Origin: Physcomitrium patens
Taxonomy: Eukaryota > Streptophyta > Bryopsida > Funariales > Funariaceae
Length of the DNA stretch: 64,000 nucleotides
Assembly: GCF_000002425.4 (NCBI RefSeq)
Contig: NC_037271.1
Location: 2,607,272 to 2,671,271 of the forward strand
Direction of reading: 5' to 3'
Position numbers and translations under genes: made by a program. How positions within the stretch are numbered: the stretch's first letter is position 1; every line of letters starts with the position of its first letter. This document shows positions 1 through 64,000 of this stretch, in pieces. The notes below the pieces were generated by a model. It did not search any database, had not been told where the DNA came from, and saw only the letters and a list, made by a program, of their open reading frames with translations.

Positions 1-2
1 AT

Positions 3-2921
3 CATGGAAAAGCTTTTGCATTTGAAGCACATGAAATTGGGTGTGTTGATCCAAATATTGTAGCACCCATGGTTATTTTTACTATTCCTCATGAACCATG
101 GAATTTGCAACTAATTCTAGTACCAAGAGTGCATTTATCTAAGTTAGTAGATTTATTCAATGAAAAGATTAAAATAGAAATTTTGGAACTATCTATAATA
201 CCTTATTTTAATCGATGGTTTACAATGCCAAAGAAAAATGGAACAATGAGATTTATATAAGATATGCAACCCGTAAATAAAGTGACTATTAGAAATATGG
301 GTTCAAGTCCAATTGTGGATGAATTTATAGAAGCATTTGCTAGAAGAGCTATCTACTCAATGGATGATCTTTATTCAGGTTATGATCAATTTCAATTGGC
401 AATACAAAGTAGGGATTTGAAAACTATGAAGACACCATTAGGATTGGTTAGAATGTGCACATTACCACAAGGGGCTACAAATTCTGTAGCACATATGATG
501 AATGGAATGCATAAGGTATTAAGAGATTTTATTCTAAGAATAACAATGCCTTTCTTGGATGATGTACCTTTTAAGGGATGTGAAGAAGAAAGAAAGGATG
601 AAACTTTAGATTTAAAGGGATGTAGAAAGTTTGTGGCAAACCATATTAAAGATTGTGAGAAGATTTTGAAAAGATTGGAAGAAGTTCATTTAACCTTATC
701 GGGGACAAAATCAATATTTGGAGTAAAAGAAATTTTGATGGTAGGACACATATGTGGTTCATATGGACGTAAGCCAAGTATAGAAAAGATTGATATTATT
801 AAAAAGATGAAAGAATGTAAAAATACAATGGAAGTGAGAAGATTTTTAGGAGCATGTATTTTCTATCATATATGGATACCTCACTTTGCACATATAGTAG
901 ATCCATTGTATGAGTTGTTAAGAAAGAATTAAAAATTTCAATGGAAAGAAGAATAACGGAAAGCTATAGAAAAATTGAAAGAACTTCTTTTTTCATCTCC
1001 AACTTTGAAGAAAGTAAATTATGAAGGTGGAAGGCCAATGGTATTAACAGTTGATGCAAGTCCAATTGGAATAGGTTGGGTGGTTGGGCAAGATGATGAA
1101 CAAGGAAATAGATATGTAGTAAGATTTGGAGCAAAGGTATTGAATTCCAGGCAAAGGGCATATGCGCAAATCAAAAGAGAATCATGGAGTATAGTAATAG
1201 CTATGAAAAATAAAAAAGAGTACTTGATTGGAGCATCAATAGTTATAGAAACAGATTGTCTATCTTTGTTAGGCATGATTACAAGTTGTTCAACTCTTGA
1301 TATTGCTATGTTGAGGTGGATAGCATATATCAAATCTATGAATCCTGAATTTAAACATATTGCAGGGAAAGAAAATTCAGTTGCAGTTATGTTATTGAGA
1401 GCAAGGTATAATGATAAAGAAAAGATGATTGATTTAGAAGATGATGTGGGTACAAAATTTTATACCAATGCATTATCAAAGAAAAAAGGTGTATGTTTTA
1501 ATATACCATTGGAAGCATTTTTAAGAGATTTATATGAAAATGAATAGAAAGATGTTGGAGAGTATTTGAGCACATTAAAACGACAAAAAGGTTGGACGGA
1601 TCAAGAATTTAAGAAAATTTGTAAGAAAGCCTATGGATATTTTTTACATGATGGATATTTATGGAAACATCCAAAAAAGAGAGGAAAAGTACCACAAAGG
1701 GTGATATGTGGTTTAAAAGCTCAACAAAGGATTATTAAAGAATTTCATGAAAATTTATGGGCAGGGCATCAAGGTATTTGGGTAACATTCACTAAATTAA
1801 AGGAAAAATATTGGTGGAAAGGAATATACAAAGACATAGCAAAATTTGTAGAATCTTGTGAGACTTGCCAAGTGTATTCAAATATTCGGTATTGAGATGG
1901 GTTACATCCAACATACCTTTTGGCTTTACATTACAAGTGGGTGGTGGATTTAATGGCAATGCCTATGGGATTTGGACAAATGAAGTATTTGGTACTTGTA
2001 CGAGAAGATTTATCGAATATGGTTGAAGGACGAGTATTAAAAACAAAAGATACTAAAGATGTATGTCGATTTCTATTAGAAGAAGTTATTTGTCGTTATG
2101 GATGTATTGGAAAAATTACGGCAGATAGGAGTGAATTGGATGCAAAAGAAGCACGAGAATTTTTTAGTAGAATAGGAATTAAACTTTCTTTGACAACGGC
2201 ATATAATCCAGAAGATAATGGAAAAAGTGAGTGTGGGCATTCACCTATTGTTAAGGCATTAGTAAAGACATGCAATGGCAAAGCACATGAATGGCCTAGA
2301 CTACTACCATTTGCATTGTGGGCAGATCGTACAACTCATAGTTCGGTAACATGTTATATGCCTTCTGAATTAATATATGGACAAAAGCCAATAATGCCAA
2401 TAGAAGATGAAGTACATACATGGGGTGTATTGCCTTGGAAAAATGATCTCAATAGAGAAGAACTTTTAGCATTATAGATTCAACAGCTAGAAAGAAGGCC
2501 CAATGATATTAAAATAGTAATAAAAAAATTGAAAGAAGCAAGGAAAAAAAATAAAGAAAGATTTGATAAAAAGCATCGACTACGACCTAAGGCTATTGAA
2601 GATGGTGATTGGATATTAGTTTATGATAGTAGCTTAGACAATCAACATAGCACTATGAAGAAGTTTGCAAAGAGATGGTTTAGACCATATATTGTCAAAA
2701 AGGCACACAACAATGGAACATATTCATTACAAGAACTTGATGGTACAGAATTGAAGGTACTCATAGCAGGCAAACGAATCAAGTTATTTAAACAAAGAGA
2801 TGAAGACATTTTTTTTGATGAAGAACAAACTTCAATACAAGATATTGAGATTGGAATAGAAGAGTACACTGAAAATCAAGAATTATACCAAGATGAAGAA
2901 CATTCCACATCAACATATTGA
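3..2921 (+). pseudogene. F1 Ty3-type retrotransposon pol remnant (RT-RNase H-integrase)
   Basis: One reading frame stays in phase from the window edge to 2921 but has six in-frame stops (258, 930, 954, 1545, 1893, 2475). In order it encodes reverse transcriptase (about 69-950) with a PQGATNS motif and an FLDD catalytic box in place of the usual YxDD; RNase H (about 1000-1420, TVDAS and ETDCLS); an integrase zinc finger (about 1735-1880, H-H-C-C); an integrase core (1920-2300) with D in WVVDLMAMP, D in ITADRSELD and E in NGKSECGHS; and an acidic C-terminal tail. No frameshift was seen. The gag part lies outside the window. The FLDD lineage is not one of the standard plant chromovirus clades and its wording recalls fungal Ty3 elements; that relationship is inference. 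The 3' LTR follows at about 2951. The copy is dead. Confidence 0.85.
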
Positions 2922-2950
2922 AGAATTGTTGGTGCATGCCAGAGGATGCA

Positions 2951-4195
2951 CAAATAGGGTTTATGTTTTGAGTGATTTCGAGAGTTTTGTTGCAGATCTA
3001 TAGATGAAATTTTTTGGATTTATGATTATAGTTGTGTTAAATATATGTTATAAATTTGAGCTCGATCTAACGGTTGAAGTGAGAGATATTGAGGTTTAAG
3101 CAGGTCAAGGTCTCAGAAAGTAGAATTTTAGGTCCAGTGAGGGTTTTTAAGATTTCCTACAATCTACTAGTTGGATTGGAGTAAAACTTGTGTGAGAGGG
3201 TATTAGACTTGTTTTTCTATGTCCATGAGAAATTTGAAACCAATTGAATGGTGCAATGAAGAGAAATTGGCTCTAGAAGGTTGGCATCAAGATTGGAGAA
3301 GGAGGCCGGCTAACACCCAAACACATTTTTGAGGTTTTCGTCAATTTGGTAACTTCGATCCTTTTCAAATTTTTTTGTACTTGTTTTAAACTTGATTTTT
3401 AAAAATTATGAAAATTTTGAATTGAGATCAATGGTTTATTCATTAGATATTGAGGTTTAAATCTGTCATAGGAATTACTAGGATTTGGATTAGGGTTTGG
3501 CTAGGATTCGATTTAGGATTTGATTTAGAGTTTAGGGTTTGGATTAGGGTTTGGTTAGGATTTGATTTAGGATTTGGATTAGGATTTGGATTAGGATTTA
3601 GAGTTTGATTAAGATTTGATTTAGGGTTTGAATTAGGGTTTGATTTAGGATTTGGATAAGGATTTAGGATTTGATTAGGATTTAGGATTAGATTAGGGTT
3701 TGGATTAGGGTTTAGAATTTAGTTAGGATTTGATTTAAGATTTGGTTTAGGGTTTGGATTAGGATTTAGGGTTGATTTAGGATTTGATTTAGGGTTTAGG
3801 ATTTGAAATAGGATTTGATTTAGGGTTTAATTTAAGGTTTGTTTAGGATTTGATTTAGGGTTTAGGATTTATTAGGATTTAAGATTTAATTATGTTTGGT
3901 CTAAAGTTTGAGTGAAATTCAATAGGGTTTTAAGTAGAATTAAATTAAGGTTGAATTGACATATATTTGAGTAATATTTGTGATCATTCTAATATTTCTT
4001 TAAGAATTTAATTGTTTGTTTGAAATTTCTTTGAGTTGTTTTGAATTTGATTACGTTTATTTACCATTATTATAGTCTAATTAGAGTATTGTTAGTATTC
4101 TATTAGAATTAGGATTTTGTTATCGCAATTTCTATTCTTCCTTCTACAGCCAGGTGCCTAGAGCATTCTCAAGGAAGACTTCACACATTACGACA
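2951..4195 (+). repeat. F1 3' LTR, 5'-truncated
   Basis: This matches the minus-strand LTR copy at 15097-16902 from about base 520 of that copy to its end, which reads CATTACGACA. The first 500 or so LTR bases and the polypurine tract are missing. The pol tail is fused straight into the LTR interior at a shared AAATAGGGTT. Bases about 3480-3900 are a degenerate telomere-like minisatellite. Downstream the LTR abuts an older F2 LTR (ACGTGGC), so this element inserted into that LTR. Confidence 0.75.
3480..3900 (+). repeat. Telomere-like minisatellite inside F1 LTR
   Basis: An irregular tandem array of TTAGGGTTTGGA, TTAGGATTTGAT and related units of about 12-13 bases. It resembles plant telomere repeats (TTTAGGG) but is degenerate, internal and confined to the LTR. 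Confidence 0.8.
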
Positions 4196-4901
4196 ACGTG
4201 GCAATATTATATAAAACCTCCAACTTGTGTTGACTTTATTAGCCACATATTCCAACTTGCAAGGCAAGTTATTTATGTATGTGCCACATAATTAGTTTGT
4301 TTCACAAGCTATTATATGGAGTTAATTTGTTCCATAAGCTACCAACACGTGATTAACTTGTTGGCCAAGTTTCTAACCTACAAATACATTTAAATTTAAA
4401 ACAGTATCTATGAAGCTTCTAAGAAGCTTTTCTAGAAGACTTTATGAAATTAATCTATATTTACTTACTTCTATCTAATCATATAAGTAACTATTGGGAT
4501 AAATGTATATGTCTATGACACTAAGAAGATATTATGAAGAGTGAAGAACGCCTCATTCTTACCTCCAAATATACTTTTGACTAAAAGCATGTTGATATTC
4601 TATATGACTTCCAACACATGTTGACTTTGTTAGACACATGTCTTAACTTGCAAGGCAAATTATCTATATGTGTGCCATTTAGTTAGCTTGTTATATAAGC
4701 TATTAATATATATGATATGTTACTAATTTCTTGACCAAGTTTCTAATCTATCAATTCACTACAAATATATGTAATATCAAAGCAGCATCTATAAAACTTC
4801 TAAAAAGATTTTCTAAAAGATATTATGAAATTAATTTATTTTTATTTATCTCTATCTAATCATATAGGTAATTATTGGAATAAATATATATATCTATGAT
4901 A
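4196..4901 (-). repeat. Two tandem partial F2 LTRs
   Basis: Bases 4196-4520 and about 4535-4901 both align with the LTR at 37128-37688 (shared CCTCCAACTTG-like segment, GACTTTGT, AAGCTTCTAAGAAGC, terminal CTATGACA/CTATGATA). The first is cut where the F1 element inserted. The second ends inside a copia reverse transcriptase. Both are old and AT-shifted. Confidence 0.65.
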
Positions 4902-5475
4902 CTTGGTTTTAAAGAACATGAAAATAATAAAAAGATTTGTAAACTCAAACAAGCTTTATATGATCTTTGATAATCTCTTCATATTTAATATAGAAGAATT
5001 TACAAATATCTACAAAAGATTGGACTAAGATAGTCATTTTCAAATTTTAATATCTACATTCATTATTATATTTTTTTATTACTCTATATAGGTGATTTGA
5101 TAATTACAAGATATGATATAAAAGAAATTTTCAAGATTAAGAAAATATTTATATTTCAATTTGAAATGAAAAATATAGAAGTTTTTTAAATTAATTTTGG
5201 AATTAAATTCAAAAACTTTGAATGTGGCATAATTCTTCATGAAAAAAGTTATATAAATATTGTGCTTAATGAATTTGGAATACTAGACTACAACCTTAGT
5301 ACAATTCTTATAGGTAAAAGAACTAAACTTCAATGTATTATAGGAGGTAAACCAATTGACAATACTAAATATAAAGACTTGTTGAAAATTTTATACTTAT
5401 TCTACATTGAAAGACACGATTTTAGCTTTAAGGTTAGTAATATAAGTTAATACTATACATCACTACAAAAACTAC
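4902..5475 (+). pseudogene. Ty1/copia reverse transcriptase remnant (copy 1, first part)
   Basis: Conceptual translation with many stops gives recognisable copia RT pieces: KICKLKQALYDL, then a LYIGDLIITRYD segment in the place of the YVDD box (a D is lost), FEMKN, then LNEFGILDYN and IGGKPIDNTKYKDLLKILYL. The coding frame from 5262 to 5450 is still open. The F1 LTR at 5476-6986 interrupts it and the RNase H part resumes at about 6987. Confidence 0.7.
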
Positions 5476-6986
5476 TATCGTATTATGTAAATTCTTGCTT
5501 GAAAATACACTAGACACTTGGCCATTAAAAGTAAAAGAAATTTGCAGCAACAAGATTTAATAATTCTAATATAATCATATATAAAATAAAATTAATAATT
5601 AAAAAATATAATCAAAAATTAATTAATTCCAATTAAATTTTCATAGAAATTATAAAAGAAACACGAAGAAATCCTAAAGAATTTTTATAGATTCATAAAA
5701 AAATAATAAAAAAATCCAAAAAAAAACCAAAAAAAAATCTACAAGAATCTTTAAAAAATCTTAAAGAAATTCTAAAGAATTCTATAGAAATCCTAAATCT
5801 TGAATCGATCCTAATTAGATCTTAAATCCTTAATTAATAATATTTAAAACTTAAATCCTAAATAAAATTCTAATCAAATCATTAATCTTAAATCAAATTC
5901 TAATTAATTCCTAAAAAAATCCTAACTAAATTCAAATAAATTCAAATCAATTCAAATCAATCTTAAGCTAGCTTTAGAACCTCAATATCTATTGATTAAA
6001 CCATTGATATTGCTTAAGTTATTTTTTATATCTTAACTTCTTAATTAACAATAAGTACAATAAATTTGAAGAAAATTGAACTTACAAAATGGAAAAAAAC
6101 ATTGTAATCCACTTGGATGTGAGTCAATTTCCATCTTTGACCTTAATGTTAATCTTCTAGTAGCAATAACTCCTAATTGCTCTCAAATTTTGCACAAATG
6201 ATGAAAGACAAGTAAACTATTAGCTTCAATAAAAATCAGTTCAATTCAATTAATAAATTATTGTATATCTTCAATAATCTTACTAGACCTAAAAATCCAA
6301 TGCTTGAGACCTCGATCTACTTGAACTTCAATAACCTCTAATCTAATTTTTCAATTAAGTTAAAATTCATAATATATATTTAATACAACTATATTTATAG
6401 CCTAATAAAATTTTATAAATAGACTTGCTTTAAAATTCACAAAATTTTTCAAATAATAAATCTTATTTTATTTCACAAAATCCGAAGTCATTCAAAACAA
6501 CCTTAACTTTTCAAAGTTCTTACAAAGTTATTACAAACTCAAATTTCTTAAAACCAATGCTTTAAAAAATTCTATAAAGTCTTCTCTTAATTTTCATTCT
6601 TTGAGTTACAAAAGAACTCCAAAGTCACCATAGATGAGCACTTTTGTGTCTTAAGATTTGAATTTGATCCAAATCAACAACTAATCTTTTCCAAGTATCA
6701 ATTTTTATCTTCTTGAGATAATTTTTGCTAAAATCAATTATTAATTCTTTCTTGTATATGTTTATATCTTTTGTTCTTCTAATCTATCTTAGTTTACCTT
6801 ATTTGTGGTTCTATTAATTAAATAGAAGTCCACTTTATAAAAAAAGAACATTTATATTTTTAAATTATTACCTTTTAAATATTATTTATATTTCTAAGGT
6901 GATTTTTTATAATATTTTGAAAGAAAATCTTCTAAAATATAATATTTTCTTCACTCTTTTATCTATTAGCTATGTTGCATCATAAC
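5476..6986 (-). repeat. F1 solo LTR (copy C)
   Basis: On the plus strand it starts TATCGTATTATG and ends CATCATAACA, close to the ends of the other F1 LTRs (TGTCGTATTACG...ACGACA). It contains the same internal blocks as copies B and D, including an AAATCCTAA-type telomere-like stretch near 5790-5960. It splits a copia element between RT and RNase H. I found no clear 5-bp target duplication. Confidence 0.65.
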
Positions 6987-7560
6987 ATCATATTAGAAGG
7001 CTAGAATATATATTTTATGATATGTAAAAGATATTATTGATCTAAAAATTTATTATCAAAACAAATTGGTGAATTAATTGCTTACATTGATATTAATGGA
7101 AGAAAAGATATTAATTTGCAAAGGTCAATCTCTAGTCTTTTTTATATAATTAGAGATACTCTTTTCAACTAGAATTTCAAACTATAAAGCACTGTTGTTT
7201 TTTCTACTATTGAAATAAAATATTGTATAATATTTGAAGCTATAAAAGTCATCACATAGCTTTGAAGGCTATTCAAAGATTTATACATAAAAGTTAATGA
7301 AGCAACATCAATCATTAATGATAATCAAACATGCCTAAAGTTTTTAGTTAATCTAATATTATATGTAAAGAATCAAATATATATAGAGATGCACTTTTAC
7401 TTCATTTAAAAAAATATTTAATTTAGAATGATTAAAGTTTTATATATTTAAAAAAAAACTAATAGATATATTAATTAAATTAGTTAGTAAAATTTTACAT
7501 ACTAAGCTAATTAAAAAAATAGAATTAACTCATCTTTGTTCCTAAAATTTATATTAATTG
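6987..7560 (+). pseudogene. Ty1/copia RNase H remnant (copy 1, second part)
   Basis: Broken translation retains the order expected after copia RT: RIYIL-YVK-IIDL-IYYQ, then a FSTIEIKYCIIFEAIK block (the usual LSTTEAEY region), INDNQTCLKFL, and a degraded C-terminal segment. It continues the frame interrupted at 5475. It is heavily decayed, with multiple stops. Confidence 0.65.
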
Positions 7561-8519
7561 TACATTCAAACTTCAACTTCTATTCGTCAATAAAAAACTT
7601 ATTTGATAAGTTGTTTTATAGACTATTATAAACAAGCTATTCTCATTTTTAAACCTATGAAATAAATACCTAGATTATATGATTTTAGCCATGATATACT
7701 ATTCATATCCAAAAGCATCAATTTTTATAAATATCAAGATACTTCAATAATTTATAGACTCTATCTCTCTTCTATAGTCTATATTTAAACCTTGTAATTA
7801 AAAAAAAATATTAATTTTTAATAGTCCATTCAATATCTCTCTCTTTATAAAACTTATATCAATTTTTAATTAAAAAATTAATATATTCATAGTAATAGAA
7901 TTCCTAAAACTTTTATTACAAAATTTATACTCATAATTTATATCACAATATAAGCTTTTGCTCATTTTCAAAATAAAGGTTTATAAGTCGATTTAGGAAC
8001 TTATATAGTAAGTGATAAGTATATGTGATTATATAATCACAACATTTCTTCAAAAATGTAACCAAAAACCATTCATTTAACAAAAATACCTCATATTAAA
8101 TCAATATAAAAATAATTTATATAAAAAAAGTAAAAAAAAACATAAATAAAAAATAAAGAAAAAAGATATTTACTTATAAGAGGCAATTGACTTACTTGCT
8201 CAATACATACATGGAAAGAAAACAATGTTGTAGCAGAATTTCACCACATAAAAATATAAAAATAAAAAAAAATCTTAAGCAAGATGTGAAATTGGATAAA
8301 AAGAAGTATCTAGGATTTCTTCCTCTTAAAAAGTTGATACTTGCCTGAAATCCTTACATATAAGGATGAACTTGATACCTACATAAGCAACCCATAGTAA
8401 AGATATCAATAGATATGTTTTAAGATAAAGAATAATTCAAATACATTGTCAAAATATAATGCATGAAAAGAATCCTTGAATACATCACGTTCTAAAGTAT
8501 ATAAATTGATTATATCATA

Positions 8520-8562
<43 letters not shown>

Positions 8563-8800
8563 TGTTGTACATAAATAAAGTTACAAGGTCTATATGTTGG
8601 AACTAATGGTTTAACCAAAATACTATTAAACTTGTAATATATGTTTAATATCACTTTAAATTCTAAAAATATAATTATTGAGAATTATTTTATAAAAAAT
8701 ATTTTAAATAAATATTTTAGATTATTAAAATATTTTATATATATATATATATATATATAATCTTAAAATAATCTTAAATTTGAAATTGATATTACAAATA
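7561..8800. other. AT-rich repeat-derived sequence, no gene seen
   Basis: I see no coding gene here. It probably includes the 3' end of copia copy 1. It contains (TA)n microsatellites at about 8523-8557 and 8738-8759. Confidence 0.5.
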
Positions 8801-8804
8801 AAAT

Positions 8805-9556
8805 CAATTATTATCACAAAAATATATATTTAATCCAATAATCACCTATATGATTACATAGAAGTAGGTAGAAGTAGATTAATTTTATAATATCTTCTAA
8901 AAAAGCTTCTTAGAAGCTACATAAATATTGCTTTGACTTTACACGTATTTGCAGTTAATTGATAGATTATAAACTTAATCAACAAGTTAGCCACATGTCA
9001 CACATATTGGTAGCTTATGGAACAAACTAATTATATAGTATCTATACAAAAATCTTGCCTTAGAAATATGTGTCTTACAAAGTCAACACATGTTAGAGGT
9101 CTTGTAAAACATTGCCACATAACTTCTAATTAGATAGTATGGAAGTAAGACTAAAGCTTTTTTCACTCTTGTCAATTCCTTTCAAATCTTTAGTCTTGTT
9201 TCAAGAATTTCTAATCCTCTTGTCTTTAGCAATAGCCATTTTAGTTGAATATATTATCATCTTTGAGTCATTTTTTAGTCATTTCAAGTGACACAAGATT
9301 GTATTAAGATTTTCTTTCATTGAGATTTATGTCCTTAACATAGATAGTATATATGTAAGCAAGAATAAAGTTGTCTTCACTCTTATCAAATCCTTTCTTG
9401 CTTCTAATTTAGTTTCAAGTATCTCTAGATTTCTAGTTTTTTGCAGTAGACATTTCATTTTTTTTTAAATATATATATTTTTTTACTATTATTTTTTATC
9501 TCTCTTTGACACTTATTTCATTTATTTATATATATTCTTTCAGGTTCTTGACCTTG
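8805..9556 (+). repeat. F2-like LTR plus tandem partial copy
   Basis: Bases about 8805-9340 match F2 LTRs in the reverse orientation to the 37.1-kb copy. The start of the presumed R region (ACTCTTGTCAA) is present and the end reads GTCCTTAACA. A second partial LTR end follows at 9341-9556, ending in TTCTTGACCTTGA. The 5' boundary is uncertain. Confidence 0.55.
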
Positions 9557-9562
9557 AAAATT

Positions 9563-9595
<33 letters not shown>

Positions 9596-10694
9596 CTAAA
9601 ATCTATTAGATATATTCAAATATTCTTGAATTTGTATTTAAATTATTAAAATTTATTTTCTAAAAAATTTCATGATTTAAAATCTAAAAATAAACAAATA
9701 AAAAATAATTATAATTAAAAATAAAACTCACATAATTTCTAATAATAATTAATAAAAATTTAGAAAAATATAATGATTTTAAATCACATGGTTATATTAT
9801 AAAATAATAAAAGTAAAAAATATATATAATTATAAAATTAAATATAAAATCAATATATATAAATTTTAAATTTCATATAAAAATAATATATTTATTTATA
9901 CTAAATTGAACTGATTTTATTAGTTCTATTTTATAATATTTGGATAAATTTGTGTTTTGTATTGTTACTGAAAAAATAAAAATGCTCTTATCACAACTTG
10001 ATACTTAAATTTATTTTTAATTTTTATTATATCCATATTAAAAAAATCATGAATAAATTATTTTAAATTTTATTTTCTTATAATTAATATAATTCTATCT
10101 AATTATCACTTTTTTTTTCTATTTTATTCTTTCTATCATATTTGAAAAAAAATCTAATAATATAATTATAAAAGATGATAGTTATCTTAAGTGAAGATAC
10201 TTCAATAACTAATATCTTTTATTAAATTTATATTTAACCTTCTTAATTCATTATTAACTCTTGTGAAGGAATTGTAAGTAGATTTTGAAAAGTTTCTAAA
10301 CATGCATCTTTTGAAACAAGTATATCCTTTAGATTTTAGTTTTTTTAAAACAAATATATAATTTTATAGTTAACTATTAAATATATAATTTTAAATCTTT
10401 TTTATTACTTTCAATATATATTTTAATTTAAAAAATATATATTTATAATTAATAATTATATAAGAATTACAAAATATTTTTAGACTTACTATATTTGAAG
10501 CTCATGACCATCCAAAGTAAGTATATACAATACTTTTGATATTATTGTACTTAAATGTTACCGAACAAAAAAAGATAGAGACAAAGCAAAAAATTTGCCT
10601 TACAAGAAACAAAGAGCCTAAAGTATTTAGAGTGATTATAAGATATCTTCTAATAGAGACCAATATAAAGTACATAGTCACCACCTTTGTATTG
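9557..10694. other. AT-rich sequence with poly(A), no gene seen
   Basis: An uninterrupted A run lies at 9569-9594. The rest is AT-rich with no convincing coding or RNA gene; the 60-codon minus-strand frame at 10502-10684 has no recognisable content. Confidence 0.5.
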
Positions 10695-10888
10695 ATGTTC
10701 TACTCTTAGGATATTTGAATATAAATTTCGACCTAATTGTGCAAGACATAGCTTAATATTTATTAATTAGGTAGTTATCTATAGTAAGATCTCATTGGAT
10801 ATAGGTCTAATGTTTCTTCAAGTAGCAAATATACTTAATTAGAATCTGGTCCTTGATTTTGTATGTATGTGTGCTCTTATTTTTTTTA

Positions 10889-10965
10889 GATATATATATA
10901 TAGATATATATATATATAGATATATATATATATAGATATATATATATAGATATATATAAATATTT
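10889..10965. repeat. TA-rich microsatellite (GATATATATATATATA units)
   Basis: Imperfect (TA)n interrupted by GA at regular spacing, within the presumed left LTR of copia copy 2. Confidence 0.8.
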
Positions 10966-13900
10966 TAAATTGAACATGATATTAGAGCAAGTTTTGTAGT
11001 TTAGCTTATCTTTTGGCAAGAGCTCAGTTCTATACCTTGTTAGTTTGGCCTAGACATATCAATAATATAAAGTACTATTCCAAAAGATCTATTTATTAGT
11101 TTGCATTAATAAAACAACCATGCTCAAGATGGCTTTTAATTATTTTTTTTGATAGTTTTTTGATGACTTGAGTAAGCTAGTTGAATCAATTAATTATCAT
11201 AATTGGAAGATGAACATTTTATAGAAAGATAGAATTTAGAATTTTTTTATTTTTTTAAGAACATTTTTTTTTCTTTATATATTCAATAACTTAGTATAAA
11301 TCCAATCCAAAGTGCTCTACTAGCTCATTTTATTTAGCTTGTAAAAATTACTCTATAAAAAAAATTTGTAGATAGAGAGATAAAAATTCAATGGCTAGTA
11401 GTAATTCTTGCAGCATTGCCAATAGCTCTAAAGGCTAAAATAATTTGAAAAGAACTTGAGATATCCTATTGTCAAAACAAAATAATAAAAATTATCATAA
11501 CCTTTGTCAAAGATGATTTATTATGTAAAGTATTCAAATTTTTTGATCCACACTTAAATAGAAGCATCTTTAGTTAACATATAAGATATAAGATATAGCC
11601 AAAAAAAAATATTATTATATAACCACCATTATACCTTGATGGTCACTAAAGGTTCTAGTATTGATGGATATTTAAGAAACCTTAAGGACCAAATTTCAAA
11701 TGTCTTGTACATGCTTGTCCATTGCAAACAGAAAAAAAGGTAGAAATTATCTCAAATACTTTACCTACTTCATATGATTCATTTATTTATAAAATATGTG
11801 GAACAAGAGTTAGTCTTCATTTTAAAATAATAATTGAATGATTACACTATGAAAAAAGTTGTTGAGTTCTAAAGTATAGATCACAAGCTTAATGAAGAGG
11901 CTCTATTTTTTAAAATCAAGTGATTATCTTAATAGACATACTATTATATTTTTTTTATTAAGGTAGATTTGGTCACATATTCTTAAATTGCTGTAAGCAA
12001 AAAAGTAACATCAAGAATTTAGATTTGGAGAGCCCACAAAAATTTGAAAAGCATAACATACATGCCTTATATGAACATTCTTCTATAAAAATTCTAAAAA
12101 AAAATAATGAATACACACAAAAATTATTTGATATAGTATTAGTCAATATTATTGCCACTCTAGATTATAAGTAGTGTATTGATTTTGGTGCCTCAATTCA
12201 CGTCACAAGGCAAAAAGAACTATTTTAAAACCTTCAAAGTCTTTTGGACTAAGATTAATCAAAATTGCTAATGGATATATGTATGCTACTAGTGGCTTTA
12301 GAAATGTAATTGTTAGAACTTCTATATGAAAAATAAAGAGCCTTCATATTATTTTATATATATTAAGTAAAAATAATAACTTACTTTCAATAAAAAAAAT
12401 TATCAAGGAAGAATATAATGTGATATTTGATGAAAATAATTGTGTTATAATTTGAAGGAGTGACAACAAGGTTATTTCCAATAAATCATTAGATATAATA
12501 AATGGCATATATTAATTACATCTTCAACTACCACAAATCAGCCTTGAAGTACGTTTAAAGGATAATGTCTTAATAGTCAAACTTTGGCATATACAACTTA
12601 ATTATTTGTATTATTATACTTTCAAGTTCTTATTTGACAATAAAATGGCCATAAAAATCCCAAATCTATTGTTGATTAATGATGTATGTTTGAGGTATCA
12701 ATTGAAGAAGCACATTTGAGAAATTTTTTTGCATAGTTAAATAAGAATCACTATTGTACTTAAATTGATATAATTTGATATATGTAGTCATTTTCTTATT
12801 AAATCAATAGTTAGATTGTTCTATTTCATAAAATTTATTAAAAAATTCACTTGCAAATTTTGGATTTACTTCTTGTATCAAAAATCCAAGGCATATTTTA
12901 AATTTTTAGAATCCAAAAGTGAAGTTAAAAAATAAAGAATAAATTGCTTTCAACTTTCACATAAGAATCAAGGGAGGGAGAGATGAAGGAAGATGGGTGC
13001 AAAAGGAGGAGTATATGTCACGTATTTTTCTAAAATATTTTTCTAATAGAAAGATTGTAAGATAATATACTTAAGCTTAAATATCTCAATAAAGTGGAGT
13101 ATCTAAGCAAATGAATCAATTATAAATTATGTGAACAAACATAGTCCATGATGCTAAAAAATAAAGTATCTTATTTTTTATAGATAGAAGGCATTAATAC
13201 ATCTATTTATTTTTTTAATTATTTTTTTATTAAATTTAATTATTAAATCACATATTAAAAAATATATTAAAAAATAAAACCTAATTTAAAAAATCTAATA
13301 AATTTTTGATGTAGAGTATTTATAAATGTGCCAAAAGAGAGAAGAAAACTTAAGAGTAAGAATAGCCAAAAGAATCATTGTATAATATAATTTACATTCT
13401 AAGAAATTTGAATGCTATAGTCTTAAGTAGAAAAAGATTTTAGTAATCAAAGATGTTCAATTTAATAAAGGATCTATAAATTTAAAAATTAAAGTTGATC
13501 TTGATCCATTATCAAATAATTTAACTAACATTGATGAGTAAAAATCTTAGATCCATACTAATCTTGTGCTGCTAACTTACACTCCTTCATTTAGCCAATC
13601 TTAGACAAGTACATAAAATTCTAAGACAAATTTAGTAAATACATAAATATTCTCTCAAATCAAAGATGAATCTCAAGAAGAAGCCAATTGGCCTATATCA
13701 AAGGAATCCTCTAATAACAAACTTGTAAAGTCGTCTTCATTAATACTTAATTTTTATTCTTTAATGGCAACTCTACCACACCTTTTCCATCAATGCACTA
13801 AAATATGACCAATATAAGATATAAAGCGACTTTGATAAATATAAGACTATCAAATTACATTTATTATAGTTCCAAAATTACACAAATTTGTCAAAAATGA

Positions 13901-15096
13901 GTTTATCATAGCCATTGTATAATCTAAAGAGCTAAATAATTTTTACAATGTATTTTATTTTGAAAGATGGTTGCAAGATATGAATCATGAAATGGATTTT
14001 ATAATAAAAAAAAATCTTATTTGATCTAATGGATTTTTTTTTCAATAAGAAATCAATCACATTGCATTGAATTCATAATATAAAAATAATACTTGATGAT
14101 AAATTAAATAAGTTGAAAGTATTATTGGTAGCTTGAGATTTTGAGTAAGAAGAAAGCATTGACTTTAATGAGACCTATGCACCAATGGCTAGATAGAATA
14201 TAATACATTTAGTTGTAGCTCTAATTACAAATCAAAGATAGAAAAAGCTACAACCTTCATGTAAAAGAAAAGCTTTCTCAATAGAAACCTGTAGTAGGAT
14301 GTATATATCAAATAAACATACGAATTTTAGGTACTAAGATAAGAAAATAAATTTTATACACTTGCTTGCATGATATATGGACTATGCCATGTTTTAAATT
14401 CATAGTATATTAAGATCAATGAATACTCAAAAAAATCAAGACTTATATTAAAATGAGTTCGATTATAACTTACACTATCTACAAGATAGTCAAAAGTCAA
14501 TTTTTTTAATTTTATATATCAATGATTAATAATAAATAAATTTAATAGTTGATCAAGCAATTGAAATGGTATTTTTAAATGACCAACCTTGCTTTGTTGA
14601 ATTTCTATTCTAGATTAGAATTTTCAATTTTCTATAGAAGGATTTTTATGTGTTAAAAGATATATACTATTAAACTCTTAACCAACTTTAGTATGGTTGG
14701 ATATATATTTTTTTCTACTTCCTTTTCAAAAATATCATAACTTGGTGCCAAAGAATAAGCCAAATTCTATGATGCGCCTATCTATTAGAGATAAATTAAC
14801 AAATTATTTTATCCAAAAACTTTACTAGACTTATTTTTTGTCAAAAATTTATTTGATAGGTATATTAGATATTCAAAAGTGTCATATGGATGATATAATT
14901 TATTTACTTTGATACTTAGTAAGAACAATAAATTATAATATTTTATATTATATGAAAGAATCTAATATTTTTTTTGGCTATATTATTTTTCTTAGCTCAA
15001 AGAATGTACTAATTAAAAATCTACATCAAGCTATGTATTTTCTTTGAGGTCTTGCCAATTACCTATAGTTCTAAACAAATAATTGATTGTTATGCT

Positions 15097-16902
15097 ATTG
15101 TAATACGTGAAGTCTTGCTTCAGAATGCTCCAAGTACTTGGCTGTGGAAAGTAGAATAGAAATTGCAACAACAAAATCCTAATTCTAATAGAACACTAAC
15201 AATGCTAAAGAAGCTTTAATTAAATTCAAAGAAACCTCAAAGGAATTCCAAAGTAACAATAAAAAATCTTAAAGAAATATTAGAATGATAACAAATATAT
15301 CTCAAATACATCTTAATTCAATCTTAATTTAATCCTAGTTGAAATCTTACTTCATTCAAACTTTAGGCCAAAAACTAACTAAATCTTAAATTCTAAATAA
15401 ATTCAAATAAAATCCTATACTCTAAATCAAATCTTGATTAAATCCTAACAAAACCTTAAATCCCAAATCAAATCCTAAATCCTAAATCAAACCCTAATCA
15501 AATTCTAAATCCTAAACTAAATCCTAATCATAAATCAAATCCTAAATCAAATCCTAATTTTACATCAAATCTTAATCAAATCCTAATCAAATCCTAATCA
15601 AATCTTAAACCCTAATCCTAAATCAAATCCTAACCAAATCCCAATCCTAATCCTAAATCCTAAACTAAACCCTAACCAAACTCTAACCAAACTCTAACCA
15701 AACCTTGATCCTAAACCAAACCCTAACCAAATCCTAAATCCTAAACCAAATCCTAATCTTAAATCAAATCCTAATCAAATCTAAACCTTAATCCTAAATC
15801 CTAAATCAAATCCTAATGAATCCCTATCCCTAGATCAAATCCTAATCAAACCCTAGTAATTTCTACAACATAATTAAACCTCAACAACTGATGAATGAAC
15901 CATTGATCTTAACTCAAATTTTGCACAATTCTAAAAAACTAAGTTGAAAACAAGCACAAAAATTTTGAAAAGGATCGAAAGTACCAAATAGACAATAATC
16001 TCAAAAATGTGCTCAAATATTGACCAGCCTCCTTCTCCAACCTTGATGCCAATCTCCCAGAGCCAATATCTCTCTTTTTCACCGTTCGATTGATTTCAAA
16101 ATTCTCATACATATAGAAAAATAATTCTAATATCTTCTCACATAAATTTCACTCTAATCCAACTAGTAGATTGTAAGAAATCTTAAAAACCCTCACTAGA
16201 CCTAAAATTCTACTTTCTAAGACCTTGACTCACTTAAACCTCAATAATCCTTAATTCAACTATTAGATCAAGCTAAGATTCACAATACATATTAAGCACA
16301 AGTATAACCATTAATCTATAAAATTTCACTTATAGATCTATTAAAAAATTCTTGAAATCACTAGAAATATCAACCCTATTTTATTTCACAAATCCCAAGT
16401 CATCCAAAAATAATCTTGACTTTGTAAAGCTCTTACAAAGTCATAAAAACTCCAAATCACCCAAAATCAATGCTCATAGAAATCTTATCCAATTTGCCAT
16501 CAAATCCCATTCTTTGATTTGCAAAAGAATTCCGGAATCATCATCAAGACTCGGTTTTGTGCCTTAGGGTCTGATTTTGATCCTAGTTCATAACCGGCCC
16601 TCTTCAGGTATCAATATTTAGTTTTTCTAAGTAAATTTTGCTAGAATTTACTCTTCACTTCCTTCTAAAGATGCCTATATCATTTATTTTTCTAATCTAC
16701 TTTATTTTGCCTTATTTATGGTCCTACAAAGTAAGTAGAAGTCACCTTTCTAAAAGGCAACATTGGTACCTTTTAGTTTTAGTACCCTTTTGACTATTAA
16801 CTATATTTATAAGATAATTTGCTCTTATACTTTGAACTAAGATCTCCTACATTATAATAATTTCTACACTCTTTCACCTATTAGTTATGTTACATCATGA
16901 CA
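15097..16902 (-). repeat. F1 solo LTR (copy B) inserted in copia RNase H
   Basis: About 1.8 kb, plus-strand ends TTGTAATACG and CATCATGACA. It contains a long telomere-like array in the reverse sense (AAATCCTAATC units, about 15300-15860). The RNase H reading resumes exactly at the right edge, and the flanks are ATGCT (15092-15096) and ACGCT (16903-16907), a target duplication with one C/T difference. No internal element sequence remains, so it is a solo LTR. Confidence 0.8.
15300..15860 (-). repeat. Telomere-like minisatellite inside F1 LTR copy B
   Basis: Degenerate CCTAAATC/CCTAATCAAAT units, the reverse complement of the array at 3480-3900. It is longer than in copies C and D and absent from the F1 LTR at 30321-31459, which largely accounts for the difference in LTR length. 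Confidence 0.8.
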
Positions 16903-17299
16903 ACGCTCTCTTCGACTAAAGCAAAAAATAAATCTTTATTAATTGCTACAAAAGATGATTTGTAATTACAATCATTATTAAAAAATATCAAGAAATTTCT
17001 AATAACTACGACCATCTTTGTTGATAATCAAAACTACATGAAAATTTATAAAATGCAATATATCATACAAGAACCAAATACACTACAACTCATTACCACC
17101 TCATCAGAAAAAAGATTATTTCAAAAGAGACTAATATGACTTATATTATCGTAGGAAACTAAATAGTTGACATTCTCACAAAAGCACTAAGCAAAACAAA
17201 GTTCCAAAATTTTAGATGAAGATTATACTTACATAGTATGTCTCAAGTCAAAGCTATTTATGGATTATAGAAATAAGACTTAAACTTAAGTTGATAATT

Positions 17300-18280
17300 T
17301 AGTCATAGTTGTCTTTTCAACTTTGAAAATTAATGTGTAAAAATAAGTTCCTATTCACTTATTTCTTGTACTATCTCTTTATTCTTCTTCTTCTACCTTT
17401 TAATCTGTATCAAATTTTTCTTCATAAGCTTCTTAAAATTATTAATTTCTATCTTAAGATATTTATTTCAAAATAATCTTATTTTTTTTATTATTCTAAT
17501 ACACTTTAAATATCATATAATATCTTATTTCATGAATTATAATACATTCTATTTAATTGTAGTCTCTATAAATCTATGCTAGTCTTTTTGCACTTGTCAT
17601 AGAAAAAAAAAAAAAATGGTGGTGAAAGAGATAAGTTTAGCTTAGACTACAAGACACTAACTATAATTGAGTTAAAAATTATAGTGTTGTTGATGTCTTA
17701 ATGTTACTTAATAGCAAAGATCTATTGATTTCATTCAAAGCTTCTAAAAGCCACTACCATAAAGATGATGGCCTACTTATGATATCTTCATTGCTATGAC
17801 AAGAACAAATTAGGTTGTAATAAAATACATTAATATTAAAATCAAAATTTCTTTTGAAATATCACTTGTGCCAAGATAGTACTTTAATTCTTCATTTAAA
17901 AAGCTCGAAGATAGAGACTCAAGTAATGAGGTGACATATAAGTACTTAAGAGAATAAAGGAATGCTTCACCTAGCAATGCATTTATATAATTAATTAATT
18001 ATTAAAAAAATAAGCACACATTATATATAGACATGATAAAAATTTCTAATTATATAACTTCTAATCAATACTTATAGAAGTAAAACTTCTATTATTAGAT
18101 TTAATTGATATCATTACTAAAAATAAATTATTTTTAATTAATAAATATTTTTAAAAAACTTTTAAAAAAAATTGATAGGATTTGTTCATTAATTCATGTG
18201 GATACTATTGCTTTGGCTTCAAAATGATGTGTAGGTGGACAGATTGATGTATACATGTTCAAATATACCTTAAGTAAAGA
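17300..18280. other. Region between copia RNase H and its right LTR, nothing recognised
   Basis: AT-rich and non-coding by eye. It lies inside the presumed copia copy 2 and may contain a further old insertion. Confidence 0.4.
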
Positions 18281-18699
18281 ATGGTATTGATATTTTATTC
18301 TCAGGGTACTTGAATATAATCATCAATTCAATTGTACAAGATATAACTTATTACTCATCGACTAGGTAGATACTTGCAGTGAGATTTCATTAGACATAGA
18401 TCCAATGTTTTTTTAGGTACAATAGGTATTTAATTAGAATCTGGTCATTAATTCTATGTGTATATGTACTCTATTTTTTTTAGTTATATTTGTTTAACTT
18501 TTCTATATTCAATACTTTAAACACAATCTGATGGTAGTCAATAATTGCATTGTAACAAAGAAGGCAAACAAGTATAAGATCAATTGTAATGAAGGTGTAT
18601 AAAATAATGCTTAACTAGCAAGCACTATTATATCTAGAAAACATAAAAGATGGCCATACCTACCTTGATCTTTGTTGTTATACCATCCATAACTCCACT

Positions 18700-18714
18700 T
18701 GTATTAAAGACATG

Positions 18715-18754
<40 letters not shown>

Positions 18755-19250
18755 TTAATATATTCTTGTGTCATTCAAAAGAATTAGAAAGTCATTCAAA
18801 GATGATATAATATTAAACTAGAATGGCTATTTTTAAAGATAAGAAGACTAGAAAGTCTTGAAATAAGACTAAAGACTTGAAAGGCATTGACAAGAGTAAA
18901 GAAGGCTTCACTCTTACTTCTATATATATTTTTAATTAGAAGCTACTTGGTGATATCCTATAGAACCTCCAAAACATATTGATTTTGTAAGACATGTATC
19001 TTAACTTGCAAGGCAAGTTTTCTATATGTATACCATATAGTTAACTTCTTTTATAAGCTATCAACATGTGGGTAACTTATTAACTAAGTTTCTAAGCTAT
19101 CAATTAATTACAAATACATGTAAAGTCAAAAAAACATCTATGAAGCTTATAGGAAGCTTTTCTAAAAAATATTATGAATATAATTTACTTTTACCAAGTT
19201 CTACTTAATTATATAGGTATATATTAGAAAAAATATATATGTCAATGACA
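18700..19250 (-). repeat. 3' LTR of element X
   Basis: It starts TGTATTAAAGACATG and ends GTCAATGACA on the plus strand, followed by a pyrimidine-rich ATCTCTCCTTCT stretch, the complement of a polypurine tract. Presumed R start ACTCTTGTCAA (complement at 18887-18897). A 32-base A run lies at 18720-18751. Confidence 0.75.
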
Positions 19251-19252
19251 TT

Positions 19253-19559
19253 ATCTCTCCTTCTAAGAATAAGTTTCATGAAGAGTGGTCTTCATATGTT
19301 AAGAAAATCTATGATATAATAAATTGTATTTGTTACATACTCTAATCTTTATTTTCTTCAAAGATGGTTCATAGGTCTTCTCAGCCATCAATAATGTTTT
19401 ACATCAAAACAAGAAGTCCACCCTATAATTTAGTCATTATTGAGGCCTTTGTAACTTCCTTCAAATAAAATATTTGGAACACCGTTAGGAATTGTTTTTA
19501 CATCTAATAAAATCATCCAACATTGAGAGTCTCTTCAAAGGTCATGATATCAAACATGT
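19253..19559 (-). pseudogene. Decayed copy of the chromovirus post-pol ORF (element X)
   Basis: The minus-strand translation, broken by several stops, gives a segment W-T-S...KHY*WLRRPMNHL*RK*RLEYVTNT (asterisks are stops). It aligns with the 57012-57338 ORF around YRWLQGSMNHLPREQ and with the copy at 29949-30320. Each stop sits where C-to-T change from CAA or CGA would explain it. The upstream half was removed or displaced by the F1 LTR at 19560. Confidence 0.6.
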
Positions 19560-20695
19560 TGTATTACGTGAAGCCTTGCTTGAGAATGAACGAAGCACCT
19601 CATTGTGAAAGGTAGAAGAAAAATTGCAACAATAAGATTTTAATTTAAATAGAATCCTAAATAATTTTAATTAAATCTTAAAAATACTACTCAAATTATA
19701 ATAAAATCCAAAAAAACCTCAAAGAAATTATAAAAGAAGCATGTAAAAATCCTAAAGAAATTCAAAGAAAGTATTAGAATAAAATCTTAAATATATCTTA
19801 AATAAATTCTAATCAAATCTTAATTTAATCCTAGTTAAAATCCTAATATTTTTTATTTAAATCTTTGGTCAAATTCTAATTGAATCTTAAACAATCCTAA
19901 ATCCCAAACAAATCCTAAATCCCAACCAATTCCTAAATTCTAAATCAAATCCTAATCAAATTAACCTTATCCTAATGTAGTTTAGAACCTCAATATCTAT
20001 CGATTATACTATTAATATTGCTTAAGATTTTACACACCTCTCAAAAACTAAGTTTACAACAAGCATATAAAATTTGAAGAAGATCAAACATACCAAATAG
20101 AAGATCAAACCTAAATTCTACTTAGGTATTGGCTAGCCTCCTATTCTAATCTGAATGTTGAACTTCTAGCGTTAATATCTCCTTCTTGAATTGTTGAATT
20201 GCCTCTAAAATATACAAATTTTTTTAAAATTAAGTCTAGTCTCCATACAAAAAAAATCACTTCAATCCAATTAACAAATCTCTAAAGATCTTAAAAATAC
20301 TCATTGACCCTCAATTTTAATTTCTGAGACCTCAATCCACAAAAACCTTTATATACTTTGATCTAATCATTTAATTGACCTCGAAATTTGGGCACATTTT
20401 AACTAAAATACTAACACACTACCCAAAATTTATCCGTACACACACTTATTGATAACTTCCTCTTAAACATGTTTATATCAATCACTTATCTCATTTACTT
20501 TGCTTTGAGGTATTTATATATCTACAAAGCAAATAGAAGCTTTTTTTCTAAAAGACAACATTATGATTAAACCTTTTATTACCATTCTATCATTTATTTT
20601 TTATTTTTTTTTTCTATTACATCTTTTTACTAGACTCTTCTATAATAACACCTATGTTTTCATTTTTTATCATATAGTCATGTTACTATATGACA
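19560..20695 (-). repeat. F1 LTR (copy D)
   Basis: It starts TGTATTACGTGAAG and ends TGTTACTATATGACA on the plus strand, 1136 bp. It has a short telomere-like stretch near 19800-19980. It is followed by TCCATCTCCTC, the complement of an F1 polypurine tract, so it is a 3' LTR of a minus-strand element rather than a solo LTR. Confidence 0.7.
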
Positions 20696-21109
20696 TCCAT
20701 CTCCTCTAAACTTTACATCCTTTAATATGCACCAAATATCTTCACTCACTTTTCTACAACTGATATTTTTAATCTTATTCTATCTAATTTTTATAATAAA
20801 TAAGTTATATTATCATATAAAATTATTACCTCATATGATTCAAACTATTATTTTTAAAACTTCTTTAAAAAATTATATTGATTGTCCAAGTTACTATCAT
20901 AGTCTAATATCCAATCACCTTTTCCAATTGCTTTCGGTCTCAATTGATGTTTTTTTATCAAATTGTACCTTATTTTATAACCTTATTATTTTTAATCTTT
21001 CTAATGCCATTTATATATCTTTAAGTCATTTTTCAAGTTATTAAATTTTAATAGCTAAAAGTTCCTCTCTTATCAATTCATCTTTCTATGGCAGCACATT
21101 CCAAGTATG
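20696..21109 (-). mobile_element. F1 internal fragment next to LTR copy D
   Basis: The first 40 or so bases (GGAGATGGA-type purine tract, then a GGTGCATA-like stretch) match the end of the F1 internal region at 31460-31510. The remainder is AT-rich and unrecognised; the plus-strand open frame there shows no family features. Confidence 0.4.
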
Positions 21110-22095
21110 TGTCATAAATATATATCTACCATAATTATTATCTAGGTAATATGAATACATAGAAGTAAGTAAAAATAGATTAATTTCATAATATTTTCTA
21201 GAATAGCTTCTTAGAAGATTCCTAGATATTTTTTTGACTTTAGATATATTTATAGTTAATTGATAGATTGGAAACTTAGTCAACAAGTTAACCATGTATG
21301 TAATGTATTAGTAGGTTGTAGAATAAGCTAACTATGTAGCGCCCATATAGAAAACTTGCCTTACAAGTCAAAATACGTATCATACAAAGTCAACATGTTT
21401 TTAGAAGTCCTATAGAATGTTGCCACATAAATCTTAGATAAATAGTATATATCGAAGTAAGAGTGAAGCCTTCTCCACTCTTGTCAATTCTTTTTTTGCT
21501 TCTAATCTAGATTCAAGAGTCTCTAGTTTCCTTGTCTTTTGGTAATAGCCATTCCAATTTCTTTTTAATATACATACTTCTTTATTTCTATTTTGTCACT
21601 TTTTTTTTTACTTAGATTTTACAGGTCTATGCATCTTCTTCAATTCATGTCATTGACAAATTTCTAAGAGTACATTTATAATATTAGAGCTTTATCTTAT
21701 CTTGATTAAGAGTAGATTATTCCTTTCTTTCAATAAGAAATAAGCATATTAGAGGTTGCAGATTATGCTCTTCTAAATTAATATTGTTCTAGGTATTTTT
21801 TTTATTTTTAAGTCCTTTTTTTTGCTTATCTTGAGAAATATAAGATTTTTTTTTGTAAATATTATCATGGCAGAGCTTCTTGAAATAAAAAGTGCAATGA
21901 CACAAATGCAAGAGAAATTGAAAGATTTGATGCTTGCTATGCATCAACTCAGTTTATTGCCACTGAGAATAACAAAAATGACAAAAAGTGAAGATATAGA
22001 CATGATTGGAGCCACTTCAACATCTACTCTAAATCACACTTCTTCTTTTATAATAGAACATCCTTTCAATATTAGAGAATCCAAAGTTGTCTTAT
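21110..22095 (+). mobile_element. Truncated plus-strand F2 element: 5' LTR and start of gag
   Basis: LTR 21110-21658 (TGTCATAAAT...CATTGACA), TATA-like TATATAT at 21447-21453, presumed transcript start ACTCTTGTCAA at 21478-21488, and a primer-site candidate at 21661-21671 (8 of 11 complementary). Gag opens at 21868 (MAELLEIKSAMTQMQ) and runs to about 22095. There the sequence switches abruptly into minus-strand F2 pol of element X (GGAGGTGG). The reading frame after the switch is not gag. Confidence 0.65.
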
Positions 22096-23605
22096 CTATT
22101 TCTATAAGAGGAGGTGGATTTGTCTTCTTTTCAAGTTATTCATTGTTTTATATGGCTCAAAAAGAGATACATGAAATATAGGATGAATCTTCATAGACTA
22201 TGGTAGATGTAATCAATAAGCAATAAGATTGACTTATTCACAAATAAAAAAAAATCTATGTCTTTAATAGTCCAACTTATCACAAAGATAAGTAGTCTTG
22301 ATATTACAAGGGAGTAATCATATATTGTCATCTACATTGAATTATGGTTTTTCTTTATGATAGACATCTACATTGATCTTTTCTCATTCTTGAGCTCTTT
22401 TTAACTATGCCTTCATTGTTGCATGTAACTCTGATAAATGATTTGCCAAATCTTTTGCCACAAGCTTATTAACTTTTAAAAAATTAAAGATATGAAGTTA
22501 TGGATAATAGCCATAATTAAAAAATAAAGGTGTTTATTATATTAAAAAAAGTATTAAATTATTATATGCAAACTTTATCAATGGTAAATAAATTTTTCAA
22601 TCATCTTAATGATAATTAATGGTATACCTCAAGTATTTCTTTAGAATTTAATTCACCTATTTTGTTTGTATATTAGTTTAAAAATAAAAGCCAAAGGGAG
22701 CTTTATATCCACTTTTAAAATCTCCAAAGGCTTCTCTAAAATCTTGATATAAATTGAGTTCCTCTATTTGATATAATATCCCTTGATAATCCATGATAGT
22801 GATAGATATTATCAAGAAAAATCTTAGCCATTTTTTTACATATAATATATTTTGTACATAGTATAAAATAATCCATCTTTATAAAATGATCTATTGTTAC
22901 AAATATAAAATTATATAAACCTAAGATTAGAAGATCTGTAATAAAATCTATAGAAATAAAAGACCATGATTGTTTTAAAATAGATAATGGCTAAAGAAGT
23001 TCATAAGGTTGATGGCGAGGAATTTTAGATCTTAAAAAAATATTATATAATTGTATAAAATCTTTGATTGCCTTCCCCATTTGAGGCCACCAAAAGTCTC
23101 TTGATGTTAGCTCCAAAATCTTATTGTATCCAAAATGTCTAGCTATTAGAACATCATGAAAAGCTTGAAAAATACAAAATTGTATCCCACCTTTTGGAAT
23201 GTATAATTCTCCATCAAAATAAAGTAGGTTGCTTTTAAACTAAAACATGGAAGTATCATGAGATTTAGAAGAATTATTCTTGATATCATAGACAAGAAGA
23301 TCAAAAGACATATTTGATTGAATTTTCTTGACAAAAGTTAAATCCATAGTCAATTTTGATTTTATTGCTTAAAGGTGAAAATGATCTAGTTTCAAAAAAA
23401 ATATTCTTTGTTAATCAAAAGAAGCATTTTTTTTATGCAAGTTAAAAATATTTTAAAAGAGCATTCAATAAACCTTGTTATTTTTTAAGTCGATAAGTGA
23501 TTTTGAAATCAAAACTTGATAAAGACATGTTCCAACAAGCTTCGTGATGATTCAAAAAACGTGATGACATGAAGTACTCAAGGTTCTTGAAATTCGTATA
23601 CATGG
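22096..23605 (-). pseudogene. Element X integrase / RNase H end remnant
   Basis: This tracks the intact copy at about 32605-34110 base for base, with many AT-shifting changes: polyproline linker, integrase core and zinc-finger part, and the RNase H end. Many stops. The similarity breaks at about 23605 at a TGTCATATTG sequence. Confidence 0.65.
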
Positions 23606-25030
23606 TGTCATATTGTGGTTTGGCTATTATGTGAAAATAATACACATATATATTTAATATATGATTTATTATATAATGTAGTGAGAGGCATGTTATTAGA
23701 TTTTAGTTGGTTACAAAATGTGATTAGATTACTATTTTGAAGTAGTTATTTTAAAATGACTATTATTAAAGTTGATTTTATACTGATAATAGTTTTATAT
23801 ATTCAGAGCTACTTTTATTAGATATTGACAACTCTTAAAATATTATTATATTTCTTTTATTTGATGTTTAGGGCATATATTATATAAATCTTATAAGAAA
23901 AAGAGTTGAAAGAGGTTTTGATAGCAAAAAAAGTAGTTAAGACATCTTTATAGATGAATGGAGATGGATGATAAGAATCTCTATTGCTATTGGCCAAAAG
24001 GCATGCCTAATGAGCTTCAAGGAGGCTGCCTAAGGCCTTATCAATAATTAGGATTATTATTTTGAAGGAATTCAAATGTAAGAAACTAGGATTAGAAACT
24101 TTAGGTTTTTGGCTATGGTTTTGGTACAAATTTTGTGTAATTTGGAGTTTTTATGAAAGTGATATAGGCATTGTATTGATTTTCTATCTACTATCATTCT
24201 TTTAAACATAACGCACACATACAAAAAGTAATGAAGGATCAGCAACTAAGATTAAAGAAAGCACTTTTTTGGCTATATTTTTTATATAATCTTTAATAAA
24301 TTCTAAGCTAAGATGAAGGAATTATAAAAAGTTGATGTCAACACTTGCAATCTAAGGATAGTAAGTAACTTAATTTACTAATGGTTATGTTTTGAGCTAT
24401 AACTTAAGCAACTTGATAAGATTTTAGCCAAAGATTTCTAAGAATGTATATTATCATATTGCTAAACTTTTTTTGTAGTAAAGCTTAAGAATAAATTCTA
24501 CAACATCTAGATATTTGAGAAAAAATGAGTAGTTGAATCAAGAGAGTTAAATTTCTAAAGTTTGAGGGAAAAAAATCTTTTATGGAGGAAAAATATTTTA
24601 AAAATATTTTACTATATTTTGGATATTTTATACAAAATAAAAGGAGTCTTGAGTGCCAAGACTTTATATATATGTTGAAGATAGAGATATAGAACTATAG
24701 CAAAATTATGATATAAAAATGGATTTTTGTAAGAAGATTATAGATTTTCTTTAAGCTTATTAGATTTCATGCTTATTAACAAATGATTTAATTATGATTC
24801 GATATAGCAAAAAATGTTACAAAATTTCTAAATACTTTAAAAATCCTTATGTATAAAGCTTTTCAAATATAAAAGAATTTTATCAATAGAATATCTTTTG
24901 ATGTTATTATATTTATTTGGCCTTTATAATAAGAATAAATTATTTATTAGAACTTATCTAATAAAATAAAGCTAAATTTTCTACAACTAAGTATCCGGTA
25001 CATTCCCAAATAAAAAATCATTCTTCACAA
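23606..25030. mobile_element. Unidentified insert in element X RNase H (LTR-like ends)
   Basis: F2 similarity stops at 23605 and resumes at about 25035. The insert begins TGTCATATTG and ends near CTTCACAACA, so it has TG...CA ends like an LTR of about 1.4 kb. No coding content was seen and no clear target duplication was found. Confidence 0.35.
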
Positions 25031-25781
25031 CAATTATAACTAGACTCAAAGTGCCTTCTAAATAATAATGCCGTTTTTAAAATGAATCTACAAGAGCAAG
25101 GAACTCTTTGTTATGGATGTCATAATTAATCTTGGTTGCTAAAAAAATTCAGAAATGAAAAGCTACTAAATGGAGTTTATTATCTACTCCTATTTGTATC
25201 TTAATGAAGATCTAATTCTTAATGAAGATCCAAATAGTAATTACTATTATACATCTTTAATTTTTCTTTGAATCTTCTAATCTATGATAGTCTAGACCTT
25301 CTTTGAATCCATCATTAGACCTTTGTTGGAAATAATGTATCTTAAGAAGTCAATTTGAATAGTTTAGAATATACACTTTTTTAACTTGGCATATAATTAT
25401 GTATCTTTAAATTTTTATAACACATAATGAATATAAACTTTATGATCTTCTATATTCTTAGAGTAGATTAAGTTGTTGTCTAAATAATAAATGACAAAAC
25501 CATCAAGAAACTCACAATAGACATCATTCATTAGATATTAAAAAGCAACTAGTATATTTATAAGTCCAAAAGCCATGACATTATATTCAAAATGCTCATA
25601 CTTGGTTTAAAATATAGTTTTCTATTCATCTCTTTTTTTAATTTATATTAAATCATATGCTCCTTATAGATCTATTTTTATATAGATCATTGCTTAATTG
25701 AATTGATCAAAAAGTTTTGAAATCAAAGATAGAGGATACTTATTCTTGATGGTAATCTTGTTGAGTCCTCAATAGTTGTGA

Positions 25782-26612
25782 TTCTTTTTTTACTTACTCT
25801 AGACTAATCTAATCAGAATAAACTTATATAGAGCAATTCAAATATGGAAAAAGACTATTTGCATGAGTTTTCATATAAAGGTCAGACAATTAACTATCTC
25901 TTGATCAACTAAAATATCCAGGAATGCTATATGTCTTTTGCATTCTATCAAAGAAAATATTGCAATTGATAATTCTATCTTATCTATTCACTATCTCATC
26001 TCTTTTTCAAACTAATGTCAATAATAGATAATACTATACTATCTTAAAATACTGTATAAAATATTTCATAATGCAATCTTTGAAATTCTCCAAAACTAAC
26101 TATCATCTCCAGTAATCTATTTCATACAATTCTAGACTCCATAGACTTCTTCTTAAATCTCAATATTCAATGTATTATAATTCTCTCAATTATATCTATA
26201 CTTCACAAACATCTTCAATCATCAACTTTCCAATCCTTTACTGATAATTCAGCATACAATATATTCAATTTCTCATTTAACATCATCTATATCAAATCTT
26301 TCCTTCATTCTAGAATTTCACTTCATATTATTCAAATTCTATCCATTACTCTTCTTCTACAAGAAAACAAAGAAACAAAGATGTAGCACTAAGCTTATCC
26401 TAGCTCATGATTATCACAGTTTGGCCTTTTCTTCTTCTTCTTCAAACTACTTATGTTTTTCTTCAAAATGCTAACCACTACACAATTGATGATAATTACT
26501 TTTTTTGACTACATCATCCATCATGCCTTCTTAATTATCCAATCATTAGTTTATTAGCTTCTCTTAAACCTACATACTATGTATTATAAAATAAAAAATA
26601 TCTCACCCATTC
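25782..26612. mobile_element. Unidentified insert in element X reverse transcriptase
   Basis: F2 RT similarity breaks after a CCTCAATAG motif and resumes at TCAACATATATTTG. The 830 or so inserted bases are AT-rich, pyrimidine-biased on the plus strand, and match nothing else I recognise in the window. Confidence 0.35.
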
Positions 26613-27050
26613 TACAATAGTCAACATATATTTGTAGAGATCCAATTTTTTTTCTTAACAAATAAGATAGGAGCCCTAGTTGGAGATTTTAAATGGCATA
26701 AGAAATTCTTAGCCAAATTCTCATCAATGTATTCTTTAAGAGCGGTCAACTAGTTTCATAATAGGTTATAGATTGGTCTAAATGGTGGTTGAGCTCTTTC
26801 TTAAAGATCAATAGAACAATCAAAAGGATGATGTTTTAAAAGATTATCTACATTTTTTTTTTCAAAAAAATCTTGAAAATCTTAATACTAGCTAAGAATA
26901 TTATTTGAAGTCTTTCTACCATCAAAAATAAGCATGGCATATATAAAAAAAGATGATCCTTCTTTTTGTGGCATGCATGAAAGCTCTTGCACCAACCTAT
27001 AAGGATTTGGATATACTAGACTTATATATTTTTATTTAACTAATGAGATT

Positions 27051-27488
27051 TTAGATTAAACTATCAAAAAAATTAAAATTATAAAAAATCCAATTTATTT
27101 GAAGATTATATTTTTTTAAGTAAGATAATCCTAATATAATCCAATTAAACAGAGATTTTATTACATTAAGTATTACTATACTATTATAATCTTTAATTGC
27201 TACATCTAAAGGAACAATCTCATGTATAATATTTGTAGAAGATAGCAAATGACCATCTATGACTTCTATATGTAAAGATTTAATTTTCTTCATTAACAAT
27301 ATCTCTTATTTTTTGACAAAATCTTCATCTATAAAATAGGTTAAGGCTCCTAAATCTAATAAAGCTAAGATTTTTTGATTTTTTGGTGCTAAATAAAGTT
27401 CTATTGTAAAACAAGGTGAAGGGTCTGAGGAGAAAATATGACCTTTATTAGAAATTACACAAGATTTCAATTGCATGGTCTTCATCAT
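27051..27488 (-). pseudogene. Element X aspartic protease remnant
   Basis: Two adjacent open pieces read FTIELYLAPKNQK...LLDLGALTYFIDEDF and HIEVIDGHLLSS...ILGLSYLKKYNLQINWI. They match the protease of the 29350-37688 element. The catalytic D-S-G is changed to D-L-G, a one-base C-to-T change, so this copy is inactive. Confidence 0.7.
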
Positions 27489-28536
27489 AGTTGGAAAAAC
27501 TTTTTTTTTGACATATTGTCTTCTTTTGCAACCATAATTTTCATTTTCTAGTTGTGTTTTTTCCTTGGAAAATATTGAGTACTATGTTTAGCTTCTCCAT
27601 AATGTAAACATAAGCCTTTTTGACATTTTTGAATCTTTTTTTGTTGAGTGACGGATTTAAAATGTACCATATTACTTTATATTGGTTCTTGCCTTCATGA
27701 ATAAGTTTCTAAAAACTTGAGAGTTGTTGTCATTATTTGATTTGTTCTTCTCCAGCTAAGTTTTTGTTCTTGACAACTTTCAAATAATCAATTTTTGCAT
27801 ATAGTAGCTTGAGCAATAAATTGTTTCAAAGATTTTTCCTTTGGCATTGTCAATAATAAATCTTTGACATTATCCTTCAACCTATATTGAAATTGATTGG
27901 TAAAGGCTTTGTCATTCCAATCTATATTGCAAGTAAGATTTTGGAATTTAACAGTATATATGATGCCTAACCGTGATCTTTATTGTGAAGATAAGAGCTT
28001 AGTTTTTACTACTTCTTTTTGCTCACTCTCTCCAAATATAGCTGTAAACACTTCTAAGAATGAATTCAAATAATAAAAGAGTTGAAAATATTTTTTATTA
28101 AAGATGCAAATCAAGAAAGAGCATTTCTTGATAGAAGTATGCCTATGAATCTGACTTAAGTAAATCCATTAATGTATTAAAAGAGATACAACCTTAGATA
28201 GAACTTCACTTATTGCAAAAATCCTCAAATTTTTGATCTTGTTCCTTCAAACTTCTCACACATATTAATCCTTGTCCTTATCATACTTATAGAAGTAAAC
28301 TTTTTAAATTTGGTTAAAAAGTCGATCTACTTACTTTCTTCAATTGTACAATTTCTTGACGTAAACTTTGAATTTTTTTCATAGACATAGGAATAATACC
28401 TCTATGATTCATGTTGAAAATACATTAAATTTTTATTCTTAGAATATTAAAAAGCTCGTGAAGATCTGTAATAGTTAAAAAATTATTCTTACTTCTAAAA
28501 TAAGATAAAAATAATAAGTTAGTACTCTTATCAAAT

Positions 28537-29070
28537 TATCAAGGACATGAATCTTGAAAAAAATAAACCTTAATATACTCTTGTGTCACTCAAAAGAACT
28601 AGAAAGTCACTCAAAGATGATATGATATTAAATTAGAATAGCTATTATCAAAGATAAAAAGATTAAAAAGTCTTAAAATAAGATTAAAGAATAGTAAGGC
28701 ATTGACAAGAGTGAAGAAGGCTTAAGATTATATATGCCTCCATATATAATTTTAACTAGGAACTATGTGGCAATATCCTATAGGACCTCCAAAGCATGTT
28801 GATTTTGTAAGACACGTATCTTAACTTGCATGGCAAGTTTTCTATATGTAGACCATACAATTAACTTGTTCTATAAGCTACCAATTCATGGTTAATTTTT
28901 TGACCAAGTTCCTTATCTATCAATCAATTATAAACACATATAAAGTCAAAACAATATTTATGAAGCTTCCAAAAAGCTTCTCTAGAAAATATTATGAAAA
29001 TATATTATTTTTACTTATTTCTATTTAATCATATAGATTAATATTAGAATAAATATGTATGTTCATAGCA
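28537..29070 (-). repeat. 5' LTR of element X
   Basis: Plus-strand ends TATCAAGGACATG and GTTCATAGCA; 534 bp. The R-start complement TTGACAAGAGT lies at 28702-28712. The primer-site candidate is at 28524-28534, two bases outside the LTR, and is 10 of 11 complementary to the R start. Confidence 0.7.
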
Positions 29071-29349
29071 ACTTGCTACATTCTTAGATAAATGTATAGT
29101 AATATTTGCATTTAATTTAAAACCACATAAGTCTAAAAGCTTCAAAAGTTCTTACAAGCTTTAAAATTGAGTCAACTTGGACTTTAACTTGGTCTTCCAA
29201 GTCTTCCAAGTATTATAAGTTCTAGATCCAAATCAAATATTAATGGGCTCCACAAAATAATACAAGTGGGTATTTTATTGCAAAAGAATTCTTGTAGTTC
29301 TACTAGAATCACAAGATATATTAAACAAAATCACAAGATATACTTCTAT

Positions 29350-29910
29350 TGTCAAGGACAAGAACTCGATGAAAAAGTAATTCAGACAAGTGAGCCTTTA
29401 CTCAAAGAAAGGTAACAAAATATAAATAAATAAATATGTATATTGAAAGAGAAACTAGAATGGCTATTGCCAAAAGTCAAGAAAACTAGAGACCCTTGAA
29501 TCTAGACTGAAAGCAAGAAAAGAGTTGATAAGAGTGAAGAAGGCTTCACTCTTGTCTCTATATATATTATCTAACTAGGGGCTATGTGGCGACATTCTAT
29601 AGGACCTCCAATATGTGTTGACTTTGTAGGACACATGCCTTGACTTACAAGGCAAGTTTTTCTACGTGTGGGCTACATAGTTAGCTTGATCTTCAAGCTA
29701 ACAATATGTGTGGCACATGGCCAACTTGTTGACCACGTTTCTAATCCAAAAAGTCAATTAAAGACACCTGTGAAGTCAAAGAAGTGTCTATGAAGCTTTT
29801 GGGAAGCTTCCATATTAAATACTACAGAATTAACTTACTTTTATCTACTTTTACTTACTTCCACCTATTTGTATATGTAAGTACTAGCTTACATGAGTAT
29901 GTCCATGACA
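29350..29910 (-). repeat. 3' LTR of complete F2 element
   Basis: 561 bp, same length as the partner at 37128-37688 and very similar by eye. R-start complement TTGATAAGAGT at 29525-29535. Followed on the plus strand by ATCCTCCCTTCT, the complement of the polypurine tract. Confidence 0.9.
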
Positions 29911-30320
29911 TTATCCTCCCTTCTAGGGATGCGTTCCATGAGGAGCGATCACCATATGTTGAGAAAATCTATGATGCAACGAATTGTATTTGCCACATAC
30001 TCTAATCTTTGTTCTCTTCGAAGATGATTGATAGGGCCTTTCAACCATTGGTAGTCTCCCATACTAGGGCGGGAAGACCACCCAATTATTTAATCATTAT
30101 TGAGGCCTTCATAACTTCTTTCGAATAGAACATTTGAAACACCATCAAGAGTTGTTCCTACCTCTAGCAAAAACACCAAACATCGAGAGTTCTTTTCCAA
30201 ATCGTGATACCAAACGTATTGTATCTCGCCATCTATTCGAGGAAGAACATATCATTCTTGAAGATCTTCATCTCGATTGTGTCGTCTTGAAGGTTGTGAT
30301 AATCATAATATCTCGTCTGG

Positions 30321-32261
30321 TGTCGTATTACGTGCTTTCTTGCTCGAGAACGCACCGGACGTCTTGCTGTAGAAAGTAGTATGGAGATTCGCTAATATTC
30401 AAGCAGTTTATCGGTTTTTGATTATTGAAATATAAACGATTCCAAGAATATATCATAAATCTATACGCATGTCCTTCGATTACTTGCCAAAATCCATTTA
30501 TCCCAGCCGGTAGGTCTCTAAACATTACAGAGAACCCCAAACAACCCAATCTGCTAATCTCCGATACCGCTTTATACTCACGACCTTGTATCCACTGACT
30601 GTCTTGTTAGATTAACCCAAAAATTTTCATTCACTCCGCATACTCAATCCTATAGACACCTTTTTAATTCTTCAATCACAGACATAACTTCGATTTCACA
30701 AAACACTCAAGAGTAATCACACTCACTTCATTAAAACCCCGATTCACCAGTACAACACATTGACCTTTCAGCATTGATTGCCAGAAGTCTTCCCAAAATC
30801 CTATGAAGAAAAAAAAACTCCAATTCTCTGTCTTTTCTCCCCAGAAGCATGAAGCTAGCTCTCCCCCCTTAAAACCCTGATTCTTTCCTCCTTCATTTCT
30901 TAACCTATCCTCTCCTTTAATCCTAATTCTCCCTTCTTTCAAACCCTAGCCTCTGAATTTCTTCAATCTTTCATCTTGGATCTAAAATTGGCTCTGCCAT
31001 CAAAACTTTCTCCTCTCTTTTTTACCTTTTAAAAGGTTCTTTTTTCCAGAAACAACATTCTCTGAAACGGCACAGAGAACAGGACAACCTAAAACAGAAT
31101 CAAAACCCCCGTAATTGGGACCACATAGAGTGGCGCGACCAATTCAGGTCTCATATTGGCTAAGAGGCCCGTAGTAAGACCTGGATGTTTCCGTAATTGG
31201 GTCAAATTGGTCCTTCGCATCAGGCTTGCTCAGTCATCGATTTAATCCTTTCAATTCTGTTGACTCCCACTATTGGACTCGAATGGAGTATTTCGTTACT
31301 GATAAGTGTGCCCTGACCGACTATGACGGGGTGTCTGAAACTGGCCCCTGAATATTGGCACTGGAATTAGTCGTTGCTCCCAATATTTGAGGTAACTAAA
31401 CATTAATAAAAGTTCCCTTTCTTTATATTTTCATGGTATACTCATGTTACAACACGACATCCACCCCCTCTGAACTTGTGCATCCTCCGGTATGCACCAA
31501 TTTACCCAATTGCTGTTTGATTTATAATATATTCTCTACGTCTTTGTCCAGTTCATCTTCGTCACCTTCATTATCCAAATCACTTTCATCTTCTTGTTGC
31601 ATACCTAACTTGCATAATTCTCCTTCAATATCATATAATCTTTTTCTTTCTTTTCTTTTAAAATCATCAACTTTCTTATACATAATATTTCCATTCTCCA
31701 AAATACCAATAAAACTCGCATCAAAGGCACCTTCATCTCGCAAGAGTACCTCCTCTTTTGTACCTCCATAATCTCGCTTTATAGTGGAATTGGCTCTACC
31801 GTCAGAGCTTTCTCCTCCATTCTTTGCCTTTTAAAAGGTTCTTTTTTTCAGAAACAATGTTCTCTGAAACAACACAGAGAACAGGACAACCTAAAATGGA
31901 ATCGAAACCCCCGTAAACGAGACCACATTGAGTGGCTCGACCAATTTAGGTCTCATATTGGCTAAGAGGCCCGTAGTAAGACTTGGATGTTCCCGTAATT
32001 GGGTCAAATTGGTCCTTCGCGTCAGGTTTGCTTAGTCATCGATTTAATCCTTTCAATTCTGTTGACTCCCACTATTGGACTCGAACGGAGCATTTTGTTA
32101 CTGGTAAGTGTGCCCTGATCAATTGTGATGGGGTGTTTGAAATTGGCCCCTGAATATTGGCACTGGAATCGGTCATTGCTCCTAATATTCGACGTAACTG
32201 AACATTAATAAAAGTCTCCTTTCTTTATATTTTCATAGTATACTCATGTTACAATACGACA
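30321..32261 (-). mobile_element. Internally deleted F1-related element nested in F2
   Basis: A full 3' LTR lies at 30321-31459 (TGTCGTATTACG...CAACACGACA). A 3' internal piece, 31460-31776, has a polypurine tract (complement of TCCACCCCCTCTG) and an acidic pol tail. A 5' LTR fragment, 31777-32261, repeats 30980-31459. The missing middle runs from within the 5' LTR to the end of pol. This subfamily lacks the telomere-like array of the other F1 LTRs. Flanks TCTGG and CCGAT do not form a target duplication. Confidence 0.7.
31522..31776 (-). pseudogene. F1 pol C-terminal tail fragment
   Basis: The minus strand encodes an acidic, Lys-rich tail (RDEGAFDASFIGILENGN ... DEDELDKDVENIL) ending just before a GGTGCATACCGGAGGATGC-type stretch. 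The same stretch follows the F1 pol at 2921-2955. This links the element to F1, though the tail itself differs from that at 2790-2921. Confidence 0.55.
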
Positions 32262-32437
32262 CCGATAAGTCAGCAAATGAAGGCTCTTGAGTCAAATCCG
32301 CTGGTTGTTGGTTCTCCATCTCCTGAACATCACAACTACAAAGAAGCTACAAACAAGGATTGAAAGTAGAATGTTATCTTGCCTAGATGTTGTTTCTTTT
32401 ATAAAGAAGGTTTTCATCTTGATTTTGATGGATGTCG

Positions 32438-35400
32438 TCAATGAAAAGCCTCCACCACCTTTATTGCATTTATAAGATTCTTTATTGGCTCCCATGTGCA
32501 TTCACTAATACCATATCCGTGCCAATAGACCAGATATTTCAATTTATTTCGACGTCGCCTTGAATCTAAGACTTCTTCTACTTCAAACTCTTCATTATTG
32601 TCCACTTCTATAGGAGGAGGTGGAGCTTGTCGTCTTCTTGGTATGTCTACTATCTTGTATGATTCAAGAAGAGATACGTGGAATACTCGATGGATTTTTA
32701 TTGACTCCAATAGATGTAAACGACATGCAACTGGATTGATTTGTGTAGAAATAGAAAATGGTCCTAGTCTTCGATAGTCCAACTTGTCACAAGAACGAGT
32801 GGTCTTGATATTGCGACAAAGTAGCCATACCTTATCACCCATGAGGAATGGTGGTTGTTCCTTTCGATAGACATCCGCATTGACATTTTGTTGTTCTTGA
32901 GCCTCTTTTAACTACGCCTTCATCATTGCATGTAGCTCTGATAAATGAATCGCCAAATCTTTTGCAGCATGATTATCAACTTTTGAAAAGTCAAAAGTAT
33001 CAAGTCGTGGATGATAATCATAATTAGCAAAGAAAGGTGTTTATTTTGTAGAAAAATGTACCCTGTTATTGTAAGCAAACTCTGCCAATGGCAAAAGAAT
33101 TGTTCAATCATCTTATTGGTAGTTAATAGTACAACTTAAATATTGCTCCAAAACTTGATTAACATGCTCCGTTTGTCCATCGGTTTGAGGATGGAATGTC
33201 GAAGATAGTTTTATATCCACTTTTAGAATCTTGAAAAGAGTCCGCCAAAATCTTGATACAAATTGAATTCCCTTATCTAATATAATATCCTTGGATAATC
33301 CATGATAGCGATAGATATTGTCAAGAAAGAGCTTAGCTATTTCTTCACCTGTGATAGATTTTGTACATGGTACAAAATGTGCCATGTTGGTAAAATGATC
33401 TACTATCACGAATATAGAATCATAAGAACCTGAGATTGGAAGACCCGTGATGAAGTACATAGAAACAGAAGACCATAGTTGTTCTGGAATGGACAATGGC
33501 TGAAGAAGTCCAAAAGGCCAATGACGAGGAGTTTTTGATCTTGAGCAAACATCACATGATTATACAAAATCTTTGACTGCCTTTCACATTTGAGGCCACC
33601 AAAAATCCCTAGATATCAGTTCCAAAGTCTTATTATATCCAAAATATCATGCTGCTGAGAAGTCGTGACGAGCTTGAAGAATACGTAAACGTGCTTCTCC
33701 TTCTAGAACATATAGGCGTCCTTCAAAATAGAGTAGGTTGTTCTTGAATTCAAATTTAGAGGGATCATGAGATTTAGAAGAATTATTCTTGATATCATGA
33801 ACAAGAGAGTCTGAAGACATACTTAACTGGACTTTCTTAAAAAAAGTTAAATCAACAATCAATGTTGATTTTATTGCTCGAAGATGAAATTGCTCTGACT
33901 TCAAGAGAATCGTTCTTTGTTATTCAAAAGCTGCATCTCTTTCTTTTGGTCTAAGATAAGAACGTCTAGACAAGGCATCGGATAAATCTTGTTGTTTTCT
34001 TGGCCGATAAGTGATGATGAACTCGAATCTTGATAAAGACATGCTCCAATAAGCTTGATGATGATTTAATACGCGTGTTGACATAAAATATTCGAGGTTC
34101 TTATGATCCGTATACACGATGACTGAATTGGAAGCGCCTTCTAGATAATGACGCCATTCTTGAAAAGAATCCACAATTACAAGAAGTTCTTTGTCATGGA
34201 TCTCATAATTGATTTTTGCTACTGAGAATTTTCTTGAATGAAAAGCTACTGGATGAAGTTTTTCATCTGTTCTCATTTGTGATAAAATCGCACCCAGAGC
34301 AAAGTCTGATGCATTTGTTTCTATAAAGAATGCTTTGGAAAAATCAACACTATATAAGATTGGTACAGAAACAAACACTATCTTCAAAGATTCAAAAGCA
34401 ACTTTTGCTTCTTGATTCCATTCGAGTTTGTTTTTATTAGTCAAATGTGTAAGTAGAACTGCAACTCGATAGAAGTCTTTCATGAAGATCCGATAGTAGT
34501 TGGCAAATCCCAAAAAACATTGAACATCTCTTACCATTTTTTGGATCTTCCAATCTATAATAGTTTGAACTTTCTTAGGATCTATCATAAGTCCATCATT
34601 TGAAATGATGTAACCTAAAAAATCGACTTGAGTAGTATAGAATACACACTTTTTCATCTTGGCATAGAGTCTTGCATCTCTTAATTTTTGTAACACACGA
34701 CAAATATGAAGTTCATATTTTTTTGGATTCTTAGAATAGATCAAGATGTTGTCTAGATAATAGACCACAAAATCGTCCAAAAACTCTCGAAAAACATCAT
34801 TCATTAGATGTTGAAAAGCTGCTGGTACATTTGTAAGTCCAAAAGGCATGACGTTGTATTCAAAATGTCCATACCTAGTTTGAAACGCAGTCTTCCATTC
34901 ATCTCCTTCTTTGATGCGTACTAGATTGTATGCTCCCTGAAGATCTATTTTTGTATAGATCTTAGCTTGATTCAGCTGATCAAAAAGTCCAGATATTAAA
35001 GGTAGTGCATACATGCTCTTGATGGTAATCTTCTTGAGTCCTCGATAATCAACACACATCTACAATGATCCATCTTTTTTCTTCACAAATAGAATTGGAG
35101 CTCTTGTCGGAGATTTAGAATGGTGTATGAAATTCTTGGCTAGATTTTCTTCAATATACTCCTTGAGTTCAGTCAACTCATTTTATGATAAACTGTAGAT
35201 TATTCCGAATGGCGGTTGTACTCCTTCTTGAAAGTCAATTGAGTAATCATAGGGACGATGTTCCGGGAGTATATCTGCATTCTTTTTTTTGAATACATCT
35301 TGAAATTCTTGATATTGGCGTGGAATGCCACTTGAAGTCTTTTCACCAGTAGAAACAGGTGTGGCATAAATAATATATGGTGATTCTTTCATAGCAGCAT

Positions 35401-36037
35401 GCAAGAAAGCTTTTGTACTTATAAATACGGGTTTAATTGAACTGTACTTATGACTCTCTACTTGATAAACAACACTGTTAGTTATAGTTTTAGAGAAAGT
35501 AAGACTTTGGGAAATCCAATCTATTTGAAGGTTGTATTTTTCCAACCATGATAAACCTAAAATGACTAGATTAGAGGGAGATCTAATGATATTAAATACT
35601 ACAAAACTATTATGACTATTGATTATTACTTCTATAGGAAGGGTTTTGTGAGTAATATCTCCAGAAGACAATGGACGACCATCTATGACTTCTACATGAA
35701 TAGATTTAGTTTTCTTTACTAAAGATATGCTATGTCTTTTAGTAAATTCTTCATCTAAAAAACATGCTGAGGCTCCTGAATCTAACAAAGCAGAGACTTT
35801 GTAATGTTTAGGTCCTAAAATAATATTTAATGTAAAACAAGGAGAGGGCTCTGAGGAGAGAATAGGACCTTTATTAGATGTTGTGCAAGGTTCCATCCGC
35901 ATGGTTCCTATTATAGTTGGACAAACTCGTTTTCCGACATATTGTCTTCTTTCACAGCCATACTCCTTATTTTGTGATTGTGTCATTTTTTTAGACAATG
36001 TTGAGCAGTGTGCTTTGGTTCTCCACAATATAAACAT
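32438..36037 (-). pseudogene. F2 pol: protease, RT, RNase H, integrase, chromodomain
   Basis: A single frame with several stops. Protease: LLDSGASACFLDEEF near 35780. RT: 35059-34700, where the catalytic box reads YLDN instead of YLDD. RNase H: ETNASD where DASD is usual, and YTDHKNLEYF; both changes are Asp to Asn. Integrase: DIILDKGIQF and TDGQTEHVNQ; the first catalytic Asp is replaced (SMYFITGLP). C-terminal chromodomain at about 32640-32480: EVEEVLDSRRRRNKLKYLVYW. Stops lie near 35181, 35060, 33645, 33112 and 32438. Pol is in the -1 phase relative to gag. The chromodomain identifies it as a chromovirus. Confidence 0.9.
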
Positions 36038-36915
36038 AATCCTTCTTGACGACGACGAGTTTTTTCTTGCTCTATAAGAGGTTTGAAACTTACTGCATCA
36101 ATTTACATATCCTCTACTTCTGAATGTATGTGTTGAAGAGGTGTTGGTGTTGCCATTGAATTATAGTAACATTGAGGTCCACTTGTACGGTTCTCAGATC
36201 GGAATTCAAAAAGGTGATTGTCCCACTTCATAGCAAAGTCAATTGTTTGACTCAATGTTTGAGGATCAGGTAAGTTGAGCATTAACTTTTTTACCTCATA
36301 TTGTAATCCGTAGAAAAATTGGCTAATAAGTGCAGCATCATCCCACTTGATATCAATTACAAGTTGTCAAAATTATAAAGCATACAATATTACTAATCGA
36401 TTGTCTTGTCATAAAATATGGATCTTATTGGTTGCAACACGAATTGCATCATGTTGTCCATATATGGATCGAAACTCTACCAAAAAAGCCTCTAGATTAT
36501 CTAATATTGGATCTCGTCGTTCAAGAAAAGATGAAAACCACAATAGTGCTGAACCTGAAAGAAGCGTACCAATGAATCTAACTTGTGATCTTGGAGTTGG
36601 ATAGCTTTGGGATTGAAGTTCAATCACAAGTTGCACTTGATTGATAAATCCTCGAAACTTGAATCTAGTGCCATCAAACTTCTTGGGTAGGACAATTTTT
36701 GGTTCTCTAATATTTGAAGGGCGTTCCACCATAGGAGAAAGGACATGGTTTGGTGCAGATGTTGATGCAGCTCCAACCATTTCTATATCTTCACTTCCTA
36801 CCAATCTTGTTGCTCCTTGTGGTGGTAAATTGAGTTGATGCATTGCAAGCATTAACTCCTTCAATTGTTCTTATATTTGTGCCATTGCACTCTTCATTTC
36901 AACAAGTTTTGCCAT
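35983..36915 (-). pseudogene. F2 gag with CCHC zinc knuckle
   Basis: The likely start is at 36915 (MAKLVEMKSAMAQ); one stop follows 14 codons later. The gag core runs 36864-36409 (KFDGTRFKFRGFINQVQL, ALLWFSSFLERRD). Further stops lie between about 36409 and 36100. The frame ends in a CX2CX4HX4C knuckle (LCLYCGEPKHTAQHCLKK) and then TGA at 35983-35985. A run of seven A (minus strand; T7 at 35986-35992) lies directly before the stop in the phase needed for -1 slippage into pol. Confidence 0.8.
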
Positions 36916-37114
36916 AATAACACTTAGAAGAGAGAAGATGTCTAATATTGCTCAAGACAAATAGAAGAGAGGAATTGGGAACAAAGAAAATACTAAGAAA
37001 AATATTAGTTTAGAAGAGGGTAATCCACAACTTCTAATATGCTTATATCTTATCAAGAAAAAGAGGTAATCCACTCTGAATCAAAATTAGACAAAGCTCT
37101 GATATTGTAGGTGT

Positions 37115-37125
37115 ATTCTTGTCAA
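37115..37125 (-). promoter_or_regulatory. F2 primer-binding site, self-priming type (proposed)
   Basis: On the minus strand it reads TTGACAAGAAT, two bases after the 5' LTR. It is complementary at 9 of 11 positions to the presumed transcript start in this LTR (complement at 37303-37313) and at 10 of 11 to the ACTCTTGTCAA form seen in other F2 copies. A tRNA-like ATATCAGAGC lies about 20 bases further in and is not adjacent to the LTR. Confidence 0.6.
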
Positions 37126-37127
37126 TT

Positions 37128-37688
37128 TGTCAAGGACAAGAACTCGATGAAAAAGCAATTCAGACAAGTGAGCCTTCACTCAAAGAAAGGTATTAAAATA
37201 TAAATAAATAAGTATGTATATTTAAAGAGAAACTAGAATGGCTATTGCCAAAAGTCAAGAAAACTAGAGACCCTTGAAACTAGACTAAAAGCAAGAAAGG
37301 AGTTGACGAGAGTGAAGAAGGCTTCTCTCTTGTCTCTATATATATTATCTAACTAGGAGCTACGTGGCGACGTTTTATAAGACCTCCAATTTGTGTTGAC
37401 TTTGTAGGACACATGCCTTGACTTACAAGACAAGTTTTTCTACGTGTGGGCCACATAGATAGCTTGATCATCAAGCTAACAACATGAGTGGCACATGGCC
37501 AACTTGTTGACCACGTTTCTAATCCAAAAAGTCAATTAAAGACACCTATGAAGTCAAAGAAGCATCTATGAAGCTTTTGGGAAGCTTCCATATTAAATAC
37601 TATAGAATTAACTTACTTTTACCTACTTTTACTTACTTCCACCTATTTGTATATATAAGTACTAGCTTACATGAGTATGTCCGTGACA
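37128..37688 (-). repeat. 5' LTR of complete F2 element
   Basis: 561 bp. Minus-strand TATA box TATATATAG (37336-37344) and, 31 bases downstream, the presumed transcript start ACTCTCGTCAA (complement at 37303-37313). The end borders the TCTAC half of the target duplication. Confidence 0.9.
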
Positions 37689-38664
37689 TCTACAGAGTAA
37701 AAACAATTTATGTCAAAGCAAAACTATAATATCATTTATCACGATGGATTATACAAGGTTTTGAATAATTGCACATTCATTTCAAACTGGCATTGGTATA
37801 CATATTTGTTATTTCTACAAAAGTATATTTTATTTCTTTTATATCATTCTAAAATTAAAAAATATTTTTAAAAATATTATTAAATAAGAATTATAAGAAT
37901 AAATAATAGAGATATTATATTTATAAGAGAATAAATATAAAAAACCATGTATGTATATATATATATATATATAGACACCTAGCTACTCCAAACTCTGAAT
38001 ACTTTGAGTAGTTGGTTCCATTAATTTGCATGAGATGTAGAACCTATGGGCACAATTACCTATGCACACCATTTTTACAGGCCTCCTATGTCGGGATTTT
38101 GAAGCATATCTTTTGACAATCCGTTATTGTAACTTCTACATAAACCTTAACAATAAATAGAAAAAAAAATAGAAAAAAAAAAAAAAAAGAAAAAAAAAAA
38201 ACATGTCACCTATATCTGATGGACCTCATATCAAACGCAATAATTGTAAGCTTTGTATTGGCCAATATTTTTGGTGTACGTCACACCAGAATCTAAAGTC
38301 GAGTCCCATAACATGAATTGGTCGAAATGCTCCAACAGGCTCTGCGGATACACCCACGAGATCCTTCGATAAATCCTAAACCCAGTAAGGACAGGGTATA
38401 TTGATCGGGGTATCTACAGCGCCGCCGTAACTCGTGTCGAGCCATGGTGACCGTGCGAATTGGATCCTCCGGTTGAATGTCTGTGCGCTGTCTTGCTGGT
38501 GTGACTTGTAAGATGCTTCAACTGAGAAGGATCGATGTTCTCTCATTGGTTGCGATACCAATCCCCGCGCCGGAATCGGATGTGCGATTCCTAGCTATGC
38601 CGGTTTCGTTTTCCAAGTTTTTTTGAGAATTCTTAGATGCGGGCGAAGTGCGGGAGAGGTAGAG
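37689..38664. other. Boundary between repeats and gene island; DUF599 gene promoter region
   Basis: 37689-38300 is AT-rich with a (TA)n run at 37951-37972 and an A-rich tract at 38159-38201. From about 38300 base composition becomes more GC-rich. This is likely the promoter and 5' UTR of the gene starting at 38665. I could not place a TATA box with confidence. Confidence 0.5.
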
Positions 38665-40212
38665 ATGGCTTGGGAGTCGAGGTTTCTGGACATGGTGCTG
38701 GTGCCGCTGGGGATCTTGCTTTTGGCAGTGTACCACGCGTATCTGTGGTATATGGTGAAGTTTAATCCGGAGAAGACCGTCATCGGCGTGAACCACCTCA
38801 ACAGGCAGTCGTGGGTCCGTAACATCATGAGTGTGCGTCGATTTTTCCTTCGCCTCGGTTTCGCCTTTGCGTTTTGCGCACTTTGCTTGAAGCTTCGAAT
38901 GTGTGTGTCAGTCCAGGGACCACCACGGGCCAGCTGCTAACCACGTGTAGTCTTGTTTCTCGTGTAATTTTACTCTCTGCAATTTTCGGGAAGCATGTAA
39001 CGTTAGTTTGTGGATCCTCTGTGCGCTTGGCACATTGCTTTGCATAATCCGCACCCGTTTTCGAGATTTTCTCGGAGCTGTGTGTACATGACTGTGTTTT
39101 AGTTCCTGAATATTTGTGGCATCCGATGTTTGTGGAGTCCAACGTGAATGGCGAAGAAATCATGCTCATGAATTGTCCGTAACTGCTCACGATTAGAATT
39201 CTTTGTGCAATCGGTCGGGGTGGGAGTATTTGGCGGTTGATGATTACAAAATTTAAATACCATTTGAAACACTGTCGATGATACGTGATGATTTCTAAAG
39301 CCAGGAATTAGGGCTTTCTGTCGTCTATGGCTACATATTGGAATGATTTATTCAGCATAGAATTCACATGAAAACACGCCATTTCTGAAGTATTTCGTCT
39401 GGCAATTTTCGAGAGTGAAGAATTTCATGACTTTCTGTTAAAGTTTTTTTTGTTTTGGACATAATCTGGAGTGACCGCTGTTTTGGAAGATTCTTGCAAT
39501 CCTCATGTAACCAGGGTAATATTGCGGTTGCTACTTTGCTCTGAGGTGTATGAAATCGCCAGTTAAATCTTCAATGTTTAAAATTCTATTGTTGAAGAGT
39601 TTGTTCCAGAGATGGTAATGCTTTTTGTTGAATCCACAGGATAGCGAGAAGAACGGTGTTTTGGCAGTACAAACTCTCCGCAACAGCATCATGGCTTCGA
39701 CGTTATTGGCATCCACAGCCATCACTCTAAGCTCTATCATCGGAGCGTTAGTAAGTAGCACATCCGGAGGCACAAGCAGGACACTGACGCATTTTGTATA
39801 CGGAGAGACCGGAAACATCACTTCGACTCTCAAGTACCTGTGCCTCTTACTCTGCTTCCTTTTCTCCTTTGTCTGTCATGTGCAATCTATCCGGTACGCA
39901 AGCCACGCTAGTTTCCTGCTCAGCATTCCTGTTGGCGACAATTCTCCAGGTTTGACACCTGAATACGTAAATGAGTTCATTTTTCGGAGCCAGAACTTCT
40001 TTACACTTGGCTTGCGAGGCTACTACTTCTCCTTCCCCTTGTTGCTTTGGATTTTTGGACCGATTCCTATGTTTGTCTGCTCCATCGTTATGATCTTCTT
40101 GTTGCAATCGCTGGACATGGCCAAGGAATTCAACGTCACATTCAAGATTGTGCAAAAGAAGGAAGCCAGAAATGAAAATGACACTGAGCTTCATCAAATC
40201 CTGACTCCATAA
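38665..40212 (+). CDS. DUF599 family membrane protein, two exons
   Basis: Exon 1 is 38665-38832 and exon 2 is 39640-40212. The 807-base intron has GTGCGT at its start and CCACAG at its end, phase 0. The join gives NIMS-DSEKNGVLAVQTLRN and a 246-residue protein, the usual length for plant DUF599 proteins. Features: an N-terminal hydrophobic segment (DMVLVPLGILLLAVYHAYLW), the family-typical VLAVQTLRNSIMAST, and hydrophobic helices near YLCLLLCFLFSFVCHVQS and FPLLLWIFGPIPMFVCSIV. These suggest four membrane spans. Function is unknown for the family. The start was chosen because family members begin just before this helix. Confidence in the splice sites is good because they restore a conserved block. 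Confidence 0.9.
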
Positions 40213-40964
40213 GACAGATGGTAATTGGTATTATGTTTGGTAAATATCCTTAGACATTTGGTAATTGGTATTACGTTTCACAAATCTTCCTTATTCTGAG
40301 AAGGTTTATTACTATTGTGTCGCTTTATCAACTTCTCGTTGATTCCAAAGTGTTTATTTTACATGGGTTCTCTTAAGATTAAATTAAGAGTACTTCAGTT
40401 GAGTAATATTGATTTCCTCACATTGGGGTAATTGTTTTCAGACACTGTGTTCCACTCGTAGACATGGGATTGGTTCCTGTTCAATTTCTGCTTGTAGTGC
40501 AAATTATTCCCAGATTTTGTGGGCGTATCATGTCTCGTCATGATTGGATGTTGCCTTGGCCACCCATCACATACACCTGAAACAGAGTAGGTATACATTC
40601 TTTATGTGTTTACACGCATCCCCGCGGAATGTGGCATGTACATTGAATTTCTGTACTGCAATTGCCAGCTGTTTTATTCCCATTTATGCTCTTATAGAAT
40701 ACGTTCATGTTCTTTGAACCATAGATGCGATCAAGTAACTTTAATGCAAGAGAATGCACTACCTTGAGGACACAACCTTTCAGGAAGATTGTTGTCCCAT
40801 TTAGCTCACAACCTCAAGTGGAGGGAAGCTCCTACAAGCAATGCTCAGAGGATAACATCTCCCTTGCAAACACCTGGTTGTCAATTTAATAGTAAGCTTT
40901 TCTTCAATTAAGATCAATTAGAGAATGTTCATCGTAGTTCAACTTTGTGTGAGAAATCCGATGA
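40213..40964. other. Intergenic, 3' UTR of the DUF599 gene
   Basis: Starts with a short direct duplication (GGTAATTGGTATTA at about 40221 and 40260). No gene seen; the small minus-strand frame at 40395-40598 lacks support. Confidence 0.5.
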
Positions 40965-41200
40965 AAGTGCAGGGGCTGTGATCCAGAGTAAGCTGTGTTA
41001 GACACAAAGTCACTTCTCTTATAAATAACCAGAGTTCGAATCGCAAGTTCATGTCTCAATGAGCACCGATCACTACATTAGCCATGCAAGTCACCTTGGC
41101 ACTTGGTCAAATAATCTGAAACCACATCACTTGAAATTATCCACAATTCACCTCAGTATTGAAAAAAGAAAAAAAAAAAAGAAAAAAAAAAAAAAAAAAA
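40965..41200 (+). repeat. tRNA-related SINE-like repeat
   Basis: A polymerase III B-box-like GAGTTCGAATC lies at 41032-41042 and a weak A-box-like GATCCAGAGTAAGCTG about 50 bases upstream. An unrelated body of about 115 bases follows and then an A-rich tail at 41161-41200 broken by single Gs. No complete cloverleaf can be drawn, so it is not a functional tRNA gene. Target duplications were not found. Confidence 0.45.
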
Positions 41201-41826
41201 CCAATTCAACAGTGCATCCTGAAATACACATGTGGCTTGGCCAGAAACGACAATGCAAAGCTCCACAACCCCATGACAGCTTCCTTACCAGGTTTGCACC
41301 GAGGGACGCAAGCCAAGCCGATGGGGAAAAGGTCACCTTAGGGAAGAGGAGAGGCGGAACTTTCAAGTGTCTTACGATGAGTGCGTGACAAGCACCCACG
41401 CTCGTGATGACGCAGGTGGAGCCGCGTGGTTTAACAGCCTGTTGGCACAATAGTAACTGTAAGGCAAAGGAAGGTAAGTGAAGCGGAAGATGTGATCCAG
41501 GAGCAACCACAAGGCCCCCCCTCCGGAGGTGAAGCTCTCGCTCCCCTGGAGCCTGGCATGACGGCGCTGGCACATGGGTTGAGTCGATCCGGATCCCTCT
41601 CTTCCTCGACGCTCCCCTTTGCCTCGTCTGCACGGGATCACCTCCGCTACCGTTACGTCCCTCTTGATCGTTGTCTTTGCTTCCACTGACCTGCTCTATA
41701 TGGTTAAGTATTCGGGGACTTGTGAAACGGAGAGCTGTTCCCTTTCTGAATGACTGTGCTGGTGGGTTGAAGCGACGCGAGAGGCGAGGGAAGTTGCCTC
41801 ATAGTGTCAAGGTTTCGGAGGTCGCA
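41201..41826. other. Squalene epoxidase gene promoter and 5' leader
   Basis: GC-richer than the repeats. Several overlapping short frames on both strands look incidental. An in-frame ATG at 41671 extends the squalene epoxidase reading frame upstream by 52 codons without a stop. Confidence 0.5.
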
Positions 41827-45187
<3,361 letters not shown>

Positions 45188-46000
45188 GTGAAATGTGATG
45201 GTGCGGTATTGAAATTAACCGGTCTCGTTTACTAATAAACAGAGACTGGTCATTAATTCAACCAGTTCCTCCTGTCTCGATTGCTTAACTTTCAATGTCG
45301 GTCATGACTTGCTTCATAACAGTTTTATAATCGACTTCGTGATTTGGATGATGAGCGCTGCGCTTGGTAGACATCCTGAAGAAAGATATTCCAATGGTAG
45401 TAAACTTTCCTTCCAGCTACGGTTTAGGCATTGTTGTTTGTGACGTCCAACTTCCTGCTGATTTGGCAAGTTGCTAGAATTTGAGCTTCGATGTTCAGGG
45501 ATCAGCTCGGTTAATTGGAGCTAAGCATACAGGAAAAAGATTCTGAGAGCATAGGAGCTAACATTTTTGTCACTTGTTCTTCAGTGTTATGTACCATATG
45601 ATTTAAATAGCAAGCTGATTCATAGATTTTTCTCCCATCATGGTTCTCAATTGTGACAGTAGGCCTTAAATTAGCTGAATGTTCTGCAAAGCTCGCATTA
45701 AATCTTGTTTTCAAAGAGTGTTTTCGAAGAGAGACATGGAGATGTTGCTGGGGACGGGAGTACCTGACCAAGAATGCAGTGGACATTCTTGGCAACACAA
45801 CTTCTGCCTCGTAATTGATATCATAGTTTATACTTGTTGAATACGCATGAACATGAAGTAACAGTAAAAAATGAAATTGTTTCATGAAGTATCATGTTCC
45901 TTGATTGCATGCTTTTAGCAGTGAATATTGGTATGAAATTATTTTGTTTTCACCATAACTCAATAAACTAATAAGGTGTAACTTTTATGTGTTTTCTGCA
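45188..46000. other. 3' UTR and downstream of squalene epoxidase gene
   Basis: Moderate GC falling to AT-rich. A 124-codon minus-strand frame at 45511-45885 has no recognisable domain. Confidence 0.45.
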
Positions 46001-46509
46001 CAATTGTGGCCAATTCAAATTATAAGTACTTAAAATATGCGTATTTTCTCTTGTAAACCTAACATATTTTTCTTCAACAAATATTCCTTGTGAATTTAAT
46101 TTAATGAAAAGTAGCTTACCAAGATTTTAGGATTGTTGAGGTGATTTGATTAGTGAGACTTTATTGTATCTTTGGTAATACTTTTCAAGTAATTACAATA
46201 ACAGATGCCAAGTTTTCAAAGTATTAAGATTGCTCTTTTTACAAAACTACAAGTTTGATCATGAGTAAGAAGAACAATATATTGGGTATTGTTATTTCGA
46301 CTAACCACATGCCATAATGTTTTTATTGCCACCACAAGCTGCCACAATATTTGACATAAAAATATAATTTAATTTTTTAAATCATATTTCTTAAAAATTA
46401 AAATATATGACACAATAAAATAGTAGATTAGAATGAGAAGAAAATAATCATAAATGTTGTTAAAAATCTATTAAACAAACTTTTAGAACATGTGTATAAA
46501 TGTAGAGAT

Positions 46510-46543
<34 letters not shown>

Positions 46544-47049
46544 ATGTATTAGAAAGAGTGGGAAAAAACTATTCCTATTATTAAATAAATGATCTAGAAG
46601 AAAAATTGCTCAAATAATAAGATTTTATATCTTACTCAAAATGTATTAAAAAAACATTCTTCACAAGTTTAAAAAGCATTCATACCACAATTCCCATTGC
46701 TAACATGGAAATTGACAAAACCATATTTTACATATACTAGTATTCTTATAAACTTGTAGTAATATTATTCAAATTGTATAATGCATTATTTATGTTCATA
46801 ACTTTGTAATACTATTTAAAAGAAGTGTATAAATAAATAATAAATTTAATCATTCAAGTTGATGTCTTATTAGAGTGGATAAAATCATAGACAGATTGAA
46901 TAATTTGATATGTTATTTACAACAAAAAAAAATAATGCTATCACTATTATTTATAATAATTATAATAAATTTAAATAATATAAAATATGATTCTTAAAGT
47001 ATAACATCACAATTATTAAAACATAACCAAATACAAAGGTGTAACAGAT

Positions 47050-47520
47050 GCCTATATTACTTAAATAAATAGAAATAAATTGAGGTTTGAGAAGTGAATA
47101 GGAATATGTGAAGTAGATAATATCTTCTTCATGAAACTTTGAGAAAGTTTTGTGGATGTAAATTATAAATTTAGACTCTTAAGCATATGTCATTTGACTA
47201 TGAAACTTATTCTATTTGTAAACATTTTCTTACTTGTAGAAAGCAACCTACAACCTCACACTTGAGCCAAAGCTTCATGGTTTCTAAGAAGTTTTTGTAA
47301 GGTTTTTTTAGTAGCTAATATATATATGGAGGCAAGGTTGTGGCCATCTTTAGTCTTATACATATCTTTCTTGTATTCTAATTTTAATTCAAAATTCTCT
47401 TGCTTTTGTATAAATAACAATAATCATTCTAGTTTTTTCTATAATAAATATCTCTTTTATTTGCCTACTTTCTTATTTCAATGATACAAGAGTGTATTAT
47501 CTTCATTTAGGTCCTTGACT
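47050..47520 (+). repeat. Possible eroded F2-like LTR
   Basis: The order of landmarks resembles the plus-orientation F2 LTR: AAGCTTCATGGTTTC, a TATATATATGG segment, a run of small blocks like those before the F2 LTR end, then GGTCCTTGAC. Boundaries and identity are uncertain. Confidence 0.3.
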
Positions 47521-48612
47521 TAAAGTTATTAACAAGAGACCAAGATTGTTAAATGACTCAAAAAAATTACATTAAAATTGTTTTAGAAACATAATAACAT
47601 AATATTCAATATATAATATTTGATCTATAAGTTGAAGAACTTTATTATAAATACTCAAATGTTTTGCATATATAACATCAATTCAATATATTTTCAAATC
47701 TTTTCAAATCTTTTCAAATCTTTATATAAACTTTACATAACTTTTTTTGGTTTTATAAAATTAATTATTACTTAAATTTATTAGATTGTAGAATATTTAA
47801 AAACATTTGCTACAACCAAAAATATTTTTAAATTTTACTTTATAGTTTTTTTTTATAAATTCTATAAAACAAAGTAATAGTTCTTGCTTTATTTTTTATT
47901 ATTTTCTTCAAGGTATGTAGACATTTTAAAATGTATCCATATATTTATTAATTTTTTTTATAAAAAATATTAAAAAAACTCAAACATTCTATTTATTATA
48001 ATATATATGTAGACTTACACATATAAAGATTTATATTTATACATCTTTATACTTATAAATCTTATACTTGTAAATCTTATAAGATTTATATTTACACATA
48101 TAAATCTTTATACTTATAATTATAAATTTTTTTATTTACTTGTATAAAGATTTGGACTCAATTTTAAATATCATTTTTAAAATTATTTATGTGTAAATAA
48201 CTTATCAATTAAACATAATCTCATAAATAATATCCATTTTTTCTCTTTTTCTTTTTCATAATTGTTGTAAGGAGTACTATTCTACATTTAAAATGTAAAC
48301 GTAATCTAAATACTTCAAGAATGTTTTTAGTATTATTTAGTATTTTTTTTCTGTATTACTTAAACCAAGGGTTTTTATTTATTTAATTCACTCCATTCTA
48401 AAGAAAAATATTGTAAGTCTTTATAGAACTCTAAATTAACATTCTTTTATGTTTTAATTCACCACCTTTGATAATAACTTTACTTTAAAACACAATGTAA
48501 ATAATAATATTTTTCAATTGTCTGTAGTTAAAGATTCACTGTTTTACTTTATTTCAGTGATACAAAATATAGTTTATCCAAAAAAAATATTAATGGAGAT
48601 GAATTAATAAGA

Positions 48613-48645
<33 letters not shown>

Positions 48646-50036
48646 TAAATATGTATCCGAATTGTTTATTGTGTGGTAGATATAAGAGCAATAAGAACCT
48701 TCATTAGATCCTAAAATAAGCTACTTATCTAAATTACTAGGCCACATTGAGACATACTTCAATTCTATTTAGCTATCAAATTAAACTTATTCTAATTACA
48801 TTTTCTTGCCATGCATATTTTTTTCTATTTTCTTTACGAAAATTTCTTGATGTTAGGTACTTTTCCATCTTTTTAATTAAAACTTTCTATACTATTTGAT
48901 CATATCCAATTAATCTTGACTGAATTATTTTCCTCATATGGAGGTCATTATACATTTTTTTCTCAAACACATATCTACTTTTTGAAATCAAATAGTCCAA
49001 ATATAGATTTCACATTGGATATCTTTTGAATGAAAGTAATTAAATAAGTGCAACTATATTAAGGAATTATAAAGATTAATTAAAACAAGTTAACAAAAGT
49101 ATAAATAATTTACTTTCTTTTTATACAATTATCACTCAAATTTTTTTCTTGTACTCTGATATAATCTTAAAAAGTAGATCTACATATTAAATTGTAGTGG
49201 CTTTTAAACATGACATATCTCTTAGGACCTTTCACACAACCAAGATTTAGAACAAAAACTTTAGAAGACAAAAATTGTTGGTAAATAAATGGGATACTAA
49301 AGCTAAGATATACTCTAAATATTCTATAAGACTATTTAAGAGTTTATTTGCTTTTGTATAATGCTAGTAATATTAAACAAATCCTAATTTACAAATCTCT
49401 CTCCAAGATTTGGCAATGTTTGTCTTTTTCTTTTTCTTTTGTATTTTTAATTTCTTTTTGCAGCAATAACTATAATCTAGAATTAAAGTATTTTTTATGT
49501 TCAAAAGACCGATTGACCTTTGGAGGCACTCATTCATATTTATGAAGGCATATTTTTTTTGTATAAAAAACTCTATTTAAGGAAAACTTAAATTTTTAAG
49601 TTGGTATGAAGTGTATAGAATAAGCATATCTATTACATATATAAGTATATATATATATAAAATATATATATATATATATATATATGTGTAATTTTTTATA
49701 TTAATTAAATATTAGTTATACCTAAATATATTCATAATATATTTTAGTAATATAAGAAATATTTTGAATACATTTTTCTCATAAATAAATAAACTTAAGT
49801 AAGACACTTATATATTTTAATATATATATATATATATATGTGTGTGTATGTGTGTTTGTGTGTATGTGAGTGGGTGTATGTGTGTGTGAGTATAAGTATT
49901 TACATAAGTATAAATAGAGATACAAATATTAAGGTATGTGTGCACATACTAATGTATACGTAATTTATTTATTTTTATGTTATTAATTTATGTAAAGTTT
50001 ATAGAGACATAAATAAAATAATAATATTTTTTAGTG

Positions 50037-50040
<4 letters not shown>

Positions 50041-50105
<65 letters not shown>
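50041..50105. repeat. Pure (TA)n microsatellite, about 65 bp
   Basis: Uninterrupted TA dinucleotides, the longest such tract in the window. Confidence 0.95.
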
Positions 50106-50107
<2 letters not shown>

Positions 50108-51776
50108 ATAATTTTAAGCGCTTCTAAAATATTTTCTAAATTGAAGTTTGTTTTGAAAATATACAATATAATAATAACTCATATTAGTACATTTATATTC
50201 TACAAAAAATAATTCACTTAATACAAATTGTATGATTTTTTTAACAAGCTAAAAATTAATCATTTTTTATATTTAAGTCATAATAAAAAAATTATTATTC
50301 ATTAAATAATATTTTTCTAACTTTGAATTTTAATATTTGTTCATAGTTAGAATTTTTTTATATTAAAATTATTTAATAATGATGTAAACTACAACATATA
50401 TTATTGTATTTTTTTCTTACAAAACTACCATGATGATTTAAACTTAAATTTATATTTTTTTATAATTTTGAAATATATTGAAATTATTATTTTTAATTGT
50501 TGAAAAAAAATATATTATGCAATAAAAAATATAAATTGAATCTTCATATTAATCTTCTTTTTTAAAATATCTATTTCTTATGCAAAAAAGAAAAATGAAT
50601 ATAATTTATGTGTGTATCTGAATATATATATATATGTATAAGATTTTATCTAATTTTAATATATGCATAATTATTTTTGATGCTTAAAAATAATCATTAT
50701 ATCTTTACTATTACACAATGGATAATATAAAAATAACCTATTGAAATTATAGACTTATTGTTAAATGAAATAACTGTACAGTATGGTTAAACGTTTTTTA
50801 TAACTTTTATATTATTTTGATCTTATAAACAACATATATTTAACTAGCACAAATCATTATAATTAATAAATATAATGATATGTTGAATCACATGTAGCAT
50901 GAGATCAAGGTAAAAAATAGTGTACATACAACATATTATTATATTTCTAAAAATTCAACTATGTAATTTTAAAATCTATATAATCTTTTTTTAAAAGGTT
51001 TTTATTTACTATAGTGAGAGACTATGATACAGTCATAAGGTGTAGAATTATTTCATAAACTCAATTTATTAATTATGAAAATATTTAAATGCTATTTAAA
51101 TACTATAATAATAAATAATTGATTTAAAATATTGAATAATCTTTCAAATAAACAATAATTCTTAAACCTCCAAATAAATTTTATAAATAATTTAAAAATA
51201 GCTATGTTTAAATTATTTAGACCAAATTTTTTTTTTAATTATAGCTATGTTTTAATTATAAAAGACCACAATTTTTTTTTTTTATTGTATATTACTTTTT
51301 TTTTTTTTTTTTTTTTGTACTCCTCTTGACAAATCCAACTAAATACTTCAGAAGATTAAAACATTAGTAAAGACGTTTTTGTAGAGAATTTTCTTATTTA
51401 TAGCATATTTCGAAGCAACTTTTAAACTTTATTTTAAACTAAAAAAATCTTATTATAAGTGAAGTAAGTGGTTTAGAAATTACAAATTCTAAAAGACATC
51501 TTATCTTTGATGTTAATCACGTAGATAATAATGTCTTTTGAATCAAGTAATTTTAATATTCAATTATTTGAATGATTTAGATACAATTGCATAAAACCAC
51601 ATTAAGGGACTTTTGTGGTCTGTTTTTATATCAATAAATGTCATTTTTATAAATAGAGCATAAATCCTAAAAACTCGTCTACAAAGTACAAGGTATTAGG
51701 GACATATTCCTTAGAACCTTTTAGAGAGAAGTTTCTAGAAGCTCTAGAAAGGAAGTCTCTGGAACCTTCTAGAAGA

Positions 51777-51904
51777 GAAGCTTCTAGAAGCTTCTAGAAA
51801 GGAATCCCCTGGAACTTTCTAGAAGCTTCCTAGTTAATAGAAGTAGCTCGAGAAGTTTCTAGAACCTTCTAGAAATGAAGCCTTTGGAACCTTCTAGAAG
51901 CTTC
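51777..51904 (+). promoter_or_regulatory. Heat-shock-element clusters in F3 LTR promoter
   Basis: Runs of alternating GAA and TTC triplets at exact 5-base spacing, the binding pattern of heat-shock factors: 51777-51799 (five units), 51812-51829 (four), 51852-51874 (five) and 51887-51904 (four). The last ends 42 bases upstream of the TATA box at 51946. The 3' LTR has equivalents at 57447-57469, 57482-57499, 57522-57544 and 57557-57574. Confidence 0.75.
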
Positions 51905-51945
51905 CTAGTTAATAGAAGTAGCTCGAGAAGCTTCCTAAGTAGGAG

Positions 51946-51954
51946 TATATATAG
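51946..51954 (+). promoter_or_regulatory. TATA box of F3 LTR
   Basis: TATATATAG, located 32 bases upstream of the A at 51978 proposed as the first transcript base. The same motif is at 57616-57624 in the 3' LTR. Confidence 0.75.
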
Positions 51955-52115
51955 GGATCGAGGCTGAAGAGTTCTTCAGTCTCGACAACACATCTCTTGG
52001 AGTTCTAGCTCACCTTTCTGGTGTTGTTCTTGTACTCATCTGTTTAATCTAGTTCTGCCACTTCTTCTTGAACTTCTTGTTAGATTTCAAGTCTGTATTT
52101 TGTGTCCGTGACAGT

Positions 52116-52126
52116 TTGTCGAGACT
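52116..52126 (+). promoter_or_regulatory. F3 primer-binding site, self-priming type (proposed)
   Basis: TTGTCGAGACT begins two bases after the 5' LTR and is a perfect 11-base complement of 51978-51988 (AGTCTCGACAA), the predicted 5' end of the element's own RNA. No match to an initiator-tRNA primer site (TGGTATCAGAGC) is present next to the LTR. Confidence 0.7.
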
Positions 52127-52393
52127 ACACTAACTTGAGATATGAGAGCTAGTTCTTTCTTAGTAGAGTGTGGATTACCCCTCTACTTGAAGGTATACTA
52201 GCATTTTTTAGAGGTTGCGGATTACCCTCCTCTAAACTGATACTTCTTCTGTTACAATATTGGAGTCTTATTCTTCTTGGAGAGAGTGGATTACCCCTCT
52301 TCTTGAAATTCTTAAGGCGTTTTATAGGTTGTGGATTACCCTCCTATAAACCAATATTGCCTCTTATAGGGTCATTTTTGTCCTTCTTTTAGA

Positions 52394-53419
52394 ATGGCCA
52401 GAGGTCAAGACATTAGTATGACAAAAAGTTCGGAGTCTAAGTTAGATGCTATTATGAATGCCCTCGCTACGTTATGACAAAGAATTGCAGAGATTGAAGG
52501 AGTGGTGGCAAGGCTTCATAATGATGGAGTATCTGGGATAGCACAATCTAAACTACACCAGCCTCAAATTTCGGCACTTGGAGAAACAACTTTACCTCAG
52601 GTTCGACAAGAACCACTAGTTCTACAACATAAGGAGCCTCGAGTTAGCCTTCCAGATAAGTTTGATGGAACACGTTCCAAGTTTCGAGGATTCGTCAATC
52701 AAATCAGGTTGATAACAGTTTTACAGCCCGAACGATATTCAACGGAGGAGTCACGTGTTGGGCTTGTTAGAACCTTACTTACGGGACAAGCTCTATCATG
52801 GTTTGCTCCTTTGTTTGAGAAACGATCATCCATATTAAATAACTTCGAAACCTTTTTGGAAGCATTTGCGGAAGCATTTGGTGAACACGATAAGGTTCGA
52901 TGAGCTACAACAAAGATTCGGTCGCTACGACAAGGGATGCGTTCTACATCAATCTATGCTTCGGATTTCAGGCAATTAGTATGCGACATCAATTGGGATG
53001 AAGAAGCGTTGATGAGTCAATTCTATTGGGGTTTAAGAGATGATGTGAAGGATTTGCTGTTAACTCTTCCTGATCCACGAACGCTCAATGAAGCCATTAG
53101 CCAAGCTGTGAAGTGCGATAATCGCCTATTCCAATGTCGCCAAGACCAACGCTCAAGACAACATACAATTCGCCATGCTCCAACTATGTCGGCAAGCGGT
53201 GTGAATTCGCATTCAGAGGTGGAAGACATGCAAATTGATGCGGTACGTATCAAATCTCTTACTATAGAAGAAAAAAAGCGACGTATGGAGGAAAATTTAT
53301 GCTTGTATTGCGGTGGAGAAGGCCACAAAGTCGGAAACTGCCCCAAAAAGCAAAATCGAGGCATAGTCAAGACTAGGGGAGTATTTGTTCAGGAAAACGA
53401 GGATGCCCAACCACAGTAG
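52394..53419 (+). pseudogene. F3 gag with CCHC zinc knuckle
   Basis: Starts MARGQDISMTKSSESKLDAI. It has one frame to the natural end at 53417-53419 except for TGA stops at 52475 and 52901, each plausibly a former CGA. The core (LPDKFDGTRSKFRGFVNQ, LSWFAPLFEKRSS, FYWGLRDDVKDLLLTLPDP) is the Ty3 retrotransposon gag domain. A CX2CX4HX4C knuckle (CLYCGGEGHKVGNC) lies near 53300-53340. Pol follows in the -1 phase and overlaps the gag end. Confidence 0.88.
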
Positions 53420-56400
53420 GAACCGTGCGGCTGGACAATGAAATATCCCAACAACAATCAGGTTCCTTTCTTTCTGCCCAACCTGCACTTTGTTTTACAA
53501 TCCCTCTGTTTATCGGCCCTTAAAAACTGAGAACCTTAGCACTACTAGACTCAGGATCATCTGCTTGTTTTTTAGACAAAGAATTTGCAAAGCGTCATAA
53601 GATCCCTTTAGTACAAAAATCAAAACCTGTTCATGTTGAGGTCATAGATGGGCGACCTTTATTGTCTGGTAGCATCACCCATGAATCAAAACCTATAGAA
53701 GTAACGTTTAAAGACCATAGTAGTCATATTATTTTTAATATTATTAGAACCCCATCAAATCCTATTATTCTTGGTCTTTCTTGGTTGGAAAAACATAATC
53801 CATTGATAGATTCGAGGTTGCGGAAGATGACTTTTCTCACAAAACCACCCAAGAAAAAACCTAGTAAAAAACCTCGAAAAAAGAAATCCTTATTCATTGG
53901 AGCAAGAGCGTTTATAAGATCATCTAAGGAAGGCACTCTATTTGTCATTTATGCGGCTCCAACTACCGAGGAGAAGATCTCAACAGCAAGTATACCAAAG
54001 CAATATAAAGATTTTGAAGACGTGTTTCAAAAGAAGAACGTCGACATACTACCGGAACACCGACCATATGATTGTGCCATAGACTTGCAAGAAGGAGCAC
54101 AACCACCTTTTGGCCCAATCTACAATCTATCGCAAACGGAGTTGGCAGAGTTACGAAAGTACATCGACGAGAATCTAGCCAAGAACTTCATTCGTCATTC
54201 AAAATCATCAGCTGGAGCACCCATCTTATTTGTGAAGAAGAAAGATGGATCATTACGGATGTGTGTGGACTATCGAGGCCTCAATAAGGTAACAAAGAAA
54301 AATCGTTACCCATTACCCTTGATTTCTAGTCTCTTAGAACAACTTGGACGTGTGAAGATCTTTACAAAAATTGATCTAAGGGGAGCTTATAATCTCGTAC
54401 AAATCAAGGAAGGAGATGAGTGGAAGACAGCATTCCGTACAAGGTATGGTCATTTCGAATATAACGTCATGCCTTTTAGTCTTACCAATGCTCCAACGGT
54501 TTTCCAACATATGATGAATGACATCTTTCGAGAACACCTCAACGATTTTGTTGTCATCTACTTGGACGATATTCTAATATTCTCTAAAAACGAGGAAGAG
54601 CATGAGGAGCATGTTCGTTTGGTCTTGGAGAAACTACGCAAGTGACGACTATATGCCAAATTAGAAAAGTGTTTATTTCACCAGACGGAGATGGAATTTT
54701 TGGGGTTCATTGCGACTACAGAAGGTTTGAAGATGGACCCCAAGAAAGTAGAAGCAATCATGTCTTGGGAGGTTCCGAAGACGGTTAGAGACGTACAATG
54801 CTTTCTTGGTTTTCCTAACTTCTATCGGATCTTCATCAAGAATTATTCTCAAGTTGCTGCTCCTCTCACTCGATTAACATGCAAAGATAAGTTGAAATGG
54901 GGACCTTTGGTGGAGAAGGCGTTTCAAGATTTGAAGACAGCATTTACTACAGCTCCAATTTTGGTACATCCAGACTTTACAAAGGCCTTCTATTTAGAAA
55001 CTGATGCTTCAGATTTTGCTTTGGGAGCTGTGCTTTCACAAATGAGTGAAGATAAGAAGCTCTATCTAGTTGCATTCTATTCTCGGAAGTTCTTTGCTGC
55101 TGAAATCAATTATGAGATCCACGATAAGGAACTTCTTGCTATAGTGGATTCTTTCGAAGAATGGCGTCACTTTCTTGAAGGAGCTACAAATCCAATAACC
55201 GTATATACGGATCACAAGAATTTGGAGTATTTCATGACAGCTCGAGTTTTAAATCGGCGTCAAGCTCGGTGGAATATGTCGCTATCTAGATTTGATTTTG
55301 TTATCACTTATTGACCTAGAAGGAAGCAAGGACTATCTGATGCTTTATCAAGGAGATCTTATCTTGCACTAAAGGCTAGAGAAGCAGCGTTTGATCAACA
55401 ATGTACAACGTTATTGAAGCGAGAGAGATTTCAACTTTGTGCTACTATTGTATCATTTGATGCTGACTTCCTAAACCAGGTACGTGCTATGACCATTAAA
55501 GATTCAGTAGCCATTGATATCAAGCAAAGTACCAATGATGACAAGTTCAAGGTGGAGGGAGATCTTTTATACTTTGAAGAGCGATTGTACATTCCAAAAG
55601 GACTAGCACTACTCCGAGTTCTTCAATCTCGCCATGATTTTCCAGCTGCAGGACATTTTGGATTCAATAAGACCTTGGAGCTTATTTCCCGAGATTTTTG
55701 GTGGCCCCAAATGTCGAAGGATGTGAAAGATTTTGTCCTCTCTTGTGACATCTGTTCAAGATCTAAGAATCCTCGGCATCGCCTTTATAGACTTCTACAG
55801 CCATTGCCAATTCCATGTCGACCATGGTCTTCAATTTCTATGGACTTCATCACGGACTTGCCATCATCAAACTCATTTCACAACATCTTTGTCATGGTAG
55901 ATCGGCTTACGAAGATGGCACACTTTGTTCCTTGTAAGAAGACATCGTCCAGTGAAGTCACAGCAAGACTCTTTCTCGATAATGTGTATCGATATCATGG
56001 ACTACCAGATGATATCATATCAGATCGAGGTACCCAGTTCGTGTCAAAGTTTTGGAGATCTCTCTTTGGGATATTGAAGGTGGATATCAAGCTTTCTTCA
56101 GCTTTTCATCCTCAAACTGATGGCCAAACGGAACGGGTGAACCAAGTCTTGGAGCAGTACTTATGATGCAGCATCAACTATTAGCAAGACGATTGGACTG
56201 CATATCTACCGCTAGCCGAGTTTGCATATAACAACACCCTCCATGCGTTGACTCAACAAACACCATTCTTTTCCAACTATGGGTATCATCCGAAGCTTGA
56301 TTTATTGAGTCCGTCAACAAATAACAATCCAGCAGCTGAAGGATTTGCGAAGCAACTATCAGAGCTTCAAACTATGTTGAAGCTTCAATTACAATCCGCT

Positions 56401-56895
56401 CAAGAATCCTATAAGACGTCTACAGATAGATTTCGGAATCCAACACCTACTTTCAAAGTTGGAGACAAAGCTTGGCTTCTTCGACGAAATATCAAGACCA
56501 AGCGACCATGTGATAAGTTGGACTATCGAAGATTGGGACCATTTATCATCCAGAAGCAAATTAATCCAGTGGCATACCGGCTAGAGTTACCGGCTTCTAT
56601 GAAGGTACATCCAGTCTTTCATGTTTCTCTGTTGGAACCTTATCGAAAGTCATCTTTTCCTAGAAGAGTGCAATGTCTGCCACCTAGTATTGAAATCGAG
56701 AACCACGAAGAATACGAGGTTGAAAAGGTATTGGATTCACGGCAAAGGTGGGAAAAGTTAGAATATCTTGTTCATTGGTGCAGCTATGACATTAATGAGC
56801 GAACGTGGGAGTCAACTGAAAATCTTGCGAATGCGCCACAAAAGGTACAGGAGTTTCATCAACGACATCCCGATAAACCTAAATCAATTCGATGA
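53401..56895 (+). pseudogene. F3 pol: protease, RT, RNase H, integrase, chromodomain
   Basis: A single frame with stops at 53521, 54643, 55312 and 56164. Protease: [15 protein letters not shown] (about 53550). RT: about 54100-54660 with an intact [11 protein letters not shown]. RNase H: about 54960-55330 with ETDASDFALGAVLSQ, KELLAIVDSFEEW and YTDHKNLEYF. Integrase zinc finger H-H-C-C (about 55630-55765). Integrase core: SMDFITDLP, IISDRGTQF and TDGQTERVNQ, so all catalytic acids are present. Chromodomain near 56705-56850: EVEKVLDSRQRWEKLEYLVHW. Pol extends upstream in the same phase to the gag knuckle (a GKRGCPTTVGT block matches the F2 pol start), with a further stop at 53374. Confidence 0.92.
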
Positions 56896-57011
56896 TAGCT
56901 TCTTTCTGAAGCTTGTTCTCCCAACAATATAAGAAAAAGGGAGAGCACCAGCAAAATTCATTGTTGATGTAGTTATTTTCTCCAAGATAGATCGTAGTTT
57001 GGTCTTTTGAA

Positions 57012-57338
57012 ATGGATAGCCAAGAGATAGATACTATGCCAGTCAGAGTATCGCAACCAAGTAGCTCACGAAGGCGACCCCGAGATGAAGAACTACATGT
57101 ACCACGACGACGACGGAGGATACCGAGTAACCGATCACTGGTGATCGTATTTGAGATCGAGCCTGCTTACAATGGTCAACCAGAAGGCGTGTTTGCAGGA
57201 CAATTTCACAATGAGGACACGGAAGTTCATGCTTGGTCAGAAGTCAAAGGCGTGGGCCACTACCGTTGGCTTCAAGGGTCGATGAACCACTTGCCTCGTG
57301 AACAACAGTTGGAGTTCATAGCAGAAGTTATGCGATAA
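57012..57338 (+). CDS. Additional post-pol ORF of F3 chromovirus, 108 aa, unknown function
   Basis: An intact frame between pol and the polypurine tract, whereas gag and pol are full of stops. The N-terminal half is Arg-rich and looks like a nuclear-localisation or nucleic-acid-binding segment (SSSRRRPRDEE, PRRRRRIPSNR). The C-terminal half has LVIVFEIEP, EGVFAGQFHNEDTE and YRWLQGSMNHLPREQ. No family was recognised. Related, decayed copies follow pol in both F2 elements (29949-32319 and 19253-19559) with the same order of motifs and a start codon at a similar distance from pol, so it is a conserved feature of these elements. Whether it is translated from its own RNA is unknown. Confidence 0.7.
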   Translation: MDSQEIDTMPVRVSQPSSSRRRPRDEELHVPRRRRRIPSNRSLVIVFEIEPAYNGQPEGVFAGQFHNEDTEVHAWSEVKGVGHYRWLQGSMNHLPREQQLEFIAEVMR

Positions 57339-57398
57339 ATCTTCATTTTCTTGCGTTGGTACTGATCAACAACATTGCTTCTCAGAGACCTCGAAGCT

Positions 57399-57412
57399 AA
57401 AGGAGGGGGTGA
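57399..57412 (+). other. F3 polypurine tract
   Basis: AAAGGAGGGGGTGA immediately before the 3' LTR, the expected primer for plus-strand DNA synthesis. Confidence 0.85.
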
Positions 57413-57783
57413 TGTTAGGGACATATTCCTTAGAACCTTTTAGAGAGAAGTTTCTAGAAGCTTCTAGAAAGGAATCCCCTGGAACTTTCTAGAAGCTTCC
57501 TAGTTAATAGAAGTAGCTCGAGAAGTTTCTAGAACCTTCTAGAAAAGAAGCCTCTGGAACCTTCTAGAAGCTTCCTAGTTAATAGAAGTAGCTCGAGAAG
57601 CTTCCTAAGTAGGAGTATATATAGGGATCGAGGCTGAAGAGTTCTTCAGTCTCGACAACACATCTCTTCGAGTTCTAGCTCACCTTTCTGGTGTTGTTCT
57701 TGTACTCATCTGTTTAATCTAGTTCTGCCACTTCTTCTTGAACTTCTTGTTAGATTTCAAGTCTATATTTTGTGTCCGTGACA
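57413..57783 (+). repeat. 3' LTR of F3
   Basis: 371 bp, starts TGTTAGGGACA and ends TGTCCGTGACA. TATA 57616-57624; R-start AGTCTCGACAA 57648-57658. Followed by the CAAGG target duplication. Confidence 0.95.
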
Positions 57784-59198
57784 CAAGGTCGAAAAAAAAT
57801 AGTAAATCATAAATACATTGAACTTTCAAAATCATTTTATTTGATGTATAACATATATTTACAACAAAGCAAATAATGTTTACTAATTACAAAACACATA
57901 TCACTTACCAAAGTATCAATCTTACACAAATAAAGAATATAACACAATAATGACATACTATTTATATATATAAAAACACAAAAACAAACAAAAGAGAAAA
58001 GAAAAGAAATCCTAGTAGATTTAAATCCGGTAAAAATAAAATTAGAAATTAAGAATCTTACTATTTAGATTTAGTTCTTTGATTTATTTCAATCAAGGTT
58101 GCATTACGTACTTAAAGTAAGTCCTTAACTACCAATAATATACATTGGTTCAGACTGTTATAATATATAATTCTATTTGAAGTATTAATTATTGAATTTC
58201 ATACTTACATTCTAACAAAAAAAATATCAATTCCTATGTGTTTTAATTTCAACCTAAATGTGTTGAAAGTGGTATGTAATGTTTAGTTTTATTTTAGAAC
58301 AAAGAACCACAAAATCAAATTATAATCCTTTAAATAAATTCTATTTTATATTAAAAATATTTTATGAATAAATATAATTAATATTTTATAATATTAATTT
58401 TTTTAATCTTAATAATTTTCTAATATTAACTTATTTCTATAATAGATTCATATAAAGAAATAAAAAAATAAAAAATAAAAATATAATCTTATCAAATAAA
58501 GATATAAATTATTATTTTTTTTCTAAAATAATAGTTTTAAATTATAAGTATACAATTTTTCTTAGTTTAGCTTTGTGATACTTAATTTATATTTATTTAG
58601 ATATAATAATATATAAATTCTTTTAATAGAAAAATCTAACTCAATATTCAAATTAGAAGATTGATTAAACATGCTTAATCAATCTTAGTAGATTTATATA
58701 AAATCATATATAATGAAAATAAAAAATAAAAATAAACAAATAAATAAATTTAACAAAAACTTTATTACTTAGTGGAATGATTGTAGATAGCACTTAAACT
58801 ATGAACCTACAAAGATAATTCTCTATTAAGATGGTCCTTTGGAACATTGGATAATTAATCCACCTCTTATCAAATATATCAACTCATAAATACAACTTTC
58901 CAAATTGCTCAATTTGTTTTTACATCTTTGAGATATTAAGAACTTGTCCAAAAGTGCATTCTTTTGGCTATTTTATCAAGAAAATAGAAACTCACATATC
59001 AAACAACAACAAAGCAATTGAGAGAAAAGAGAGAGAGGCAAAGTATATGGGAACCAATATCCAAGGAGTCAAACTCCACATAAGCACACACATACTCAAA
59101 CAAGAGACAAAATGATGCACTACAATGGAAGTAAGAAAACCCAAGAGCATCATTGTACCAACAATGCAAAAGAGGGAGGAAGAAATATATATATACAT

Positions 59199-59241
<43 letters not shown>

Positions 59242-59390
59242 ATAAAATAAAAACACAAACAAACAAACAAAACATAACAAAAGAGAGGGAGGGAGTGGGG
59301 CGAGAGAGCCAAAAGGGGTGGTGGAGAGGGAGTGCTTGGGGAGAGTCCACATCCCCAATGCCAGATTCGCATTCTCAAAGTGGACGGCAT
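57784..59390. other. AT-rich intergenic with compound microsatellite
   Basis: No gene seen. A compound (AC)n(AT)n repeat lies at about 59192-59242. Open frames running through it on both strands are low-complexity artefacts. Confidence 0.6.
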
Positions 59391-60141
59391 TCAATCTTTA
59401 CGCCGGTCCGAGGCCACGGTATTTATTACCCACTCGGGTGTGTCCAAGCCTCGCCCCGGTAGACCCCACCCGCGATCGCCTTTCTCACCCCCTTCCGCCG
59501 CAGCCGCGAGGCAACGCCTCGAAAGCCGCTGTCGTCAGGATTGGCTTCTACCTTCGACACACTTCGGAAAGCGTCGCGTCCACGCTAATACTCCAAGTAT
59601 TGGAGCCTTTTCCTTGCGGATATTCTGCCCAATTTGCAACTAGGGGTAGCACGTGTGAATCGAGTGACGCGAGAAAAACTTGGGTGGGGTTCAAAGTGCG
59701 GTGCTTGGAGGCGCAATGGTTCGCGTCGACGGTTTCGCATTTCAGTCGCGATGTTGCGGGGTGGATGCGATGCTTTGTACTTTGGATCTGCAATGAGTGG
59801 GCAGTGGGTCGTGGTTCATCCCTTTCGTCGTGGCCCTCTCGTCCCTCCCTTCCCTCCGAAGCATTTAATCCCGTGAATTGAATAGGGGTCGGAGTCTTCT
59901 AATGCTATCTATTAGAAGAACCCAAACCCCTAGCTTTTACGGAGTGTTCGTACTTGAACAGGTGTTCAAGTGATAGTGTACGAAAATATCGAACTCCTGT
60001 CCATATAAAAGTAAACATCGAGTTGAAGCCTAAAGTTGTGGAAAGAAATAGTATTCCATCCTCATTAAATCGATCCAGATGGATATGGACGTTCCATTAC
60101 ATGCTGTTTTCTTTCGCAACCAATAACAATTGTTGGTCTAC

Positions 60142-60174
<33 letters not shown>

Positions 60175-61347
60175 CTTTCGTCGACTGGGTGGGGAGTGTG
60201 TTTGGATTTTGAGGAATTGTCGTATTGGCGGGGTCTAATTGTAACTGGGTCGTAAGGGGATCCTGAGTCACCACCTTCGACCTCCCGAGTTTTGGACAAA
60301 ACCAAATTTGTGCTTAGAAGCTGCCAATCATGGAAGGCCTGACAAATGTTTCAAACCCTGCGCTGACGATGATGTTTCAAATGCACCAACCGTGGAACTG
60401 GTGATCGCAGCCAGTCGTCAACCTAACAGCTGTCACACTTGGAGATCGCACAATCCTGTTGCAGGTAATAAATATAAACCAAAACCTGGAAAATCGAAGG
60501 ATTTTACCGAGAAGCTGATGATAGGCAGAATTTCGTCAAATCATCTCTAGACTAGCATTTGGGTGTCACCAATGGTGCTGCAGCTGCGTCGATCTATTCG
60601 ATGAGGTGAACCAAGCAAACCTTCTCGAAAGTGATTCATCAATCGTATCACGGAGCCAGTCACATGGTTCGAATCACATTCATTATGAGATCAGTTAATC
60701 GCCGGATCGTGAAGCAGAATTAGAGCATTAAGGCAGGTCACGCTGAGGGAGCGGCGGATACTTGGCCCCAACGGACCGTAAATCTTTGATCGCTATCGGG
60801 ATTTGACTTGTGACGGGAGAGGAGGGGCTGGGAGGGACAAAGAAGGTAAAGTTTATTACCGGTCAGGTATCAAACGTTTGGCTTTGCAGGATCATTTACT
60901 GTTCTTTGGTTCCTTAACCTGCGTGTCCGGAGTCTATGGTTGGGGGCATTCGTAGGATTTGTGGCTCTCTTGTTATTATCCAGGTTGTGGATGACGGATT
61001 ATCGTTGCCCCCTTTTCTGCGGATGCCCGTGCGTCCTGTTTCGGAGGTAGGTTTTACGTTTTGAGAGTTGGAGGTTACAACTGGGAGCTCATGGAAAGAG
61101 TGCTCAAGTTCTGGAGCACTGGAGTATCGGATTCGTTGGGCATGTGTTGCAGGAGGTTGTTAAGGGTGTCGAGTGTGTGTGGGAGTTGATGGAGTAGAGG
61201 ACATGGGGGATTTTGAATTGAAGGCGTTTTAGGGCTTGGGGCTGCTAGTCCAGGTGTTGCAGTTTGCAGTGGAGCTTTGAGGAGGAGGTGAAGAATTGAG
61301 GGAGAGTTTACTGTTGAAGTGATAGGAGGGAGTCTGCACTTGCAACG
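59391..61347. other. Upstream region of the SPTR-repeat gene
   Basis: Base composition turns GC-rich at about 59390. A T run lies at 60145-60174. Small frames (59318-59881, 60308-60550) show no recognisable domain. This probably contains the promoter and a long 5' leader, possibly with a non-coding first exon. Confidence 0.45.
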
Positions 61348-63606
61348 ATGGCTGTTGCGGCATTCAAATCCACGACCCGTCGACAGTGGGACATACGGGG
61401 GGTAGAGATTGAGCCATACTCTTCGCTGAACACGAGCCCGACGAGACGGTCTGTGTCGCGCAATATCTCTCCAACGCGCCGTTCGACGTCACGTAACCCT
61501 AGTCCAACTCGCCGCTCAACGTCAAAAGCTCCAAGTCCCACACGTCGTCGTTCGACATCCAAAGATCCTAGTTCCACGCGCAGACGTTCAGTTTCGAAGG
61601 CTCCCAGTCCAACTCGCAGACGTGCGGTGTCCAAGGCTCCTAGTCCAACTCGCAGACGTTCGGTGTCCAAGGCCCCCAGTCCAACTCGCAGACGCGCGAC
61701 GTCTAAAGCTCCCAGTCCGACTCGCAGACGCTCGACGTCCAAAGCTCCCAGTCCTACTCGTGGTCGTCGCGGAGTGTCGCGCAATCCAAGCCCAACTCGC
61801 CGCGCCGTATCCAAAGCTCCGAGCCCCACGCGCCGGGCCGTATCGAGAGTTGTGAGCCCTGTGAAAGCCAGGAGGCGCTCGCCCTCGCGAAATCCAAGTC
61901 CCACTCGCGGACGTAGAGGTGTGTCACGGGGTCCGAGTCCAACTCGGGCTGCTCGTCTGACCCAAGTCACTCCTCCAAGCACTCAATCTCACCCCGCCAG
62001 TCCATCAAGACGACGGGAGCCTTCTGTAGGACTTCGCTCCCGTGCCACTTCTCCCCAGAGGAGCAGCATCGTCAGGCCTGGGGAGCGCGTCCGTCGAAGA
62101 ACTACTAATGCTGCCACTACCGACGTGCCTTATTCACCATTTCTTCCCGGCTCTCCTGGTGCCTCCGATTCTTCGCTCATTCCGACTCGTCAGAGTGGAA
62201 TTGGGTTAAGGGGATCGTCTCGGATGGTCCCGAGCGATTCCGAGAGAAGTACGGTCAGGACTCTTGCGAGCGACTCTGAGAGCGAGGTAGAGCCACGGTA
62301 CATGCGGAGAGCGGATAGGACCGGAAGCATAAGCACTCACCGGGATAGCTCCGATAACGAGAGCGTTCAGTCGTCAAGATCTACAAGGAGGAACCCAATT
62401 GGAATGCGAGATAGAGTGTCGCGAAGAACTTCGAGCACGCAAATGGAGGTGCGAAGGTCATTGGCCAATTTGGAGCTCTCAGACTCAGCTACACCAGTCT
62501 ACTATCAGAAACCCAAACCTGCAAGTGTGGAGGATCATCACCATCGCATTGTTGGAAGAACCGATGGAGACGTCCAAGTGGAGGGGAGAATTGAGGAGAA
62601 GACTATTCAAGAGGTTCACACGCAAACGAAAGTTCATACCCTATGTTACAATTGCCTGTATGATGTGTCTGCGCCCACGGATGCTCCTGTGGATGCTGTA
62701 TCTCCCGTAGGGCCCATAAAATTGAAAGTGCTTGGCACTTCGAGAGAGGCTCCTGCGCCTGGAGACGTAGACTTCATGGCTTTATACACCGCGAGATGTG
62801 AAGAGCTTCGGAAAGCTGTGTCAGATGCGAGGAACGAGCTGGAGAATGTCAAGGAGGAGAGTCTGCGGAAAGTTATAGAAGCCAAGTTGGAGGTTTCAGA
62901 GAGGAAAGTCTCGGAACTTTGGTCACAGTATGCCACCGAGGAACAAAGATGTCTTCATCTGGTGAATGCTGTGAAGGACATCAAAGAAGGGTCCGTAGAC
63001 TCTTTGGATGTGGAAACGGACGAACTACAGCAGCGGATTCCTATTCCGGTGGAGGACATGAAGCCCCAGCACAATCACCGATATCCAATGGAGGACATGG
63101 ACGAGTCGGACTTTATTAGACAATCCCTAGATGAGGAAGCGGCACGGTACTTTGAGGAGTGCGCGATCATTGCAAACTTCGATGCAAATGTCATAGATGT
63201 AGACGACATATCCGTGAGTAGTGGCAGGGTGAGTGACGGCGAGACGACGGTGTGTGACGATCTCAGACCATCTTCGAGGAGACAAAGCTCGGATAGTCAA
63301 GAGGTAGTGTCGATAAGGAAGAAGGAGATTAAACCCCTTGATGATGAGGGCATGCTATTGCCTTGGTTGGATTGGGAACCGGAAGTCGATCTCGGAAGGA
63401 AGGAGCGCATTGAGAAAGCAGTATGCGACTTTCGAGAATGGAAGAGTGCATGGGCTCAGAAGTCAGTGGAGTGGGGGAGGAGTTCTAATCGGGAGCGAGG
63501 AAAAGATGAAGGTGTCGTGAACGTTGACGAGTTCCTGTTTGAGAGGACCCGATTGCAACCTCGCATTTCACAAGGCAGGATGCTCGTCTGCGGCGGAAAG
63601 CGGTGA
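61348..63606 (+). CDS. SPTR-repeat basic protein with coiled coil, 752 aa
   Basis: One uninterrupted frame from ATG 61348. Residues about 30-197 hold 13 SPTR motifs in units of roughly 10-12 residues (SPTRRRSVSKAP type); each S-P-x-R fits a proline-directed kinase site on a basic tail. Residues 200-425 are Ser/Arg-rich and probably disordered. A CYNC pair lies near residue 434. A charged helix near 470-545 (RCEELRKAVSDARNELENVK) is a likely coiled coil. An acidic stretch (SDFIRQSLDEEAARYFEE) follows, and the C-terminal region contains LPWLDWEPEVDLGRKERIEKAV. It resembles plant proteins annotated only as Ser/Arg-repetitive or microtubule-associated-like; I cannot assign a function. Repeats may vary in number. 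Confidence 0.85.
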   Translation: MAVAAFKSTTRRQWDIRGVEIEPYSSLNTSPTRRSVSRNISPTRRSTSRNPSPTRRSTSKAPSPTRRRSTSKDPSSTRRRSVSKAPSPTRRRAVSKAPSPTRRRSVSKAPSPTRRRATSKAPSPTRRRSTSKAPSPTRGRRGVSRNPSPTRRAVSKAPSPTRRAVSRVVSPVKARRRSPSRNPSPTRGRRGVSRGPSPTRAARLTQVTPPSTQSHPASPSRRREPSVGLRSRATSPQRSSIVRPGERVRRRTTNAATTDVPYSPFLPGSPGASDSSLIPTRQSGIGLRGSSRMVPSDSERSTVRTLASDSESEVEPRYMRRADRTGSISTHRDSSDNESVQSSRSTRRNPIGMRDRVSRRTSSTQMEVRRSLANLELSDSATPVYYQKPKPASVEDHHHRIVGRTDGDVQVEGRIEEKTIQEVHTQTKVHTLCYNCLYDVSAPTDAPVDAVSPVGPIKLKVLGTSREAPAPGDVDFMALYTARCEELRKAVSDARNELENVKEESLRKVIEAKLEVSERKVSELWSQYATEEQRCLHLVNAVKDIKEGSVDSLDVETDELQQRIPIPVEDMKPQHNHRYPMEDMDESDFIRQSLDEEAARYFEECAIIANFDANVIDVDDISVSSGRVSDGETTVCDDLRPSSRRQSSDSQEVVSIRKKEIKPLDDEGMLLPWLDWEPEVDLGRKERIEKAVCDFREWKSAWAQKSVEWGRSSNRERGKDEGVVNVDEFLFERTRLQPRISQGRMLVCGGKR

Positions 63607-64000
63607 CTGAATTGTGACTTTATGAGAGAAGAACGGGGTGAGTTGTGTGGATGGTGCAAGTGTATTTTATCGGTATCTCATCTATGTGATGACTGTCGTC
63701 TGCTTATCTCCTCGGAGCTGATTTCTCCCTAGGTTTGGAGGTAGTGGTCAGCTTCTGCCAGATATCTTTTATCTTGCTTCTTTCAGTCACCACCCAGATG
63801 GTGTCCAATCGATACCGATTTCTTTTACGGCTTAGTTTTCGAATTCTCCCTCCCCTGTCAGTCTGAAGTGAGGTCTGTGGCGCCATCTCGCGGAGTGGGT
63901 GACTATGAATCACATGATAGAAAATGTCTTCCCCTTAAAGAGTTGATCAGCAGAGTTGAACCTAACGTTTCATCGGCAAATGTTAGAATACAGTATAGTT
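63607..64000. other. 3' UTR and downstream of SPTR-repeat gene
   Basis: No coding feature recognised; short minus-strand frames at 63456-63913 appear incidental. Confidence 0.5.

What the first reader, a model, noticed from the sequence alone, without database searches (positions are those of the whole stretch)
51978..52126. F3 chromovirus appears to self-prime reverse transcription with its own RNA 5' end
The 11 bases TTGTCGAGACT (52116-52126), two bases inside the 5' LTR boundary, are a perfect complement of 51978-51988. That site starts 32 bases downstream of the TATA box (51946), where transcription is expected to begin. In Tf1 of fission yeast and its sushi relatives, the first 11 or so nt of the RNA fold back onto the primer site and prime cDNA synthesis. 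The well-known plant chromovirus clades are thought to use initiator tRNA-Met. The geometry here is seen directly; the mechanism is inferred.
Basis: partly seen in the sequence, partly recalled or inferred. Interest (0 to 1): 0.88.

Follow-up and report, generated by a model that had tools for sequence, protein, structure and literature searches.

The report
Moss retrotransposon primed by own RNA
A jumping element in a moss genome most likely starts copying its RNA into DNA with the first 11 letters of that same RNA instead of a borrowed tRNA, a mechanism already predicted for its moss and club-moss clade; a hairpin noticed here may hide the spare copy of that primer.

Summary

Sequence evidence supports the mechanism. 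A related lineage in the same genome has a different primer with a matching site (ACTCTTGTCAA / TTGACAAGAGT): three of 11 pairs changed on both sides. Pairing is perfect in 42 of 59 copies parsed (60 examined). RNA begun at 51978 is predicted to fold onto the site, and none of 20 tRNAs compared fits.

For this element it is no surprise. It is a chromodomain element of, I infer, the moss Physcomitrium patens. Self-priming was already predicted for most moss and club-moss Tcn1 chromoviruses (PMC6317226); the tRNA-Met contrast holds for other plant clades.

Not in the finding: a 12-bp inverted repeat across the predicted start (51958-51985) pairs primer nt 1-8 with an upstream arm and shows the same three double changes. 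That arm precedes the start, so only the 3' copy of the primer, or read-through RNA, can form the hairpin. I suggest it hides the spare primer. Start-site and cDNA data are lacking.

The parts
51689..51693 (+). target site duplication CAAGG (left copy)
   Evidence: read; matches 57784-57788
51694..52113 (+). 5' LTR, 420 bp
   Evidence: direct repeat
51946..51953 (+). TATA box TATATATA
   Evidence: 32 nt before the primer site
51958..51969 (+). upstream arm of the U3/R inverted repeat (TCGAGGCTGAAG)
   Evidence: covaries with the primer in the second lineage
51974..51985 (+). downstream arm of the inverted repeat (CTTCAGTCTCGA), covering primer nt 1-8; tetraloop 51970-51973
51978..51988 (+). 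proposed RNA 5' end and self-primer AGTCTCGACAA
52114..52115 (+). 2-nt spacer between LTR end and primer binding site
   Evidence: GT in 27 of 27 lineage A copies
52116..52126 (+). primer binding site TTGTCGAGACT
52162..52187 (+). leader hairpin 1 with GGATTACC
   Evidence: predicted fold
52207..52236 (+). leader hairpin 2 with GGATTACC
   Evidence: predicted fold
52279..52302 (+). leader hairpin 3 with GGATTACC
   Evidence: predicted fold
52321..52350 (+). leader hairpin 4 with GGATTACC
   Evidence: predicted fold
52394..53419 (+). gag region with CCHC knuckle, broken by stops; pol follows in another frame
   Evidence: no Pfam match for the piece 52937-53416
54232..54642 (+). reverse transcriptase domain (RVT_1)
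54973..55293 (+). RNase H domain
55822..56112 (+). integrase core (rve); zinc-binding domain just upstream
56713..56865 (+). chromodomain with the three aromatic-cage residues
57400..57412 (+). polypurine tract AAGGAGGGGG and TGA before the 3' LTR
   Evidence: read
57413..57783 (+). 3' LTR, 371 bp (49 bp shorter than the 5' LTR); carries a second copy of the inverted repeat and primer sequence (57648-57658)
57784..57788 (+). target site duplication CAAGG (right copy)
   Evidence: read
37303..37313 (-). primer site (ACTCTCGTCAA) of the second-lineage element 29349-37689
37115..37125 (-). primer binding site (TTGACAAGAAT, two mismatches to this copy's primer) of the second-lineage element

Best explanation
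The element is a chromodomain Ty3/gypsy retrotransposon of the Tcn1 / Tf1-sushi type in a moss. Its RNA starts at or next to 51978. The first 11 nt fold back onto the primer binding site at 52116-52126, the element's own RNase H cuts after nt 11, and the freed 3' end primes minus-strand DNA through the 2-nt spacer into U5. Plus-strand copying of the primer then rewrites the primer site, which would keep the two in step. Shown: the complementarity, its position, its covariation between two lineages. Predicted: the fold. Inferred: the start site, the cleavage and the priming itself, by analogy with Tf1. A further inference: the inverted repeat across the start (51958-51985) folds only where its upstream arm is transcribed, that is at the 3' end of genomic RNA and in read-through RNA, and there hides the spare copy of the primer.
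For: Exact 11-nt complement, 32 nt from a TATA box with a pyrimidine-purine start; 0 of 5000 shuffles. Lineage A (this element): perfect pairing in 19 of 27 copies; lineage B (second element of the window and relatives): 23 of 32; 59 of 60 loci parsed, L087 dropped. A and B differ at primer nt 2, 6 and 8, each compensated in the primer site. Crossing A with B lowers standard pairs from 10.75 (A) and 10.66 (B) to 7.9 (A primer, B site) and 8.9 of 11 (B primer, A site). The match ends at 11 nt on both sides in 51 of 59 copies. RNA starting at 51978 has nt 1-11 on the site in its minimum-energy fold; nt 2-9 pair with probability 0.79-1.0 in A and 0.83-1.0 in B over three lengths each. Neither site has the TGG that a mature tRNA 3' end demands; 20 tRNAs gave at most 7 of 12 in register and 7 contiguous anywhere. 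Tf1: first 11 bases, cut between 11 and 12 (PMC7175516, passages). Clade prediction: PMC6317226 (passages).
Against: No transcript-start, cDNA or biochemical data. Copies within a lineage are not independent: the covariation is in essence one comparison of two lineages. A third lineage was not found; most of those searches did not complete. 17 of 59 copies do not pair perfectly, among them the window's own lineage B copy with two mismatches. The last pair (nt 11) is weak in prediction: 0.51-0.53 in A, 0.32-0.37 in B, and 11 of 200 shuffles fold as well as the 158-nt leader. Only 20 tRNA genes (Lys, Asn, Gln, Arg, Ile, Asp) were compared; tRNA-iMet was judged only by a recalled 12-mer (4 of 12 in A, 6 of 12 in B). 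The extra duplexes of the Tf1 'pretzel' were found only weakly and without a covariation test. Tcn1 placement has no tree of its own here. For Selaginella SM-Tcn1 neither tRNA priming nor self-priming was found (PMC2864245, passages).
Confidence: 0.87

Rival explanations
1. A cellular tRNA, or a tRNA fragment, primes; the self-complement is incidental.
For: Most plant chromoviruses use tRNA-Met (PMC6317226, passages).
Against: No TGG within 12 nt of the LTR end in either lineage; best fit 7 of 12 in register and 7 contiguous anywhere among 20 tRNAs; three compensated changes between lineages would be unexplained. The tRNA set was incomplete.
Confidence: 0.04
2. The primer is the 5' RNA end, but it acts in trans: the 5' end of one RNA pairs with the site of the other RNA in the particle.
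For: The same complementarity and covariation allow it; particles hold an RNA dimer (PMC7175516, passage).
Against: Folding in cis is favoured in prediction; trans pairing was not modelled, and nothing specific points to it.
Confidence: 0.06
3. The inverted repeat and the complementarity serve the DNA level, as a palindromic promoter element at the start site, and the primer-site match is secondary.
For: The repeat lies between TATA box and start, reaching 8 nt past it, in both lineages.
Against: Its sequence differs at four of 12 pairs between the lineages while pairing is kept, unlike a fixed protein-binding sequence; it does not account for the complement beside the LTR end.
Confidence: 0.03

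Closest known systems
Tf1 of Schizosaccharomyces pombe (Tf1/sushi group)
   Same: First 11 nt of RNA complementary to a site downstream of the 5' LTR; chromodomain element (PMC7175516, PMC10085805, passages).
   Different: Priming is described as established for Tf1, only inferred here; the flanking pretzel duplexes are weak here; a start-spanning inverted repeat was not mentioned in the passages I read.
Tcn1-clade chromoviruses of mosses and club-mosses
   Same: Moss host (inferred here), aromatic-cage chromodomain, no tRNA site, predicted self-priming (PMC6317226, PMC3350952, passages).
TAR-lineage copia elements (Houba, Osr-1)
   Same: Plant elements predicted to self-prime (PMC6317226, passages).
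   Different: Ty1/copia domain order and no chromodomain (general knowledge).
Tekay, Reina, CRM, Galadriel chromoviruses
   Same: Plant Ty3/gypsy elements, most with a chromodomain.
   Different: tRNA-Met is the usual primer; the aromatic cage is absent in seed-plant members (PMC6317226, passages).

Membership tests
Tf1/sushi-type self-priming elements | RNA 5' end complementary to the site after the 5' LTR | tested here: met
   the start site itself is predicted from the TATA box
Tf1/sushi-type self-priming elements | RNA starts at the first primer base | not testable with these tools
   no transcript data held
Tf1/sushi-type self-priming elements | RNase H cut after the primer and priming from it | not testable with these tools
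   needs cDNA or biochemistry
Tf1/sushi-type self-priming elements | two further duplexes beside the primer site (pretzel) | tested here: inconclusive
   lineage A 9 bp (nt 107-115 with 156-164, one G-U) and 7 bp (28-34 with 169-175); lineage B only 6-7 bp, each with a G-U (one copy of each lineage)
Tcn1 clade | chromodomain with aromatic cage after integrase | tested here: met
   Chromo 1.3e-14; Y, W, Y aligned with the CDYL chromodomain; which residues form the cage is recalled
Tcn1 clade | groups with Tcn1 and Tf1/sushi in RT-INT trees | not tested
   no named reference set held; of the best 120 of 7465 relatives, the only rows naming a species are Xenopus, Anolis and Morchella
Tcn1 clade | non-seed plant host (moss or club-moss) | tested here: inconclusive
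   470 Mb genome with a 105,340-bp contig, which I recall as the P. patens mitochondrial length
tRNA-primed plant chromoviruses | site starting with TGG, complementary to a tRNA 3' end | tested here: not met
   20 tRNAs only

The most novel reading that the evidence does not exclude
The LTR carries a three-part switch. One primer sequence can pair with the primer site or with an upstream arm, and the arm lies outside RNA that starts correctly. So only the 5' copy of correctly started genomic RNA can prime, while the 3' copy and read-through RNA lock the primer in a hairpin. Arm, primer and primer site evolve together.
Probability: 0.35. Interest if true: 0.66.

Novelty: new member of a known kind. 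Interest (0 to 1): 0.5.

Why it matters
It gives self-priming in a plant lineage evolutionary evidence (compensatory change) beyond a sequence match. If the host is P. patens, as I infer, a chromodomain gypsy family of it (RLG1) is reported as transcribed (PMC7466625, passages), so start sites and cDNA ends can be checked directly. If the hairpin reading holds, it would explain how a self-priming element, which carries its primer sequence twice in its RNA, uses only the right copy.

Tried and rejected
tRNA priming: 20 tRNA genes compared, none fits. Rfam: no family reached its threshold in 51690-52700; five matches with E up to 1, all far below the cut-off. Viral contigs: no relative of the RNase H piece by the patterns used. 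A third lineage for covariation was sought by pattern, Pfam family, DNA and protein, mostly unanswered; the one answered (protein P0016) led to two copies with the lineage B primer. Old relics in the window have the lineage B primer, with decayed sites where I could see one, and add no new covariation. The LTR comparison placed the 49-nt gap differently (17 differences) (5 differences by my count); I use neither for a date.

I considered that the start-spanning inverted repeat is chance. Of shuffled LTRs, 5 of 300 (A) and 2 of 300 (B) hold some 12-nt-arm repeat with 11 or more pairs anywhere; this element's LTR scores 11 and the window's decayed B copy only 10. Alone the repeat is weak evidence; its same register and compensated changes in both lineages are what count.

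Full report
What is there. The window holds a 6.1-kb LTR element, 51694-57783, flanked by CAAGG. Pieces of its open frames match reverse transcriptase, RNase H, integrase zinc-binding and core domains, the Tf2-1-type SH3 domain and a chromodomain; the gag piece has no Pfam match. The copy is broken by stops. Shuffled LTRs do not give it at the site beside the LTR (0 of 5000).

Host. The window lies in a 470-Mb assembly of 101 contigs. One contig is 105,340 bp, which I recall as the mitochondrial genome length of Physcomitrium patens; the size also fits. The species name is thus my inference. Published work on that moss reports 5092 copies of the chromodomain gypsy family RLG1 and its transcription in protonema (PMC7466625, passages). 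I cannot say which named family this element belongs to.

Covariation. A second, related element lies on the minus strand (29349-37689). I examined 60 loci with the 5' region: eight and thirty from DNA searches, twenty from reverse-transcriptase hits chosen across the list of 150, and two from a search with a related integrase. L001 and L039 are the window's own two elements. In 59 of 60 I could place primer and site by likeness to the two known forms, which favours intact copies, as do the search hits; L087 was dropped, and in L063 the copy placed lies beside the search match. Lineage A (27) has AGTCTCGACAA (24) and TTGTCGAGACT (21) as commonest forms, perfect pairing in 19; lineage B (32) has ACTCTTGTCAA (27) and TTGACAAGAGT (26), perfect in 23. 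At three positions both partners differ between the lineages and still pair. The pairing stops at 11 nt in 51 of 59 copies; one more pair on one side occurs in 8. TATA distance is 32 nt in 7 of 7 A copies and 31 in 27 of 27 B copies that a stricter parse accepted, of 38 examined. One caution: if the primer is copied into the new site at each replication, covariation is a footprint of the mechanism rather than proof of selection; either way it argues for priming by this sequence.

Folding. RNA from 51978 to 52135 has the 11-bp primer-site duplex in its minimum-energy form; energy z -1.87, with 11 of 200 shuffles folding as well. For 51978-52400, z is -3.60, 0 of 100 shuffles. Over three lengths each, nt 2-9 pair with the site at 0.79-1.0 (A) and 0.83-1.0 (B); nt 11 only at 0.51-0.53 and 0.32-0.37, and in B the minimum-energy form leaves the first base of the site open.

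tRNA test. Twenty tRNA genes of the genome, taken from the 63 scored of 25,691 candidates, were compared, two of them from the short contigs C100 and C101. In register the best is 7 of 12; the longest run anywhere is 7. Some 3' ends called by ARAGORN may be off by a base. The set covers Lys, Asn, Gln, Arg, Ile and Asp only. A recalled tRNA-Met site fits at 4 of 12 (A) and 6 of 12 (B), and neither site has TGG in its first 12 nt.

The inverted repeat. Across the predicted start, -20 to -9 pairs with -4 to +8 around a 4-nt loop: TCGAGGCTGAAG/CTTCAGTCTCGA in A, ACAAGAGTGAAG/CTTCACTCTTGT in B. All 12 pairs are standard in 21 of 27 A copies and 24 of 32 B copies; crossing the lineages lowers the mean from about 11.7 to 9.9 and 8.8. 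Three pairs changed on both sides, at the same three primer positions, and one on one side. The hairpin is predicted at -16 to -18 kcal/mol, about as stable as the primer-site duplex (-14 to -16). In RNA of the LTR that includes the arm it forms at 0.95 or more at every pair except the outermost one in A (0.77). Because its upstream arm precedes the start, the 5' end of proper genomic RNA lacks it while the 3' end has it. Masking the 3' copy of the primer is my preferred reading; bringing the RNA ends together, or a DNA role, remain open.

Against what is known. Tf1 uses its first 11 bases, cut by RNase H after base 11 (PMC7175516, passages). [quoted passage not shown] our element meets that rule. 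So the core of the finding is a member of a predicted group and may well be among the elements surveyed; I could not open the supplements. Searches of the held library and the passages I read showed me no report of compensatory change or a start-spanning hairpin. But I read only passages of ten papers (PMC6317226, PMC2864245, PMC4659654, PMC3601003, PMC7466625, PMC3350952, PMC7175516, PMC10085805, PMC4600332, PMC5445492), saw others only as listings, and most papers of subscription journals are not held, so this is no proof of absence from print.

Noticed in passing
52162-52350: Four leader hairpins (predicted), each with GGATTACC at the tip and differing stems, follow the primer site; lineage B has two. 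Exact: four in 10 and three in 12 of 27 A copies, two in 17 of 32 B copies; with one mismatch allowed, four in 24 of 27 and two in 30 of 32. Perhaps a packaging signal.
   Followed up: partly
51728-51904: The U3 of this element holds 12 overlapping three-unit GAAnnTTCnnGAA-type motifs, the pattern of heat-shock elements (shuffle mean 0.016, maximum 2 in 1000 shuffles); the window's lineage B LTR, the only B copy tested, has none. The heat-shock-element reading is recalled, not tested; the four papers listed by one library search did not look relevant by title.
   Followed up: partly
29349-37689: Second related chromodomain-type element on the minus strand with LTRs 94% alike and a further repeat pair nested inside it.
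   Followed up: yes
8817-9336, 18742-19242, 21101-22100, 28541-29062: Old LTR relics related to lineage B with the lineage B primer sequence still readable; a fifth, 4198-4906, was printed on one strand only and not checked for it.
   Followed up: partly
44498-45187: Open frame with the C-terminal part of squalene epoxidase, probably exons of a host gene.
   Followed up: no
61348-63606: 752-aa open frame rich in SPTRR repeats with no Pfam match.
   Followed up: no
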